DNA from: Rhodoferax sp. | GTDB taxonomy: Bacteria; Pseudomonadota; Gammaproteobacteria; Burkholderiales; Burkholderiaceae_C | DNA: 64,000 bases | Reading direction: 5' to 3' | NCBI GenBank assembly: GCA_031291295.1 | Contig: JARLJI010000058.1 | Location: forward strand, 108,123 to 172,122 | Shown: positions 1 to 64,000 of the stretch, in pieces | Layout of the letters: every line of letters begins with the position of its first letter | Position numbering within the stretch: the first letter of the stretch is position 1 | Made by a program: the position numbers and the translations under genes | The notes under the pieces: model-generated | Database searches by the model: none | Seen by the model: the letters and a program-made list of their open reading frames with translations, nothing else | Told to the model about the DNA's origin: nothing

Positions 1-2214
1 GTCAAGGCCCCGCCGGCCGGCGTGCCCGCCAGCGCCGAGCCGATCCCCGAGCTCATTGCCGTCACCGGCAAGAGCCTGCCGGGTCAGGCCGACGCGCTGG
101 TGCGCGCCCGCGCCTTTGCCGAGCCGTTGATTGCCGGTGAAACGCTGGACACGGGCGAGAACACGCTGGCGCATGCCGATGCCGTGGCGGCGATCCTCGA
201 TGCCATCGGGGGCTCGCCGGCCATGCAGGCCGCCGCCTACCTGGTGCACGCCTGCGAGCACCTGAACAAGCCGCAGGAGGTCATTGCCAAGGCCTTTGGC
301 GACAGCTTCGCCGCGCTGGCGGTCGAGACCACCAAACTGATACACGTGCAAAAGCGATCGCGCGGCGCGGAGGCATCGGCGCAGCTGGTGCTCGACCCGG
401 CGGTGCAGACCGAGAACGTGCGCAAGATGCTGCTGGCTTTCTCGCGCGACCTGCGCGTGGTGATGCTGCGTCTGGCGTCCCGGCTGCAAACGCTGCGCTA
501 TTACGCGGCCAGCAAAAGGCCGGTGTCGCCCAGCCTGGCGCGCGAGTCGCTGCAGGTGTTTGCGCCGTTGGCCAATCGCCTGGGCATCTGGCAGATCAAG
601 TGGGAAATGGAAGACCTGTCGTTCCGTTTCCTGGACCCCGAGACGTACCGGGAGGTGGCGCTGCTGCTGGATCAAAAGCGGGCCCAGCGCGAAGTCTATG
701 TGCAGCAACTGCGCGCGCAGCTCGAAGCTGAACTCAAGTCGCAAGGCATTCGCGCCACGGTGCAGGGCCGGCCCAAGCACATCTACAGCATCGTCAAGAA
801 GATGCGCGGCAAGTCGCTGGATTTTGACCAGGTGCTCGACATCCGCGCGCTGCGCGTGGTGGTGCCGCAGGTGCGCGATTGCTATGCGGCGCTGAGCTGG
901 GTGCACTCCCGGTTTGCCCCCATGACGGACGAGTTCGACGACTACATTGCCAAGCCCAAGGCCAACGGCTACCAATCGTTGCACACCATCGTGACCGATG
1001 CCGCGGGCCTGCCGATCGAAATCCAGATCCGCACCGAAGCCATGCACGACCATGCCGAGCACGGGGTGGCAGCGCACTGGGCCTACAAGGAGGCGGGTGC
1101 CAAGGGCTACGCAGGGGTGTCCGCCGCGGGCGAGTACGACACCAAGATTGCCGTGTTGCGCCAGTTGCTGGCCTGGGAGCGCGACCTCTCCGGCTCGGCG
1201 CACCGCCAGGGGCTGTTTGAAGACCGCATTTACGTGCTGACACCCGAAGCGGCGGTTGTCGAGCTGCCACAAGGTGCCACGCCGGTGGACTTTGCCTACA
1301 GCGTGCACACCAGCCTGGGGCATCGCTGCCGCGGTGCCCGGGTCGACGGCGTGATGGTGCCGCTGAATACGCCGCTGCAAAACGGCCAGACGGTCGAGAT
1401 CAGCGCCGCCAAGGAGGGCGGCCCGTCACGCGACTGGCTCAACGCCGAACTGGGCTACCTGGTGAGCCACCGTGCCCGGGCCAAGGCGCGGGCCTGGTTC
1501 AACGCCATGGCCATGCACGAGACCGTGGCGCGCGGCCGCGAGGCGGTGGAAAAGCTGCTGCAGCGCGAAGGCAAAACAGCCATCAAGCTGGACGACCTGG
1601 CCTCTCAATTGGGCTTCAAGAACGCCGACGATTTGTTTGAAGTCGTCGGCAAGGACGAGTTTTCGCTGCGCAACATCGAAACCCTGCTGCGCCCGCCCGA
1701 GCCGCCCATGCAGCCAGACGATTTCCTGTTGCTGAAGAAGGCTCGCAACACCGAAAAAACCCCCAAGGGGGGCGTGCTGGTGGTGGGGGTCGACTCTCTC
1801 ATGACGCAGCTGGCCAAGTGCTGCAAACCGGCGCCGCCCGATGACATCCGCGGTTTTGTGACGCGCGGCAAGGGGGTCAGCATTCACCGCGCGGACTGCA
1901 GCAATTTCCGCGAGATGGCGACACGCAATGGCGAGCGCGTCATCGAGGTGGAGTGGGGCTTGCCGAAGTCGGCCGATGCAGCGGTTTACCCCGTGGATGT
2001 GGCCGTCGAGGCTGCTGACCGGCAGGGCCTGCTGCGTGATATCTCGGAGGTGTTTGCGAAAGAGAAAATGAACGTCATTGGCGTGCAGACGCAGTCGGTC
2101 AAGGGCACGGCCTGGATGACGTTCACGGTGGAAACATCCGACTCGGGCCGCTTGAACAAGGTGCTGGGCGTGGTGGCCGAGGTGGCTGGCGTCAGATCGG
2201 CCCGGCGGCGCTGA
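1..2214 (+). CDS. relA: RelA-type (p)ppGpp synthetase, 5' end outside the window
   Basis: The protein makes the stringent-response alarmone (p)ppGpp on stalled ribosomes. The reading frame is open from base 1, so the GTG at 22 is probably not the start and the gene is 5' partial. Domain order: a degenerate HD hydrolase region (about residues 45-170, with HACEH where an active enzyme would carry HD), the synthetase domain with YIAKPKANGYQSLH near residue 310, TGS near 400-460, a Cys-rich zinc-finger-like segment (CCKP) near 600, and a C-terminal ACT domain. The synthetase carries EFDD rather than the RxKD of bifunctional SpoT/Rel proteins, which fits a synthetase-only RelA. The gene ends about 75 bp before tRNA-Val. 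Family assignment is very secure; loss of hydrolase activity is inferred from the motif. Confidence 0.95.
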   Translation, partial: VKAPPAGVPASAEPIPELIAVTGKSLPGQADALVRARAFAEPLIAGETLDTGENTLAHADAVAAILDAIGGSPAMQAAAYLVHACEHLNKPQEVIAKAFGDSFAALAVETTKLIHVQKRSRGAEASAQLVLDPAVQTENVRKMLLAFSRDLRVVMLRLASRLQTLRYYAASKRPVSPSLARESLQVFAPLANRLGIWQIKWEMEDLSFRFLDPETYREVALLLDQKRAQREVYVQQLRAQLEAELKSQGIRATVQGRPKHIYSIVKKMRGKSLDFDQVLDIRALRVVVPQVRDCYAALSWVHSRFAPMTDEFDDYIAKPKANGYQSLHTIVTDAAGLPIEIQIRTEAMHDHAEHGVAAHWAYKEAGAKGYAGVSAAGEYDTKIAVLRQLLAWERDLSGSAHRQGLFEDRIYVLTPEAAVVELPQGATPVDFAYSVHTSLGHRCRGARVDGVMVPLNTPLQNGQTVEISAAKEGGPSRDWLNAELGYLVSHRARAKARAWFNAMAMHETVARGREAVEKLLQREGKTAIKLDDLASQLGFKNADDLFEVVGKDEFSLRNIETLLRPPEPPMQPDDFLLLKKARNTEKTPKGGVLVVGVDSLMTQLAKCCKPAPPDDIRGFVTRGKGVSIHRADCSNFREMATRNGERVIEVEWGLPKSADAAVYPVDVAVEAADRQGLLRDISEVFAKEKMNVIGVQTQSVKGTAWMTFTVETSDSGRLNKVLGVVAEVAGVRSARRR

Positions 2215-2262
2215 AAATTGATGCGTTGCGGCACCTGCGCCGAAAACAGCGTTTCTTGCTGC

Positions 2263-2268
2263 TACAAT
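2263..2268 (+). promoter_or_regulatory. Probable -10 box of the tRNA-Val promoter
   Basis: TACAAT lies about 20 bp before the mature tRNA 5' end in the gap after relA. No good -35 hexamer is visible at the ideal distance, so this is a moderate call. Confidence 0.4.
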
Positions 2269-2288
2269 CAGCACTCTCGAACACCCTT

Positions 2289-2365
2289 AGGCGCGTAGCT
2301 CAGCTGGTTAGAGCACCACCTTGACATGGTGGGGGTCGTTGGTTCGAGTCCAATCGCGCCTACCA
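2289..2365 (+). tRNA. tRNA-Val (anticodon GAC)
   Basis: The 77-nt sequence folds as a cloverleaf. The acceptor AGGCGCG pairs with CGCGCCT, followed by discriminator A and an encoded CCA. It has a canonical D-loop, a T-arm with GGTTCGAGTC, and anticodon loop TTGACAT giving GAC (valine). Confidence 0.97.
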
Positions 2366-2438
2366 ATTTTCCTCTGCTTCACAAACCATCCTCAGGGTAA
2401 ACCTTGGGGTTATGGCCGGAGCGGCTCCCTAGAATGTG

Positions 2439-2449
2439 TTGCAGTGCAA
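2439..2449 (+). promoter_or_regulatory. Candidate PhaR operator (perfect dyad TTGCA-G-TGCAA)
   Basis: A perfect inverted repeat TTGCA-G-TGCAA sits about 40 bp before the phaR start, with a further TTGCA half-site at 2456-2460. PhaR-family repressors are known to bind TGC/GCA-type dyads and to repress their own gene, so this is a plausible autoregulatory operator. The assignment is inference from position and symmetry. Confidence 0.4.
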
Positions 2450-2489
2450 TACATTTTGCACAGCGAGCCCAAACGGAGGAATTCACGCA

Positions 2490-3032
2490 GTGCAAAACAA
2501 GAAGTCCAGCAGTTCCAGGCCAAGTACGCCGGTACCCCGTGTCATCAAGAAATACCCCAATCGGCGACTGTACGACACCGATACCTCGACCTACATCACA
2601 CTGGCCGAAGTCAAGCATCTGGTGATGGATTCCGAACCCTTCGTGGTGCGCGACGCCAAGACCAACGAGGATCTGACGCGCAGCATCCTGCTGCAAATCA
2701 TCCTGGAAGCGGAGGCTGGCGGCGCGCCGATGTTCACCGAAGCGGTGCTGGCCAACATCATCCGCTTCTACGGCAACGCGATGCAGGGCTTCATGGGCAC
2801 CTACCTTGAGAAAAACGTACAGACCTTCATGGACTTGCAAGCCAAGATGGCAGAGCAGTCCAAGGGATTGACACCTGAAATGCTGGCCCAGCTCATGAGT
2901 ATGCAGTCGCCGATGATGCAGGGCATGATGGGCAGTTACGTCGAACAATCCAAAAGCATGTTTGTGCAAATGCAGGAGCAAATGCAAAAGCAGACGGAAC
3001 AGATGCTGGGAGCCTTCGGATTGAAACGCTGA
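2490..3032 (+). CDS. phaR: Polyhydroxyalkanoate synthesis repressor PhaR
   Basis: The 180-residue protein is a DNA-binding repressor of phasin genes that also binds PHA granules and so links transcription to polymer accumulation. The N-terminal DNA-binding domain carries the family signature IKKYPNRRLYDTDTSTYITL, followed by the PHB accumulation regulatory domain and a Met/Gln-rich C-terminal tail with repeated MQ motifs. I chose the GTG at 2490 because AACGGAGGA lies just upstream and family similarity begins there; the longer ORF from 2436 would start inside the putative operator. It stands alone between tRNA-Val and rimO. No phasin or PHA synthase gene is in the window. Confidence 0.93.
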   Translation: MQNKKSSSSRPSTPVPRVIKKYPNRRLYDTDTSTYITLAEVKHLVMDSEPFVVRDAKTNEDLTRSILLQIILEAEAGGAPMFTEAVLANIIRFYGNAMQGFMGTYLEKNVQTFMDLQAKMAEQSKGLTPEMLAQLMSMQSPMMQGMMGSYVEQSKSMFVQMQEQMQKQTEQMLGAFGLKR

Positions 3033-3084
3033 CCCGGGCGCCAGGCGAAGATCCTGACCGCCCAAGAACTGGGACAATAGCAGG

Positions 3085-4503
3085 ATGATTGAAGCTATAT
3101 CCCCCGTGCGCAAGCCGACGGCCATCCCCAAAGTAGGGTTCGTCAGTCTGGGCTGTCCCAAGGCCCTGACGGATTCCGAACTGATCCTTACCCAGCTCAG
3201 TGCCGAGGGTTACCAGACCTCCAAGACCTTCGAAGGTGCCGATCTGGTGATCGTCAATACCTGCGGCTTCATTGACGACGCCGTCAAGGAAAGCCTGGAC
3301 ACCATCGGCGAAGCGCTGGCCGAGAACGGCCGGGTCATCGTGACGGGTTGCCTCGGCGCCAAAAAGGTGTCGGGCGCTGCGGGCGAGGGCGATGTGAACC
3401 TGGTGCGGCAGATGCACCCCAGCGTGCTGGCCGTGACGGGCCCGCACGCCACACAGGAAGTGATGGATGCGGTGCATCTGAACCTGCCCAAACCGCACGA
3501 TCCGTTCCTGGATCTGGTGCCCAACTCGTTTGGCATCGCAGGCATCAAGCTCACGCCGCGGCACTACGCGTACCTGAAGATCAGCGAAGGCTGCAACCAT
3601 CGCTGCACCTTTTGCATCATTCCGTCGATGCGCGGCGATCTGGTTTCGCGCCCCATTGGTGATGTGCTGGGCGAGGCGCGTGCGCTGTTCGCCGGCGGCG
3701 TCAAGGAGCTGCTGGTGATCAGCCAGGACACCTCGGCCTATGGTGTCGACGTGAAATACCGCACCGGGTTCTGGGACGGCAAGCCGGTCAAGACCCGCAT
3801 GCTGGAGCTGGTCCAGGCCTTGGGCGAGATTGCGGAGCCCTACGGCGCCTGGGTCCGGCTGCACTATGTGTATCCGTACCCGAGCGTGGATGAGGTGATC
3901 TCGCTGATGGCCACGGGGCGGGTGTTGCCGTACCTGGACGTGCCGTTCCAGCACAGCCACCCCGATGTGCTCAAACGCATGAAGCGCCCGGCCAGCGGTG
4001 AAAAAAATCTGGAGCGGCTCGCACGCTGGCGCGAGATGTGTCCTGAGATTGTGGTGCGCAGCACCTTCATCGCCGGGTTCCCGGGCGAGACCGAGGCGGA
4101 GTTCGAGCATCTGCTGGAGTTCATGCGCGAGGCGCAGATTGACCGCGCAGGCTGCTTTGCCTACAGCCCGGTGGATGGTGCGGCGGCCAACGACATTCCC
4201 GGCATGCTGCCTTTGGCGTTGCGCGAGGAGCGGCGCGCGCGCTTCATGGCAGTGGCCGAGGCCGTGTCGGCGGCCAAACTGCAAAAGCGCGTGGGCGCCA
4301 CGATGCAGGTGCTGGTCGATTCAGCGCCAGGCATGGGAAAGAAGGGCGGTATCGGTCGAACCTATGCCGACGCGCCCGAGATCGATGGCACGGTGAAGCT
4401 ATTGCCACCCGAGAAGATCAGCAAGACTTTGAAGGTCGGGGAATTCACCAAAGCGCGGATTGTTGGAACACAAGGGCATGACCTCGTTGCCGTGCCTTTT
4501 TGA
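3085..4503 (+). CDS. rimO: Ribosomal protein S12 methylthiotransferase RimO
   Basis: This radical-SAM enzyme adds a methylthio group to the conserved Asp of ribosomal protein S12. The N-terminal methylthiotransferase domain has its cluster-ligand cysteines in LGCPK, NTCGF and TGCLG. The radical-SAM CxxxCxxC motif is CNHRCTFC near residues 169-176, and a TRAM domain closes the C-terminus. At 472 residues it is slightly longer than the E. coli enzyme. It begins 52 bp after phaR and is followed by a strong palindromic terminator. [12 protein letters not shown] is typical of RimO rather than the related MiaB. Confidence 0.95.
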
Positions 4504-4518
4504 ACAGCGTCCAGACAA

Positions 4519-4550
4519 CAAAAAAGCCACTGAATTCTCAGTGGCTTGTA
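4519..4550. terminator. Palindromic terminator between rimO and tRNA-Leu, probably bidirectional
   Basis: The 8-bp perfect stem GCCACTGA/TCAGTGGC with a 4-nt loop is flanked by A-runs on the left and T-rich sequence on the right. It can stop rimO transcripts from one side and tRNA-Leu transcripts, which converge on it, from the other. Confidence 0.8.
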
Positions 4551-4571
4551 TGTATAAAAATTAATTTATAT

Positions 4572-6959
<2,388 letters not shown>

Positions 6960-7006
6960 TCGACCGCCATTTCACCTGCAATCCGACCGCGAGGAGAGAA
7001 GCCAAG

Positions 7007-7762
7007 ATGAGTCCCCACAACAAAGTTGCCATCGTCACGGGCGCCGGCACCGGCATCGGCAAGGCCGCCACACTGGCGCTGCTCAAGGACGGCTATTGCG
7101 TCGCGCTGGCGGGCCGCCGCATGGCGCCGCTGGAGCAGGTGATTGCCGAGTCCGGCGTGCCCGGCCAGGCCCTCGCGGTCTCCACCGACGTGACGAACCC
7201 CGCCTCGGTGCAGGCGCTGTTTGACGCGACCGTGAAAGCCTTTGGCCGGGTCGATGTGCTGTTCAACAATGCCGGCGTGAGCGCGCTACCCGTGCCGCTG
7301 GAAGACCTGACGCTGGCGCAGTGGCAGAACGTGGTGGACATTAACCTCACGGGCATGTTCCTGTGCATCCAGGCCGCCTTTCGGACCATGAAGGCGCAGT
7401 CGCCCCGGGGTGGGCGCATCATCAACAACGGCTCGATTTCGGCCACCACGCCGCGCCCGAATTCGATTGCCTACACAGCCACCAAACATGGCGTGGCGGG
7501 CCTGACCAAGACCGCCTCGCTGGACGGGCGCAAGTACGACATTGCGGTGGGCCAGATCGACATCGGCAACGCCGCCACCGAGATGGCCGAGCGCATGGCG
7601 GCCGGCATTCTGCAGGCAAATGGCGAGATCGCCGTCGAACCGCTGATGGATGTGGGCATCGTGGGGCAGTCGGTGGTCTACATGGCCAGCCTGCCTTTGA
7701 CCGCGAACGTGATGTTCCACACCGTCATGGCGACCAAGATGCCGTTTGCCGGGCGCGGCTGA
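7007..7762 (+). CDS. Short-chain dehydrogenase/reductase (SDR)
   Basis: The 251-residue classical SDR has the nucleotide-binding TGAGTGIG at residues 11-18, the structural NNAG near 88, and catalytic Ser (NGSIS) with YTATK as the YxxxK pair. The Arg pair after the second beta strand (AGRRM) suggests NADP(H), but that is weak evidence. The substrate cannot be read from the sequence. The start follows a GAGGAGAG ribosome-binding site. The gene lies between rnr and the convergent nnr, with no pathway partner nearby. Confidence 0.9.
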
Positions 7763-7791
7763 TCGCCGATTCTCCGGGCGCTGCAGACACG

Positions 7792-9291
7792 CTAATGGCT
7801 GGCCGCCGCGGCCAGTTCCCCGGCCGTCAGGGCGCGGTTGTCGGGCCAGCGATCGGCGGCCAGCCCGTGCTGGTACACGGCTTCGCATGCGCCCTGGAAC
7901 GCCGGCCGGCCGGCCGCCAGCCGCGCGCCGATCATGCCGGCCAGCACATCACCCGTGCCCGCGGTGGCGAGCCGCGCGTTGCCGGTGGGATTGAGGGCTG
8001 CAAGCTGTCCTGGCGCCGCGATCACCGTGCCCGAACCCTTGAGGACAACCACGCAGCCGAAGCGTTCCACCAGTTGCCGCGCGGCGCCCAGCCGGTCGGC
8101 CTGCACCTGGGCGGCGCTGACACCCAGCAGCCGCGCGGCCTCCAGCGGGTGCGGCGTCAGCACCGTTGCGCGGGCGCCGTCATCACGCCCGGTCCGCGCG
8201 CGCAAGAGGGTTTGCAGCTGCGCGTCGTTTGCTATTGAATTGAGAGCGTCTGCATCAATCACGGCATGGGCTGCAGTCGAAAAAACCTTGGGAAGAAGAT
8301 GACGCACCGCGTCCCCGCCACCACAGCCGCAGAGCGCCGTCATGGATGTCAGGTCAAGCGACGCGGCGGGGCGCAGCATGAGTTCCGGCTGACTCGCATC
8401 GACCGGCATGGCTTGCGGATCGAGCAGCGCGACGAAGACGCGGCCTCCGCCCCCATGCAGGGCGGCGCAGGCCGCCAGCAGCGCCGCGCCGGTCATGCCG
8501 GACGCGCCGCCGATGATGGCCACGTCGCCATAGCTGCCCTTGTGCGTGGCGTGCGCGCGTGGGCTGTCCAGGGGCGGCCCCTGCAACACGGCGGCGGGGG
8601 TCTGGGCGGCGCTGTCCACGCCCAGGTCGTCAAACCAGACCTGGCCCGCGGCGTCGCGGCCGTGGGCGGTGAACAGGCCGGGCTTGAGGGTCAGCAGGCT
8701 CAGGGTGTGTTGAGCATTAAAACCGTAAAAAGCCCCCGTCGATTTTGGAGAGTTTGCTATTGAAGTTGTAGCAAACGTGCCCGTGTCGGCATTCATCGCG
8801 GACGGCACGTCGACAGCCAGCACGGGCGCGGCGCCGCGGCTGAACCGGGCAATCCACTCGGCCATGCGGCCCTCGGGCGCCCGGGTGCTGCCAATGCCGA
8901 GCAAGGCGTCGATGCACAGGTCCTGGCGGGTCAGGCCAACCGGCGGCGCGGCGGCGAGCACCACGCCCGCCTGCCGGGCCCGCGCCAAGGCGGCCAGGCT
9001 GTCCGCCGGGGCCTTGGCCTCATCGCCCAGCCAGGTCACCACGGGCTGCTTGCCCCAGCGCTGCAGGTGCGCGGCAGCCTCCAACCCGTCGCCGCCGTTG
9101 TTGCCCGGGCCGCAGGCGACCCAGATGGTACGCGCGTGCGGCGCCAGCGCCAGCGCCAGCCGGGCTGTGGCCAGCCCGGCGCGCTGCATCAGCGTGTGCG
9201 GCGGCAGCGCCGCCGTGGCCGCCTGTTCAAGGCGACGGGTCGCGGCGATGTCAAACAGCAGGTGCGGGCGATCGGGGGTGATGCGAAGCAT
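7792..9291 (-). CDS. nnr: Bifunctional NAD(P)H-hydrate epimerase / ADP-dependent dehydratase
   Basis: The protein repairs damaged NADH and NADPH. The N-terminal YjeF epimerase half (with GPGNNGGDG) interconverts the hydrate epimers. The C-terminal ribokinase-like half dehydrates the S form using ADP; AGTGDVLAGM marks its nucleotide site. I start at the ATG at 9291 because family similarity begins there. Between the two halves is an unusual stretch, FATTSIANSPKSTGAFYGF, encoded by a copy of the dispersed GCTAT-N8-TAGY repeat and looking like an in-frame insertion. A second copy codes for part of the dehydratase half. The gene converges on the SDR gene. Confidence 0.93.
   Translation of the reverse strand: MLRITPDRPHLLFDIAATRRLEQAATAALPPHTLMQRAGLATARLALALAPHARTIWVACGPGNNGGDGLEAAAHLQRWGKQPVVTWLGDEAKAPADSLAALARARQAGVVLAAAPPVGLTRQDLCIDALLGIGSTRAPEGRMAEWIARFSRGAAPVLAVDVPSAMNADTGTFATTSIANSPKSTGAFYGFNAQHTLSLLTLKPGLFTAHGRDAAGQVWFDDLGVDSAAQTPAAVLQGPPLDSPRAHATHKGSYGDVAIIGGASGMTGAALLAACAALHGGGGRVFVALLDPQAMPVDASQPELMLRPAASLDLTSMTALCGCGGGDAVRHLLPKVFSTAAHAVIDADALNSIANDAQLQTLLRARTGRDDGARATVLTPHPLEAARLLGVSAAQVQADRLGAARQLVERFGCVVVLKGSGTVIAAPGQLAALNPTGNARLATAGTGDVLAGMIGARLAAGRPAFQGACEAVYQHGLAADRWPDNRALTAGELAAAASH
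8231..8247 (+). repeat. Dispersed 17-nt repeat, copy inside the nnr dehydratase half
   Basis: GCTATTGAATTGAGAGC matches the family core GCTAT-N8-TAGY except that AGAGC replaces TAGC. It is more AT-rich than the surrounding coding DNA. Confidence 0.5.
8718..8776 (+). repeat. Dispersed repeat copy inserted in frame in nnr
   Basis: The 17-nt core is GCTATTGAAGTTGTAGC at 8756-8772, extended by a perfect 8-bp inverted repeat GTTTGCTA/TAGCAAAC. The AT-richer left flank from about 8718 resembles the left part of the other copies. It encodes about 19 extra residues between the two nnr domains. Confidence 0.65.
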
Positions 9292-9363
9292 GGGCCGATT
9301 GTGCCCAAGGCCGCGAAGCGCCGCTCCGGGCAAGTTCAAGCCGCGCGTGCACCGGCTGGCGCG

Positions 9364-10617
9364 TCAGCGCAACAGGCGCTCGACCCCCAGCCCTTCGAGG
9401 TCGATTGCAGGGGCCTGGCCGGCGATCAAATCGGCCACGATGCGCGCGCTGCCGCAGCTCAGCGCCCAGCCGCTGGCGCCGTGGCCCAGGTTCAGCCATA
9501 GGCCCGGCACGCCGCTGGCGCCGAGCACCGGCGGTCCGTCGGGCAGCATGGGGCGCGCGCCTTTCCATTCCTGCACACCGCCGGACAGCTGGGCGGCGCC
9601 GGGAAACCAGTCGTGCAGCACCTTGTACAGCGTCTGCAGCGAGGCGGCGCGCTTGTGGCCGGGCGCGCCGCCGATCTCCGCGCCGCCGGCCACCCGCACG
9701 CGCTGGCCCAGACGCGTGATGGCGACCTGGTAGCGCTCGTCCATGACGGCGCTGAGCGGTGCATTGAGCGGCTCGCGAATGTGGGCGCTGATCGAATGGC
9801 CATACACCGGCGCGATGGGAACCGACAGGCCCAGCGGCTTGAGCAACGACGCCGACGCCACGCCGGCGCACAGCACGAGCGCATCAAAGCGTCTGCGCTT
9901 GGCCTCGCCTGCTACATAAAGCGTGGCGGGTACGGATCGTCCGATGCGGGTGACCGTGGTATTGGATAGAAAGCTGGCACCCAGCAGCTGGGCGCCGATC
10001 TTCAGCCCCATCGCGAACTGGCGGCAGTTGCCCACTTCGTCACGTGGCAGGTGGATGGCGCCTGCCAGCGCGGTGTCGGCGTTGAGTGCGGGCTCGATCC
10101 GGCGTGCTTCAGCCGCGTCGATTTCCCGCAAGGCCACGCCCGCGTCGCGCAGCACCTGCAGCGCGGGTTGCGCCAGCTGCTGGTCTTTGCCGGAGCGCAG
10201 CAGCATCAGATAGCCCTCGCTGCGTTCGTATTCCAGGGGCAGGTCGGCGTTGAGTTGGCGCAGCCGCTCGGAACTGTAAAAAGCCAGCCGCTGCAGGCGC
10301 GCGCGATTCGCCAGATAGGTCTCCAGTTTGCAGGCACGCCGCCACTTCCAGATCCAGGCCAGGTCGCCGGCTGAAAGCGGCCGGCCGATCCGGACCGCGG
10401 CGTGGCGGCTCAACAGGGAGCGCAAGACCTTGGCCGGCATGCCCGGCGCGGCCCACGGCGTCACGGAGCCGGGAGCGACCATGCCGGCGTTGGCAAAGCT
10501 GGCTTCCTCGGCGGCGGCGGCGTGCCGCTCGAAGACGGTCACTTCATGGCCGTCGGCGGCCAGCTCATAGGCCGTGGTGACACCGATGATGCCGGCGCCG
10601 ATGATCGCGATTTTCAT
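9364..10617 (-). CDS. dadA: D-amino acid dehydrogenase (DadA-like FAD oxidoreductase)
   Basis: The 417-residue membrane-associated FAD enzyme oxidatively deaminates D-amino acids to keto acids and passes electrons to the respiratory chain. The dinucleotide-binding GAGIIGVTTAYELA is at the N-terminus. The C-terminal half carries the DAO-fold signature ending in LNLGHGASGWALSCGSA, close to DadA's usual GHGTLGWT. No alanine racemase (dadX) is adjacent. The 5' end is odd: an intrinsic terminator ends about 14 nt before the ATG and no Shine-Dalgarno sequence is visible. A related FAD-dependent oxidoreductase with another substrate is possible. Confidence 0.85.
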   Translation of the reverse strand: MKIAIIGAGIIGVTTAYELAADGHEVTVFERHAAAAEEASFANAGMVAPGSVTPWAAPGMPAKVLRSLLSRHAAVRIGRPLSAGDLAWIWKWRRACKLETYLANRARLQRLAFYSSERLRQLNADLPLEYERSEGYLMLLRSGKDQQLAQPALQVLRDAGVALREIDAAEARRIEPALNADTALAGAIHLPRDEVGNCRQFAMGLKIGAQLLGASFLSNTTVTRIGRSVPATLYVAGEAKRRRFDALVLCAGVASASLLKPLGLSVPIAPVYGHSISAHIREPLNAPLSAVMDERYQVAITRLGQRVRVAGGAEIGGAPGHKRAASLQTLYKVLHDWFPGAAQLSGGVQEWKGARPMLPDGPPVLGASGVPGLWLNLGHGASGWALSCGSARIVADLIAGQAPAIDLEGLGVERLLR

Positions 10618-10631
10618 GGATGGGGGTCGTT

Positions 10632-10653
10632 AAAAAAGCGGGCTGCGGCCCGC
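10632..10653 (-). terminator. Intrinsic terminator between the amidase and dadA
   Basis: On the minus strand the stem GCGGGC/GCCCGC is followed directly by six T residues. It lies downstream of the amidase gene but only about 14 nt before the dadA ATG, so it could also act on dadA's own leader. Confidence 0.75.
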
Positions 10654-10845
10654 CAGACAGGTGCCGAGGATATACGAGTGGCCAGGCGCGGGCTTTACTT
10701 GAGCCGGCGCTGCAGCAGCAGCACGGCGGCTGCGGTCGGCACCAAGCCATGCGCCGCACCAGGCTTGGGCAGGCCGCTCGCCGCCCGCAAGATTCAGCAT
10801 GAAAAGTGCCTCCAGCCCATGAGGGACATGGACCAGGCGCTATGG

Positions 10846-12222
10846 TTATTGAAGTGCCTGCTCGGCCTGCAGGGCAAGATTCAGCACCGTGTCGTCGCGC
10901 AGCGCGCCGTGCCAGAGCATCAGGCCCACGGGCAACTCGTCCGCCGTGTGACACGGAATCGAGATGGCGCAGCCGTCCAGCATATTGACCACGCTGGTGT
11001 TGCGCAGCAGCAGGGCGTTGACGCGGAAGAACTCGGCGTCGCGCGCCGCATCCTGGGCCGCGTCCAGCCCTTGCGCCGGGGCCACGTCGGCGATCAAAGG
11101 CGCCACGATGGGCACGGTCGGCGACAGTACGGCGTCAAAGCCCTGCAGCGCGGCTTCCACACTGGCAATCCAGCCGCTCCTGGCCTGCATCAGATCGATG
11201 TACTCGTACGCCTTCATGGCCGCGCCGCGCTGGATGCGCGTCGCCACGCGCGGGTCGTAAGCCGCCGCGTGGCGCTCCAGCAGGGGCCGGTGCCAGCTGT
11301 AGCTTTCCGCGGCGGAGAAACCGCCCGTGGACTGGAGTGCGCCGAGATCGCGAATCGCGGCCAGCGGAATTTCTTCAATGCGGGCGCCGGCCGCGCGCAG
11401 CACCTGCAGCGTACGCGCAAAGGCGCGCGCCACCGTGGTATCGAGCCCATCCAGCATGCCGGTCGTGACTACTGCCAGGCGGTAGCTCGAGAGCGGGGCG
11501 TTGCTGCGGATGATGCGCCGCGCCGCCAGAATCTGGTGCGCCAGCATGGCGTCGCGCACCGAGCGCGTCATGGCGCAGGCGGTGTCCAGCGTGCTGGACA
11601 AGGGCAGGGCGCCTTCGGTGGGGACCAGCCGCGCGGTGTTTTTGAAACCCACGATGCCGTTCAGCGCGGCCGGGATGCGGATCGAGCCGCCGGTATCGGA
11701 GCCCAAGCCAATGAAGGCGGCTCCCGTCGCCACCGATACGGCTGCGCCCGAAGAGGAGCCGCCGGGAATGCGGGCCGGCGAGGCCGCGCCGTCAGCGGGC
11801 TGATTGAACCGGCCGTCCCACGCCGCCGGGGTGCCGAAATGCGGATTGGTGCCCACGCCCGAAAACGCGAATTCCACCATGTTGGTGCGCCCGATCAGAG
11901 CGCCGCCGGCCGCCCGCAGGCGCGCCACGGCGGGGCCATCTGCGGTCGCGGCGGGCGCACCGACCAGCACGGCCGATCCGGCGGCCGTGGTCTGTCCCGC
12001 GATGTCAAAAAGGTCCTTGACCGAGATGGCGAGGCCGGCCAGCGGCCGGTAGGTCCGGGCCTCGTCGCCGGCGACACTGCGGGCCTCGTGGAACATGGTT
12101 TTGAGAAAAACATGGTCGCAGGCGGCAGACTGGGCGGCAGCAATGGATTTTTCAATTTCCGCGCTTGCGCTGGTCTGGCCGGAGCGGATGTGTTGCAGGG
12201 TGGTGTGGAGGTCGGCGAGCAT
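10846..12222 (-). CDS. Amidase signature family hydrolase
   Basis: The 458-residue protein belongs to the Ser-cisSer-Lys amidase family. The catalytic Lys is K69 in ISVKDLFD. The Gly/Ser-rich signature GGSSSGAA is at about 154-161 and the nucleophile lies in GSDTGGS (175-180). It is shorter and more divergent than GatA and has no gatB or gatC beside it, so a free-standing amidase is more likely than the tRNA amidotransferase subunit. The substrate is unknown. The 228-bp gap downstream holds the dadA-side terminator and a doubtful 57-codon ORF; I see no convincing gene there. Confidence 0.87.
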   Translation of the reverse strand: MLADLHTTLQHIRSGQTSASAEIEKSIAAAQSAACDHVFLKTMFHEARSVAGDEARTYRPLAGLAISVKDLFDIAGQTTAAGSAVLVGAPAATADGPAVARLRAAGGALIGRTNMVEFAFSGVGTNPHFGTPAAWDGRFNQPADGAASPARIPGGSSSGAAVSVATGAAFIGLGSDTGGSIRIPAALNGIVGFKNTARLVPTEGALPLSSTLDTACAMTRSVRDAMLAHQILAARRIIRSNAPLSSYRLAVVTTGMLDGLDTTVARAFARTLQVLRAAGARIEEIPLAAIRDLGALQSTGGFSAAESYSWHRPLLERHAAAYDPRVATRIQRGAAMKAYEYIDLMQARSGWIASVEAALQGFDAVLSPTVPIVAPLIADVAPAQGLDAAQDAARDAEFFRVNALLLRNTSVVNMLDGCAISIPCHTADELPVGLMLWHGALRDDTVLNLALQAEQALQ

Positions 12223-12240
12223 GATTTCTGAGAGGCGGTG

Positions 12241-12435
12241 TGCTAGAATCCTTGGGTTTTGCTGAATGGCTTTGATGGCTGTTCAGCAAGGCAAATCGCA
12301 AACCAGTCCGGATAAGGTGTTTGCAGCGTATGTGCATGCAGCGTATACGCGGCAAAAGGTATTGCGGCCTTCGGGGCATATCTCGGGGGTTGCAATAGCG
12401 GACTGGATTTTAGACCCAACCTTTGGAGTTCAACT
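12241..12435 (+). promoter_or_regulatory. rpsB promoter and structured leader
   Basis: TGCTAGAAT at 12241-12249 is an extended -10 element. Just downstream, TTGCTGAA (12259-12266) pairs perfectly with TTCAGCAA (12282-12289). The leader is about 180 nt long. In many bacteria the rpsB leader is a binding site through which ribosomal protein S2 limits its own synthesis, and the length and hairpin fit that role. No protein-coding ORF is evident here. Confidence 0.55.
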
Positions 12436-13188
12436 ATGTCCGTTACCATGCGTGAAATGCTGGAAGCCGGTGTCCACTTCGGTCACCAAACGCGCTTCTG
12501 GAACCCGAAGATGGCCCCGTATATCTTCGGCCATCGCAACAAAATCCACATCATCAACCTCGAAAAATCGCTGCCGATGTTCGAGGAGGCCGCCAAGTTC
12601 GTGCGCCAGTTGTCCGCCAACCGCGGCACCATCCTGATGGTCGGCACCAAGCGCCAGGCCCGCGACATCGTCGCGACGGAAGCCAAGCGCGCCGGCGTGC
12701 CTTACGTCGACCAGCGCTGGCTCGGCGGCATGCTGACCAATTTCAAGACGGTCAAGACCTCCATCAAGCGCCTGAAAGACATGAAGGCGCAGCAGGAAGG
12801 CGGTCTGGATGCCATGAGCAAGAAAGAGCAGCTCATGTTCGCCCGCGAGATGGAAAAGCTCGAAAAAGACATCGGCGGCATTCAGGACATGACGGCCCTG
12901 CCGGATGCGATCTTCGTGATCGACGTCGGCTACCACAAGATTGCCATCGCCGAAGCCAAGAAGCTCGGCATCCCGCTGATTGGTGTGGTGGATTCCAACC
13001 ACTCCCCGGTGGGCATCGACTACGTGATCCCCGGTAACGACGACTCCTCCAAGGCGGTGCAGTTGTATGCCCGCGGTATCGCGGACGCGATCCTGGAAGG
13101 TCGTTCCAACGTCATGACCGACATGGTGAAGGCGGTGTCGGCCGAGAGCGGCGATGAATTTGTGGAAGTGAACGAAACGGCGGCCTGA
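12436..13188 (+). CDS. rpsB: 30S ribosomal protein S2
   Basis: S2 binds the back of the 30S head-body junction and is needed for S1 assembly. The 250-residue product starts with [20 protein letters not shown], the family signature, and contains the conserved [22 protein letters not shown] region. The start is fixed by the family N-terminus. It heads the rpsB-tsf-pyrH-frr cluster, with a terminator or attenuator between it and tsf. Confidence 0.98.
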
Positions 13189-13224
13189 AGCGCGCCCCCT
13201 GACGCGAACCGACGCGGAAAAAGT

Positions 13225-13249
13225 GGGGCTTCATGGCCCCTTTTTTTTT
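13225..13249 (+). terminator. Intrinsic terminator/attenuator between rpsB and tsf
   Basis: GGGGC and GCCCC enclose a 6-nt loop and are followed by nine T residues. A partial terminator at this position would make S2 more abundant than EF-Ts, as in the E. coli operon. Confidence 0.8.
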
Positions 13250-13293
13250 AACTCCCTTGTTAATTGAATTGAACTGAAGTGACGGAGAAACAA

Positions 13294-14217
13294 ATGGCTG
13301 CAATTACCGCAAGCATGGTGGCTGAACTGCGCGGCAAGACCGACGCGCCGATGATGGAATGCAAGAAGGCACTGACGGAAGCCGAAGGCAACATGGAAAA
13401 GGCCGAAGAGTTGCTGCGCGTCAAGCTCGGGAACAAGGCCGGCAAGGCCGCCGCCCGCATCACCGCGGAAGGCGTTGTCGCCAGCTTTATCGAGGGCACC
13501 ACGGGTGCCTTGCTCGAAGTCAATTGCGAAACCGACTTCGTGACCAAGAACGACAGCTTTCTGGCGCTGACCCGGGCTGCGGTCGAACTGATCGCCAGGA
13601 ACAATCCGGCCGACGCGGCGGCCCTGGGCGCGCTAGCCTACAGCCAGGACGGCTTTGGCCCGACGCTGGAAGATGTGCGCAGGGGACTGATCGGCAAGAT
13701 CGGCGAAAACATGACCTTTCGCCGCTTCAAACGCTTTGCCTCGGGTGCCAAGCTGGCCACGTATGTGCACGGCACGCGCATCGGCGTGATGGTGGAATAC
13801 GAAGGGGATGAGACCGCGGCCAGGGACGTTGCCATGCACGTGGCCGCCATGAAGCCGGTGGCCTTGTCCAGCGCCGATGTGCCCGCCGAACTGGTGGCCA
13901 AGGAGCGTTCGGTGGCGGCTGCCAAGGCGGCTGAAGATGCCGCTACGGCAACCGCGGCCGGCAAGCCCGTGCAATCGCCTGAAATCGTGGCCAAGCGGGT
14001 GGAAGGCGGCGTGCAGAAGTTCCTCAAGGAAGTCTCGCTGTACAACCAGGCGTTCGTCAAGAATGACAAGCAGACGGTCGAGCAGATGCTGAAAGAGCGC
14101 GGCACCACGGTGAAGTCATTCACGCTGTACGTGGTCGGCGAAGGCATCGAGAAGAAGGCGGACGACTTTGCCGCCGAGGTGGCCGCCCAGGTCGCCGCCG
14201 CGAAACAAGGCGCTTAA
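13294..14217 (+). CDS. tsf: Elongation factor Ts
   Basis: EF-Ts is the nucleotide-exchange factor that recycles EF-Tu-GDP. The 307-residue protein has the N-terminal [20 protein letters not shown], the core TDFVTKND motif and the usual C-terminal module. I chose the ATG at 13294 rather than the ORF start at 13279 because GACGGAG precedes it and the family begins with MAAIT. It lies between rpsB and pyrH in the conserved order. Confidence 0.97.
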
Positions 14218-14232
14218 GTATTCCTTAAGCTT

Positions 14233-14256
14233 CGGGTCCGATACTTGCCGGACCCG
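14233..14256 (+). terminator. Stem-loop after tsf
   Basis: CGGGTCCG pairs perfectly with CGGACCCG around an 8-nt loop, 16 bp after the tsf stop. No T-run follows, so it may be a Rho-dependent site, an RNA 3'-end stabiliser or a processing site rather than a full intrinsic terminator. Confidence 0.4.
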
Positions 14257-14308
14257 GGCCTTGCGCTTGTTACCCCGCTAAACTCACACCAACCCAAGGA
14301 GCCCCCAC

Positions 14309-15031
14309 ATGCCCGACGCCAAACCAGCCCACAAGCGCATCTTGTTGAAGCTGTCGGGCGAGGCCCTGATGGGGGACGACGCGTTCGGCATCAACCGTGC
14401 GACCATCGTTCGCATGGTGGAAGAGATTGCCGAAGTGACCCGCCTGGGCGTGGAGATCGCCGTGGTGATCGGCGGCGGCAACATCTTTCGCGGCGTCGCC
14501 GGGGGCTCGGTCGGCATGGACCGGGCCACGGCCGACTACATGGGAATGCTGGCCACCGTGATGAATGCGCTGGCGCTGGCCGACACCATGAACAAGGCCG
14601 GGTTGACGGCGCGCGTGATGTCCGCCATTGCCATCGAGCAGGTGGTCGAGCCGTATGTGCGGCCCAAGGCGCTGCAGTACCTGGAAGAGGGCAAGGTGGT
14701 GATTTTTGCCGCCGGCACGGGCAACCCATTTTTCACCACCGATACCGCTGCGGCACTGCGCGGCGCGGAGATCGGTGCGGAACTGGTGCTCAAGGCCACC
14801 AAGGTGGACGGGGTGTACTCGGCGGACCCGAAAAAGGATCCGAGCGCGACCCGCTATACCAAAATATCGTTTGACGAAGCGATCGCGAAAAATCTGGGCA
14901 TCCTGGACGCCACGGCCTTTGCGCTGTGCCGCGACCAGAAGCTGCCGATCAAGGTGTTCTCCATTTTCAAACACGGTGCGCTCAAGCGGGTGGTGATGGG
15001 AGAGGACGAAGGAACGCTGGTGTATGTCTGA
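14309..15031 (+). CDS. pyrH: Uridylate kinase (UMP kinase)
   Basis: PyrH phosphorylates UMP to UDP in pyrimidine nucleotide synthesis; it is the bacterial hexameric amino-acid-kinase-fold type. The 240-residue protein shows [14 protein letters not shown] at the N-terminus, the glycine-rich [10 protein letters not shown], and the UMP/ATP-site region [20 protein letters not shown] precedes the ATG. Its neighbours tsf and frr are the usual ones. Confidence 0.97.
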
Positions 15032-15041
15032 GGAGAGAAAC

Positions 15042-15602
15042 ATGACAATTGCCGACATCAAGAAGACGACGGAAGCGAAGATGGATCAGTCCATCAGCGC
15101 GTTCAAAAGCAACCTTACCAAGATCCGCACGGGACGGGCCAACCCGGCTCTGCTGGACACGTTGCATATCGACTATTACGGCACCCTGATGCCCATCAAC
15201 CAGGTGGCCAATGTGTCGCTGCTGGATTCGCGCACCATCAGCATCCAGCCCTGGGAAAAAGGCATGGGTGCCAAGATCGAAAAGGCGATCCGCGAGAGCG
15301 ACCTGGGGCTGAATCCCTCGTCCATGGGCGACCTGATTCGCGTGCCGATGCCACCCATGAGCGAAGAGCGCCGCAAGGAGCTCACCAAGGTGGTCAAGAG
15401 CGAGGGCGAAGGTGCCAAGATCGCCGTGCGCAATCTGCGCCGCGATGGCAACGAAGCGGTCAAGAAACTGGTGAAAGACAAACTGGCGTCCGAGGACGAC
15501 CAGAAGCGGGCCGAGGCAGAGATCCAGAAGGTGACCGACCGGCACATCGCCGAGATCGACCATCTGGTGGCGGCCAAGGAGCAGGACATCATGGCGGTCT
15601 AG
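15042..15602 (+). CDS. frr: Ribosome recycling factor
   Basis: RRF works with EF-G to split post-termination ribosomes. The 186-residue protein is all-helical in domain I, with [13 protein letters not shown] and the [13 protein letters not shown] hinge-side motif. I use the ATG at 15042, preceded by GAGGAGAG, instead of the ORF start at 15024, because the family N-terminus is MTIADIKK. It follows pyrH by 10 bp and is surely co-transcribed. Confidence 0.97.
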
Positions 15603-15633
15603 CAGTGCCCCCACGCCGGTCCAGTCCAACACC

Positions 15634-16356
15634 ATGAGCCAAGTACCTCACCACATCGCCATCGTGATGGACGGTAACGGCCGCTGGGCGACGCGCCGGT
15701 ATTTGCCGCGCGTGGCCGGTCACAAGCAGGGCGTCGATGCACTGAATCGCTGCGTCAGGGCCTGTGCGGCGAGGGGCGTGGCGGTGCTCACCGTCTTTGC
15801 GTTTTCTTCCGAGAACTGGAATCGTCCGGTCGAGGAGGTGTCGGGTTTGATGGAACTGCTGGTCATGGCCCTGGGCCGGGAAGTGCCCAAGCTCAAGGCC
15901 GAGGGGGTGCAGCTGCATTTCGTGGGCGAGCGTGCGGGCCTGTCCGACAAGGTCAGCGCGGGTCTGGCCCAGGCCGAGGCCGTGACGGCACACAACACGC
16001 GACTGGTGCTCAACGTTTGTTTCAACTATGGCGGCCGCTGGGACATCGCCCAGGCCGCAGCCCGGCTCGCAGCGCAGGGGCAGCCCTTGACGGAGGCCAG
16101 CCTTGACCGCGCGATGGCGCTGGCGCATGTGCCGGATCCGGACTTGCTGATCCGCACCGGCGGCGAGCAGCGCATCAGCAATTTTCTGCTGTGGCAGGCG
16201 GCGTACTCGGAACTCTATTTCAGTGACAGCCTGTGGCCCGAGTTTGATGAAGCCGAACTCGATGCCGCGATTGCTGTGTTCAACCGGCGCGAGCGCCGCT
16301 TTGGCAAGACTTCCGCGCAGCTCGCCGGTGTGGCGAACGCGCAGAAGGTGGCCTGA
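15634..16356 (+). CDS. uppS: Isoprenyl transferase (undecaprenyl diphosphate synthase)
   Basis: This cis-prenyltransferase makes C55 undecaprenyl diphosphate, the lipid carrier for peptidoglycan and O-antigen. The 240-residue protein carries MDGNGRWA with the catalytic Asp at the N-terminus, FAFSSENW, and the C-terminal DLLIRTGGEQRISNFLLWQ. It sits between frr and cdsA, as in most Proteobacteria. Confidence 0.96.
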   Translation: MSQVPHHIAIVMDGNGRWATRRYLPRVAGHKQGVDALNRCVRACAARGVAVLTVFAFSSENWNRPVEEVSGLMELLVMALGREVPKLKAEGVQLHFVGERAGLSDKVSAGLAQAEAVTAHNTRLVLNVCFNYGGRWDIAQAAARLAAQGQPLTEASLDRAMALAHVPDPDLLIRTGGEQRISNFLLWQAAYSELYFSDSLWPEFDEAELDAAIAVFNRRERRFGKTSAQLAGVANAQKVA

Positions 16357-16365
16357 AAAAGCTTC

Positions 16366-17211
16366 ATGCTCAAACAGCGCATCATCACCGCCCTGGTCTT
16401 GCTGGCCATCCTGCTGCCAGCCCTGTTTTACCCGTCGCCCGATCCGTTTTGCGCCATCACGTTGGTGCTGATCGCGGCCGGTGCTTGGGAATGGGGGCGC
16501 CTCAATGGCTGCAGTAACCCGCTGGCCTGGCTGCTGGGCGCAGCCTGTGTGCTTTTGTGCGTTGGCAGCTGGGCTTTCGGCCTGTTGTCCACGCCCACGC
16601 CCTGGCTGTGGCGCTGTGTCGGCGCGGCGTGGGTGCTGGTGGGCGCGTGGCTATTGCGCACCGGTGTGGCGGGCTGGCCGCGTATTGCAAGGCCCATCCG
16701 GCTCGTCGGCGGGCTCGCTGCCGTATGGCTGGCCTGGCTGGCGATGGCCCAGGCGCGCGTGATCGGCATCAACTTCCTGTTGTCCATCCTGCTGCTGGTC
16801 TGGGTCGCCGACATCTTTGCGTATTTCGCCGGGCGGGCCTTCGGCACCCGCTTCACCCGGGGCAAGCTGGCCCCTGCCATCAGTCCGGGCAAGAGTTGGG
16901 AGGGGGTCTGGGGCGGAATGGCCGGGGTGGCCTTGCTGGCCGTCCTGTGGGTCTGGGCCGACGCGGCCTGGCAGGCGCCGGTGGCCAGCTTATACAGCCG
17001 CCTGATCAGCATGGGCTGGTGGGTGCTGCTGCCCGCGGTTCTGTTTATGGCGGCCATGAGCGTGGTCGGCGATCTGGTGGAGTCGCTCATCAAGCGCAGT
17101 GCGGGCGTCAAGGACAGCAGCGGCCTGTTGCCTGGCCACGGCGGCGTGCTGGATCGGGTGGACGCCTTGCTGCCGACCCTGCCGCTGGCCATGATGCTGA
17201 TCTCCTGGTGA
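16366..17211 (+). CDS. cdsA: Phosphatidate cytidylyltransferase
   Basis: CdsA converts phosphatidic acid and CTP to CDP-diacylglycerol, the precursor of all phospholipids, at the inner membrane. The 281-residue protein has about seven or eight hydrophobic segments and the C-terminal family signature SVVGDLVESLIKRSAGVKDS followed by PGHGGVLDRVD. It begins 9 bp after uppS and ends 5 bp before dxr. Confidence 0.96.
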   Translation: MLKQRIITALVLLAILLPALFYPSPDPFCAITLVLIAAGAWEWGRLNGCSNPLAWLLGAACVLLCVGSWAFGLLSTPTPWLWRCVGAAWVLVGAWLLRTGVAGWPRIARPIRLVGGLAAVWLAWLAMAQARVIGINFLLSILLLVWVADIFAYFAGRAFGTRFTRGKLAPAISPGKSWEGVWGGMAGVALLAVLWVWADAAWQAPVASLYSRLISMGWWVLLPAVLFMAAMSVVGDLVESLIKRSAGVKDSSGLLPGHGGVLDRVDALLPTLPLAMMLISW

Positions 17212-17216
17212 CGGCC

Positions 17217-18407
17217 ATGAAGCAGCGCGTTACCGTTCTAGGCTCGACCGGTTCCATTGGCACCAGCACGCTCGATGTGATGGCCCGGCACCCGGACCGC
17301 TTCGAGGTGTTTGCCCTCAGCGCGGCCACCCGGGTCGACCTGATGCTGCAGCAGTGTGTGCAGTTCAAGCCCCGATTTGCCGTGATGGCCAGCGCCCCGC
17401 ATGGCCGGGAACTGGCCCAAAAAATCAAGGCGAATGGGCTTGATGTCGAAGTACTGTATGGGCCAGATGCTATTGAATTCGTAGCGTCCCATGAATTGAC
17501 CGATACCGTCATGGCGGCCATCGTCGGGGCGGCCGGACTGGCCTCCTGCCTCGCTGCGGCCAGGGCGGGCAAGCGCCTGCTGCTGGCGAATAAAGAAGCG
17601 TTGGTGGTGGGCGGAGACGTGTTCATGCGAGCAGTCAGGGAGGGTGGGGCGATGCTGCTGCCGATCGACAGCGAGCATTCCGCCATCTTTCAATCATTGC
17701 CCGAAGACCCTGCAAGCTGGTCGCAAAGGGTTGAGAAAATCATCCTCACGTCGTCTGGCGGACCGTTTCGCACGCGCGACCCGGCGACGCTGCGCGATGT
17801 CACGCCTGACGAGGCCTGTGCGCATCCGAACTGGGTCATGGGACGCAAGATATCGGTGGATTCGGCCACCATGATGAACAAGGCACTCGAAGTCATCGAG
17901 GCCCGGTACCTGTTCGACATGCTGCCGCAACAGATTGAGGTGGTGATCCACCCGCAAAGCGTGATTCACTCCATGGTGCAGTACCGCGACGCCTCGGTTG
18001 TGGCCCAGCTCGGCACGCCCGACATGCGGGTGCCGATTGCCTATGGCCTGGCCTGGCCCGAGCGCATCGCATCGGGCGCCCAGGCGCTCGACTTCAGGAC
18101 CCTGTCGGGCATGACCTTCGAGTCATTTGAGACACAGGGGCATCGTGACCGCTTTCCGGGCCTGCAGCTCGCGTGGGAGGCGCTGCGCGCGCCCGCAGGC
18201 GCCTGTGCCACGCTGAATGCGGCCAATGAGGTTGCCGTGGCGGCCTTTCTGGACAACCGCATCCGGTTCGATCAGATTCACCATATCAATCTTGAAACTT
18301 TGCAAGCTGTTACGACCTCGATACCCCAGACGCTGGATGATTTGCTGGCGCTTGACGCGCGCGCGCGCGCAGCCGCGCAGCGTGTCGTGGCGCGCATGGA
18401 AACATGA
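17217..18407 (+). CDS. dxr: 1-deoxy-D-xylulose 5-phosphate reductoisomerase
   Basis: The second enzyme of the MEP isoprenoid pathway makes MEP from DXP with NADPH. The 396-residue protein has VLGSTGSIGTSTLDV for NADPH, metal/substrate motifs around IDSEHSAIFQ, and the MGRKISVDSATMMNKALE stretch. The true start is the ATG at 17217; the ORF track extends it wrongly upstream through cdsA in another frame. A copy of the dispersed 17-nt repeat encodes the segment DAIEFVAS before the conserved DTVMAAIVGAAGL. Confidence 0.97.
   Translation: MKQRVTVLGSTGSIGTSTLDVMARHPDRFEVFALSAATRVDLMLQQCVQFKPRFAVMASAPHGRELAQKIKANGLDVEVLYGPDAIEFVASHELTDTVMAAIVGAAGLASCLAAARAGKRLLLANKEALVVGGDVFMRAVREGGAMLLPIDSEHSAIFQSLPEDPASWSQRVEKIILTSSGGPFRTRDPATLRDVTPDEACAHPNWVMGRKISVDSATMMNKALEVIEARYLFDMLPQQIEVVIHPQSVIHSMVQYRDASVVAQLGTPDMRVPIAYGLAWPERIASGAQALDFRTLSGMTFESFETQGHRDRFPGLQLAWEALRAPAGACATLNAANEVAVAAFLDNRIRFDQIHHINLETLQAVTTSIPQTLDDLLALDARARAAAQRVVARMET
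17469..17485 (+). repeat. Dispersed 17-nt repeat inside dxr
   Basis: GCTATTGAATTCGTAGC fits the family consensus GCTAT-N8-TAGY exactly and is markedly AT-richer than its neighbourhood. Confidence 0.6.
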
Positions 18408-18425
18408 CATGGTGAAAGGTGGCAC

Positions 18426-19799
18426 ATGCTGACCCTTGTTGCTTTTTTGGTGGCCTTGGGCCTGCTGATTGCAGTGCACGAATATGGGCATTACCGGGTG
18501 GCTGTGGCATGTCGCGTCAAGGTGCTGCGCTTTTCGATTGGTTTCGGCACGACGCTGTTTCGCTGGCAACCCAAGAATCAAAAGCATGGGCAATCGACGG
18601 AATTCGTGATCGGCGCCTTTCCGGTAGGCGGCTACGTCAAGATGCTCGACGAGCGCGAGGCCCCGGTCGCGCCCGAGGAGCGGCACCTGGCGTTCAACAC
18701 CCAGCCTCTGCGCTCGCGCGCCGCCATCGTCGCGGCCGGCCCGATTGCCAACCTGTTGCTGGCGGTGCTGCTGTATTCGGCGGTCAGCTGGTACGGGCTC
18801 GAGGAGCCCAAGGCGGTGCTGGGCAGTCCGGTGGCGGGCTCCGTCGCTGCGCAGGCGGGTTTGCAGGGCGGCGAACTGGTGCAGCGCGCCGGCTTTGAGG
18901 ATGGCACGCTGGAGCCGGTGCGCTCGTTCGAATCGTTGAACTGGCTGCTGACCCGGGGCGCCCTGGATGGGCGCGATGTGCGCCTTGAGCTGGCGGGCCC
19001 GGACGGCGGTCCGGCGCACGACGTTCTGCTGCCGCTCAGCCAGCTGGATACGAAAGAAGCCGACGCACAGCTGCTGCGCAAGGTCGGCCTGGTCGCGCCG
19101 TGGACCCGCCCCGTGGTGGGCGATGTCATGGCGGGCAGCGCGGCCGAAAAATCGGGTCTGCGCAAGGGCGACGTGGTCGATGCGATCGGCGCCACCCGCA
19201 TCTTTGACGGACGCCAGTTGCGCGACGTGATTCGGGCGTCGGTTCGGGGCTCGCAGCCGCTGGCGCAGGCGTGGCGGGTGGAACGCGACAACAAGACCGT
19301 GGTGCTCAGCGTGCTGCCGCAAGTGGTGCAGGACGGCGCAGTTGCGGTCGGAAAAATCGGGGCCTACGTGGGGGCACCTCCTGAATTCGTCACGGTCCGG
19401 TATGGGCCGCTCGATGGGTTGTGGCGTGGGGTCACGCGCACCTGGGAGGTGTCCGCGTTGACGCTTCGCATGATGGGCAAGATGCTGATTGGCGAGGCCT
19501 CGCTCAAGAATCTGAGCGGACCGCTGACCATTGCCGACTACGCCGGCAAGTCGGCCAGCATGGGGCTTTCGCAATACCTGGTGTTTCTGGCCCTGATCAG
19601 CGTCAGCCTGGGCGTGCTCAACCTGCTGCCGCTGCCGGTCCTCGATGGCGGGCACCTGATGTATTATCTTTGGGAAGCCGTGACGGGTAAGAGCGTGTCA
19701 GAGGCATGGATGGGATGGTTGCAGCGCGGTGGTGTGGCCTTGCTGCTGCTCATGATGTCGATTGCGCTGTTCAATGACGTTGCCCGTATCTTTGGTTAA
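18426..19799 (+). CDS. rseP: RIP metalloprotease RseP (site-2 protease)
   Basis: This inner-membrane zinc protease cuts anti-sigma factor RseA inside the membrane to release sigma-E. The 457-residue protein has the HEYGH zinc motif in the first transmembrane segment, a PDZ region in the periplasmic middle (probably two), and the third zinc ligand in LPVLDGGHLMYYLWE near the C-terminus. Its place directly before bamA and skp matches its job in envelope stress control. Confidence 0.96.
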   Translation: MLTLVAFLVALGLLIAVHEYGHYRVAVACRVKVLRFSIGFGTTLFRWQPKNQKHGQSTEFVIGAFPVGGYVKMLDEREAPVAPEERHLAFNTQPLRSRAAIVAAGPIANLLLAVLLYSAVSWYGLEEPKAVLGSPVAGSVAAQAGLQGGELVQRAGFEDGTLEPVRSFESLNWLLTRGALDGRDVRLELAGPDGGPAHDVLLPLSQLDTKEADAQLLRKVGLVAPWTRPVVGDVMAGSAAEKSGLRKGDVVDAIGATRIFDGRQLRDVIRASVRGSQPLAQAWRVERDNKTVVLSVLPQVVQDGAVAVGKIGAYVGAPPEFVTVRYGPLDGLWRGVTRTWEVSALTLRMMGKMLIGEASLKNLSGPLTIADYAGKSASMGLSQYLVFLALISVSLGVLNLLPLPVLDGGHLMYYLWEAVTGKSVSEAWMGWLQRGGVALLLLMMSIALFNDVARIFG

Positions 19800-19843
19800 C
19801 TACACGCCGGCCCCTTTGGGCAGCGTCGGCATCACCTTCATTC

Positions 19844-22141
19844 ATGAATAATTATTTCAATTGCTTTCGTCTGCGCACCGTTTCAACGGTGGCAATCGTG
19901 GCCTTCGCCGCCACTGCCGCCTGGGCGGTAGAGCCCTTCACGGTTCGCGACATCCGGGTCGAAGGTCTGCAGCGGGTCGAACCAGGCACCATCTTTGCGT
20001 CCTTGCCGTTCCGTGTGGGCGACACCTACAACGACGAAAAGGGCTCGGCTGCGATCCGGGCGCTGTTTGCGCTGGGTTTGTTCAAGGACGTGCGGCTCGA
20101 GACCAACGGGGATGTGCTGGTGGTCGTCGTCGAAGAGCGACCCACGGTGGCGGATGTCGAATTCGTGGGCTCCAAGGAGTTCGACAAGGACGCCCTCAAG
20201 AAGTCCATGCGCGAGATCGGCCTGACGGAGGGCCGTCCTTTCGACAAGGCGCTGGCCGATCGCGCCGAGCAGGAACTCAAGCGGCAATACATCAACAGGA
20301 GCCTGTATGGTGCCCAGGTGGTGACCACCGTGACGCCCATCGAGCGCAATCGCGTCAATTTGACGTTTTCCATCACCGAAGGCGAGCCTGCCAAGATCAA
20401 GGATATCCAGATTGTCGGCAACAAGGCGTTCAGCGAATCGACCCTGCGCGACCTGTTCGACCTCAACACCGGCGGCTGGCTGAGCTGGTACACCAAGGCG
20501 GACCGGTATTCGCGCGCCAAGCTCAATGCCGACATCGAAACCTTGCGTTCGTACTACCTTGCACGAGGTTACCTGGAGTTCAAGGTCGACTCCACGCAAG
20601 TGGCCATCTCTCCCGACAAGCAGGCGATTTCCATCACCCTCAATGTGACCGAAGGCGAACGTTATGTGGTGACCGGCGTCACGCTGGAAGGCAATTACCT
20701 GGGCAAGGAAGACGAGTTCAAGTCGCTGGTCACGATCAAGCCCGGGGAGGCCTACAACGCCGACCAAGTGGCTGCGACGACCAAGGCCTTCACCGATTAT
20801 TTTGCCAAATTCGGGTTTGCATTTGCCCATGTGGAAGCGCGCCCCGAGATCGATCGCGCCAATGGCCGCGTCGCTTTTGTGATTGCCGCCGACCCGTCCC
20901 GCCGTGCCTATGTGCGCCGCATCAATGTCAGCGGCAACAACCGCACGCGCGATGAAGTGATTCGCCGGGAATTTCGCCAGTTTGAGTCATCCTGGTACAA
21001 CGGCGACAAGATCAAGTTGTCGCGCGACCGTGTCGACCGCCTGGGTTTTTTCACCGAAGTGAATGTTGAAACGGTAGACGTGCCGGGTTCTCCCGATCAG
21101 GTGGACCTGAACATCAGCGTCAAGGAAAAGCCCACCGGCAGCCTGACGGTGGGGGCCGGCTACGGAAGCGCCGACAAGCTGTCGCTGTCCTTCGGCATCA
21201 ACCAGGAAAACGCGTTCGGCTCGGGGAATTCGCTGGGCCTGCAGGTCAACACCAGCAAGTACAACCAGGTGGTCGTGGTCAGCACCACCAATCCGTATTT
21301 CACGACGGACGGGGTATCGCGCACCATCGACCTGTACCACAAAGCCACCCAGCCGTATGAGGACCAGGGGGGCAACTACAAGCTGACGACCGAGGGCGCC
21401 AGCATGCGCTTCGGCGTGCCGTTCAGCGAAACGGACCGGGTGTATTTCGGCGCCGGGGTGGAGCGCACGCGGATCGATCCAGGCACTGCTATTCCTGCTG
21501 CCTACCTGGCTTATGCCGACGAGTTCGGCTACTCCAGCGAGGCATTCCCGTTGACCATAGGATGGTCCCGGGACAGTCGCGACAGCGCTCTGGTGCCGAC
21601 CGATGGCCGGCTGCAGCGCTTCAATTCCGAATTGGGTGTTGGCGGCGCCGCGCGCTACGTGAAAGCGGATTACCAGTACCAGCAATACGTTCCGCTCAAC
21701 AAGCAGTTCTCGCTGGCGTTCAATGGTGAATTGGGGCTGGGCAAGGGGCTCGGCGGCTCCCCGTTTCCCGTCTTCAAGAATTTCTATGGCGGCGGCCTGG
21801 GCTCGGTTCGTGGCTTCGAGCAGGGGACGCTTGGCCCACGAGATGTGACAGGGTTTATCATTGGCGGGGCCAAAAAAGTCACGCTCAGCGCCGAGCTCAA
21901 TGCGCCACTTCCCGGGACTGGCAACGACCGCACGATACGGATGTTCGGCTTTGTGGACGTCGGCAATGTCTATGGTGACAATGAACCTATACTGGCCAGC
22001 GAGCTCAGAGCCTCTGTCGGCGTAGGTTTGAGCTGGATTTCACCGATCGGCCCCCTCAAATTTGCCATTGCAAATCCAATACGCAAGTTCGCTGGCGATA
22101 GAATCCAAAGATTGCAATTCCAGATTGGTACTTCCTTCTAA
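19844..22141 (+). CDS. bamA: Outer membrane protein assembly factor BamA
   Basis: BamA is the essential beta-barrel that folds other outer-membrane proteins. The 765-residue product has a signal peptide ending near AAWAVEP, five POTRA domains (about residues 30-430) and a C-terminal barrel ending in the phenylalanine signature QIGTSF. The barrel contains GGLGSVRGFEQGTLGPRD, with the conserved VRGF/Y loop. It overlaps skp by one base (TAATG), implying coupled translation of a barrel assembler and its periplasmic chaperone. Confidence 0.97.
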   Translation: MNNYFNCFRLRTVSTVAIVAFAATAAWAVEPFTVRDIRVEGLQRVEPGTIFASLPFRVGDTYNDEKGSAAIRALFALGLFKDVRLETNGDVLVVVVEERPTVADVEFVGSKEFDKDALKKSMREIGLTEGRPFDKALADRAEQELKRQYINRSLYGAQVVTTVTPIERNRVNLTFSITEGEPAKIKDIQIVGNKAFSESTLRDLFDLNTGGWLSWYTKADRYSRAKLNADIETLRSYYLARGYLEFKVDSTQVAISPDKQAISITLNVTEGERYVVTGVTLEGNYLGKEDEFKSLVTIKPGEAYNADQVAATTKAFTDYFAKFGFAFAHVEARPEIDRANGRVAFVIAADPSRRAYVRRINVSGNNRTRDEVIRREFRQFESSWYNGDKIKLSRDRVDRLGFFTEVNVETVDVPGSPDQVDLNISVKEKPTGSLTVGAGYGSADKLSLSFGINQENAFGSGNSLGLQVNTSKYNQVVVVSTTNPYFTTDGVSRTIDLYHKATQPYEDQGGNYKLTTEGASMRFGVPFSETDRVYFGAGVERTRIDPGTAIPAAYLAYADEFGYSSEAFPLTIGWSRDSRDSALVPTDGRLQRFNSELGVGGAARYVKADYQYQQYVPLNKQFSLAFNGELGLGKGLGGSPFPVFKNFYGGGLGSVRGFEQGTLGPRDVTGFIIGGAKKVTLSAELNAPLPGTGNDRTIRMFGFVDVGNVYGDNEPILASELRASVGVGLSWISPIGPLKFAIANPIRKFAGDRIQRLQFQIGTSF

Positions 22142-22653
22142 TGAAACATTTCTCGCGTCAATGCTGGCTGGGCCTGGTGCTCGGCCTGTTCATGTTTTCC
22201 GCGAACGCGCAGGACTTTCGCGTGGGTTATGTCAACACGGATCGCATCTTCAAGGAAGCGAACGCGGCCAAGGCAGCCCAGGCCAAGCTGGAACAGGAGT
22301 TCTCCAAGCGCGAAAAAGACCTGGTGGATCAGGGCAATATCTTGAAAGCCGCGTCAGACAAACTCGAGCGTGAAGGGCCGACGCTGCCGGATAGCCAGCG
22401 CCTCGCGCGCCAGAAGCAGTTGGTGGACCAGGACCGTGATTTCCAGCGCAAGCGCCGCGAATTCCAGGAAGACCTGAATTCGCGCAAGAACGAAGAACTG
22501 CAGCAGGTTCTGGAGCGCGCCAACAAGGTGGTCAAGCAGGTGGCAGAGGCGGAAAAGTACGACGTGATCCTGCAGGAAGCGGTTTATATCAATCCCAAGC
22601 TCGACATCACCGACAAGGTGATCAAGGCGCTGAACGCGACCCCCGCCAAATAA
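22141..22653 (+). CDS. skp: Periplasmic chaperone Skp/OmpH
   Basis: Skp is a jellyfish-shaped trimer that holds unfolded outer-membrane proteins in the periplasm. The 170-residue product has a signal peptide (cleavage probably after SANA) followed by DFRVGYVNTDRIFKEA. A long charged coiled coil (about 45-120) then forms the tentacles. The start overlaps the bamA stop. Confidence 0.93.
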   Translation: MKHFSRQCWLGLVLGLFMFSANAQDFRVGYVNTDRIFKEANAAKAAQAKLEQEFSKREKDLVDQGNILKAASDKLEREGPTLPDSQRLARQKQLVDQDRDFQRKRREFQEDLNSRKNEELQQVLERANKVVKQVAEAEKYDVILQEAVYINPKLDITDKVIKALNATPAK

Positions 22654-22675
22654 GCGGCGCCGAGGCTGACCAAGT

Positions 22676-23650
22676 GTGGCGCTGCGTTTAGGATCCATCG
22701 TCGATGCACTGGGTGGGGAACTGCATGGCAACCCCGACGTGCAAATTGAAAACATCGCTCCGCTGGAGGCCGCATCAGCCGCCAGCCTGAGCTTTCTCAG
22801 CAACCCCAGGTACCAGCAGCAACTGGCCGCCTCGCAGGCGGCCTGCATCATCGTGGGGCCGGCCATGCAGGAGGCTGCGATGGCGCGCGGTGCATGCATT
22901 GTGGCGGCGCAGCCCTACCTGTATTTTGCGAAAGTCACGCAGCTCTGGAAGCGCCAGCACGCTGTGGCGGGCGACACCGGGATTCACCCCAGTGCCGTGG
23001 TCGACCCGGCGGCGGTCGTGGACCCTGGCGCGTCTATCGGCGCCTTGTGCGTGGTAGAGCGCGGCGCGCACATCGGCGCGGGCACGGTGCTCAAGTCGCG
23101 CGTCACAGTGGGCGAGAACTGCATCGTCGGCGAGCGCTGCCTTCTGCATCCGGGCGTGGTGCTGGGCGCCGACGGGTTCGGCTTTGCGCCGCACGACGGC
23201 ACCTGGGAAAAGATAGAGCAGCTGGGCGCCGTGCGCATCGGCAACGACGTCGAGATTGGCGCCAACACCTGCATCGACCGCGGTGCGCTGCAGGACACGG
23301 TCATCGAGGACGGCGTCAAGCTCGACAACCTGATCCAGATCGGGCACAACGTGCGCATCGGCAAACACACGGCGATGGCCGGCTGCGTCGGCGTGGCGGG
23401 CAGCACGGTGATCGGCGCGCACTGCACCTTCGGCGGCGCGGCCATGGTGTTGGGCCACCTGACCATCGCGGACCATGTTCACATCTCGTCCGCGTCGATG
23501 GTCAGCCGCTCCATCCGCAGGCCCGGCCACTACACTGGCTTCTTTCCCATAGACGACAATGCGGTCTGGGAGAAAAATGCCGCAACCCTCAAGCAGCTTT
23601 ACAGTCTGCGCGAACGCCTCAAGGCGCTGGAGAAAAAAATCAAATCATGA
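22676..23650 (+). CDS. lpxD: UDP-3-O-acylglucosamine N-acyltransferase LpxD
   Basis: The third lipid A step adds the second hydroxyacyl chain from acyl-ACP. The 324-residue protein has a short N-terminal uridine-binding domain and a long left-handed parallel beta-helix of hexapeptide repeats ([23 protein letters not shown]). The catalytic His is in QIGHNVRIG. The start codon is GTG. The stop overlaps the fabZ ATG as ATGA. Confidence 0.96.
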
Positions 23651-24087
23651 TGGATATTCATCAAGTCCTCAAGCACCTGCCACACCGTTATCCGTTCCTG
23701 CTGGTGGACCGGGTTCTGGAGATTGAAAAGGGCAAGCGCATCAAGGCGCTGAAAAACGTCACCATCAACGAGCCCTTTTTTGCGGGCCATTTTCCGTACC
23801 GGCCCGTCATGCCGGGCGTGTTGATGCTCGAGGCGATGGCGCAGACGGCGGCCATCATGGCGTTCGACATGATGGGCGTGCTGCCCGACGACAAGACGGT
23901 GTTTTATTTTGCGGGCATTGACAGCGCGCGTTTCAAGCGGCCGGTGGAGCCGGGCGACCAGCTCATCCTGGAAGTCGAAATGGACCGCGCGCGCGGGGGG
24001 ATCTACAAATTCAACGCGCGGGCACTCGTCGGGGAAGAACTGGCGGCGGAAGCGGTGCTGATGTGCACCATGCGCACCATTACCTGA
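23647..24087 (+). CDS. fabZ: 3-hydroxyacyl-[ACP] dehydratase FabZ
   Basis: FabZ dehydrates 3-hydroxyacyl-ACP in fatty acid elongation and competes with lipid A synthesis for hydroxymyristoyl-ACP. The 146-residue hotdog-fold protein carries the catalytic His in [12 protein letters not shown] and the Glu in LMLEAMAQ. It starts at the ATG overlapping the lpxD stop; the ORF track's longer version (from 22894) is the same frame running back through lpxD. Confidence 0.97.
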
Positions 24088-24099
24088 GGACGGCGTGTC

Positions 24100-24888
24100 G
24101 TGACGACCATTCACCCGACGGCACTGGTGGATCCGCGCGCCGAACTTGACAGCTCGGTCACGGTGGGGCCTTACACCCTGATCGGACCCCATGTGAAGGT
24201 GGGCGCCGGCACGAGCATTGGCGCGCACTGCGTGATCGAGGGCCACACCACCATTGGCCAGGGCAATCGCATCTTCCAGTTCAACTCGCTCGGTGCGATT
24301 CCGCAGGACAAGAAATACACCGGCGAGCCGTGTGAATTGCTGATCGGCGACCGCAATACGATTCGTGAATTCTGCACCTTCAATATCGGCACCGCGCAGG
24401 ACACCGCGGCAACGCGCGTCGGCAGCGACAACTGGATCATGGCCTATGTGCACATCGCACACGACTGCCAGCTCGGCAACCAGATCATCCTGGCCAACAA
24501 CGCCACGCTGGCCGGCCACGTTCACCTGGGCGACTGGGTATTTATTGGTGGGCTGACGGGCGTGCACCAGTTCGTCAAGATCGGCGCGCATGCCATGGCG
24601 GGCTTTGCTAGCGCCGTGTCGCAGGACGTGCCGCCGTTCATGACGGTGGACGGCAACCCGCTGGCGGTGCGCGGCTTCAATATCGAGGGGTTGCGGCGGC
24701 GCGGCTTCGGCCCGGAGCGGCTGGCGGCGGTGAAGCAGATGCACCGGCTTTTGTACCGCTCGGGTAGCACCTTCGAGCAGGCACGCGCCGACATTGCCGC
24801 ACTGGCCGCCACGATGCCGCAGGCGGCTGGCGACATTGCGACCATGACCGGATTCCTTTCGCAAGCCACGCGCGGCATTGTCCGCTAG
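24100..24888 (+). CDS. lpxA: UDP-N-acetylglucosamine O-acyltransferase LpxA
   Basis: The first lipid A enzyme acylates UDP-GlcNAc at the 3-OH. The 262-residue trimeric beta-helix protein has hexapeptide repeats over about residues 1-190 and the catalytic His in [12 protein letters not shown]. The C-terminal helical domain follows [10 protein letters not shown]. The start codon is GTG, 12 bp after fabZ. Confidence 0.97.
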
Positions 24889-24896
24889 AGCCACGC

Positions 24897-26051
24897 ATGC
24901 AAGCGCATGACGCATCGCCACACATCGCGATGGTGGCCGGCGAAACCTCGGGTGACCTGCTGGCCGGATTGCTGCTGGACGGCTTGCGCGAGCGCTGGCC
25001 GCAGGTCCAGGCCGGCGGTATTGGCGGGCCGAACATGGCCGCGCGCGGCTTCGAGGCGTGGTGGCCCAGCGAGGCGCTGGCCGTGCGCGGCTACGTCGAG
25101 GTGCTGCGGCACTACCGCGGCATCCTGCGCATTCGCAACCAGCTCAAGGCCCGGCTGCTGCTCGAGCACCCGCAGATGTTCATCGGGATCGATGCGCCCG
25201 ACTTCAATCTCGACCTGGAAGCGGCCCTGAAGGCGCAGGGCATCAAGACCGTGCATTTCATTTGCCCCTCGATCTGGGCCTGGCGTGCCGACCGGGTGCA
25301 AAAATTGCAACGCAGCGTGGACCACGTGCTGTGCATTTTCCCGTTCGAGCCGGCCTTGCTGGCCCGCCATGGCATCGCCGCCACCTATGTGGGGCATCCG
25401 CTGGCCGGTGTGATTCCCATGCAGCCGGATCGGCAAGCCGCGCGGTTGAAGCTGGGTCTGAGTCCTGATGACCAGGTGGTGGCGGTATTGCCGGGTAGCC
25501 GGAAGTCCGAGGTGCAGTATCTGGCTTCACGGTTCTTTGAGGCTGCAGCCCTTATCAAGCAAGCGCGGCCCGCTATTAAATTCGTAGTCCCCGCAGTGCC
25601 GGCGCTGAAGGCCACGCTGGAGCAGTTGGCGCTGACCAGCGGCTTGGGGGGCGATTTGCAAATCCTGCCGGGCCAGTCGCACACCGCGCTGGCGGCCTGT
25701 GATGTCACCCTGATTGCCAGCGGTACGGCCACGCTGGAGGCCGCCCTGTTCAAGCGCCCGATGGTGATTGCCTACAACATGAACTGGATGTCCTGGCACA
25801 TCATGCGGCGCAAGCAATTGCAGCCATGGGTCGGATTGCCCAACATCCTGTGCCGCGACTTCGTGGTCCCCGAATTGCTGCAGGGCGCGGCGACACCGCG
25901 GGCGCTGGCGGATGCCGTGCTGCAGTGGCTGCAGGCCGCGCCCGAGAAGATAGCGGCCGTCCAACAACGATTCACCACGCTGCACACCGAACTGCGGCGC
26001 GACACGGCCACCCTGGCGACCGATGCGATCCAGAAAATTCTTCAAGGCTGA
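24897..26051 (+). CDS. lpxB: Lipid-A-disaccharide synthase LpxB
   Basis: This GT-B glycosyltransferase (GT19) joins UDP-diacylglucosamine and lipid X into the disaccharide backbone of lipid A. The 384-residue protein shows [12 protein letters not shown] at the N-terminus, [10 protein letters not shown] in the middle, and LPGSRKSEV before the C-terminal nucleotide domain. A dispersed repeat copy encodes ARPAIKFVV without an obvious length change. The last 29 bp overlap rnhB. Confidence 0.97.
25572..25588 (+). repeat. Dispersed 17-nt repeat inside lpxB
   Basis: GCTATTAAATTCGTAGT fits GCTAT-N8-TAGY. The left flank from about 25540 contains CCCTTATCAAGCAAGCGC, resembling the left arm of the longer repeat unit seen in the TrmH-family gene. 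Confidence 0.55.
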
Positions 26052-26640
26052 GCAGGTTGCGCTGGTCTGGGACGCACCGGGCCTGGTGGCCGGCGTGGAC
26101 GAGGCGGGTCGCGGGCCGCTGGCCGGGCCGGTAGTGGCCGCGGCCGTGATCCTGGACGATCTGAACCCGATCCAGGGCCTGGCCGACTCGAAAAAACTCA
26201 GCGCGCGCAAGCGCGAACAGCTCTTTGATGAAATCCGGGCCAAGGCGCTGTGCTGCTCGATTGCCGAGGCCAGCGTCGAAGAAATCGACCGCCTCAACAT
26301 CCTGCAGGCGACGATGCTGGCCATGCAGCGGGCCGTGCAGGGCCTGCGGCTGAAGCCGGCCAAGGTGCTGGTCGATGGCAACCGGCTGCCACAGCTTGGC
26401 ATGCTGGCGGAGGCCATCGTCAAGGGCGACGCGCTGGTGCCAGCCATTTCGGCCGCGTCGATCCTGGCCAAGGTGCACCGCGACCGCTGGTGCGTGCAGT
26501 ATCACGAGCAGTATCCGCAATACGGTTTCGCCGGGCACAAGGGCTACGGCACCGCCGAGCACATGGCGGCGCTGGAGGAGCACGGTGCGTGCCCGCAGCA
26601 TCGCAAAACGTTTGTGCCGGTATCAAAGGTGCTGCGATGA
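26023..26640 (+). CDS. rnhB: Ribonuclease HII
   Basis: RNase HII removes ribonucleotides and RNA primers from DNA. The 205-residue protein has the catalytic [15 protein letters not shown] (first Asp-Glu pair), DSKKLS, and later acidic residues in VLVDGN and [11 protein letters not shown]. The start at 26023 lies 29 bp inside lpxB. A later in-frame start is possible, but family similarity begins around GVDEAGRG, so either choice keeps the active site. Confidence 0.95.
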
Positions 26641-27434
26641 GCGCCACCCACATCACGTCGCGTGACAACGCCTTGCTCAAGGAGTTGCGCCGGCTTTCGC
26701 AGGACAGCACGGCCTACCGCAAGCGGGGACAAGTCTGGCTCGAAGGCGACCATCTGTGCCGCGCCGCCCTGGCGCGCGGCGTGCAGCCGGCCATCGCCGT
26801 ATTCTCGGAGTCTTTTTGGCCTATAGCCCCCGTGGAATGGACGCAGACAGCTATCAAAACCATAGTCATTGCCGATGCGCTGATGGCTGGCATCAGCGCG
26901 CTGGAGTCGCCGGCTCGCATGGCTTTTGTGGTCGATCTGCCGCCGGCCCCCGAGCTGGTGCCCGACACGGCTTCGGTGATCCTGGACCGGGTGCAGGACG
27001 CCGGCAATGTGGGCTCCATCCTGCGCAGTGCGGCAGCGTTTGGCTTTGGCCAGATCATCGCGCTCAAAGGCACGGCCGCGCTCTGGTCGCCCAAGGTGTT
27101 GCGGGCCGGCATGGGGGCGCACTTTGCGCTGCGGCTGGTCGAAGGCGTCGAGCCGGACGCGCTGGACGCTTTGACGGTACCGATCGTCGTGACCAGTTCG
27201 CACATTGGGAGTGCCCTGCAGCAGCAAAAATTGCCCATGCCCTGCGCCTGGGCGCTGGGGCACGAAGGGCAGGGCGTGAGCGCGGCGCTGATGGCGCGCG
27301 CCAGCCTGTCGGTGCGCATCGAGCAGCCCGGTGGCGAGGAGTCGCTCAACGTGGCCGCCGCTGCCGCCATTTGCCTGCACGCCAGCGCGGTCGCCACAGC
27401 TTCTGGACAGCCGGAGGCTGCCCCTCAGTTATAA
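26637..27434 (+). CDS. TrmH/SpoU-family RNA 2'-O-methyltransferase
   Basis: This SPOUT-fold enzyme methylates a ribose 2'-O in rRNA or tRNA. The 265-residue protein has an N-terminal substrate-binding region, then the SPOUT core with [29 protein letters not shown], and the knot motif [20 protein letters not shown]. The specific target (RlmB-like 23S rRNA or another site) cannot be fixed. It starts at the ATGA overlap with rnhB. Residues around [16 protein letters not shown] come from a dispersed repeat copy. Confidence 0.9.
26813..26866 (+). repeat. Long-form dispersed repeat inside the TrmH-family gene
   Basis: The right-hand core GCTATCAAAACCATAGT (26850-26866) fits GCTAT-N8-TAGY. The left arm begins TTTTTGGCCTATAGCC. 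I recall closely similar sequences scattered through Comamonadaceae genomes, but this was not checked. Confidence 0.6.
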
Positions 27435-27435
27435 T
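27430..27435 (+). promoter_or_regulatory. carAB promoter -10 box
   Basis: A perfect TATAAT overlaps the end of the TrmH-family gene, about 120 bp before carA. The -35 region is weak. The leader of about 115 nt has no convincing ORF or terminator; pyrimidine or arginine control of carAB could act here, but no operator is recognisable. Confidence 0.6.
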
Positions 27436-27557
27436 CAAGGGCTTTCCCAAGTCAGCTTCGCCTAAGCCGCATTCAAGCCAAACCCCTCACAAAAGCAGCA
27501 ACCAAGAGTCGTGTCTTGTGCACGCTTGGGCGAACCGTAATCAACCCGGAGAACCCA

Positions 27558-28760
27558 GTGCTTTTGTCTCTACAGGGAAACTTCCCTCCCGCCATCCTGG
27601 CGCTCGCAGACGGCACAGTCTTTGTTGGCAATTCCATCGGCGCCCCAGGCACCACCGTCGGCGAAGTGGTGTTCAACACCGCGATGACCGGCTACCAGGA
27701 AATCCTCACTGACCCCAGCTACTGCCAGCAAATCGTCACCCTCACGTACCCGCACATCGGCAACTACGGCGTCAACGCCGAAGATGTCGAGGCGACCCGC
27801 GTGCATGCCGCCGGCCTGATCATCAAGGATTTGCCGCTGGTGGCGTCCAACTTCCGCAAGACCATGACCTTGTCCGAGTACCTGGTGCGGGAAAAGACGG
27901 TCGCGATTGCCAACATCGACACCCGCAAACTCACGCGGCACCTGCGCACGCGCGGTGCGCAAAACGGCTGCATCATGGGCCTGGCGTCCGGCGAGAAGGC
28001 GACGCCGGCCCTGATCGACAAGGCCGTCGCGCTGGCACAGGCCGCGCCCAGCATGGCCGGGCTGGACCTGGCCAAGGTGGTGTCGATCCAGTCCCCCTAC
28101 GAGTGGACGCAGACCGAGTGGCGGCTCGCGAACAGCGACGGCCAACCCGGTTACGGCGAGCAGACCGCACCGAAGTTTCATGTGGTCGCCTACGATTTCG
28201 GCGTCAAGAACAACATCCTGCGCATGCTGGCCGAGCGCGGCTGCCGCGTCACGGTGGTGGCTGCGCAGACGCCTGCTGCCGACGTCCTCAAACGCCTGCC
28301 CGACGGCGTGTTCCTGTCCAACGGGCCCGGCGATCCGGAGCCTTGCGACTATGCGATTGACGCGACGCGCGAACTGATCGAATCCGGCATTCCGGTGTTC
28401 GGCATCTGCCTGGGGCACCAGATCATGGCGCTGGCCAGCGGCGCCAAAACCTTCAAGATGAAGTTCGGCCATCACGGCGCCAACCACCCCGTGAAGGACC
28501 TGGACACGGGCCGCGTCAGCATCACCAGCCAGAACCACGGTTTCGCGGTCGACGAGAAGACGCTGCCGGCCAACCTGCGTGCAACGCATGTCAGCCTGTT
28601 CGACGGCACGCTGCAGGGCATGGCCCGCACCGACAAGCCCGCGTTCTGTTTCCAGGGCCACCCGGAAGCCTCGCCCGGACCGCACGACATCGGCTACCTG
28701 TTTGACCGCTTCACGGCCCTGATGGCGCAGCGCTCGAACCAGGCCGCAGGGAAGAACTAA
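27558..28760 (+). CDS. carA: Carbamoyl-phosphate synthase small subunit
   Basis: CarA is the glutaminase subunit that feeds ammonia to CarB for arginine and pyrimidine synthesis. The 400-residue protein has the class I amidotransferase domain with catalytic Cys in FGICLGHQ and His/Glu in [12 protein letters not shown], and the N-terminal [14 protein letters not shown]-type region seen here as [10 protein letters not shown] prefer the GTG at 27558, 8 nt after CCGGAGAAC, over the ORF start at 27516. It abuts carB with no gap. Confidence 0.96.
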
Positions 28761-31994
<3,234 letters not shown>

Positions 31995-32034
31995 GCCGGA
32001 AATAACAATCGCGGCATAATCCGCATATCAAGAC

Positions 32035-32068
32035 ACCGCCGAACGGCAACGCTCGGCGGTTTCCTTTT
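32035..32068 (+). terminator. Terminator between carB and greA
   Basis: ACCGCCGA pairs perfectly with TCGGCGGT (8 bp, 10-nt loop) and is followed by TTCCTTTT. A -10-like CATAAT at 32015-32020 precedes it, so it may end carAB transcripts, act in the greA leader, or both. Confidence 0.7.
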
Positions 32069-32093
32069 GGATGAACCTTTTGTTGAAAATCTT

Positions 32094-32570
32094 ATGGCTA
32101 CCATTCCCATTACCAAACGCGGCGCGGAAAAACTCAAGGCCGAGCTGCACAAGCTCAAGACGGTGGACCGGCCGTGGGTCATCAATGCCATCGCCGAGGC
32201 CAGGGCCCAGGGCGACCTGAGCGAAAACGCCGAATACGAAGCGGCCAAGGACCGCCAGGGCTTCATCGAAGGTCGCATCCAGGAAGTCGAGAGCAAGCTG
32301 TCGGGCTCGCTGGTCATCGACCCGTCCTCACTCGACGCTGGCGGCAAGGTGGTGTTCGGCGCCACCGTGGAACTCGAAGACGAGGCCTCGGGCGATATCG
32401 TCAAGTACCAGATCGTCGGCGAGGACGAAGCCGACCTCAAGCTCGGCCTGGTCAACATCGGCAGCCCGATCGCGCGCGCGCTGATCGGCAAGGAAGAGGG
32501 CGACACCGCCGAGGTGCAGGCGCCTGGCGGCGTCAAGCGTTTCGAGATCGTGGCCGTGTCCTATCTCTGA
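32094..32570 (+). CDS. greA: Transcription elongation factor GreA
   Basis: GreA rescues backtracked RNA polymerase by stimulating transcript cleavage. The 158-residue protein has the N-terminal coiled coil with the catalytic acidic tip (DLSENAEYEAAKDRQ) and the C-terminal FKBP-like domain. The ATG at 32094 gives the standard length; the ORF's TTG at 32067 adds nine residues lying in the leader. No strong Shine-Dalgarno is seen. Confidence 0.96.
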   Translation: MATIPITKRGAEKLKAELHKLKTVDRPWVINAIAEARAQGDLSENAEYEAAKDRQGFIEGRIQEVESKLSGSLVIDPSSLDAGGKVVFGATVELEDEASGDIVKYQIVGEDEADLKLGLVNIGSPIARALIGKEEGDTAEVQAPGGVKRFEIVAVSYL

Positions 32571-33005
32571 GTGGCGCGCGTTTTGAAGCAGCGCTTTCCG
32601 GCCCTGATTGCCGCCCTGTGGTGGGGCAGTTTGACGACCATTGGTTTTCTGGTGGTGCCCCTGCTGTTTGCCAATCTGCCCACGCCGGCGATGGCGGGCG
32701 GCATGGCGGCCAAACTGTTCGCGGCGCAAACCTGGGTGTCTGTCGCCTGCGGCCTGCTGCTGTTGCTGCTATCGAAGTCAAAACAGTCCCAAGCCCTTGC
32801 TGAGTGGGCACAGTTCGCTATTATTTTTATAGTCCTCGGCCTGTTGCTGGCATTGCTCAGTCAGTTTGCCGTGGCGCCCAGGATCGTGGCTCGCGAGAAC
32901 CTCCGGCTCTGGCACGGCGTGGGCAGTGCGATGTACCTGGTGCAGTGGCTCTGCGCCGGCGTGGTGCTGTGGACGCTGGTGCCGGGTCCACGGTCGCCTG
33001 ACTGA
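32571..33005 (+). CDS. DUF4149-like small membrane protein
   Basis: The 144-residue protein has about four hydrophobic helices and the pattern WWGSLTTIGFLVVPLLF near the N-terminus and LRLWHGVGSAMYLVQW near the C-terminus. It resembles the DUF4149 family, whose function is unknown. It starts at a GTG directly after the greA stop, so translation is probably coupled. A dispersed repeat copy encodes FAIIFIVL in the loop/third helix region. Confidence 0.75.
   Translation: MARVLKQRFPALIAALWWGSLTTIGFLVVPLLFANLPTPAMAGGMAAKLFAAQTWVSVACGLLLLLLSKSKQSQALAEWAQFAIIFIVLGLLLALLSQFAVAPRIVARENLRLWHGVGSAMYLVQWLCAGVVLWTLVPGPRSPD
32779..32833 (+). repeat. Dispersed repeat inside the DUF4149-like gene
   Basis: The core GCTATTATTTTTATAGT at 32817-32833 fits GCTAT-N8-TAGY. 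The left flank begins TCAAAACAGTCCCAAGCCC and parallels the long-form copy in the TrmH-family gene. Confidence 0.55.
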
Positions 33006-33097
33006 CGCTCGCCGTTCTACAGTGCGCCTGAGGCGGCGGTGGTGGCGAGGCGTTATCCTGTTGCAATGGCTTGATCTTTTTGTTCAGGGGTACGGCA

Positions 33098-33982
33098 GTG
33101 GAATCACAAATTGTGGAAATCGAGGCGACGGCCTGGCAGGCCATCCAGGCCAACGCGGCGTGGACGGCAGCGCTGGAGGCCGGCAAGGTGCTGTATTTCC
33201 CGCGCCTGGGTTTCGAGTTGCTGCCGCAGGAGGCGGGCCTGCTCAACCCCGGCGTGCTGTCGCCGAAATCGCGCAACATCAGCCTTGACGCACAAGGTGC
33301 GCTGCGCGGCGCCAACGGCGATCCGGCCACGGTGCAGGCGCTGGCCGCGATGATCGGGCGCTTTCGGGCGCAGTCGCAGCAGCTCATTGCCGCGCTGCTG
33401 CCGCACTACACCGGCTTCCTGCGCCTGGCTCCGACCAGCTACCGGCCGATGCAGGTGGAGTCGCGCCAGCAGTCCTGGCGCGCCGACGACCGCCGGATGC
33501 ATGTCGACGCCTTCCCATCGCGACCGAATGACGGCGAGCGCATCCTGCGCGTCTTCACCAACGTGAATCCGTCCGGCGTGCCGAGGGTCTGGCGCGTCGG
33601 CGAACCATTCGAGACCGTGGCGCGGCGGTTTTTGCCGCGCACCAAGGCCTATTCACCGTGGCAGGCCCGGGCGCTGCGCGCGCTGCACGTGACCAAGTCG
33701 CTGCGCTCCGAATACGACCATCTGATGCTGCAGCTGCACGACGGCATGAAGGGCGACCTGGACTACCAGCAAACGGCCGACCAGGCCACGGTGCCGTTCC
33801 CTGCGGGCTCGGTCTGGGTGTGTTTTTCCGACCAGACCTCGCACGCCGTGATGTCGGGCCAGTACATGCTGGAGCAAACGCTGTTCTTGGCGCCCGAGCA
33901 TCAATACGACCCGCACGCCAGCCCGCTGGCCATCCTCTCCAGGCTGACCGGTCGACCTCTGGTGGCGCGGCAGCCGGCGTGA
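33098..33982 (+). CDS. Kdo-hydroxylase-like Fe(II)/2-oxoglutarate dioxygenase
   Basis: The 294-residue protein resembles the Kdo 3-hydroxylase (KdoO) family, which oxidises Kdo in the lipopolysaccharide inner core to Ko. The iron-binding HxD is in RMHVDAFPSRP near residue 135, and a distal His is in QTSHAVMSG. A conserved-looking LMLQLHDGMKGD lies between them. I prefer the GTG at 33098 after CAGGGGTA; the TTG at 33071 would add nine residues. It has its own position after the greA unit, and a repeat follows its stop. The family call is good, the exact activity inferred. Confidence 0.8.
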   Translation: MESQIVEIEATAWQAIQANAAWTAALEAGKVLYFPRLGFELLPQEAGLLNPGVLSPKSRNISLDAQGALRGANGDPATVQALAAMIGRFRAQSQQLIAALLPHYTGFLRLAPTSYRPMQVESRQQSWRADDRRMHVDAFPSRPNDGERILRVFTNVNPSGVPRVWRVGEPFETVARRFLPRTKAYSPWQARALRALHVTKSLRSEYDHLMLQLHDGMKGDLDYQQTADQATVPFPAGSVWVCFSDQTSHAVMSGQYMLEQTLFLAPEHQYDPHASPLAILSRLTGRPLVARQPA

Positions 33983-34007
33983 GATTGTGGGGCTACGGTT
34001 TCGCCGC

Positions 34008-34078
34008 CGGGCCGCCCCAAGGCGAAACGCGCCCCCTCGGGGGGCAGCGCAGCACACGCAGTGGCAAGCGTGGGGGCT
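34008..34078 (+). repeat. 78-bp-family intergenic repeat, divergent copy A
   Basis: The core from 34031 to 34078 is nearly identical to copies at 49159-49207 and 59441-59488 and ends in CACGCAGTGGCAAGCGTGGG. It contains the hairpin GCCCCCTCGGGGGGC. It ends on the first base of the minus-strand glycosyltransferase stop codon. The left flank is diverged from copies B and C. Confidence 0.8.
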
Positions 34079-34848
34079 TATTCCTTCCAATGCGTCGCGA
34101 CCCAGCCGGCCGGGCGCATGGCGCTAAAGCGCCGGTTGCGCCGGCCCGCCAGTGCGTCGGGCGGATTGCATTCGCCGTGGAAAATCACGATGCGCGCGTC
34201 CACGGGCACGGCCGGCTCGGTCCAGTAGTTGGCCGGCCAGCGCGGGATGCTGTGGTACTTGAAGCTGGGGCACCAGGCCGCCGGCCAGTAGCGCAGCTTG
34301 CCCTGGCGGTGCAGGAAATCGGACAGGTAGGCCTGCTCGTTGCGAAAGCGCGACTGCACCTCGTCCGGATGGGCTTTGAAGTAGGCCAGCACGTCGGGGT
34401 GCGCGCCCAACTCGAAACGGTACACCGAGGAGTTGCCGGTGATGCGCCGCGTCTGCCAGGGGCGGCGGTAGTCGCGGATGATCAGGAACTCGCCCGGCTC
34501 CTTGAAAAAGGCGTCGAGACTGCCCACGATCACCACGTCGACGTCGAGAAACAGCGCGGTGCCGGTGAGCCCGTACAGGTCGGCCGAGAAGGTGGTCAGC
34601 TTCTTCCAGGCCCGGTCCGGGGTGCCGGCCGGCACGTTGAGCTCCAGCGCCGGAATCGGGAAGCAGTCCACCTCGGCCCGGATGCCCCGACGGTCGTCGG
34701 TCAGGCAGACAAAGCGAAACGCGCCGCCGAGGTGCCGGCGCACCATGGCGTACAGGCGATTCACATATTCGGGGCCGTATTTGGTGCCCCATTTCATGCA
34801 GATGACGTTGCGCTCGGGCGGCGCAACGGGCAGTGCCGCGGTCGTCAT
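34078..34848 (-). CDS. Putative glycosyltransferase
   Basis: The 256-residue cytoplasmic protein has a GT-A-like layout. The N-terminal VICMKWGTKYGPEYVNRLY is followed by FRFVCLTDD and the metal-binding DxD in LFLDVDVVIVGSLD near residue 100. FHGECNPPDAL lies near the C-terminus. These resemble GT8-like or related sugar transferases; donor and acceptor are unknown. It follows yhbY by 4 bp on the minus strand and may be co-transcribed with it. The neighbouring Kdo-modifying enzyme hints at a surface-glycan role, but that is only context. Confidence 0.7.
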   Translation of the reverse strand: MTTAALPVAPPERNVICMKWGTKYGPEYVNRLYAMVRRHLGGAFRFVCLTDDRRGIRAEVDCFPIPALELNVPAGTPDRAWKKLTTFSADLYGLTGTALFLDVDVVIVGSLDAFFKEPGEFLIIRDYRRPWQTRRITGNSSVYRFELGAHPDVLAYFKAHPDEVQSRFRNEQAYLSDFLHRQGKLRYWPAAWCPSFKYHSIPRWPANYWTEPAVPVDARIVIFHGECNPPDALAGRRNRRFSAMRPAGWVATHWKE

Positions 34849-34852
34849 GGCC

Positions 34853-35329
34853 TCAGGTCTGGCTGCGTTTCTTGACCGAGGTCTGCGGCTTGGGTTTGGC
34901 CCGCTTGACCTTGCCGCCGGGCGTCAGGCGCTGGTTGCCCAGCACGCGCAGGGTCTTGACCTCGGGGCGCTGGCCGCCGCGCTTGCTGTACTTGAGCACC
35001 TTGAAATCGCGCGGGCCGGCCATGCGGTCCTCGTCGATCACCTTTTCCTTTTCGGGCTGCGGCCGCCACAGGATCAGCAGCTTGCCGATATGCTGGATGG
35101 GGGCGGCGCCCAGCTCATCGACCAGCGTCTGGTACATCAGTTCGCGGGCGGCGCGGTCGTCCGAGAAAACGCGTATCTTGATCAGCCCGTGCGCATTCAA
35201 GGCGGCGTCGGCTTCCTTTTTGACGGCGTTTGTGAGGCCGTCGCCGCCGACCATTACCACGGGGTCGAGGTGGTGGGCAGCGGCACGATGAACCTTGCGC
35301 TGGGCGGGGGTAAGTTGAATTTGGGGCAT
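34853..35329 (-). CDS. yhbY: YhbY-family RNA-binding protein (CRM domain)
   Basis: YhbY proteins bind pre-50S particles and assist ribosome assembly. The 158-residue protein starts [20 protein letters not shown] and has a CRM domain over about residues 1-100 with the GxxG-like [11 protein letters not shown] basic tail rich in K, R and P follows and is longer than in E. coli. I start at 35329; the longer ORF runs into rlmE. It is divergent from rlmE, another 50S maturation gene, across a 37-bp gap. Confidence 0.9.
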
Positions 35330-35349
35330 ACCCGTATTATCAAGGCAGT

Positions 35350-35370
35350 ATGAAAGTGAAACGAAATTGA
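35350..35370 (+). other. Candidate six-codon leader ORF overlapping the rlmE start
   Basis: ATG AAA GTG AAA CGA AAT TGA encodes MKVKRN. Its TGA overlaps the rlmE TTG start as TTGA, an arrangement typical of translational coupling. Whether it is translated is unknown. Confidence 0.3.
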
Positions 35371-36119
35371 AATCCAAAAGTAAGAAAGTCAACAGGGCGT
35401 GGCTGAATGACCACGTCAACGACCCTTACGTCAAGCTGGCCACCCGCGAGGGTTACCGGGCGCGCGCGGCCTACAAACTCAAGGAAATCGACGAAACGCT
35501 GGGCCTGATCAAACCCGGCCATCTGGTGGTCGATCTGGGGTCCACCCCCGGCGCCTGGAGCCAGTACCTGCGGCGCAAGCTGTCGCCGGGCGGCGCAGCG
35601 ATGGGCGAGCTCAACGGCACCATCATTGCGCTGGACCTCCTGCCAATGGTGCCGATCGAAGGCGTGGTGTTCCTGCCGGGTGACTTCCGCGAACCCGAAG
35701 TGCTACAAAAACTGGAGCACGAAATACAGGGCCGGCAAGCGGATGTGGTGGTTTCCGACATGGCGCCCAACCTCTCGGGCATCGAGTCGGCGGACACGGC
35801 GCGCATCGCGCACCTGGTGGAACTGGCGGTGGAATTCAGCCAGAACCACCTGAAACCCGAGGGCGCGCTGGTGGTCAAGGTGTTCCATGGCAATGGCTAC
35901 AGCGAGCTGACAAAATTGTTCAAAGAGACGTTCAAGGTCGTCAAACCCATCAAACCCAAGGCTTCGCGCGACAAATCGTCGGAGACGTTTCTGGTCGGCA
36001 TCGGGCTCAAGCAGGCCGGGCCGGGCCATGATCCAGGTCAGGAAACCATGAATAAGACCGCGCAAGTCCTTGTTACGTCTGTGGCTGCTGGGGCCAAAAA
36101 GCGTAGCAGCGCGCCTTGA
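35367..36119 (+). CDS. rlmE: 23S rRNA 2'-O-methyltransferase RlmE (FtsJ)
   Basis: RlmE methylates U2552 in the A-loop of 23S rRNA in late 50S assembly. The 250-residue protein has the SAM motif [14 protein letters not shown], the catalytic Asp in [10 protein letters not shown], Lys in [10 protein letters not shown] and Glu in SSETFLV. About 35 extra residues follow the normal C-terminus, partly encoded by GCTGCT/AGCAGC inverted-repeat DNA. The start is a TTG with no strong Shine-Dalgarno but overlapped by the six-codon ORF. It stands before ftsH, as in E. coli. Confidence 0.95.
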
Positions 36120-36151
36120 AACGCCTAAAATGGGTCGCAAGTACGTGACAC

Positions 36152-36178
36152 CCGGAAGAAAAGTGTTCCGGCACCTTT
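36152..36178 (+). terminator. Hairpin between rlmE and ftsH
   Basis: CCGGAA pairs with TTCCGG around an 8-nt loop and is followed by CACCTTTT. It could be a weak terminator of rlmE or a structure in the ftsH leader; a -10-like TAAAAT lies just upstream at 36126-36131. Confidence 0.4.
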
Positions 36179-36206
36179 TGCTGTCCTATTGCTATCGGAG
36201 CCTCGC

Positions 36207-38126
<1,920 letters not shown>

Positions 38127-38146
38127 AGGATCAAAGAATGGGATCA

Positions 38147-38170
38147 ACGGGGCTTTGCGCCCCGTTTTTG
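38147..38170 (+). terminator. Intrinsic terminator after ftsH
   Basis: ACGGGGC and GCCCCGT form a 7-bp stem with a 5-nt loop, followed by a T-run. It separates ftsH from folP, which starts 13 bp later. Confidence 0.85.
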
Positions 38171-38182
38171 TTGTGACTCGAC

Positions 38183-39043
38183 ATGTTCTGGCAAACCAAC
38201 CGCTTTTTCCTGGACCTGACGCAGCCGCGCGTGATGGGCATCGTCAACGTCACGCCCGACTCGTTTTCCGACGGCGGCCAGCATGCCTCGACCGCCAGCG
38301 CGCTCAAGCATTGCGAACAGCTGCTCAAGGACGGGGCGCACATCCTGGACATCGGTGGCGAGTCCACGCGTCCCGGCGCGCTGCCGCTGCCGCTGGACGA
38401 GGAGTTGGCGCGCGTGCTGCCGCTGCTCAGGGAGGCGGTCAAGCTGGGCGTGCCACTGTCCATCGATACCTACAAGCCGCAGCTCATGCAGGCCGCGCTG
38501 GATCTGGGCGCCGACATCATCAACGACATCTGGGCGCTGCGCCAGAGCGGCGCCGCGCAGGTCGTGGCCGGACACCCCACCTGCGGCGTGTGCCTGATGC
38601 ACATGCACCGCGAGCCGCAGACCATGCAGGCCGCGCCCATGGCGGGCGACGTGGTGCCGCAGGTGCTATCGTTTCTGGAGCGAACTGCCAAGGACCTGCA
38701 AGGGCTTGGCGTCGATAAGGCGCGTATTGTGCTGGACCCTGGCATCGGTTTCGGCAAAACCGTGGCGCAAAACTTCGCGCTGCTGGCGCGCCAGCGGGAA
38801 CTGCTGGCCGCGGGCTATCCGATCCTCGCGGGCTGGTCGCGCAAGTCGTCGCTGGCGGCGGTGGCGGCCGTTGACGGCTTGGAGCCGCCCGCGAGCGAGC
38901 GCATGGTGCCCAGCGTGGCCGCGGCGCTGCTGGCCGTGGAGCGCGGCGCGGCGATTGTGCGGGTCCATGATGTGCGCGAAACCGTGGCCGCACTGAAAAT
39001 CTTGCGCGCTATGAATCCGGTAGCGGACAATGCTGATCAATAA
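38183..39043 (+). CDS. folP: Dihydropteroate synthase
   Basis: FolP condenses p-aminobenzoate with hydroxymethyl-dihydropterin diphosphate in folate synthesis and is the sulfonamide target. The 286-residue TIM barrel has [27 protein letters not shown] and [10 protein letters not shown], all conserved. The start is close behind the ftsH terminator, so the promoter may lie in ftsH or come from read-through. Two copies of the 17-nt repeat family, one degenerate, lie within the gene. Confidence 0.96.
38665..38681 (+). repeat. Degenerate 17-nt repeat in folP
   Basis: GCTATCGTTTCTGGAGC keeps the GCTAT start and AGC end with exact 17-nt length, but has GAGC in place of TAGC. Confidence 0.35.
39008..39024 (+). 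repeat. Dispersed 17-nt repeat at the 3' end of folP
   Basis: GCTATGAATCCGGTAGC fits GCTAT-N8-TAGY and extends to a 5-bp inverted repeat CGCTA/TAGCG. It encodes part of the folP C-terminus. Confidence 0.5.
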
Positions 39044-39059
39044 AGGGGAGAACGCAAAA

Positions 39060-40394
39060 ATGACACGCAAATACTTCGGTACCGATGGCATCCGCGGCAC
39101 CGTGGGCCAGCCGCCCATCACGCCCGACTTCGTGCTGCGTCTGGCGCACGCCGTGGGCCAGGTGCTCAAAAAATCCGAGGCGCGTCCCACGGTGCTGATC
39201 GGCAAGGACACCCGCATTTCCGGCTACATGCTGGAGAGCGCGCTTGAATCGGGCTTCAACTCTGCCGGTGTCGATGTGGTGCTGCTCGGCCCCCTGCCGA
39301 CCCCGGGCGTGGCCTACCTCACGCGGGCGCAGCGCGCGAGTCTGGGCGTGGTCATCAGCGCCAGCCACAATCCGTTTGCCGACAACGGCATCAAGTTCTT
39401 CAGCGCACAGGGCAGCAAGCTGCCCGACGCCTGGGAGCAGGCCGTGGAAATGGCGCTGGGCGAGGCGCCGGTCTGGGCCGACTCCGCCTCGCTCGGCAAG
39501 ACGCGCCGGCTTGACGACGCGGCCGGCCGCTACATCGAGTTCTGCAAGAGCACGTTCGCGCACGACCTTACGCTCAAGGGCCTGAAGATCGTGGTCGATG
39601 CGGCCCACGGCGCGGCCTACCATATTGCGCCCAAGGTGTTCCACGAACTGGGCGCCGAGGTCATCGCCATCGGCTGCGCGCCCGACGGCCTGAACATCAA
39701 CCACGAGGTCGGCGCCACGCACCCGCAGGCGCTGGTGCGCGCCGTGCGGGACAACGATGCCGACTACGGCATCGCGCTCGACGGCGACGCGGATCGCCTG
39801 CAACTCGTCGATGCCACGGGACGCCTGTATAACGGCGACGAGCTGCTGTATTTGATCGTGGCCGACCGTCTGGCGCGCGGCGACCGCATCCCCGGCGTGG
39901 TCGGCACCCTGATGACCAACATGGCCGTGGAAGTGGCGCTCAAGGCGCAGGGCCTGCAGTTCGTGCGCGCCAGGGTCGGCGACCGCTACGTGCTCGAAGA
40001 ACTGGAGAAAAACCGCTGGCTGCTCGGCGGCGAAGGCTCGGGCCACCTGCTGGCGCTGGACAAGCACACCACCGGCGACGGCCTGGTCTCGGCCCTGCAG
40101 GTGCTGCAGGCCTGCGTGCGCAGCGGCCGCACCATGGCCCAGATGCTGGCCGAGGTGACCCTGTTCCCGCAGACCCTGATCAACGTGCGGCTGCAGGCCG
40201 GCCAGGACTGGAAAACCAACGCGCGGCTCGCGGCAGAAACCAGGGCCGTGGAAGCCGAACTCGACAACACCGGCCGCGTGCTGATCCGCGCGAGTGGCAC
40301 CGAGCCGCTGTTGCGCGTGATGGTGGAGGCGCGCGATGCAGGGCAGGCCAAGGCGTGTGCGGAGCGGCTGGTGGAGGCGGTGAGGGCGGGATAG
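39060..40394 (+). CDS. glmM: Phosphoglucosamine mutase
   Basis: GlmM converts glucosamine-6-phosphate to glucosamine-1-phosphate for UDP-GlcNAc. The 444-residue protein has the phosphoserine motif [16 protein letters not shown], the metal loop LDGDADRLQ, and the phosphate-binding [15 protein letters not shown] 39060 follows AAAGGGGAGAACG; the ORF start at 39030 is too early. The folP-glmM pair is conserved in Proteobacteria. Confidence 0.97.
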
Positions 40395-40413
40395 TTGTTA
40401 GGAATTTACGACT

Positions 40414-40527
40414 ATGGCCAATGAAGCCTTCAATCTGACCACGCGCCTGTTTGTCGGCCTTGTAGCGCCTTGCATAGATTCAGGGCTGGAAGCTTATTCC
40501 ATGACTAACGCCAGCGTCGGGCCGTGA
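40414..40527 (+). CDS. Possible 37-residue ORF before the GNAT gene
   Basis: An ATG preceded by TTAGGAAT opens a 37-codon frame whose TGA overlaps the GTG of the acetyltransferase as GTGA. The product starts MANEAFNLTTRLFVGLV and has no family I recognise. It could be a leader peptide coupled to the downstream gene or chance. It fills most of the 129-bp glmM-GNAT gap. Confidence 0.25.
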   Translation: MANEAFNLTTRLFVGLVAPCIDSGLEAYSMTNASVGP

Positions 40528-41018
40528 ACATTCTCCCAGCCAACTATGCCAACCCGATCCACGCCCGCGCGCTGGTGACGCTGCTCGACGCCTATGCCCG
40601 CGATCCCGCCGGTGGCGGCGAGCCGCTGAGCGACTTCACCAAGGCGAACTTCGTGCGTGAGTTGGCAGCGCGGCCGCAGGCCTTCAGCGTGCTGGCGTTC
40701 GATGGCGCTGATGTCGAAAGTGCCGTGCCGGTCGGGCTGGTGAATTGCATCGAGGGTTTTTCCACCTTTGCCTGCCGGCCACTGGTCAACGTGCACGACG
40801 TGGTGGTGGCGGCCAGCCACCGGGGGCGGGGCATCGCAGCGCTGATGCTGGCCGAGGTGGAGCGCATCGCGCGCGGGCGCGGCGCCTGCAAGCTCACGCT
40901 GGAGGTGCTGTCCGGCAACGCCGGCGCGCGCAGGCTGTACGAGCGCGTGGGCTTTGCCGGCTATCAACTGGACCCGGCCATGGGGCAGGCGCAGTTTTTG
41001 CAAAAATGGCTGGCGTGA
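40524..41018 (+). CDS. GNAT-family N-acetyltransferase
   Basis: The 164-residue protein has the GNAT fold with the acetyl-CoA pyrophosphate loop ASHRGRGIAALML (R/QxxGxG/A) near residue 98 and a C-terminal NAGARRLYERVGF. The substrate is unknown; single-domain GNATs act on anything from antibiotics to protein N-termini. The start codon GTG overlaps the stop of the small upstream ORF. The ATG of the next, apparently broken gene lies inside its 3' end. Confidence 0.85.
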   Translation: MNILPANYANPIHARALVTLLDAYARDPAGGGEPLSDFTKANFVRELAARPQAFSVLAFDGADVESAVPVGLVNCIEGFSTFACRPLVNVHDVVVAASHRGRGIAALMLAEVERIARGRGACKLTLEVLSGNAGARRLYERVGFAGYQLDPAMGQAQFLQKWLA

Positions 41019-41574
41019 CTTCGCGCTCAAGCCAGCAGCAACGCGAAACACGCGATGGGGGCAGCAGGGCCGCCGTGGCTCTGGCGCTTGGGATCGCCTT
41101 CTTGACGGGTGCGAGCCTGTCATGCCGTCGCTGCAGGTGGCCTCGGGCGGGTTCTGGGGCGGCAGCGCGGGGCTGGAGACCGGCGACACCTGGTTTGCCG
41201 GGGCCGGGCTGGGCCGCACCAATCTGCGCGACTATGCGAATCTCAACTTCGATCCGAACGATGCCTGGATGCTGTGGGGCGGCTATCGCTGGAGCCAGAG
41301 CCGGTCGCTGTCGCTGCAGGTGGTGCGCGACAACCGGCAGAACCCGAGCCAGCAGAATGTGCACCTGCTGTACCGCACACCGGTGGCGGACCAGCGCCTG
41401 CTGACGTTCGACCTGCTGGCCAAAACCGGGCTGGTCGATGGCGCCCCCATTCACCGCCTGGGCCTGTCGGTCACCTACGACTGGCACCAGTACTTTGTGC
41501 GGTTGGCCTACGATCCCGACGTGAACTTCACGCCGCAGGACATGTGGCGGCTGTCGGTGGGCTCGCGGTTTTAG
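41006..41574 (+). pseudogene. Frameshifted outer-membrane-type protein
   Basis: The ATG at 41006 opens a frame with a good signal peptide (charged n-region, then AVALALGIAFLTGASLS) that soon runs into nonsense. From about 41115 another frame continues as MPSLQVASGGFWGG and ends at 41574 in LSVGSRF, the terminal phenylalanine pattern of outer-membrane barrels. It is rich in alternating aromatic/polar strands. The simplest reading is a single-base frameshift around 41110-41122 in a gene of about 188 codons. Alternatively a leaderless product starts at ATG 41122. No function is known. Confidence 0.5.
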
Positions 41575-41597
41575 CCTGGGTTAAAGCGGCTTTCAGT

Positions 41598-41637
41598 TTG
41601 TCACGTAAATGCCATTGAACTGACACAAGCGCGTCAC
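41598..41637 (+). promoter_or_regulatory. Pho-box array upstream of phoX
   Basis: Four 7-bp half-sites start exactly 11 bp apart: TTGTCAC (41598), ATGCCAT (41609), CTGACAC (41620) and GCGTCAC (41631). The PhoB consensus is CTGTCAY repeats spaced by 4 bp. The array lies 46 bp before the phoX start. Confidence 0.7.
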
Positions 41638-41682
41638 TGTCAGCGTTCAAGCTTCCCGGATCGACTAGCCGTGGAGTTGGAA

Positions 41683-43599
41683 ATGAGCAAGGGTTTTGGC
41701 AAGTGCTTTGAGCCGGATGACGGCGTGAATGACGCGCCCAACCCCTCCATTCATGAGGTGGACAGCGGCCGGCGCCATGTTTTTAAATGCACCACGGCCG
41801 CCGTGGCATTGCTGTTGGGCTCGCACACCTGGGGCGCGAGCGCGGGCACAGGCAAGCCGCTCGGCTTTACCGGCGTGCCGGTGTCGGTGGCAGACACCTT
41901 GACCGTGCCGGTTGAATACGAGGCGCAGGTGTTGTGCCGATGGGGCGATGCCATCGGGTCGGCGGCGGGATCGCCCGCCTTTGAACTGGACGGCTCCAAC
42001 ACTTGGCAGGAGCAGTCGCTGCAGGCGGGCATGCACCACGACGGCATGGAGTTTTTCCCGCTGGACCAGGACCCGCGGCACGGCCTGCTGGCCATCAACC
42101 ACGAATACACCGACGACGGCCTGCTGCACGTCGATGGCATGAAAACCTGGAGCGCCGACAAAGTGCGCAAGTCGCAGGCGGCGCACGGCGTGAGCGTGGT
42201 CGAAGTGGTGGAGCGCGCAGGCGTCTGGCAGGTGATGCCCCATTCGATGTACGCCCGGCGCATCACGGCCAGCACGCCCATGCGGCTCAGCGGCCCGGCG
42301 GCCGGCCACGATCTGCTTAAAACGGCTGCCGACCCGTCGGGCACACGCTCGCTCGGCACGCTCAACAATTGCGCGGCGGGCCAGACCCCGTGGGGCACCT
42401 ACCTGAGCTGCGAAGAGAACTGGAACGGCTATTTCTCCTCGCGGCAAAACCCCAGCGCCGACGAGCTGCGCTACGGGCTGGGCCCCAACGGCTGGGGCTA
42501 CCGCTGGCACGAGCATGACGAGCGCTTCGACGCCGCCAAGCATCCCCATGAGCCGCACCGTTTCGGCTGGGTAGTGGAGATCGACCCGATGGACCCGACC
42601 CAGACGCCCGTCAAGCACACCGCGCTGGGCCGCTTCAAGCACGAGGGCGCTACCACGACCCTCAGCAAGGACGGCCGCGCGGTGGTCTACATGGGGGACG
42701 ACGAACGCTTTGAATATATCTACAAGTTTGTCAGCCGCGACCGGGTGGCGCCGGGCGGCTACCAGGCCAACCGCCACGTGCTGGACCACGGCACGCTGTA
42801 CGTGGCGCGCTTCGATGCGCAGGGCCATGGCCGCTGGCTGCCGCTGCTGCATGGGCAAAACGGCTTGAGTGCCGAGCGGGGTTTTGCCAGCCAGGCCGAG
42901 GTGCTGATCCGCTGCCGCCAGGCCGCCGACGTGGCGGGCGCCACCAAGATGGACAGGCCCGAGTGGATCGCGGTGCACCCGCAAACCGGCGAGGTGTTTG
43001 TGACGCTCACCAACAATGACCAGCGCGGCCAGCCGGGACGCGGCGCGGATGACGCCAACCCGCGTGGCGACAACATCATGGGCCACATCATCCGCTGGCG
43101 CGAGGGCACGACGCAGCACGGCGACGCGGGCGCCGGCGAGTTTCGCTGGATGCACTTCGCGCTGGCGGGTGATCCGAATGCCGACAAGGTCGGGTACCGC
43201 GGCACGATCCTGGGTGACATGTATGGCTGTCCGGACGGTCTCAAGGTCGATGCCGGGGGCCTGCTCTGGATCCAGACCGATGTTTCCACTTCGGCGATGC
43301 ACCAGGGGGCCTACCGGGGCCTGGGCAACAACATGATGCTGTGCGCCGACCCGTCCACGGGCGAGACCAAGCGGTTTCTGACCGGCCCATCGGGCTGCGA
43401 GATCACCGGCATCACTTTCACGCCGGATCGCCGTGCCGTATTCATCAACATCCAGCACCCCGGTGAGACGGCCAGCGAACGCAGCGACCCCGACCGACCG
43501 CAAGCGGTGAGCCGCTGGCCGGATGGGCCTGCGGGGGGACGCCCACGCTCTGCCACCGTGGCCATCCGCCGCAAGGATGGCGGCATTGTCGGCACCTGA
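41683..43599 (+). CDS. phoX: PhoX-type alkaline phosphatase (DUF839)
   Basis: PhoX enzymes are exported calcium/iron phosphatases that release phosphate from organic esters during phosphate starvation. The 638-residue protein has an extended N-terminus, a Tat-like RRHVF motif near residue 30, a hydrophobic stretch, and a cleavage region near WGASAG. The body carries EFFPLDQDPRHGLLAINHEY, GTYLSCEENWNGYF, VYMGDDERFEYIYKF and CEITGITFTPD, all typical of the family. The ATG at 41683 follows GTGGAGTTGG and is preferred to the GTG at 41671. The Pho-box array upstream fits PhoB control. Confidence 0.88.
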   Translation: MSKGFGKCFEPDDGVNDAPNPSIHEVDSGRRHVFKCTTAAVALLLGSHTWGASAGTGKPLGFTGVPVSVADTLTVPVEYEAQVLCRWGDAIGSAAGSPAFELDGSNTWQEQSLQAGMHHDGMEFFPLDQDPRHGLLAINHEYTDDGLLHVDGMKTWSADKVRKSQAAHGVSVVEVVERAGVWQVMPHSMYARRITASTPMRLSGPAAGHDLLKTAADPSGTRSLGTLNNCAAGQTPWGTYLSCEENWNGYFSSRQNPSADELRYGLGPNGWGYRWHEHDERFDAAKHPHEPHRFGWVVEIDPMDPTQTPVKHTALGRFKHEGATTTLSKDGRAVVYMGDDERFEYIYKFVSRDRVAPGGYQANRHVLDHGTLYVARFDAQGHGRWLPLLHGQNGLSAERGFASQAEVLIRCRQAADVAGATKMDRPEWIAVHPQTGEVFVTLTNNDQRGQPGRGADDANPRGDNIMGHIIRWREGTTQHGDAGAGEFRWMHFALAGDPNADKVGYRGTILGDMYGCPDGLKVDAGGLLWIQTDVSTSAMHQGAYRGLGNNMMLCADPSTGETKRFLTGPSGCEITGITFTPDRRAVFINIQHPGETASERSDPDRPQAVSRWPDGPAGGRPRSATVAIRRKDGGIVGT

Positions 43600-43609
43600 T
43601 GCATTTCCC

Positions 43610-43634
43610 AAGCCCCGCCCTCCGGGGCTTTTTT
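43610..43634 (+). terminator. Intrinsic terminator between phoX and olsB
   Basis: AAGCCCCG pairs with CGGGGCTT around a 5-nt loop, with a T-run at the 3' side. Only 41 bp separate it from olsB, so olsB needs read-through or a promoter in that short gap. Confidence 0.85.
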
Positions 43635-43675
43635 ACAACTGAATGAAGCATTGAAAACTGTTGAAGGAGTGAAAA

Positions 43676-44524
43676 ATGAAAGAACTACCGACCCCGACCT
43701 TTGCACTGTCTCCGATCTCCTTGCCCAGGGGGTCACTTCATCGACGCAATCTACCGGTTGATGATGCGCAAAGCCGGGCCATCGTTGAGACGACACGCAG
43801 CGGCATCTCGGTGTCGTGGGCCCGCCATCAGGACGAAGTCCGGCAAGCGCAGCGGCTGAGGTTCAATGTCTTCGCGGGCGAAATGGGCGCGCGGCTGGAC
43901 ACGCCGCTGGCCGGGCACGACATGGACCTGTTCGACGACTACTGCGAGCACCTGCTGGTGCGCGATGAGGCCACACGGGAAGTCGTGGGCACCTACCGGG
44001 TGCTGACACCGGCCCAGGCCCAGCGCGTCGGCAGCACCTACAGCGATCTGGAATTCGACCTGACACGGCTGCGCAGTCTGCGCTCGCGCATGGTTGAGTT
44101 GGGCCGCAGCTGCGTGCATGCCGATCATCGCCACGGCGGCGTGATTCTGGCGTTGTGGGGGGCGCTGGCCGAGTTCATGGTGCGCAACCGGCTCGACACC
44201 ATGATTGGCTGCGCCAGCATTCCCATGCTGCACAACGGTGCCATCAGTGGCGACGCGGCGGCCAGCATCTGGCACCAGCTCAGGCAGACCCATCTGGCGC
44301 CGGTCGCAGACCATGTGTTGCCGCGTTTGCCGCTGCCCGTCGACGAGCTGGACGGCACGCTCGATATAGAGCCTCCTGCGCTGATCAAGGGCTATTTGCG
44401 CCTGGGTGCCAAGGTGCTCGGCGCGCCGGCCTGGGACCCCGACTTCAATACGGCCGATCTGCCCATGCTCATGCGCATTGCCGACCTGCCGCCGCGCTAC
44501 CGAAAACACTTTCTGGGGGCCTGA
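43676..44524 (+). CDS. olsB: Ornithine N-acyltransferase OlsB (ornithine lipid synthesis)
   Basis: OlsB transfers a 3-hydroxyacyl chain from ACP to the alpha-amino group of ornithine, the first step to phosphorus-free ornithine lipids. The 282-residue protein has the OlsB/hemolysin-type GNAT core: LRFNVFAGEMGARLD, FDDYCEHLLVRD, VVGTYRVL, MVELGRSCVHADHR and the GCASIPM motif, and ends with YLRLGAKVLGAPAWDPDFN. AAGGAG lies 7 nt before the ATG. Its stop overlaps plcP by one base. The OlsA acyltransferase needed to finish the lipid is not in the window. Confidence 0.85.
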   Translation: MKELPTPTFALSPISLPRGSLHRRNLPVDDAQSRAIVETTRSGISVSWARHQDEVRQAQRLRFNVFAGEMGARLDTPLAGHDMDLFDDYCEHLLVRDEATREVVGTYRVLTPAQAQRVGSTYSDLEFDLTRLRSLRSRMVELGRSCVHADHRHGGVILALWGALAEFMVRNRLDTMIGCASIPMLHNGAISGDAAASIWHQLRQTHLAPVADHVLPRLPLPVDELDGTLDIEPPALIKGYLRLGAKVLGAPAWDPDFNTADLPMLMRIADLPPRYRKHFLGA

Positions 44525-45387
44525 TGCGTACCACCTTCGAGGCACTGGGCGCATGGGGCCACGGCTTCGCGCCCGACGACGCGGACGACCGCGACGATGC
44601 GGTGGCCGAGCGACGCTACCGCGCGATCTTTATCTCAGACCTGCATCTGGGCACGCCGGGCTGCCAGGCTGTGGCCTTGCTGGCGTTCCTGAAAGCCCAT
44701 CCCAGCGACTACCTGTACCTGGTGGGCGACATCGTCGACGGCTGGCAGCTGCGCCGCAAGTGGTACTGGCCGCAGTCGCACAACGACGTGGTGCAAAAAC
44801 TGCTGCGCCGCGCGCGCAGGGGCTGCCGGATTATCTATGTGCCCGGCAACCACGACGAGTTCGCGCGTGGCTTCATGGGCCACCGGTTTGGCGGCATCGA
44901 GGTCATCGAGGAAGCCGTCCACACCACGACGGCCGGGCTCAAGCTGTGGGTCATTCACGGTGACTACTTCGATGGCGTGATCCAGTGCGCCAAGTGGCTG
45001 GCGTATCTCGGCGACAACCTGTATGAATTCACGCTCAAGCTGAATCGCCATCTCAACACCTTGCGCGCCCGGCTGGGCCTGCCGTACTGGTCGCTGTCGG
45101 CCTACCTCAAGCACAAGGTCAAGAAGGCGCTGAACTATGTGACCGACTTTGAAGTGGCGGTGGCCAGCGAGGCGCGGCGCCGTGGTCATCAAGGCGTTGT
45201 CTGCGGCCACATCCACCGCGCCGAGATGCGCGACATCGACGGCACGCTGTACTGCAACGACGGCGATTGGGTAGAGAGCCGCACGGCGCTGGTCGAGCAC
45301 TTCGATGGCCGCCTGGAACTGGTGCACTGGGCACCCTCGCACGAAACGCAGAATCGCGAACCCATGACAAGGGAGATGGCAACATGA
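44524..45387 (+). CDS. plcP: PlcP-like phospholipase C / metallophosphoesterase
   Basis: The 287-residue calcineurin-like phosphoesterase has all metal motifs: DLHLG (about residue 38), GDIVDGW (67), GNHDE (108), HGD (145) and GHIH (228). It is often annotated as UDP-2,3-diacylglucosamine diphosphatase (LpxH-like). However, the stretches RRKWYWPQSHNDVVQKL and YCNDGDWVESRTALVEH match my recollection of PlcP, which strips head groups from phospholipids to give diacylglycerol during phosphate starvation. Position between olsB and a GT4 glycosyltransferase supports PlcP over lipid A synthesis. There is no signal peptide. The stop overlaps the next ATG as ATGA. Confidence 0.75.
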   Translation: MRTTFEALGAWGHGFAPDDADDRDDAVAERRYRAIFISDLHLGTPGCQAVALLAFLKAHPSDYLYLVGDIVDGWQLRRKWYWPQSHNDVVQKLLRRARRGCRIIYVPGNHDEFARGFMGHRFGGIEVIEEAVHTTTAGLKLWVIHGDYFDGVIQCAKWLAYLGDNLYEFTLKLNRHLNTLRARLGLPYWSLSAYLKHKVKKALNYVTDFEVAVASEARRRGHQGVVCGHIHRAEMRDIDGTLYCNDGDWVESRTALVEHFDGRLELVHWAPSHETQNREPMTREMAT

Positions 45388-46487
45388 AAATGGCCCTGAT
45401 TACCGACGCATGGCAGCCGCAGGTCAATGGCGTGGTCACCACGCTGGTCGAACTGGTGCTGGAGCTTACGACGCTGGGCCATCAGGTCGAGGTGATTCAC
45501 CCGGGTTTGTTCAAGAACCGCCCCTGTCCCGGTTATGCGGGCATCGACCTGGCGGTGCGCCCGAAACGCCTGTTGGGTGCCAGGCTCGATGCCCTGCAGC
45601 CCGAGGCCATCCACATTGCGACGGAAGGCCCGCTGGGCTGGGCGGCGCGTAGCTACTGCGTCAAGCGGGGCTTGTCTTTCACGACGGCGTTTCATACCAA
45701 GTTTCCTGAAATTCTCAATGCCGCTTTGCGGGTGCCGCTGTCCTGGGGTTACGCGCTGTTCCGCCATTTCCACCGGCCTTCTTCGGGTGTGATGGTGCCC
45801 ACCCAGGGCGTGCTGCGCATGCTGGAGCAGCGTGGCTTTCGCAACCTGCGGAGCTGGACGCATGGCGTGGATACACGGTTGTTCGAGTTCCGGACCGAGG
45901 CAAGGATATACCCGCCCGTGGGTGTGATGGCGCACCCGGTGTCGCTGTTTGTCGGGCGTGTGTCGTACGAGAAGAACATTGAAGCCTTCCTGCGGCTGGA
46001 CCTGCCCGGTACCAAGGTGGTTTGCGGGGTGGGTCCGCTGCAAGCCTCGCTCAAGGAGCGCTTCCCTCACGTGCGCTGGCTGGGCGTGCTGCCGCGCGAC
46101 GAGTTGGCCAAAGTCTATGCGGCGGCCGACGTTTTTGTCTTTCCGAGCAAGTCCGAAACTTTTGGCCTGGTCATGCTGGAAGCCATGGCTTGCGGCACGC
46201 CGGTGGCGGCCTATCCGGTGGACGGGCCGCTCGAAGTTCTGGGGCAAACCGATGCCGGCAATAATGGGGCTGGTCTGGGCGGTGTGATGAACGACGACCT
46301 GCAACAGGCCTGCTACAGCGCACTGGCGCTCCCCAGGTACCAGGCCCGTGCCCGGGCGCTGGAGTTCAGTTGGGCGCATGCAACACAGCTCTTTCTCGGG
46401 AATTTGGTGCCAGTGCGTCAAGGCATGGCTTGCGCCAAGTCAAATTTGGCGCAGGGCGTTGTCACGCCTTTGTCATCAAATCGGTAA
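45384..46487 (+). CDS. agt: GT4 glycosyltransferase, probable Agt-type glycolipid synthase
   Basis: The 367-residue GT-B enzyme has the N-terminal ITDAWQPQVNGVVTTL and the C-terminal ExxxxxxxE motif in SETFGLVMLEAMACGTPV. The closest type I recognise is the Agt/mannosyltransferase group that adds sugar to diacylglycerol, making glycolipids that replace phospholipids. PlcP, its direct neighbour, would supply the diacylglycerol. It starts at the ATGA overlap with plcP; the longer ORF from 45267 is not needed. Sugar donor is unknown. The ppk Pho box lies inside its last codons. Confidence 0.7.
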   Translation: MKMALITDAWQPQVNGVVTTLVELVLELTTLGHQVEVIHPGLFKNRPCPGYAGIDLAVRPKRLLGARLDALQPEAIHIATEGPLGWAARSYCVKRGLSFTTAFHTKFPEILNAALRVPLSWGYALFRHFHRPSSGVMVPTQGVLRMLEQRGFRNLRSWTHGVDTRLFEFRTEARIYPPVGVMAHPVSLFVGRVSYEKNIEAFLRLDLPGTKVVCGVGPLQASLKERFPHVRWLGVLPRDELAKVYAAADVFVFPSKSETFGLVMLEAMACGTPVAAYPVDGPLEVLGQTDAGNNGAGLGGVMNDDLQQACYSALALPRYQARARALEFSWAHATQLFLGNLVPVRQGMACAKSNLAQGVVTPLSSNR

Positions 46488-46497
46488 ATACTGTCAT
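46459..46497 (+). promoter_or_regulatory. Pho box of ppk, inside the 3' end of agt
   Basis: TTGTCAC-GCCT-TTGTCAT (46459-46476) is two half-sites with 11-bp phasing. A third consensus half-site CTGTCAT follows at 46491, one base off phase. A -10-like TACTGT starts at 46489, and ppk begins at 46556. Confidence 0.7.
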
Positions 46498-46555
46498 AAA
46501 TGGATTTCTTTTTGTTACCTTTCTTTTACCTGTTGTTGACTTGATCCAGCCAAAG

Positions 46556-48658
46556 ATGAATTCCCAGGCCGTTGTCCCGCAGCCTGCTGCCGAACCGCTC
46601 GCAGTCCCGCTCCTGGATCGCGATCACAGCATTCTTGCGTTCAATGAGCGCGTACTGGATTGGGCGCGCCGGCCCCAGGTGCCGCTGCTGGAGCGGCTGC
46701 GTTATTTGTGCATTGTCTCGTCCAATCTGGATGAATTTTTTGAAATTCGCGCCGAGCCGCACCTGACGGCGTCGCAAAACGCCGACCACAAAGGACTCTA
46801 TACGGTGGAGTCGGTTGAAGCGCTGGCCGCCGCCGCGCACGACCTGGTCGCACGGCAGTACGCGCTGTACAACGACGACCTGATGCCCACCTTTGAAAAG
46901 CACGGCATCAAGATCATCGCGCATGGCGAACGCACCGCCGTCCATCGGGGTTGGGTCAGGCAATACTTCGAGCGCGAAGTGCGCCCGCTGCTCATTCCCG
47001 TGGCGCTCGATCCGGCGCACCCGTTTCCGCAGGTGGCCAACAAATCGCTGAACTTCATCGTGCGGCTTGGCGGCCGCGACGCCTTTGGCCGCGAGAACGA
47101 CATCGCCATCGTCAAGGTGCCGCGTGTGCTGCCGCGCTTCATCCGCATGCCGGGCAAGGTCTCGGGCGGGCGCGTCCTGTTCGTGTCGCTGTCCAGCGTG
47201 ATCCGTGCCAACCTGACAACGCTGTTTCCAGGGCGTGAGGTGGGGCAGTTTTCGCAGTTCCGGGTGACGCGCCATTCGGATCTTGCCGTGGACGAAGACG
47301 ACGTGCAGGACTTGCGCACCGCTTTGCGCCTGGGCTTGCAGCACCGCCACTACGGCCAGGCGGTGCGGCTGGAGGTGTCAACGGGGTGCTCCGAGTACCT
47401 CGCGAGTTTTCTTCTCAAACAGTTCGATTTGCCCGCGCTGGCGCTCTACCGTGTCCATGGTCCGGTGAATCTGGCGCGGCTGACGCAATTGATTGATTTG
47501 ATCGACGAGCCCAAGTTGCTGTTTCCGCCGTTCAAGCCGTCCTATCCGGCGCAACTGGTGCCCGGCCAGTCTTTTTTCGAGCGGCTCAAGCACGGGGATG
47601 TGTCGATTCATCAGCCGTTCGAGAGTTTTGATGCGGTTCTCGCCTTTTTGCGCGAAGCGGCTTATGACCCGCAGGTGCTGGCGATCAAGCAGACGATTTA
47701 TCGAACGGGTGCCGATTCGGAATTGATGGACTTGCTGCGCGAGGCCGTGCGCCGCGGCAAGGAGGTCACGGCCGTAGTGGAGCTCAAGGCCCGGTTTGAC
47801 GAAGAGGCCAATATCAACTGGGCGGAAATGCTCGAATCCATTGGCGCCCAAGTGGTCTACGGCGTGGTGGGGCTCAAGACGCACGCCAAGATGCTGCTGG
47901 TCACGCGCCGGGAAGGTAAAAGCCTGAAGCGCTATGCGCATCTGTCAACCGGCAACTACAACTCGCGCACCGCGCGGCTCTACACCGATGTGAGTTACCT
48001 GACGGCCGATCGACTGCTGACGGCTGATGTCGACAACGTGTTTGTGCATCTGGCGAGCCAGAGCAAGCTGCCCAAACTGAACCGGCTGTGGCTGGCACCG
48101 TTCCAGTTGCAGCGCAAGCTGATCGAGAAGATTGATTCGCTGGGCGAGGGCGCGGCCCAGGGCAAGGCGTCGCGCATTGTCGCCAAGATGAACGCATTGA
48201 CCGACGAGGCGCTGGTCCTGTCGCTGATCAAGGCCTCGCAGCGCGGCGTGAAGATTGACCTGATCGTGCGCGGTGCCTGCACGCTGCCGGCACGGCTGCC
48301 CGGTGTCACCGACAACATCAGGGTGCGCTCGGTGATCGGCCGGTTTCTGGAGCATTCGCGGGTGTTCTATTTCCGCTGCGCGGATGAGGAAGAGCTGTAC
48401 CTGTCCAGCGCCGACTGGATGAACCGCAACATGCTGCGGCGGGTCGAGCTGGCCTGGCCGGTGAGCGACCCTGTCATCCGCCAGCGCATCATCGATGAAT
48501 GCCTGGTGGCTTATTTGCACGATGGCCGCGATGCTTGGGATCTGGGGCCCGATGGCACCTACACGCGGGTTGATGCGACAGGGGAGCACCCGGGACACGG
48601 CGCGCAGGCGGCATTGATGGCGCGCTATGCGGGTGGCGACGCCGTAACCAACGAGTAG
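46556..48658 (+). CDS. ppk: Polyphosphate kinase 1
   Basis: PPK1 polymerises the gamma-phosphate of ATP into polyphosphate. The 700-residue protein has the N-terminal domain (FNERVLDWARRP), the head domain with SSNLDEFFEIR, and two catalytic C-terminal domains. The autophosphorylated His is in VVGLKTHAKMLLV, with STGNYNSRTARLYTD and DWMNRNMLRRVE as further conserved blocks. I start at the ATG at 46556, where family similarity begins, not the ORF start at 46370 inside agt. The Pho box upstream suggests induction by phosphate stress. sixA follows by 8 bp. Confidence 0.96.
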   Translation: MNSQAVVPQPAAEPLAVPLLDRDHSILAFNERVLDWARRPQVPLLERLRYLCIVSSNLDEFFEIRAEPHLTASQNADHKGLYTVESVEALAAAAHDLVARQYALYNDDLMPTFEKHGIKIIAHGERTAVHRGWVRQYFEREVRPLLIPVALDPAHPFPQVANKSLNFIVRLGGRDAFGRENDIAIVKVPRVLPRFIRMPGKVSGGRVLFVSLSSVIRANLTTLFPGREVGQFSQFRVTRHSDLAVDEDDVQDLRTALRLGLQHRHYGQAVRLEVSTGCSEYLASFLLKQFDLPALALYRVHGPVNLARLTQLIDLIDEPKLLFPPFKPSYPAQLVPGQSFFERLKHGDVSIHQPFESFDAVLAFLREAAYDPQVLAIKQTIYRTGADSELMDLLREAVRRGKEVTAVVELKARFDEEANINWAEMLESIGAQVVYGVVGLKTHAKMLLVTRREGKSLKRYAHLSTGNYNSRTARLYTDVSYLTADRLLTADVDNVFVHLASQSKLPKLNRLWLAPFQLQRKLIEKIDSLGEGAAQGKASRIVAKMNALTDEALVLSLIKASQRGVKIDLIVRGACTLPARLPGVTDNIRVRSVIGRFLEHSRVFYFRCADEEELYLSSADWMNRNMLRRVELAWPVSDPVIRQRIIDECLVAYLHDGRDAWDLGPDGTYTRVDATGEHPGHGAQAALMARYAGGDAVTNE

Positions 48659-48666
48659 TCAACACC

Positions 48667-49128
48667 ATGGACCTGATCTTGTGGCGTCACGCGGAAGCGG
48701 AACAATGGGTGGAGGGCTGCAATGACCTGGATCGGTCGCTGACGCAGCGCGGCGAGAAACAGGCTGCCCGCATGGGCGGCTGGCTGGACCGGCAGTTGCC
48801 CGAAGGCGCGCGGATTCTGGTCAGTCCGGCACGGCGTGCCGAGCAGACGGCGCTGGCGCTGGGGCGCAAATACAAGCTGCGGCCCGAACTGGGTCCGGAC
48901 GGCACGCCCGCGCAATTGCTGGAACTGGTGCAGTGGCCCGCCAACAAGTCAACCGTGCTGGTGATCGGGCACCAGCCCACGCTGGGGCAGACCATCTCCC
49001 AATTGCTGGCACTCGGGGCCAGCGAGTGCGTGATGAAAAAGGGCGCGGTCTGGTGGCTGCGCCATCGCGACCGCGAGGGGCAGTCCCAGACCGTGGTGGT
49101 GAGCGTCCAGTCGCCGGAAACCCTTTAA
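48667..49128 (+). CDS. sixA: SixA-type phosphohistidine phosphatase
   Basis: SixA is a small RHG phosphatase that removes phosphate from phosphohistidine in two-component or phosphotransferase proteins. The 153-residue histidine-phosphatase fold starts MDLILWRHAEAE (catalytic RHA/E), with SPARRAEQTA and VIGHQPTLGQ as the second His motif. It is 8 bp after ppk and surely in the same transcript, so its substrate may belong to phosphate metabolism; PPK1 itself has a phosphohistidine. That link is inference. Confidence 0.85.
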   Translation: MDLILWRHAEAEQWVEGCNDLDRSLTQRGEKQAARMGGWLDRQLPEGARILVSPARRAEQTALALGRKYKLRPELGPDGTPAQLLELVQWPANKSTVLVIGHQPTLGQTISQLLALGASECVMKKGAVWWLRHRDREGQSQTVVVSVQSPETL

Positions 49129-49207
49129 CGCAGCGAAGGGCCGCCCCGAGCAAGTTCCGCCCCCTCGGGGGGGCAGCGCAGCACACGCAGTGGCAAGCGT
49201 GGGGGCT
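49129..49207 (+). repeat. 78-bp-family intergenic repeat, copy B
   Basis: From CGCAGCGAAGGGCCGCCCCG to GGCAAGCGTGGGGGCT it matches copy C almost base for base, with one extra G in the G-run. It lies between convergent sixA and the minus-strand K/A-rich gene. Confidence 0.85.
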
Positions 49208-49226
49208 GGTAACAGGCGATCGGAGA

Positions 49227-49598
49227 TCAGGACTGGCTGGGCCGACCGGTCTTGATGGCCGGAACGGCTTCCAGTGCGGTGAGGAAGACTGCATCGGGCA
49301 GCGCGGCCAGGGCTTTGATGCCGGCACGCAGCACTTCGCTCTTCTTCACGGGATGGGCCAGTTTGGCGGCACGCTGCTTCAATTCGTCGAGCACGCCATA
49401 TTCGATCTTGGGGATGGTAAAGCTGTCGCGCACCAGCTTGGGCTTCCTGGCCTTGACGGGCTTGTCGGCGGCCTTGGGTTTGGCAACGACTTTGGCCGCA
49501 GCGGTCTTGGCGGAACTTGCCGCCGGTTTGGCCGGGATTTTTTCAGGATTTGCGGAGGCTGGTTTTTTACGGGTGGCGATTTTTTTGGCGGCGGGCAT
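49227..49598 (-). CDS. Lys/Ala-rich protein with ribbon-helix-helix-like C-terminus
   Basis: The first 55 residues of the 123-residue protein are an extended histone-H1-like tail of K, A and P (AKKIATRKKPAS, AKPKAADKP). The second half, starting VRDSFTIPKIEYGVLDELKQ, has a short strand and two helices with KKSEVLRAGIKALAAL, resembling a ribbon-helix-helix DNA-binding or dimerisation unit. I do not recognise a named family. It sits between the polyphosphate-making and polyphosphate-degrading genes, which raises the idea of a polyphosphate-granule or nucleoid protein. Confidence 0.7.
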   Translation of the reverse strand: MPAAKKIATRKKPASANPEKIPAKPAASSAKTAAAKVVAKPKAADKPVKARKPKLVRDSFTIPKIEYGVLDELKQRAAKLAHPVKKSEVLRAGIKALAALPDAVFLTALEAVPAIKTGRPSQS

Positions 49599-49657
49599 GG
49601 GAGGATCCTGGTTAAAACGGTATATACAGTTTATACGGTTTAAATTCCGACGGCAAA

Positions 49658-51157
49658 TCAGCAGCCTGCGAGTTGCAATGTCCAGGGTGTTTTCTGCCAG
49701 GCTGCCACCTCTTCACGCAGCAGGTGAGCCGACTGTGGAAAGGCCTCGGCCCAGCCCGGGCGGCAGGTCAGTATCAGCCGGTGGTCGGCGCCGGGGCCTG
49801 CCGCGAGCCGCATGCCCCTTAGGTCGGGATCGCGCCGCGCATGGCAAAGAATGACGGCAAGGCGCAGGCACAACAACTGGCGCACAAACAATGTGTCTTC
49901 GAAATCCACCTCCAGCTTGCGCAGCTTGCCGCGGTGCCCCAGCACGAGCAAGCTGAGGCGGTGAAGTTCGGTCAGGGCAAAGCCCAATGCATCGACGTTG
50001 TCCAGGATGTAGGCGCCGTGTTTGTGATAGTCGCTGTGTGAAATCCGGCAGCCAATTTCATGCAATTGGGCGGCCCAATCCAGTTTTCGCAAATTGCTGC
50101 CGGAGCCCGCAGTAGCAGGCCCGCCCTGCAATTGACTGAACAGGTGGCAGGCGACCTTGCTGACGCGCTGGGCCTGCGCGGTGTCAGTTTCGAACTTGTT
50201 GACAAGGCGCTGCACAGTGGCCGAGCGGATGTCGGTCTGCGTCTGCTCACGGTCCAGCAGGTCATACAAGACACCATGCCGCAACGCACCCTGGGCGGCC
50301 TGCATCTTGTCTATGCCAAGCAGGTCGAAAACAGCGCGCAAAACGCTGACACCGCCGCCTATGACGGCGCGACGATCTTCCCTGATGCCGTCAAGCTGCA
50401 AACGGTCAGCGCTCTGCGCCTTGAGCAATCGGGCCAGCAACCAGTCCAGACCTTCGCGTGTGACGGATCCGGCCGGCCAGCCCGCTGCGGTCAGCACGTC
50501 GCCTACGGCGCCAATGGTGCCCGAGGAGCCATAAGCCACCTCCCAGGCATCGCGCCGATAGGCGTTGAGCGCTTCATCGAGCACCGCCTTGGCGGCGATT
50601 TCCGCCATCTGGAACGCACGGGCAGTGAACTGGCCGGCAGGAAAATGTTTCATTGACAAGGTGACGCTGCCGACGCGATACGACTCCACCACGCGGGCGT
50701 CAAACGCGCGGCCCAGAATCAACTCGGTGGAGCGCCCGCCAATGTCCACCACCAGGCGCTTTTCGTCGGATTGTGGCAACAGATGCGCCACGCCCTGGTA
50801 AATCAGCCGGGCTTCTTCGCGCCCCGAAATGACGTCAATCGGGAACCCCAGTATTTCGTGGGCGCGCGTCAGAAATTGGTCACGGTTGCGTGCTTCACGC
50901 AGGGTCTGCGTGGCGACTGCACACACCTGGCCCCGCTTGAAATCTGCCAGGCGTTCACCAAAGCGCGCGAGACAATCCCAGCCTCGCTGCATGGCGAGGG
51001 AGGTCAGGTTGCGCTCGTCGTCCAGCCCGTTACCTAACCGGACCGTTTCCTTCAGGTATTGGACCCGGTGAATCTGTCCGCCCTCGAAGCGGCCGATTTC
51101 AAGGCGAAAGCTGTTGGAGCCCAGGTCCACAGCGGCGAGTCGAGTTCCGTTTTGCAT
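49658..51157 (-). CDS. ppx: Exopolyphosphatase (Ppx/GppA family)
   Basis: This ASKHA-fold enzyme removes terminal phosphates from polyphosphate or converts pppGpp to ppGpp. The 499-residue protein has LAAVDLGSNSFRLEIGR (phosphate loop 1), ISGREEARLIYQG, VVDIGGRSTELILG (loop 2) and YGSSGTIGAVGD, plus a C-terminal HD-like region (LHEIGCRISHSDYHKHG). I start at the ATG at 51157; the ORF runs upstream without support. It is divergent from pstS, and a near-consensus Pho box faces it. Ppx rather than GppA is favoured by context. Confidence 0.93.
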   Translation of the reverse strand: MQNGTRLAAVDLGSNSFRLEIGRFEGGQIHRVQYLKETVRLGNGLDDERNLTSLAMQRGWDCLARFGERLADFKRGQVCAVATQTLREARNRDQFLTRAHEILGFPIDVISGREEARLIYQGVAHLLPQSDEKRLVVDIGGRSTELILGRAFDARVVESYRVGSVTLSMKHFPAGQFTARAFQMAEIAAKAVLDEALNAYRRDAWEVAYGSSGTIGAVGDVLTAAGWPAGSVTREGLDWLLARLLKAQSADRLQLDGIREDRRAVIGGGVSVLRAVFDLLGIDKMQAAQGALRHGVLYDLLDREQTQTDIRSATVQRLVNKFETDTAQAQRVSKVACHLFSQLQGGPATAGSGSNLRKLDWAAQLHEIGCRISHSDYHKHGAYILDNVDALGFALTELHRLSLLVLGHRGKLRKLEVDFEDTLFVRQLLCLRLAVILCHARRDPDLRGMRLAAGPGADHRLILTCRPGWAEAFPQSAHLLREEVAAWQKTPWTLQLAGC

Positions 51158-51206
51158 TGTCTGTCTGGTTTTGCTGTGGTCAGCATAGCATTCACGGGGG
51201 ATTCGC

Positions 51207-51281
51207 ATGTTGGATGAACTGGATTCAGCCGACCCCGCGGCCATGTTGCGCCAGCACGTGGTCCACCTGGGAGCCATCTGA
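51207..51281 (+). other. Possible 24-residue ORF in the ppx-pstS gap
   Basis: ATG at 51207 has an unusually good Shine-Dalgarno (GGGGGA, 5-nt gap) and encodes MLDELDSADPAAMLRQ and eight more residues. It resembles nothing I know and may be a gene remnant or a small protein. The rest of the gap holds the two Pho boxes. Confidence 0.2.
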
Positions 51282-51296
51282 GCCTAAGGCCGTTGC

Positions 51297-51314
51297 GTGA
51301 CGGGAATATGACAG
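51297..51314 (-). promoter_or_regulatory. Pho box facing ppx
   Basis: Read on the minus strand the sequence is CTGTCAT-ATTC-CCGTCAC, 16 of 18 positions like the E. coli-type consensus in both half-sites. A -10-like TAGGCT follows about 9 nt downstream, and ppx starts 140 nt downstream. Confidence 0.65.
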
Positions 51315-51365
51315 TCTCGCGACCCGATGGTTAACCCGCTTTCGGCGTTCACTGGCTGGGATGCC

Positions 51366-51394
51366 TTGTCATATCTTTGTCACATCACCGTCTT
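51366..51394 (+). promoter_or_regulatory. Pho box of the pst operon
   Basis: TTGTCAT-ATCT-TTGTCAC is followed in phase by CCGTCTT, with starts at 51366, 51377 and 51388. A -10-like TACAGT at 51394-51399 lies about 10 nt after the second half-site, the spacing typical for PhoB promoters. pstS starts at 51435. Confidence 0.8.
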
Positions 51395-51434
51395 ACAGTT
51401 TGCCCATCTGTTAACCACCCTGAGAGGTCTTTTT

Positions 51435-52475
51435 ATGAAGATGAAGTTCAGCGCGACGATGATCAGCCTGGCGGCTGTGTCCCTTGTTTATGCCATGCCC
51501 GCCAACGCACAGAATGTCACTGGTGCCGGATCCACTTTTGGCGCCCCCATCTATTCCAAATGGGCATCCGACTACAACAAGATAACCGGCGTCAAGATCA
51601 ACTATCAGTCCGTGGGTTCAGGCGCGGGCATGCAACAAATCGATGCCAAGACCGTCGATTTTGGCGCCTCCGACATGCCGCTCAAAGACGAGGATCTGGC
51701 CAAAAAAGGGGAAATGCAATTCCCGACGGTGATTGGCGGTGTGATCCCCGTCGTGAATGTCAAAGGTATCGCGCCCGGGCAGCTGAAGCTCAATGGTCAG
51801 GTGCTCGGCGACATTTACCTGGCCAAGATCACCAAATGGAATGATCCGGCCATCAAGGCGCTGAACCCGACGCTGGCCTTGCCGGACGCCACGATCACGC
51901 CGGTTCGCCGCGCTGATGGTTCGGGTACGACGTTCATCTTCACCAACTACCTGAGCAAGGTCAATGCCGAGTGGAAGGCGAAGGTCGGTGAGGGCACCGC
52001 GGTGAACTGGCCCGCCGGCGCCGGCGGCAAGGGCAATGAAGGGGTCGCCGCGTTCGTGGGGCGCTTGCCCAACTCGATCGGCTATCTGGAATACGCCTAT
52101 GTGAAGCAAAACAAGATGACGTATGCGTTGATGCAAAACTCTGCTGGCAACTTCGTGTCGCCGGATGCCGCTGCTTTCAAGGCGGCCGCCGCAGGTGCCG
52201 ACTGGACGAAGAGCTTCTACCAGATCCTGACCGACGAGCCCGGCAAGGATTCATGGCCGATCACGGGTGCCACGTTCATCTTGCTGCACAAGGTACAGGA
52301 CAAACCGGCGCAAGGTGCTGTTACGCTGAAGTTTTTTGAATGGGCCTACCAGAATGGTGACCAGGCGGCGGAGGGCCTTGACTATGTTCCGTTGCCAGCA
52401 AGCGTGAAGGCGATCGTCCAGAAGAGCTGGGGCGAGATCAAGGACGCATCGGGCAAGGCTGTCGCTTACAAATAA
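51435..52475 (+). CDS. pstS: Phosphate ABC transporter, periplasmic binding protein
   Basis: PstS captures phosphate in the periplasm and hands it to PstCA. The 346-residue precursor has a signal peptide ending near MPANAQ. The phosphate-binding TGAGSTFGAPIYSKW, VGSGAGMQQ and RADGSGTTFIFTNYLS motifs follow. I use the ATG at 51435 after GAGAGG; the ORF start at 51327 falls in the promoter. It heads pstSCAB-phoU-phoB-phoR under the Pho box. Confidence 0.97.
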   Translation: MKMKFSATMISLAAVSLVYAMPANAQNVTGAGSTFGAPIYSKWASDYNKITGVKINYQSVGSGAGMQQIDAKTVDFGASDMPLKDEDLAKKGEMQFPTVIGGVIPVVNVKGIAPGQLKLNGQVLGDIYLAKITKWNDPAIKALNPTLALPDATITPVRRADGSGTTFIFTNYLSKVNAEWKAKVGEGTAVNWPAGAGGKGNEGVAAFVGRLPNSIGYLEYAYVKQNKMTYALMQNSAGNFVSPDAAAFKAAAAGADWTKSFYQILTDEPGKDSWPITGATFILLHKVQDKPAQGAVTLKFFEWAYQNGDQAAEGLDYVPLPASVKAIVQKSWGEIKDASGKAVAYK

Positions 52476-52526
52476 GCAGAAAATAGGCAAATCTTCTCAG
52501 GTTTCATGGCGCAAGGAGTGTTCCCC

Positions 52527-53555
52527 ATGTCCTCTACACTTCCAGCAAACCAGGCTTTCGACCTTTCCGGCAAGGCCGCTGAACGTGCCATGACCAACCC
52601 GCCACCGGCCAAATCCGCCCGCTCAGGCCCGCTGCTGGACCGGCTGTTCGGCTGGGCCGCTGCCGGGGCTGCCTGGTTGACCCTGGCATTGTTGTTCGGC
52701 ATTCTGGTATCGCTGGTGATTGGCGCGTGGCCTGCTGTCGAAAAATACGGCCTGGGGTTTCTGACCAGCACCGTCTGGGATCCGGTGCAAAACGAGTATG
52801 GCGGGCTGGTCATGATCTATGGCACGCTGGCCACCTCGTTCATCGCGCTGCTGATTGCCGTGCCTGTCAGCTTCGGCATTGCCCTGTTTCTGACGGAGCT
52901 GTCACCCGCTTGGCTCAAGCGGCCCCTGGGGACCGCGATCGAGTTGCTGGCCGCCGTGCCCTCCATCGTGTACGGCATGTGGGGACTGCTGGTGTTCAGT
53001 CCGATTCTGGCCACTTATGTGCAGCAGCCCCTGCAAACCGTGTTCGGCGGTGTGCCCTACCTGGGGGCCCTGTTTTCGGGGCCGCCGGTGGGTATCGGTA
53101 TTCTGTCGGCCGGCATCATCCTGGCGATCATGATCATTCCGTTCATCGCGGCAGTGATGCGCGACGTGTTCGAGGTGACGCCGGTGCTGCTCAAGGAATC
53201 GGCCTACGGCCTGGGCGCGACCACTTGGGAGGTGGTGTTCAAGGTGGTACTGCCCTACACCAAGTCCGGCGTGATGGGTGGCATCATGCTGGGTTTGGGC
53301 CGCGCGCTGGGCGAGACCATGGCGGTGACCTTCGTGATCGGCAACTTCAACCAGCTCGATTCACTGAGTGTGTTCCAGGCGGCCAACAGTATCACTTCGG
53401 CGCTGGCCAACGAATTCGCCGAGGCCGCTCCAGGCCTGCACCAGGCGGCCCTGATTTACTTGGGATTGGTCTTGTTCTTCATTACGTTCGTGGTGCTGGC
53501 GCTGTCCAAAATCCTGCTGGCGCAGCTGCAGAAAAATGAGGGGACCCGCACATGA
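52527..53555 (+). CDS. pstC: Phosphate ABC transporter permease PstC
   Basis: PstC is one of the two membrane subunits of the high-affinity phosphate importer. The 342-residue protein has a cytoplasmic N-terminal stretch of about 45 residues, then six membrane helices with the inner-membrane permease loop [26 protein letters not shown] 9 nt upstream supports the ATG at 52527 over 52506. It overlaps pstA by ATGA. Confidence 0.96.
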
Positions 53556-54415
53556 GCAGCGCCCACCAGCCGGATGTGCGCCTGGCCAAGTTCGCGCACC
53601 GCAAACGGGTGAACAAAATCGCTCTGACGTTGTCGCTGGCGGCCATGTCGTTTGGCTTGTTCTGGCTGATATGGATTTTGTGGGAAACGGTTCGCCTGGG
53701 CGTCGGTGGACTGGTGCTGGCCACGTTCACCCAAATGACGCCGCCCCCCAACGAGGCGGGTGGCCTCGCGAACGCCATCTACGGCTCGCTGGTCATGGTT
53801 GCCGCGGCCACTTTTATGGGTACGCCCGTTGGCATCATGGCCGGCATCTATCTGGCCGAATACAACCCGAAGGGCTGGCTGGCTTCCGTCACGCGGTTTG
53901 TCAATGATATTTTGCTGTCGGCGCCTTCCATTGTGATCGGGCTCTTTATCTATGCCGTCGTCGTGGCCCGCTTCAAGTCATTTTCCGGCTGGGCCGGTGC
54001 GCTGGCGCTGGCGCTGATCGTGATCCCGGTCGTCATTCGCACGACGGAAAACATGCTGCAGCTGGTGCCGGCGGGTCTGCGCGAAGCCGCCTACGCGCTG
54101 GGCGCGCCGAAGTGGAAGGTGATTCTCGGCATTACCCTGCGGGCCGCGCGTGCCGGCGTGGTGACCGGGGTGCTGCTGGCGGTGGCGCGTATTGCGGGCG
54201 AGACGGCGCCGCTGCTGTTCACGGCGCTGAGCAACCAGTTCTGGACCTCCGATCTGGACCAGCCCATGGCCAGCCTGCCGGTGACCATCTTCAAGTTCGC
54301 CATGAGCCCCTATGAGAACTGGCAAAAGCTGGCGTGGGCCGGCGTGTTCCTGATCACGATGGCCGTGCTGGGCCTGAACATTCTGGCGCGCGTCATGACG
54401 CGCAACAAGCACTGA
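53552..54415 (+). CDS. pstA: Phosphate ABC transporter permease PstA
   Basis: The partner permease of PstC has 287 residues and about six helices. The EAA-like loop is [19 protein letters not shown], and [16 protein letters not shown] is a PstA signature. Translation is coupled to pstC through the ATGA overlap. pstB begins 36 bp after it. Confidence 0.96.
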
Positions 54416-54451
54416 TCACTGCCCGGCCAACCATCCCAACCAAGGCGAGCG

Positions 54452-55231
54452 ATGCAACCCATGACAATGCCCCAAGAAAAATCGAAAATTTCGGTCAAGA
54501 ACCTGAACTTCTATTACGGCAAGTTCCACGCCCTCAAGGGCATCAACCTGGAAATTCCGGAAAAGAAAGTGACCTCGTTCATCGGCCCCTCCGGCTGCGG
54601 CAAGTCGACGCTGCTGCGCGTCTTCAACCGCATGTACGCGCTCTACCCCGAGCAGCGCGCCGAAGGCGAGATCATGCTCGATGGCGAGAATCTGCTGACC
54701 TCCAGGCAGGACATTGCCCTGCTTCGCGCCAAAGTTGGCATGGTTTTTCAGAAGCCGACGCCGTTTCCGATGTCGATTTACGACAATATCGTGTTTGGCG
54801 TGAAGCTGTTCGAAAACCTCAATGCCGCGGACATGGAAGAGCGCGTCGAATGGGCCCTGCGAAAGGCCGCGCTGTGGACCGAAGTGAAGGACAAGCTGAA
54901 CCAGAGCGGCGCCAGCCTGTCGGGTGGCCAGCAGCAACGCCTGTGCATTGCGCGCGGCATTGCGATCAAGCCCGAAATTCTGTTGCTCGATGAACCCTGC
55001 TCGGCACTGGACCCGATTTCCACGGCCAAAATCGAGGAGTTGATTGCCGAGCTCAAAGACGACTACACGGTGGTCATCGTGACGCACAACATGCAGCAGG
55101 CCGCGCGTTGCAGCGATTACACGGCCTACATGTACCTGGGCGATCTGGTCGAGTTCGGCATGACCGAAGAGTTGTTCTTCAAACCGCGGCGCAAAGAGAC
55201 CGAGGACTACATCACCGGCCGGTTCGGGTGA
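54452..55231 (+). CDS. pstB: Phosphate ABC transporter ATP-binding protein PstB
   Basis: The ATPase of the Pst importer has 259 residues with Walker [10 protein letters not shown], the Q-loop region [14 protein letters not shown], signature LSGGQQQRL, and Walker [28 protein letters not shown] contains the switch His. It also relays phosphate status to PhoR through PhoU in known systems. Two further ATGs lie within nine codons of the chosen start. Confidence 0.97.
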
Positions 55232-55248
55232 TTTTCAAAGGAGCAATC

Positions 55249-55950
55249 ATGGCCGACAAGCATCTTTCGACCCAGTTCGACAGCGAACTCAATGGCGTTT
55301 CCTCGCGCGTGATGGAAATGGGCGGGCTGGCCGAATCCCAGATCCACCAGGCGATTTATGCACTTTCGCAGTTCAGTGCGGAGGCGGCCCAGAAGGTGAT
55401 CGAGATGGAGCCGCGCGTGAACGCGATGGAGATCGAGATCGACCGCGAGCTATCGTCCATCATCGCGCGGCGCCAGCCAACGGCGCGCGACCTGCGCTTG
55501 CTCATTGCCATCTCGAAGACCACCGCCAACCTGGAGCGCGTCGGCGACGAGGCCGAAAAAATTGCGCGCATGGTCAAATCCATCATCGAGAGCGGCGCGG
55601 CGCGCACCCTGCCGGCGTCCGAGTTGCGCGTTGCCGCCGATCTGGCGTCCGGCCTGCTGCGCAAGGCGCTGGATGCGTTTGCGCGGCTGGACACGGCCGT
55701 GGCCGTGACCATCCTGAAGGAAGACGATTTGATCGACCGCGAGTTCGATGGTTTTGTGCGCAAGCTCATCACCTACATGATGGAAGATCCGCGCACGATT
55801 TCCGCGAGCCTGGACTTGCTGTTCCTGGCCAAGGCGATCGAGCGCATTGGCGACCATGCCAAAAACATTGCCGAATTCATTATCTACATCGTGAAGGGCG
55901 CGGATGTACGCCACACCACGATGGAGCAAGTCGAGTCGGCCGTGCAATGA
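55249..55950 (+). CDS. phoU: Phosphate signalling protein PhoU
   Basis: PhoU links Pst transporter state to the PhoR kinase and keeps the regulon off in phosphate excess. The 233-residue all-helical protein has the two PhoU repeats, including ERVGDEAEKIARM in the first and ERIGDHAKNIAEF in the second, the metal-binding E/DxxxD patterns. AAAGGAG lies 6 nt before the ATG at 55249. The stop overlaps phoB as ATGA. Confidence 0.97.
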   Translation: MADKHLSTQFDSELNGVSSRVMEMGGLAESQIHQAIYALSQFSAEAAQKVIEMEPRVNAMEIEIDRELSSIIARRQPTARDLRLLIAISKTTANLERVGDEAEKIARMVKSIIESGAARTLPASELRVAADLASGLLRKALDAFARLDTAVAVTILKEDDLIDREFDGFVRKLITYMMEDPRTISASLDLLFLAKAIERIGDHAKNIAEFIIYIVKGADVRHTTMEQVESAVQ

Positions 55951-56654
55951 AGCACTTTCCCCGCGTCCTGATTGTGGAAGACGAGCCCGCGATTGCCGAG
56001 TTGATCGCGGTCAATCTGCGGCACAACGGCTTCCAGCCGATCTGGGCCGAGGAGGGCGTCGCAGCCCAGCGCGAGCTCGACGCCGTGTTGCCTGATGTGA
56101 TCCTGCTGGACTGGATGCTGCCGGGGCAAAGCGGCGTGGCGCTGGCACGCCGGTGGCGCGCCGATGCGCGCACCAAGGGCATCCCGATCCTGATGCTGAC
56201 GGCCCGCGGGGACGAACCCGACAAGGTGGCGGGGCTCGACGCGGGCGCGGACGACTACATCACCAAGCCCTTTTCGACGCAGGAGCTGCTGGCCCGCATC
56301 CGTGCCGTGCTGCGCCGGCGCGCTCCCGAGCAGGTCGATGTCAGCATCACGATTGGTGCCTTGGCGCTGGACTCGGCAACGCACCGGGTGTCCTGGCAGG
56401 GCCAGGTTCTCAAGATCGGGCCTACCGAGTTCAAGCTGTTGAATTACCTCATGAAGCACCGCGAGCGCGTGCACAGCCGCGCGCAACTGCTGGACAAAGT
56501 CTGGGGCGACCACGTGTTCATCGAGGAGCGCACCGTCGACGTGCACGTCAAGCGCCTGCGTGAAGCGCTGGGGGCCGCTGGTGCCATGGTGGAGACCGTG
56601 CGCGGCGCCGGCTACCGTCTGACGGCGCAAGCGCAGGTGGCCAGCCAGGCCTGA
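55947..56654 (+). CDS. phoB: Phosphate regulon response regulator PhoB
   Basis: PhoB activates Pho-box promoters when phosphorylated. The 235-residue protein has a receiver domain with acidic pair VEDEPA, phosphoacceptor Asp in ILLDWMLPG and Lys in YITKPFS. The OmpR-type winged helix ends TVDVHVKRLREALG and VRGAGYRL. The target boxes near phoX, ppk, ppx and pstS all fit this regulator. Confidence 0.97.
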   Translation: MKHFPRVLIVEDEPAIAELIAVNLRHNGFQPIWAEEGVAAQRELDAVLPDVILLDWMLPGQSGVALARRWRADARTKGIPILMLTARGDEPDKVAGLDAGADDYITKPFSTQELLARIRAVLRRRAPEQVDVSITIGALALDSATHRVSWQGQVLKIGPTEFKLLNYLMKHRERVHSRAQLLDKVWGDHVFIEERTVDVHVKRLREALGAAGAMVETVRGAGYRLTAQAQVASQA

Positions 56655-56715
56655 ACCGCGAGATCGGCGTTGCCGCGGCAGTGCCCGCGCCGCCATCTCC
56701 CCTCACAATCGCGCC

Positions 56716-58116
56716 ATGCTGTTTCGTTTTTTCAGCTTCCTGATTTTCCAATTCGCCGGCGCACTGGCGGGGTGGTGGCTGGGCGGGCGCTGGGGCGCGC
56801 TGGCCGGCCTGGCACTCGCCGGCCTGTTCTGGTTCAGCGTGGACTTGCTGCGCGGCGTGCGCGTTCTGCGCTGGCTCAAGCGGGGCGAGGCCAGTGAAGC
56901 GCCCGCGCTGCGCGGCCTGTGGGGGGAGGTGTCGGACCGGACACGGCGCCTGCTGCGCCAGCGCGAGCAGCAAATGCAGGACAGCCAGGCACGCCTGCAG
57001 GAGTTTTTGGCGGCGATTCAGGCGTCGCCCAACGGGGTGGTGCTGCTGGACAAGACAGGCTGCATTGAATGGTGCAACCAGATCGCGGCCGAGCAGTTTG
57101 GTTTCGACGCGCAGCGCGATGTTCTTCAGCAGATCGGCAATCTGGTGCGCGACCCTGCCTTTGCGGCCTATTACGCCGGGGGCGACTACGCACACGAAAT
57201 CACCATTCCGGGGCCGGGCAGCACGCCGTCGCGGCCGGTGCGGGTGTCCATCCATCTGCATCCCTATGGCGAAGGCCGCAAGCTGCTGCTGTCGCGCGAC
57301 GTGACGGCGCTGGAGCAGGCCGAAGCCATGCGCCGGGACTTTGTGGCCAACGTGTCGCACGAGATCCGCACCCCGCTGACCGTGCTGTCCGGCTTTGTCG
57401 AGACGCTGCGCACGCTGCCGCTGAACGAGTCTGAGCGCAGCCGCTATCTGGCACTGATGGCACAGCAGTCGGAGCGAATGCAGACGCTGGTCAACGATTT
57501 GCTGACCCTGTCGCGGCTGGAAGGCAGTCCGCCGCCCGGCACTGGCGGATGGACGCCGGTGCATTCGCTGCTGGAACGGTGCCTGCAGGAGGCGCGCACG
57601 CTGTCGGCGATGGTCACCCGTGGTCACGGCGCAGGACACGATTTGCGTCTTGAGCCCGCATCGGATCCTCGCAGCATGGGCGAGATTTCGGGCGCGCCGA
57701 ATGAACTGCACAGCGCCCTGTCGAATCTGCTGAACAATGCGGTGCGCTACACGCCCGCGGGCGGCGTCATCGAGGTCAAGTGGCGGGTGCTGCCGGACGG
57801 GCGGGCCGAGTTCTCCGTGAAGGATTCGGGGCCGGGCATCGCACCCGAGCATATTCCGCGCTTGACCGAGCGCTTCTACCGGGTCGATCGCAGCCGCTCG
57901 CGCGAGACCGGGGGCACGGGGCTGGGCCTGGCGATCGTCAAGCACGTCGCGCAGCGGCACGGCGCCGAGCTGCGCATCGACAGCACGCCGGGGCTGGGCT
58001 CCACGTTTTCGATTATTTTTCCCGCCAGCCGCATCAAGGGATGGGACGGCGGGGCGCCTGCGCTTTCCGCGCCGCCGGCCGTCGCACGGCCCACCACAGA
58101 ATCGCTGCAAAAATAG
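56716..58116 (+). CDS. phoR: Phosphate regulon sensor kinase PhoR
   Basis: PhoR phosphorylates PhoB under phosphate limitation. The 466-residue protein has two N-terminal membrane helices (residues 1-45) without a large periplasmic domain, as expected because it senses through Pst/PhoU. A PAS domain follows (about 95-190), then HisKA with the phospho-His in FVANVSHEIRTPLTVL. The ATPase has LLNNAVRYTP (N box), DSGPGI and TGLGLAIV. A 61-bp gap follows phoB. Its last 83 bp overlap the convergent MATE gene. Confidence 0.96.
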   Translation: MLFRFFSFLIFQFAGALAGWWLGGRWGALAGLALAGLFWFSVDLLRGVRVLRWLKRGEASEAPALRGLWGEVSDRTRRLLRQREQQMQDSQARLQEFLAAIQASPNGVVLLDKTGCIEWCNQIAAEQFGFDAQRDVLQQIGNLVRDPAFAAYYAGGDYAHEITIPGPGSTPSRPVRVSIHLHPYGEGRKLLLSRDVTALEQAEAMRRDFVANVSHEIRTPLTVLSGFVETLRTLPLNESERSRYLALMAQQSERMQTLVNDLLTLSRLEGSPPPGTGGWTPVHSLLERCLQEARTLSAMVTRGHGAGHDLRLEPASDPRSMGEISGAPNELHSALSNLLNNAVRYTPAGGVIEVKWRVLPDGRAEFSVKDSGPGIAPEHIPRLTERFYRVDRSRSRETGGTGLGLAIVKHVAQRHGAELRIDSTPGLGSTFSIIFPASRIKGWDGGAPALSAPPAVARPTTESLQK

Positions 58117-59407
58117 TCGCAGTCAGGGCCAGCGCGATGGCGCTGGTCGCCCAAAACGTGATGGGCGACGCGATGGCATGGAGAGCCCCGACACCGTGGT
58201 AGGCCAGCACGTAGCCACCCGTCAGCCCCAATCCCCACAAGAGCACGCAATACACCAGCAACGGCGCCACGGTCACGCGATAGCAGCGCAGCACAAACAC
58301 ACACAGGGTCTGGACCGCGTCGGCCAGATGGTAGGCGGCGACCCAGGCGAGCAGGGCGCTGGCCAGCGCAATCACGGCCGGGTTGCGCGCATAGATTTCT
58401 GCCACTTCTCCGCGCGCTATAAAAAGAATAGTGGACAGTGCAATAGCCATCAGGGCTACAAGCTTAAAACCCATACGAATGGCGGCGCGGGCGCGGCGCG
58501 GGTCACCGGCCCCGAGCCAGTAGCTCGCGCGGGCGCTGGTGGCAATGGCGATCGACAGCGGCATCATGTACAGCACGGCCGCCAGGTTGGCGGCGATCTG
58601 GTGGCTGGCCGCGGCCGCTGTGCCCTGGCGTGCGATGAACAGCGCCATCAACGTGAACGAGGTGATCTCCACCAAAATGGCCAGCCCGCCGGGAATGCCG
58701 AGCCGCGCGAACTCGCCAATTTGCCGCCAGTCGGGCCGCTCCAGCCGTTGCCAGATGCGGTACGGCCTATAGAAAGTCTGGGTGCGCAGCAGCCACAGTG
58801 CCAGCGCCAGCATGGCGTAGTTCACGACCAGGGTGGCCCAGGCACAACCGATTACGCCTTGCGGTGCCAGGCCCATGCCGCCAAAGGCAAACCAGATCGA
58901 CAGCGGCACCTTGATGAACAACGAGCCGATTTGCAGCCAGGTCACGAGTTGGGGTTTGCCCAAGCTCTGGTTCAGCGTGCTGTAGATGCGAAACAGCAGC
59001 GAAGGCGCCAGCGCGAGGGCAAGCACGCCAAGGTAGCGCTGCACCTCGCCCTGCAGCGCGGCGGGCACCTCGGTCCAGCGCAGCACAGCGTCTGGACACA
59101 GCAGTGCCGCCATTCCCACCACGATGGTGATGGCGCACAGGTACAGCGCCTGGCGCAGGGAGCGGCCTACGTCGGCCAGGCGGCGCGCGCCATGCTGCTC
59201 GGCCCAGACCGGCAGCAGTGCCTGCATGACACCCATGAGGGCCACGTAGACGCTGATATAGAAGGCAGAGCCCACCGACAGTGCGGCCAGCGATGTCTCG
59301 GAATAGCGCCCGGCCACGATGGTGTCGGTTACACCGAATGCCATGACGGCCAGCTGGCCCACCAGCACGGTGACGGCGTGCCGCGTGATAACTTTCAGTT
59401 CGGACAC
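58034..59407 (-). CDS. MATE-family efflux transporter
   Basis: The 457-residue inner-membrane protein has about 12 hydrophobic helices in two homologous halves. It begins near GVTDTIVAGRYSETSLAALSVG and has GIPGGLAILVEITSF at the start of the second half, both typical of MATE proteins that export cationic drugs or metabolites in exchange for Na+ or H+. The substrate is unknown. Its 3' end overlaps phoR on the other strand, so the two transcripts must interfere or share an overlap region. A dispersed repeat copy encodes part of a helix. Confidence 0.9.
   Translation of the reverse strand: MSELKVITRHAVTVLVGQLAVMAFGVTDTIVAGRYSETSLAALSVGSAFYISVYVALMGVMQALLPVWAEQHGARRLADVGRSLRQALYLCAITIVVGMAALLCPDAVLRWTEVPAALQGEVQRYLGVLALALAPSLLFRIYSTLNQSLGKPQLVTWLQIGSLFIKVPLSIWFAFGGMGLAPQGVIGCAWATLVVNYAMLALALWLLRTQTFYRPYRIWQRLERPDWRQIGEFARLGIPGGLAILVEITSFTLMALFIARQGTAAAASHQIAANLAAVLYMMPLSIAIATSARASYWLGAGDPRRARAAIRMGFKLVALMAIALSTILFIARGEVAEIYARNPAVIALASALLAWVAAYHLADAVQTLCVFVLRCYRVTVAPLLVYCVLLWGLGLTGGYVLAYHGVGALHAIASPITFWATSAIALALTATIFAAILWWAVRRPAARKAQAPRRPIP
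58416..58464 (+). repeat. Dispersed repeat inside the MATE gene
   Basis: The core GCTATAAAAAGAATAGT (58416-58432) fits GCTAT-N8-TAGY. It is followed by a second arm, ATAGCCATCAGGGCTAC, with the inverted order of the same end motifs. Confidence 0.55.
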
Positions 59408-59410
59408 GAA

Positions 59411-59488
59411 CGCAGCGAAGGGCCGCCCCGAGCAAGTTCAGCCCCCTCGGGGGGCAGCGCAGCACACGCAGTGGCAAGCGTGGGGGCT
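59411..59488 (+). repeat. 78-bp-family intergenic repeat, copy C
   Basis: It matches copy B almost completely and fills the gap between the MATE start and the stop codon of the next minus-strand gene, ending on the base before that stop codon. It contains the GCCCCCTCGGGGGGC hairpin. Confidence 0.85.
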
Positions 59489-61189
59489 CTAGCGGGTTGC
59501 GCGTTTGAAGAGCAGCACATTCTCGTTGTCGTCCGAGGGGCGGCGGAAGATGCCCTGCAGGGTCCATTGCTTGAGATTCACGGACTTGTACAGCGTGTCG
59601 CGCGCATCGGCGTCCACGAGCAGCCAGGGGCACTGCGCCTGCATCGCGGCCTCTTTGAGGCTCAAATGGCCGTGGTACTGGAAGGCGGTAATCTGGCCGC
59701 GGCTCAGCCCATAGACTTCGACGCATTCCGGCCGGTCGATGACGCTCACGACCCGGCCCACCAGTGGTGCATAACTGCGCGCGAAGTCCAGCACCGGCAG
59801 CAACAGCGTCGTCAAAAGCAGCCAGCTCAGTGCGGTGCCGCCGGCCGGCAATACCAGGCTTTTCCAGATGGCGGCACGGTGCCTGCCTGCGCGCCACTTC
59901 ACCAGCCAGGCCCAGGTCAGGGTGGCAGCCAATGCCACGATGAATGCCAGCAGCGAGAAGCTGGGTTCAAAACCCGGCGCCAACCGTGCCACGTTGGCCG
60001 CTGGCTGCTTTGGAAAACCGGTTTGCATGGAAATCCATATGACCCAGATGATGCTCGCCGAGCCCGTAAAAAACAGCAGCGTGAACCAGTCGATCAACGC
60101 CGTGACACTGCGCTTGAGCGTGGGCAGGGCGAACGCGGCCAGCGTCGCCAGCGCCGGCAGGCCGAGCATCAGGGCGCGGTCGGCCGGCTGCATGATGACC
60201 ATGGCGCCCACCGAGACGAGCACGAACCACAGCGGCAGGGCCAGGTGCCGGCTGAGCTGGCGACTGGCCAGTTGCCGGCGCCAGCGCCACAAGGTCCACA
60301 AGGCCAGCGGCCAGGCCGGCCAGGTAAACCACAGCAGCAGCCGGCCCAGGTTTCGCCATTCCACCCAGCGATTCTCGGGAAGGGTGGCGCGCCAGTGCCA
60401 CAGGTCCAGCCACGATGCCAGCCAGCCCGCCAGCAAGGTCACCACAACAATGCCGCAGGCCCAGCGGATGCTGCGCCGGCGCGCTTCAGGGCTTTCATTC
60501 GGTTCGACCAGGCACAGCAACGCGCTGCCGGCTGCGAAGAGTGTGGCCATCGCGGGTGCGCCGCTCGCCACCAGTCCGGCCATGCCCACAGCCAAGCCAA
60601 TGGCGGGTGCGACCGTGCGGTAAGGGGCCGCTGCCATGGCATAAAAGGTCAGCGCGGTAAAGCAGACCTGTGTCAGGGCGGGCGTGATTTCGTGCGATAG
60701 CTGCGCCAGACCCAGGCAGGCCATCAGCGCCAGCAGGCCGCCGTCGGCCATGGCCCGGGCGTAGTCGGCCGGTTTGGCCTCACCGCCGAACGCAAACGCC
60801 ACCGGCTGGGCCTGTGTGCTGCGCGCCAGGTAGTACACGCCGTACCAGGTCGCAACCAGGGTCAGCGCCAGCAAGAACACAAAGGGGATGCGGGCCGCAA
60901 AGGCCGGCGTGATCCAGCCTGGTGCCACCTGCAGGGCCCAGGCACCGAGCCAGTACGGCAGGGGGCCGTCAGTCTCCGGCGGCAACCCGAGCAGTTGCGG
61001 GTGCAGCCAGCCGCTGGCGCCGCGCGCCAGCTCCAGCATGTAGCCGAACGCCGTCATGTCGGCGCTTTTCCACGGTTCGCGGCCGATGAAGCCGGGCAGC
61101 ACGTAGGCGGCGCAAAACAGCAGCAGCGCGATGCGCGGCAGGCGACGCACGGCGCCTTGGGCAACGATGGCGGGGGTCGGCTGGTTCAC
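59489..61189 (-). CDS. ArnT/PMT-like membrane glycosyltransferase
   Basis: The 566-residue integral membrane protein has about 12 hydrophobic helices and a soluble C-terminal part of about 100 residues. The first periplasmic loop carries GREPWKSADMTAFGYMLELA, like the GREPW..D motif of ArnT-type and GT39-like transferases that use polyprenyl-phosphate sugars. The acceptor may be lipid A or protein, but this cannot be read from the sequence. It is downstream of rpmE2 and separated from it by a terminator. The repeat copy C follows its stop. Confidence 0.7.
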   Translation of the reverse strand: MNQPTPAIVAQGAVRRLPRIALLLFCAAYVLPGFIGREPWKSADMTAFGYMLELARGASGWLHPQLLGLPPETDGPLPYWLGAWALQVAPGWITPAFAARIPFVFLLALTLVATWYGVYYLARSTQAQPVAFAFGGEAKPADYARAMADGGLLALMACLGLAQLSHEITPALTQVCFTALTFYAMAAAPYRTVAPAIGLAVGMAGLVASGAPAMATLFAAGSALLCLVEPNESPEARRRSIRWACGIVVVTLLAGWLASWLDLWHWRATLPENRWVEWRNLGRLLLWFTWPAWPLALWTLWRWRRQLASRQLSRHLALPLWFVLVSVGAMVIMQPADRALMLGLPALATLAAFALPTLKRSVTALIDWFTLLFFTGSASIIWVIWISMQTGFPKQPAANVARLAPGFEPSFSLLAFIVALAATLTWAWLVKWRAGRHRAAIWKSLVLPAGGTALSWLLLTTLLLPVLDFARSYAPLVGRVVSVIDRPECVEVYGLSRGQITAFQYHGHLSLKEAAMQAQCPWLLVDADARDTLYKSVNLKQWTLQGIFRRPSDDNENVLLFKRATR

Positions 61190-61223
61190 GCGAGGATGGG
61201 ATGCTAAAAATCAGGGGCCGGTG

Positions 61224-61264
61224 CGCAAAACAAAAGGGCAGCACGGTAAACCGGGCTGCCCTTT
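61224..61264 (-). terminator. Intrinsic terminator after rpmE2
   Basis: On the minus strand, AAAGGGCAGC and GCTGCCCTTT form a 10-bp stem with a 12-nt loop, followed by TTGTTTTGCGC. It lies between rpmE2 and the membrane glycosyltransferase. Confidence 0.85.
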
Positions 61265-61294
61265 GCGGACGTACAGCGAAAACCTGCGGCCAGA

Positions 61295-61552
61295 TTACTT
61301 GGCGGCGGTCTTGCCGAAACGGTTGCGGAAGCGCTCGACACGGCCACCCATGTTGTCCACCGACTTTTGCGTGCCGGTGTAGAAGGGGTGCGATTCGCTC
61401 GATGTATCAAGCTTGTACAGCGGCAGTTCGCGGCCGTCTTCCATCTTGATGGTTTCCTTCGTGTTGGCGCAGGAGCGCGTCACGAACTTGAAACCGTTGG
61501 ACAGGTCCACGAAGCAGATTTCGCGGTAGCTGGGGTGAATGCCTTCTTTCAT
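61295..61552 (-). CDS. rpmE2: 50S ribosomal protein L31 type B
   Basis: L31 bridges the ribosomal subunits. The 85-residue protein is the zinc-free B type: it lacks the four-Cys set and has [15 protein letters not shown], the type B signature. It starts [17 protein letters not shown]. In many bacteria the B form is made under zinc limitation, but here it may be the only L31; no Zur box is recognisable. It lies after rho, as usual in Betaproteobacteria. Confidence 0.95.
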
Positions 61553-61591
61553 GTTCTTTCCTTTTCAGTTGCGACAGCCGCCCGGCGCCTC

Positions 61592-61650
61592 GCGCAAACC
61601 CTTTGCGCAATATAAAAACCAGGTACTTTTCGCGTTAGCCTTAAATTATC
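61592..61650 (-). promoter_or_regulatory. rpmE2 promoter and leader hairpin
   Basis: On the minus strand a -10-like GATAAT (61645-61650) is followed by a perfect stem-loop GCGCAAA-GGG-TTTGCGC at 61592-61608, about 40 nt before the start codon. It could be a site for L31 autoregulation, by analogy with other ribosomal protein leaders. Confidence 0.4.
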
Positions 61651-61681
61651 GCACGAAACCGCCATTTCCAGGCGTTGCGGC

Positions 61682-62944
61682 TCAACCGCCGCGGCGCATC
61701 ATGTCGAAGAAGTCGACATTGGATTTGGTCGCCTTCATGTTCTTGAGCATGAGCTCCATCGACTCGATTTCGTCCATGTTGAACAGGAATTGGCGAAGAA
61801 TGCGGGTTTTTTGCAGAATTTCGGGAGCCAGCAACAATTCTTCGCGACGCGTGCCGCTGCGGTTGAGCTGGATCGCGGGGAACACGCGCTTTTCGTACAG
61901 GCGCCGGTCCAGGTGCAGCTCGGAGTTGCCGGTGCCCTTGAACTCTTCAAAAATCACCTCGTCCATGCGGCTGCCGGTATCGACCAGCGCCGTGGCGATG
62001 ATGGTCAGCGAGCCGCCTTCTTCCACATTGCGGGCCGCGCCAAAAAAGCGCTTGGGCCGCTGCAGCGCGTTGGAGTCGACGCCGCCTGAGAGTACCTTGC
62101 CGCTGGAGGGCACCACGTTGTTGTAGGCGCGGGCCAGCCGGGTGATCGAGTCGAGCAGGATCACCACGTCTTTTTTCAGCTCGACCAGGCGCTTGGCGCG
62201 CTCGATCACCATTTCGGCCACGTGCACGTGGCGTGCGGCCGGCTCATCGAAGGTCGAGGCGATCACCTCGCCCTTCACCGAGGGCTGCATTTCGGTCACT
62301 TCTTCGGGGCGCTCGTCGACCAGCAGCACCATCATGTGCACGTCCGGGTAGTTGGCCGCGATCGCGTGCGCGATGTGCTGCATCATCACGGTCTTGCCGC
62401 TCTTGGGCGGCGCCACGATCAGCGCGCGCTGGCCGCGCCCGATCGGGGCAATGATGTCGATGATGCGCCCGGTGATGTTTTCTTCGCCCTTGATGTCGCG
62501 CTCGAGCTTCATCTGCTCCTTCGGGAACAGCGGCGTCAGGGCTTCGAACATGACCTTGTGCTTGTTCTCTTCGGGGCCGCCGCCGTTCACCTTGTCGAGC
62601 TTGTTCAGGGCAAAGTAGCGCTCGCCGTCTTTCGGTGTGCGCACTTCGCCCTCGATCATGTCGCCGGTGTGCAGGTTGAAGCGGCGCACCTGGCTCGGGC
62701 TGATGTAGATGTCGTCGGTGCTGGCGGTGTAGCTGGTGTCGGGGCTGCGCAAGAAGCCAAAGCCGTCGGGCAGGATCTCCAACACGCCGTCGGCAATCAC
62801 CTGCTCGCCGGCGCGGGCCCGCTTCTTGATGATGGCAAACATCAGCTCCTGCTTGCGCATGCGGCCGGTATTCTCAATTTCCAGCTCTTCAGCCTGCTTG
62901 AGGACTTCGGACACGTGCAGTGCCTTGAGTTCGTTTAAGTGCAT
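61682..62944 (-). CDS. rho: Transcription termination factor Rho
   Basis: Rho is a hexameric RNA helicase that ends transcription at rut sites. The 420-residue protein has the N-terminal [15 protein letters not shown], the cold-shock RNA-binding fold with DGFGFLRS, Walker [13 protein letters not shown], Walker [13 protein letters not shown], the Q/R-loop region, and the C-terminal DFFDMMRR. I use the ATG at 62944 (CGGAG upstream); the longer ORF adds ten residues. The leader is C/T-rich on the mRNA, which would suit Rho autoregulation. Confidence 0.97.
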
Positions 62945-63077
62945 GGGGGGACTCCGTTCAGGAGTATTTGACAAAAATAGGGGGATTTGAAAGGAGGCTG
63001 GGCGTGCCTCACAAACCGGGAACTCGAACCAAGCCGCTTGGGTGTGCGAATTGGTGAACTGGCGAGATTATGACAGG

Positions 63078-63115
63078 AAAAACGATAGCAGCCCCAAGCG
63101 CGGTGCCGGGGCTGC
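63078..63115 (-). terminator. Intrinsic terminator after trxA
   Basis: On the minus strand GCAGCCCC pairs with GGGGCTGC around a 12-nt loop and is followed shortly by TTTTT. It separates trxA from rho; the rest of the gap (62945-63077) is the rho leader. Confidence 0.75.
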
Positions 63116-63127
63116 CGGGGAAAAGAC

Positions 63128-63460
63128 TCAGGCGAGTTGCTGATCGATAAAGGCCGTCATCTGCGCCTTGCTCATGGCGCCGACCTTGGTGGCGGCGAGT
63201 TGGCCGCCCTTGAACACCATCAGCGTGGGGATGCCACGGATGCCGAATTTGGCCGGGATATCGCGGTTTTCATCCACGTTCATTTTGGCGATCTGCAGTT
63301 TGCCTTCATAGGCCGTGGACACTTCGTCCAGGATCGGCGCCAGCATCTTGCAGGGGCCGCACCATTCGGCCCAGTAGTCCACCAGCACCGGCTTGTCGGA
63401 TTGCAGGACCTCGGCCTCGAAAGTGGCGTCGGAGATATGTTTGATCAGTTCGCTGGCCAT
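63128..63460 (-). CDS. trxA: Thioredoxin
   Basis: This small cytoplasmic disulfide reductase has 110 residues and the active site WAEWCGPCKML near residues 30-40, the buried Asp in VDYWAEW and the cis-Pro in RGIPTLMVF. Its position just upstream of rho is conserved in Proteobacteria. It is divergent from the AddB-like gene across a 65-bp gap. Confidence 0.97.
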   Translation of the reverse strand: MASELIKHISDATFEAEVLQSDKPVLVDYWAEWCGPCKMLAPILDEVSTAYEGKLQIAKMNVDENRDIPAKFGIRGIPTLMVFKGGQLAATKVGAMSKAQMTAFIDQQLA

Positions 63461-63525
63461 GGCGTGTTCCTTGTTGGATGGGATGTACCGCTAAAGTGGG
63501 AGCATTGTGACAGAAAGCAAGCAAA

Positions 63526-64000
63526 ATGACCGGGGATGCGGACTCTATGAATGTGATAGCGAAAAGCCATGAGTCCGCGCTGGCTCGGCTGGCTCCTGGG
63601 CATCCGGTGCGCGCGCTGTGGCTTGATCCGCCACACGGGCTGATCGCCAGAATCGCCGCGGCGATCGAGCGCTGCACGCCGCACCCGTCGCTGCGCCCCG
63701 TGCAGACCGTGGTCCTGCTGCCCTACGCGCAGCTCATGCCGCTGGCGCAAACACTCTGGTCCCAGGCTGTGCCCAACGGCTTCGCGCCGCGCTTTGAAAC
63801 CACCCGGAACTGGGCCCGAGGCATTCAGGGTTTCGTGCCCGGGCCGGACGACATCACGTTCGATTCGGCGCGCGACGGGCTGACCGCGCAAACCCTGCTG
63901 GAGCGTGCCGGGCTGGGTGCGCAGCGCGACACGCTGGCGGGCCGGCTGGTCGAGTCCGCGCGGCAACTGGCCGCGCTGGTCGCCGCCGTCGCGCCGCTGC
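63526..64000 (+). CDS. AddB-like PD-(D/E)XK nuclease family protein, N-terminal part
   Basis: An open frame runs from ATG 63526 (or 63547) past the right edge; it is missing from the ORF track because it has no stop in the window. The visible 158 residues (LWLDPPHGLIARIAAAIER, VVLLPYAQLMPLAQTLW, FETTRNWARG) look like the N-terminal inactivated helicase-like region of AddB-type recombination proteins. These often lie beside trxA in Burkholderiales, usually with an AddA/UvrD-type helicase next. The nuclease domain itself is outside the window. Confidence 0.65.
   Translation, partial: MTGDADSMNVIAKSHESALARLAPGHPVRALWLDPPHGLIARIAAAIERCTPHPSLRPVQTVVLLPYAQLMPLAQTLWSQAVPNGFAPRFETTRNWARGIQGFVPGPDDITFDSARDGLTAQTLLERAGLGAQRDTLAGRLVESARQLAALVAAVAPL

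Follow-up and report, generated by a model that had tools for sequence, protein, structure and literature searches.

In Pseudomonas aeruginosa (PA3219-PA3218) and Methylosinus trichosporium OB3b, plcP is followed by agt, and both bacteria make glycolipids at low phosphate, and ornithine lipid too (PMC8528852, PMC9239053). The function of the P. aeruginosa plcP-agt1 pair has been demonstrated genetically; its coding sequences overlap, and a Pho box lies upstream (PMC8528852). In both species the ornithine-lipid genes form a separate locus. Those of P. aeruginosa (olsBA) and Sinorhizobium meliloti (olsB) encode N-acyltransferases of the OlsB family (PF13444), and PlcP and the OlsAB proteins are absent from a P. 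putida phoBR mutant at low phosphate (PMC5082522). In an account of marine heterotrophs there are six types of plcP neighbourhood, in which plcP adjoins a glycosyltransferase and has Pho boxes upstream; its passages on neighbourhoods mention glycosyltransferases and betaine-lipid genes beside plcP, and not olsB (PMC4796936). Acinetobacter baumannii has a Pho-controlled olsB, with olsA located elsewhere and not induced, and no plcP-agt has been described with it (PMC11828411).

The 64-kb stretch of Rhodoferax sp. DNA analysed here (the window) holds olsB, plcP and agt in a single block. Between glmM and a set of polyphosphate and pst-pho genes lie, all on the (+) strand, phoX (alkaline phosphatase PhoX, 41683–43599; PF05787, 577 bits), olsB (ornithine, or amino acid, N-alpha-acyltransferase, 43676–44524; PF13444, 118 bits), plcP (predicted phospholipase C-type metallophosphoesterase, 44524–45387; PF12850/PF00149, Metallophos) and agt (predicted GT4 diacylglycerol glycosyltransferase, 45384–46487; PF13439 and PF00534). 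The reading frames of olsB, plcP and agt are all intact and, as the original prediction had it, joined by stop-start overlaps: the TGA of olsB and the ATG of plcP have base 44524 in common, and the 4 bases ATGA at 45384–45387 are common to plcP and agt. The span 41598–46487 takes in phoX as well, and no other PhoB-type operator in the window is as strong as the one that lies exactly at its left end. Pfam matches also confirmed the predicted neighbours, namely phoX, ppk (polyphosphate kinase 1, 46556–48658, +, four PP_kinase domains), ppx (Ppx/GppA exopolyphosphatase, 49658–51148, −, PF02541) and pstS-pstC-pstA-pstB-phoU-phoB-phoR (51435–58116, +), in which pstS, pstC, pstA, pstB, phoB and phoR were matched and phoU was assigned solely by its ORF and its position in the gene order. 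A sixA-like histidine phosphatase gene (48667–49128, +, PF00300) follows ppk and is a neighbour kept in relatives. Between sixA and ppx, an Ala/Lys/Pro-rich protein of ~123 residues is encoded on the (−) strand (49227–49598) and is conserved there in many relatives.

The order of PlcP then Agt is that of P. aeruginosa and M. trichosporium, the overlap of their coding sequences is seen in P. aeruginosa too, and a glycosyltransferase beside plcP recalls the marine neighbourhoods, whose upstream Pho boxes have a putative counterpart here. Unlike in P. aeruginosa and M. trichosporium, however, olsB opens the same overlapping set, inside a ppk/ppx/pst-pho cluster. P. aeruginosa has olsBA; here the glycolipid operon starts with olsB, and olsA lies unlinked elsewhere in the genome, a likeness to A. 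baumannii, for which no plcP-agt has been described. We consider it very likely that olsB-plcP-agt serves Comamonadaceae as an operon for membrane remodelling in phosphate starvation.

The host genome assembly is fragmented (265 contigs) and carries 5.6% contamination. The block is nevertheless not an assembly artefact or contamination, because the identical gene order, from glmM through pstB, recurs in a congeneric sister species whose genome is free of contamination (G410, 0%). Identity to this sister species is 95% for phoX, 99% for olsB, 95% for plcP and 93% for agt, with dN/dS values of 0.12, 0.09, 0.20 and 0.28, respectively, and olsB, plcP and agt are under purifying selection. phoX occupies the same position 5′ of olsB in the sister species and in a Polaromonas MAG. 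An ORF just 5′ of the phoX operator (40954–41574), which is without a Pfam match, has diverged or become fragmented in G410.

The phosphoesterase had been predicted to be PlcP-like, and standard annotation to hide the genes. RefSeq/PLSDB records do name PlcP ‘UDP-2,3-diacylglucosamine diphosphatase’, which is the LpxH name, OlsB ‘GNAT family N-acyltransferase’ and Agt ‘glycosyltransferase family 1 protein’. Were the database name correct, the phosphoesterase would be a second LpxH and the operon would serve the envelope or LPS, through a UDP-diacylglucosamine hydrolase and an LPS-type glycosyltransferase. PlcP and LpxH do share a superfamily, and the metal-ligand motifs DLH, GD, GNHD, HGD and GHIH of the window PlcP align with both. 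The best matches of its predicted structure (mean pLDDT 74) are likewise LpxH, with global TM-scores near 0.5, but a match of this kind indicates the superfamily only and therefore does not discriminate between the two. On curated LpxH models the window PlcP gave weak matches that do not reach the cut-offs (43.7 bits on NF003743, cut-off 134; 37.4 bits on TIGR01854, cut-off 190), whereas a true LpxH is present elsewhere in the host genome (233 bits against the cut-off of 134), adjoining ppiB in the usual ppiB-lpxH context; the original prediction had named such a separate LpxH as a point to check. Canonical LpxH was also found in 58 of 60 sampled genomes of the order. The window protein is 53% identical to P. 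aeruginosa PlcP, a reference taken from the PA3219-PA3218 locus and identified by context (it adjoins Agt and a cyclase-domain gene), 50% identical to S. meliloti PlcP and only 22–26% identical to LpxH. In a tree of 34 proteins PlcP was split from LpxH with 100/100 support, and the window protein fell on the PlcP side, which includes the characterised P. aeruginosa and S. meliloti PlcP. With the Pho-cluster setting also against it, a second LpxH is extremely improbable, and we assign the window phosphoesterase as PlcP, of predicted phospholipase C type. The PlcP of a Polaromonas MAG is 84% identical to it, and relatives with names put the window within Comamonadaceae, close to Polaromonas.

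The identification of Agt as a GT4 glycosyltransferase likewise held, given its two Pfam domains and 49% identity to P. aeruginosa Agt1. It is predicted to glycosylate diacylglycerol; whether the sugar is glucose or glucuronate is not readable from sequence. The claim that both membrane charge types become phosphorus-free was overstated, as it hinges on this head-group sugar, neutral in the case of glucose and anionic in that of glucuronate. Agt might instead glycosylate an acceptor other than diacylglycerol, with PlcP mainly scavenging phosphate and the diacylglycerol being recycled by a kinase. Several relatives do carry olsB-plcP without agt, and a dgkA gene lies next to plcP-agt in Cupriavidus, Burkholderia and Paraburkholderia, yet the identity to Agt1 within the same gene pair as in P. 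aeruginosa, and the position of agt immediately 3′ of plcP in most loci, argue for diacylglycerol as the acceptor and make another one very unlikely. A prokaryotic diacylglycerol kinase is encoded elsewhere in the host genome. At the loci of the three genera named and of Caballeronia (L139, L143, L145-L154, L159-L161) the dgkA-like kinase lies shortly 3′ of plcP-agt, and olsB was not seen within the stretch examined.

For OlsB, the predicted identity as an OlsB-type acyltransferase is supported by PF13444 and by its best named NCBIfam families, two OlsB equivalogs that scored 157 and 142 bits, far above GlsB. These scores lie under the respective cut-offs of 350 and 320, which belong to clade-specific models (Rhodobacter- and Brucella-type). 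The identity of the window OlsB to that of S. meliloti is 35%. We regard it as decidedly unlikely that OlsB, acting beside PlcP and Agt as proposed, acylates lysine, glutamine or a mixture, such that the aminolipid would be something other than ornithine lipid alone. Homologues of OlsB have been described whose product is glutamine lipid (GluB) or lysine lipid (A. baumannii OlsB) (PMC11631085, PMC11828411), and the sub-threshold model scores would allow for such a departure, but the OlsB equivalogs remain the best matches, and Burkholderia strains bearing olsB make ornithine lipid (PMC7814305, PMC11631085). The A. baumannii OlsB, from a species with an aminolipid-making OlsB, is only 26% identical to the window protein.

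OlsB alone yields only the lyso form of the lipid. The proposal that the three-gene set makes ornithine lipid therefore falls short: OlsA is needed as well, and the sole OlsA-like gene is on another contig, so olsB-plcP-agt is not sufficient. Two PF01553 acyltransferases are encoded in the host genome, of which one is PlsC by context (it adjoins gmhB) and the other is the OlsA candidate (L011), scoring 134 bits to the OlsA equivalog NF052553. Elsewhere olsA adjoins olsB in at least ten loci, and two further Comamonadaceae-type loci (L084, L086) have olsA-olsB-plcP-agt in a row. In one genome (G031) a divergent olsA stands opposite plcP-agt-dgkA-olsB, a gene order also present in G076. Through guilt by association, these olsA-containing neighbourhoods speak for the remodelling reading of the operon.

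The likely working of the locus, drawn from characterised relatives of PlcP, Agt, OlsB and OlsA and of their low-phosphate induction (PMC8528852, PMC9239053, PMC5082522, PMC11828411), would begin when phosphate is scarce and phosphorylated PhoB, a product of the neighbouring pst-phoU-phoB-phoR set, switches the locus on. PlcP would then split glycerophospholipids, giving diacylglycerol and a phosphorylated head group, and Agt would join the diacylglycerol to a sugar to give a glycolipid. OlsB would place a 3-hydroxyacyl chain on ornithine or a similar amino acid, and the unlinked OlsA would add the second acyl chain to complete ornithine lipid. By this flux, phospholipids would be swapped for glycolipids and aminolipids, and the freed phosphate would pass to core needs and to the store governed by the neighbouring ppk and ppx.

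PhoB-type operators were found around the cluster. The one 5′ of phoX (41598–41637, +) has four half-sites at 11-bp spacing (TTGTCACGTAA ATGCCATTGAA CTGACACAAGC GCGTCAC) and, with a score of 40/48, outscores every other four-half-site match across the 64 kb. For Pho boxes of two half-sites, the top three in the window lie 5′ of pstS (51366–51383, +), of ppx (51297–51314, −, on the ppx side of the ppx-pstS intergenic region) and of ppk (TTGTCACGCCTTTGTCAT, 46459–46476, +, at the 3′ end of agt); each scores 21/24, for which 0.1 matches are expected per shuffled window. Directly 5′ of olsB the two-half-site scan returned only weak matches, and in this genome no four-half-site operator was found ≤250 bp from olsB. 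An RNA fold of the gap between phoX and olsB gave a terminator-like hairpin (AGCCCCG-CCCTC-CGGGGCT followed by TTTTT, 43611–43634, +), which escaped the promoter/terminator consensus scan. Four related loci (L110, L083, L085, L142) have a comparable hairpin and run of Ts 5′ of olsB. Because of the hairpin between them and the lack of an operator at olsB, co-transcription of phoX and olsB, and with it a single Pho-controlled phoX-olsB-plcP-agt unit, is plausible only.

The same two features would fit a cluster that is not one transcription unit, in which phoX stops at the terminator, olsB-plcP-agt is served by a weak or constitutive promoter, ppk uses its own Pho box and remodelling is not tightly phosphate-controlled; some bacteria do make ornithine lipid without phosphate control (PMC11631085). 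The consensus scan, however, showed no convincing sigma-70 site in the 40 bases that separate the hairpin from olsB, and operator positions in related loci also speak against separate units. Where relatives lack phoX at this position, a four-half-site operator is typically located 50–150 bp 5′ of olsB. Polaromonas-type loci keep one operator ahead of the whole block, either 5′ of phoX (L110, L089) or 5′ of a small ORF (L083, L085, L142). The operator score threshold was reached by 79% of all relatives tested versus 9% of random stretches (Mann–Whitney P 4e-13, only a guide as the loci are related). On this evidence we think separate units somewhat improbable, and the most economical interpretation is activation by PhoB of a unit that has an interposed gene and a partial terminator, in which transcripts from phoX would read through into olsB.

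The small ORF that takes the place of phoX 5′ of olsB in Comamonadaceae relatives is conserved and encodes ~60 residues (core LRILRCTAKALASSPGGLRFQPGARPWLEGL), with no Pfam or NCBIfam match. It occurs at L085:6860-7042, in L083 and L142, and in two genomes at G439 C1:3237092-3237226 and G464 C4:48381-48521; in L083, L085 and L142 it sits between the four-half-site Pho operator and olsB. Among 151 family genomes sampled it was found in two, directly 5′ of olsB both times. Building on the PhoB-activated unit, we tentatively suggest, while thinking it rather doubtful in this full form, that one four-half-site PhoB operator in Comamonadaceae locks glycolipid and aminolipid synthesis into one overlapping operon, which would fix the proportion in which neutral or anionic and zwitterionic lipids, all free of phosphorus, are made. 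phoX (in the window and Polaromonas) or the undescribed ~60-residue protein (in related loci) would be interposed before olsB, and the terminator would meter the transcript reaching the lipid genes.

We found PlcP in 93 of 200 genomes of the order, full OlsB in 138 and both in 78. The two genes lie ≤10 kb apart in 20 of these 78, drawn from ten families, where ~0.5 would be expected by chance; this count ignores relatedness, and the ten families alone are far above chance. Linkage so far above expectation rules out chance adjacency of olsB and plcP. Outside the order, the genes are as close in 3 of 12 gammaproteobacterial genomes that have both. The order olsB-plcP-agt-ppk recurs in Acidovorax kalamii, A. 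radicis, Acidovorax sp. CF316, Limnohabitans, Polaromonas and Curvibacter, and exact olsB-plcP-agt occurs in a different setting in two further genomes (G007, G178). The one-operon arrangement is thus standard in Comamonadaceae and no peculiarity of this genome, contrary to the original view that it was notable in a freshwater or soil betaproteobacterium. The three genes need not act as one unit, because some relatives lack agt (L096, L102, L104, L106, L135) and one genome (G049) has olsB-agt adjacent at the syntenic place (C1:2531395-2533153) with plcP remote from it (C1:4192207-4192968). This remote PlcP groups in the tree with the Variovorax/Ideonella type of PlcP.

A search of open-access papers by gene name found no description of an olsB-plcP-agt operon. 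The combined operon is a new arrangement of known parts, for the novelty of which this literature negative is weak evidence; the enzymes and the Pho logic are already known, and knowledge of the enzymes is unchanged. The published work found deals mainly with marine bacteria, rhizobia, pseudomonads and methanotrophs. From the locus, phosphorus-free membranes are to be expected in bacteria of fresh water and soil (Limnohabitans, Polaromonas, Acidovorax, Curvibacter), a trait masked in databases by the LpxH name. The recurring linkage ties aminolipid synthesis to glycolipid synthesis genetically, and the linked genes offer a clean marker of lipid remodelling for freshwater metagenomes.

A MAG titled Klebsiella pneumoniae (L138, CAMDGF010000010.1) encodes a PlcP 67% and an Agt 48% identical to those of the window. 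The list in which it appears otherwise consists mostly of betaproteobacteria, and the MAG has probably been mistitled. Some P. aeruginosa plasmid records carry a chromosomal-type plcP-agt1 segment (L165, NZ_CP137508.1 23367-32074). On a plasmid of Microvirga sp. VF16 (L166, ~4001-5390) a truncated plcP match is convergent with olsB, which hints at the same olsB-plcP linkage in an alphaproteobacterium.
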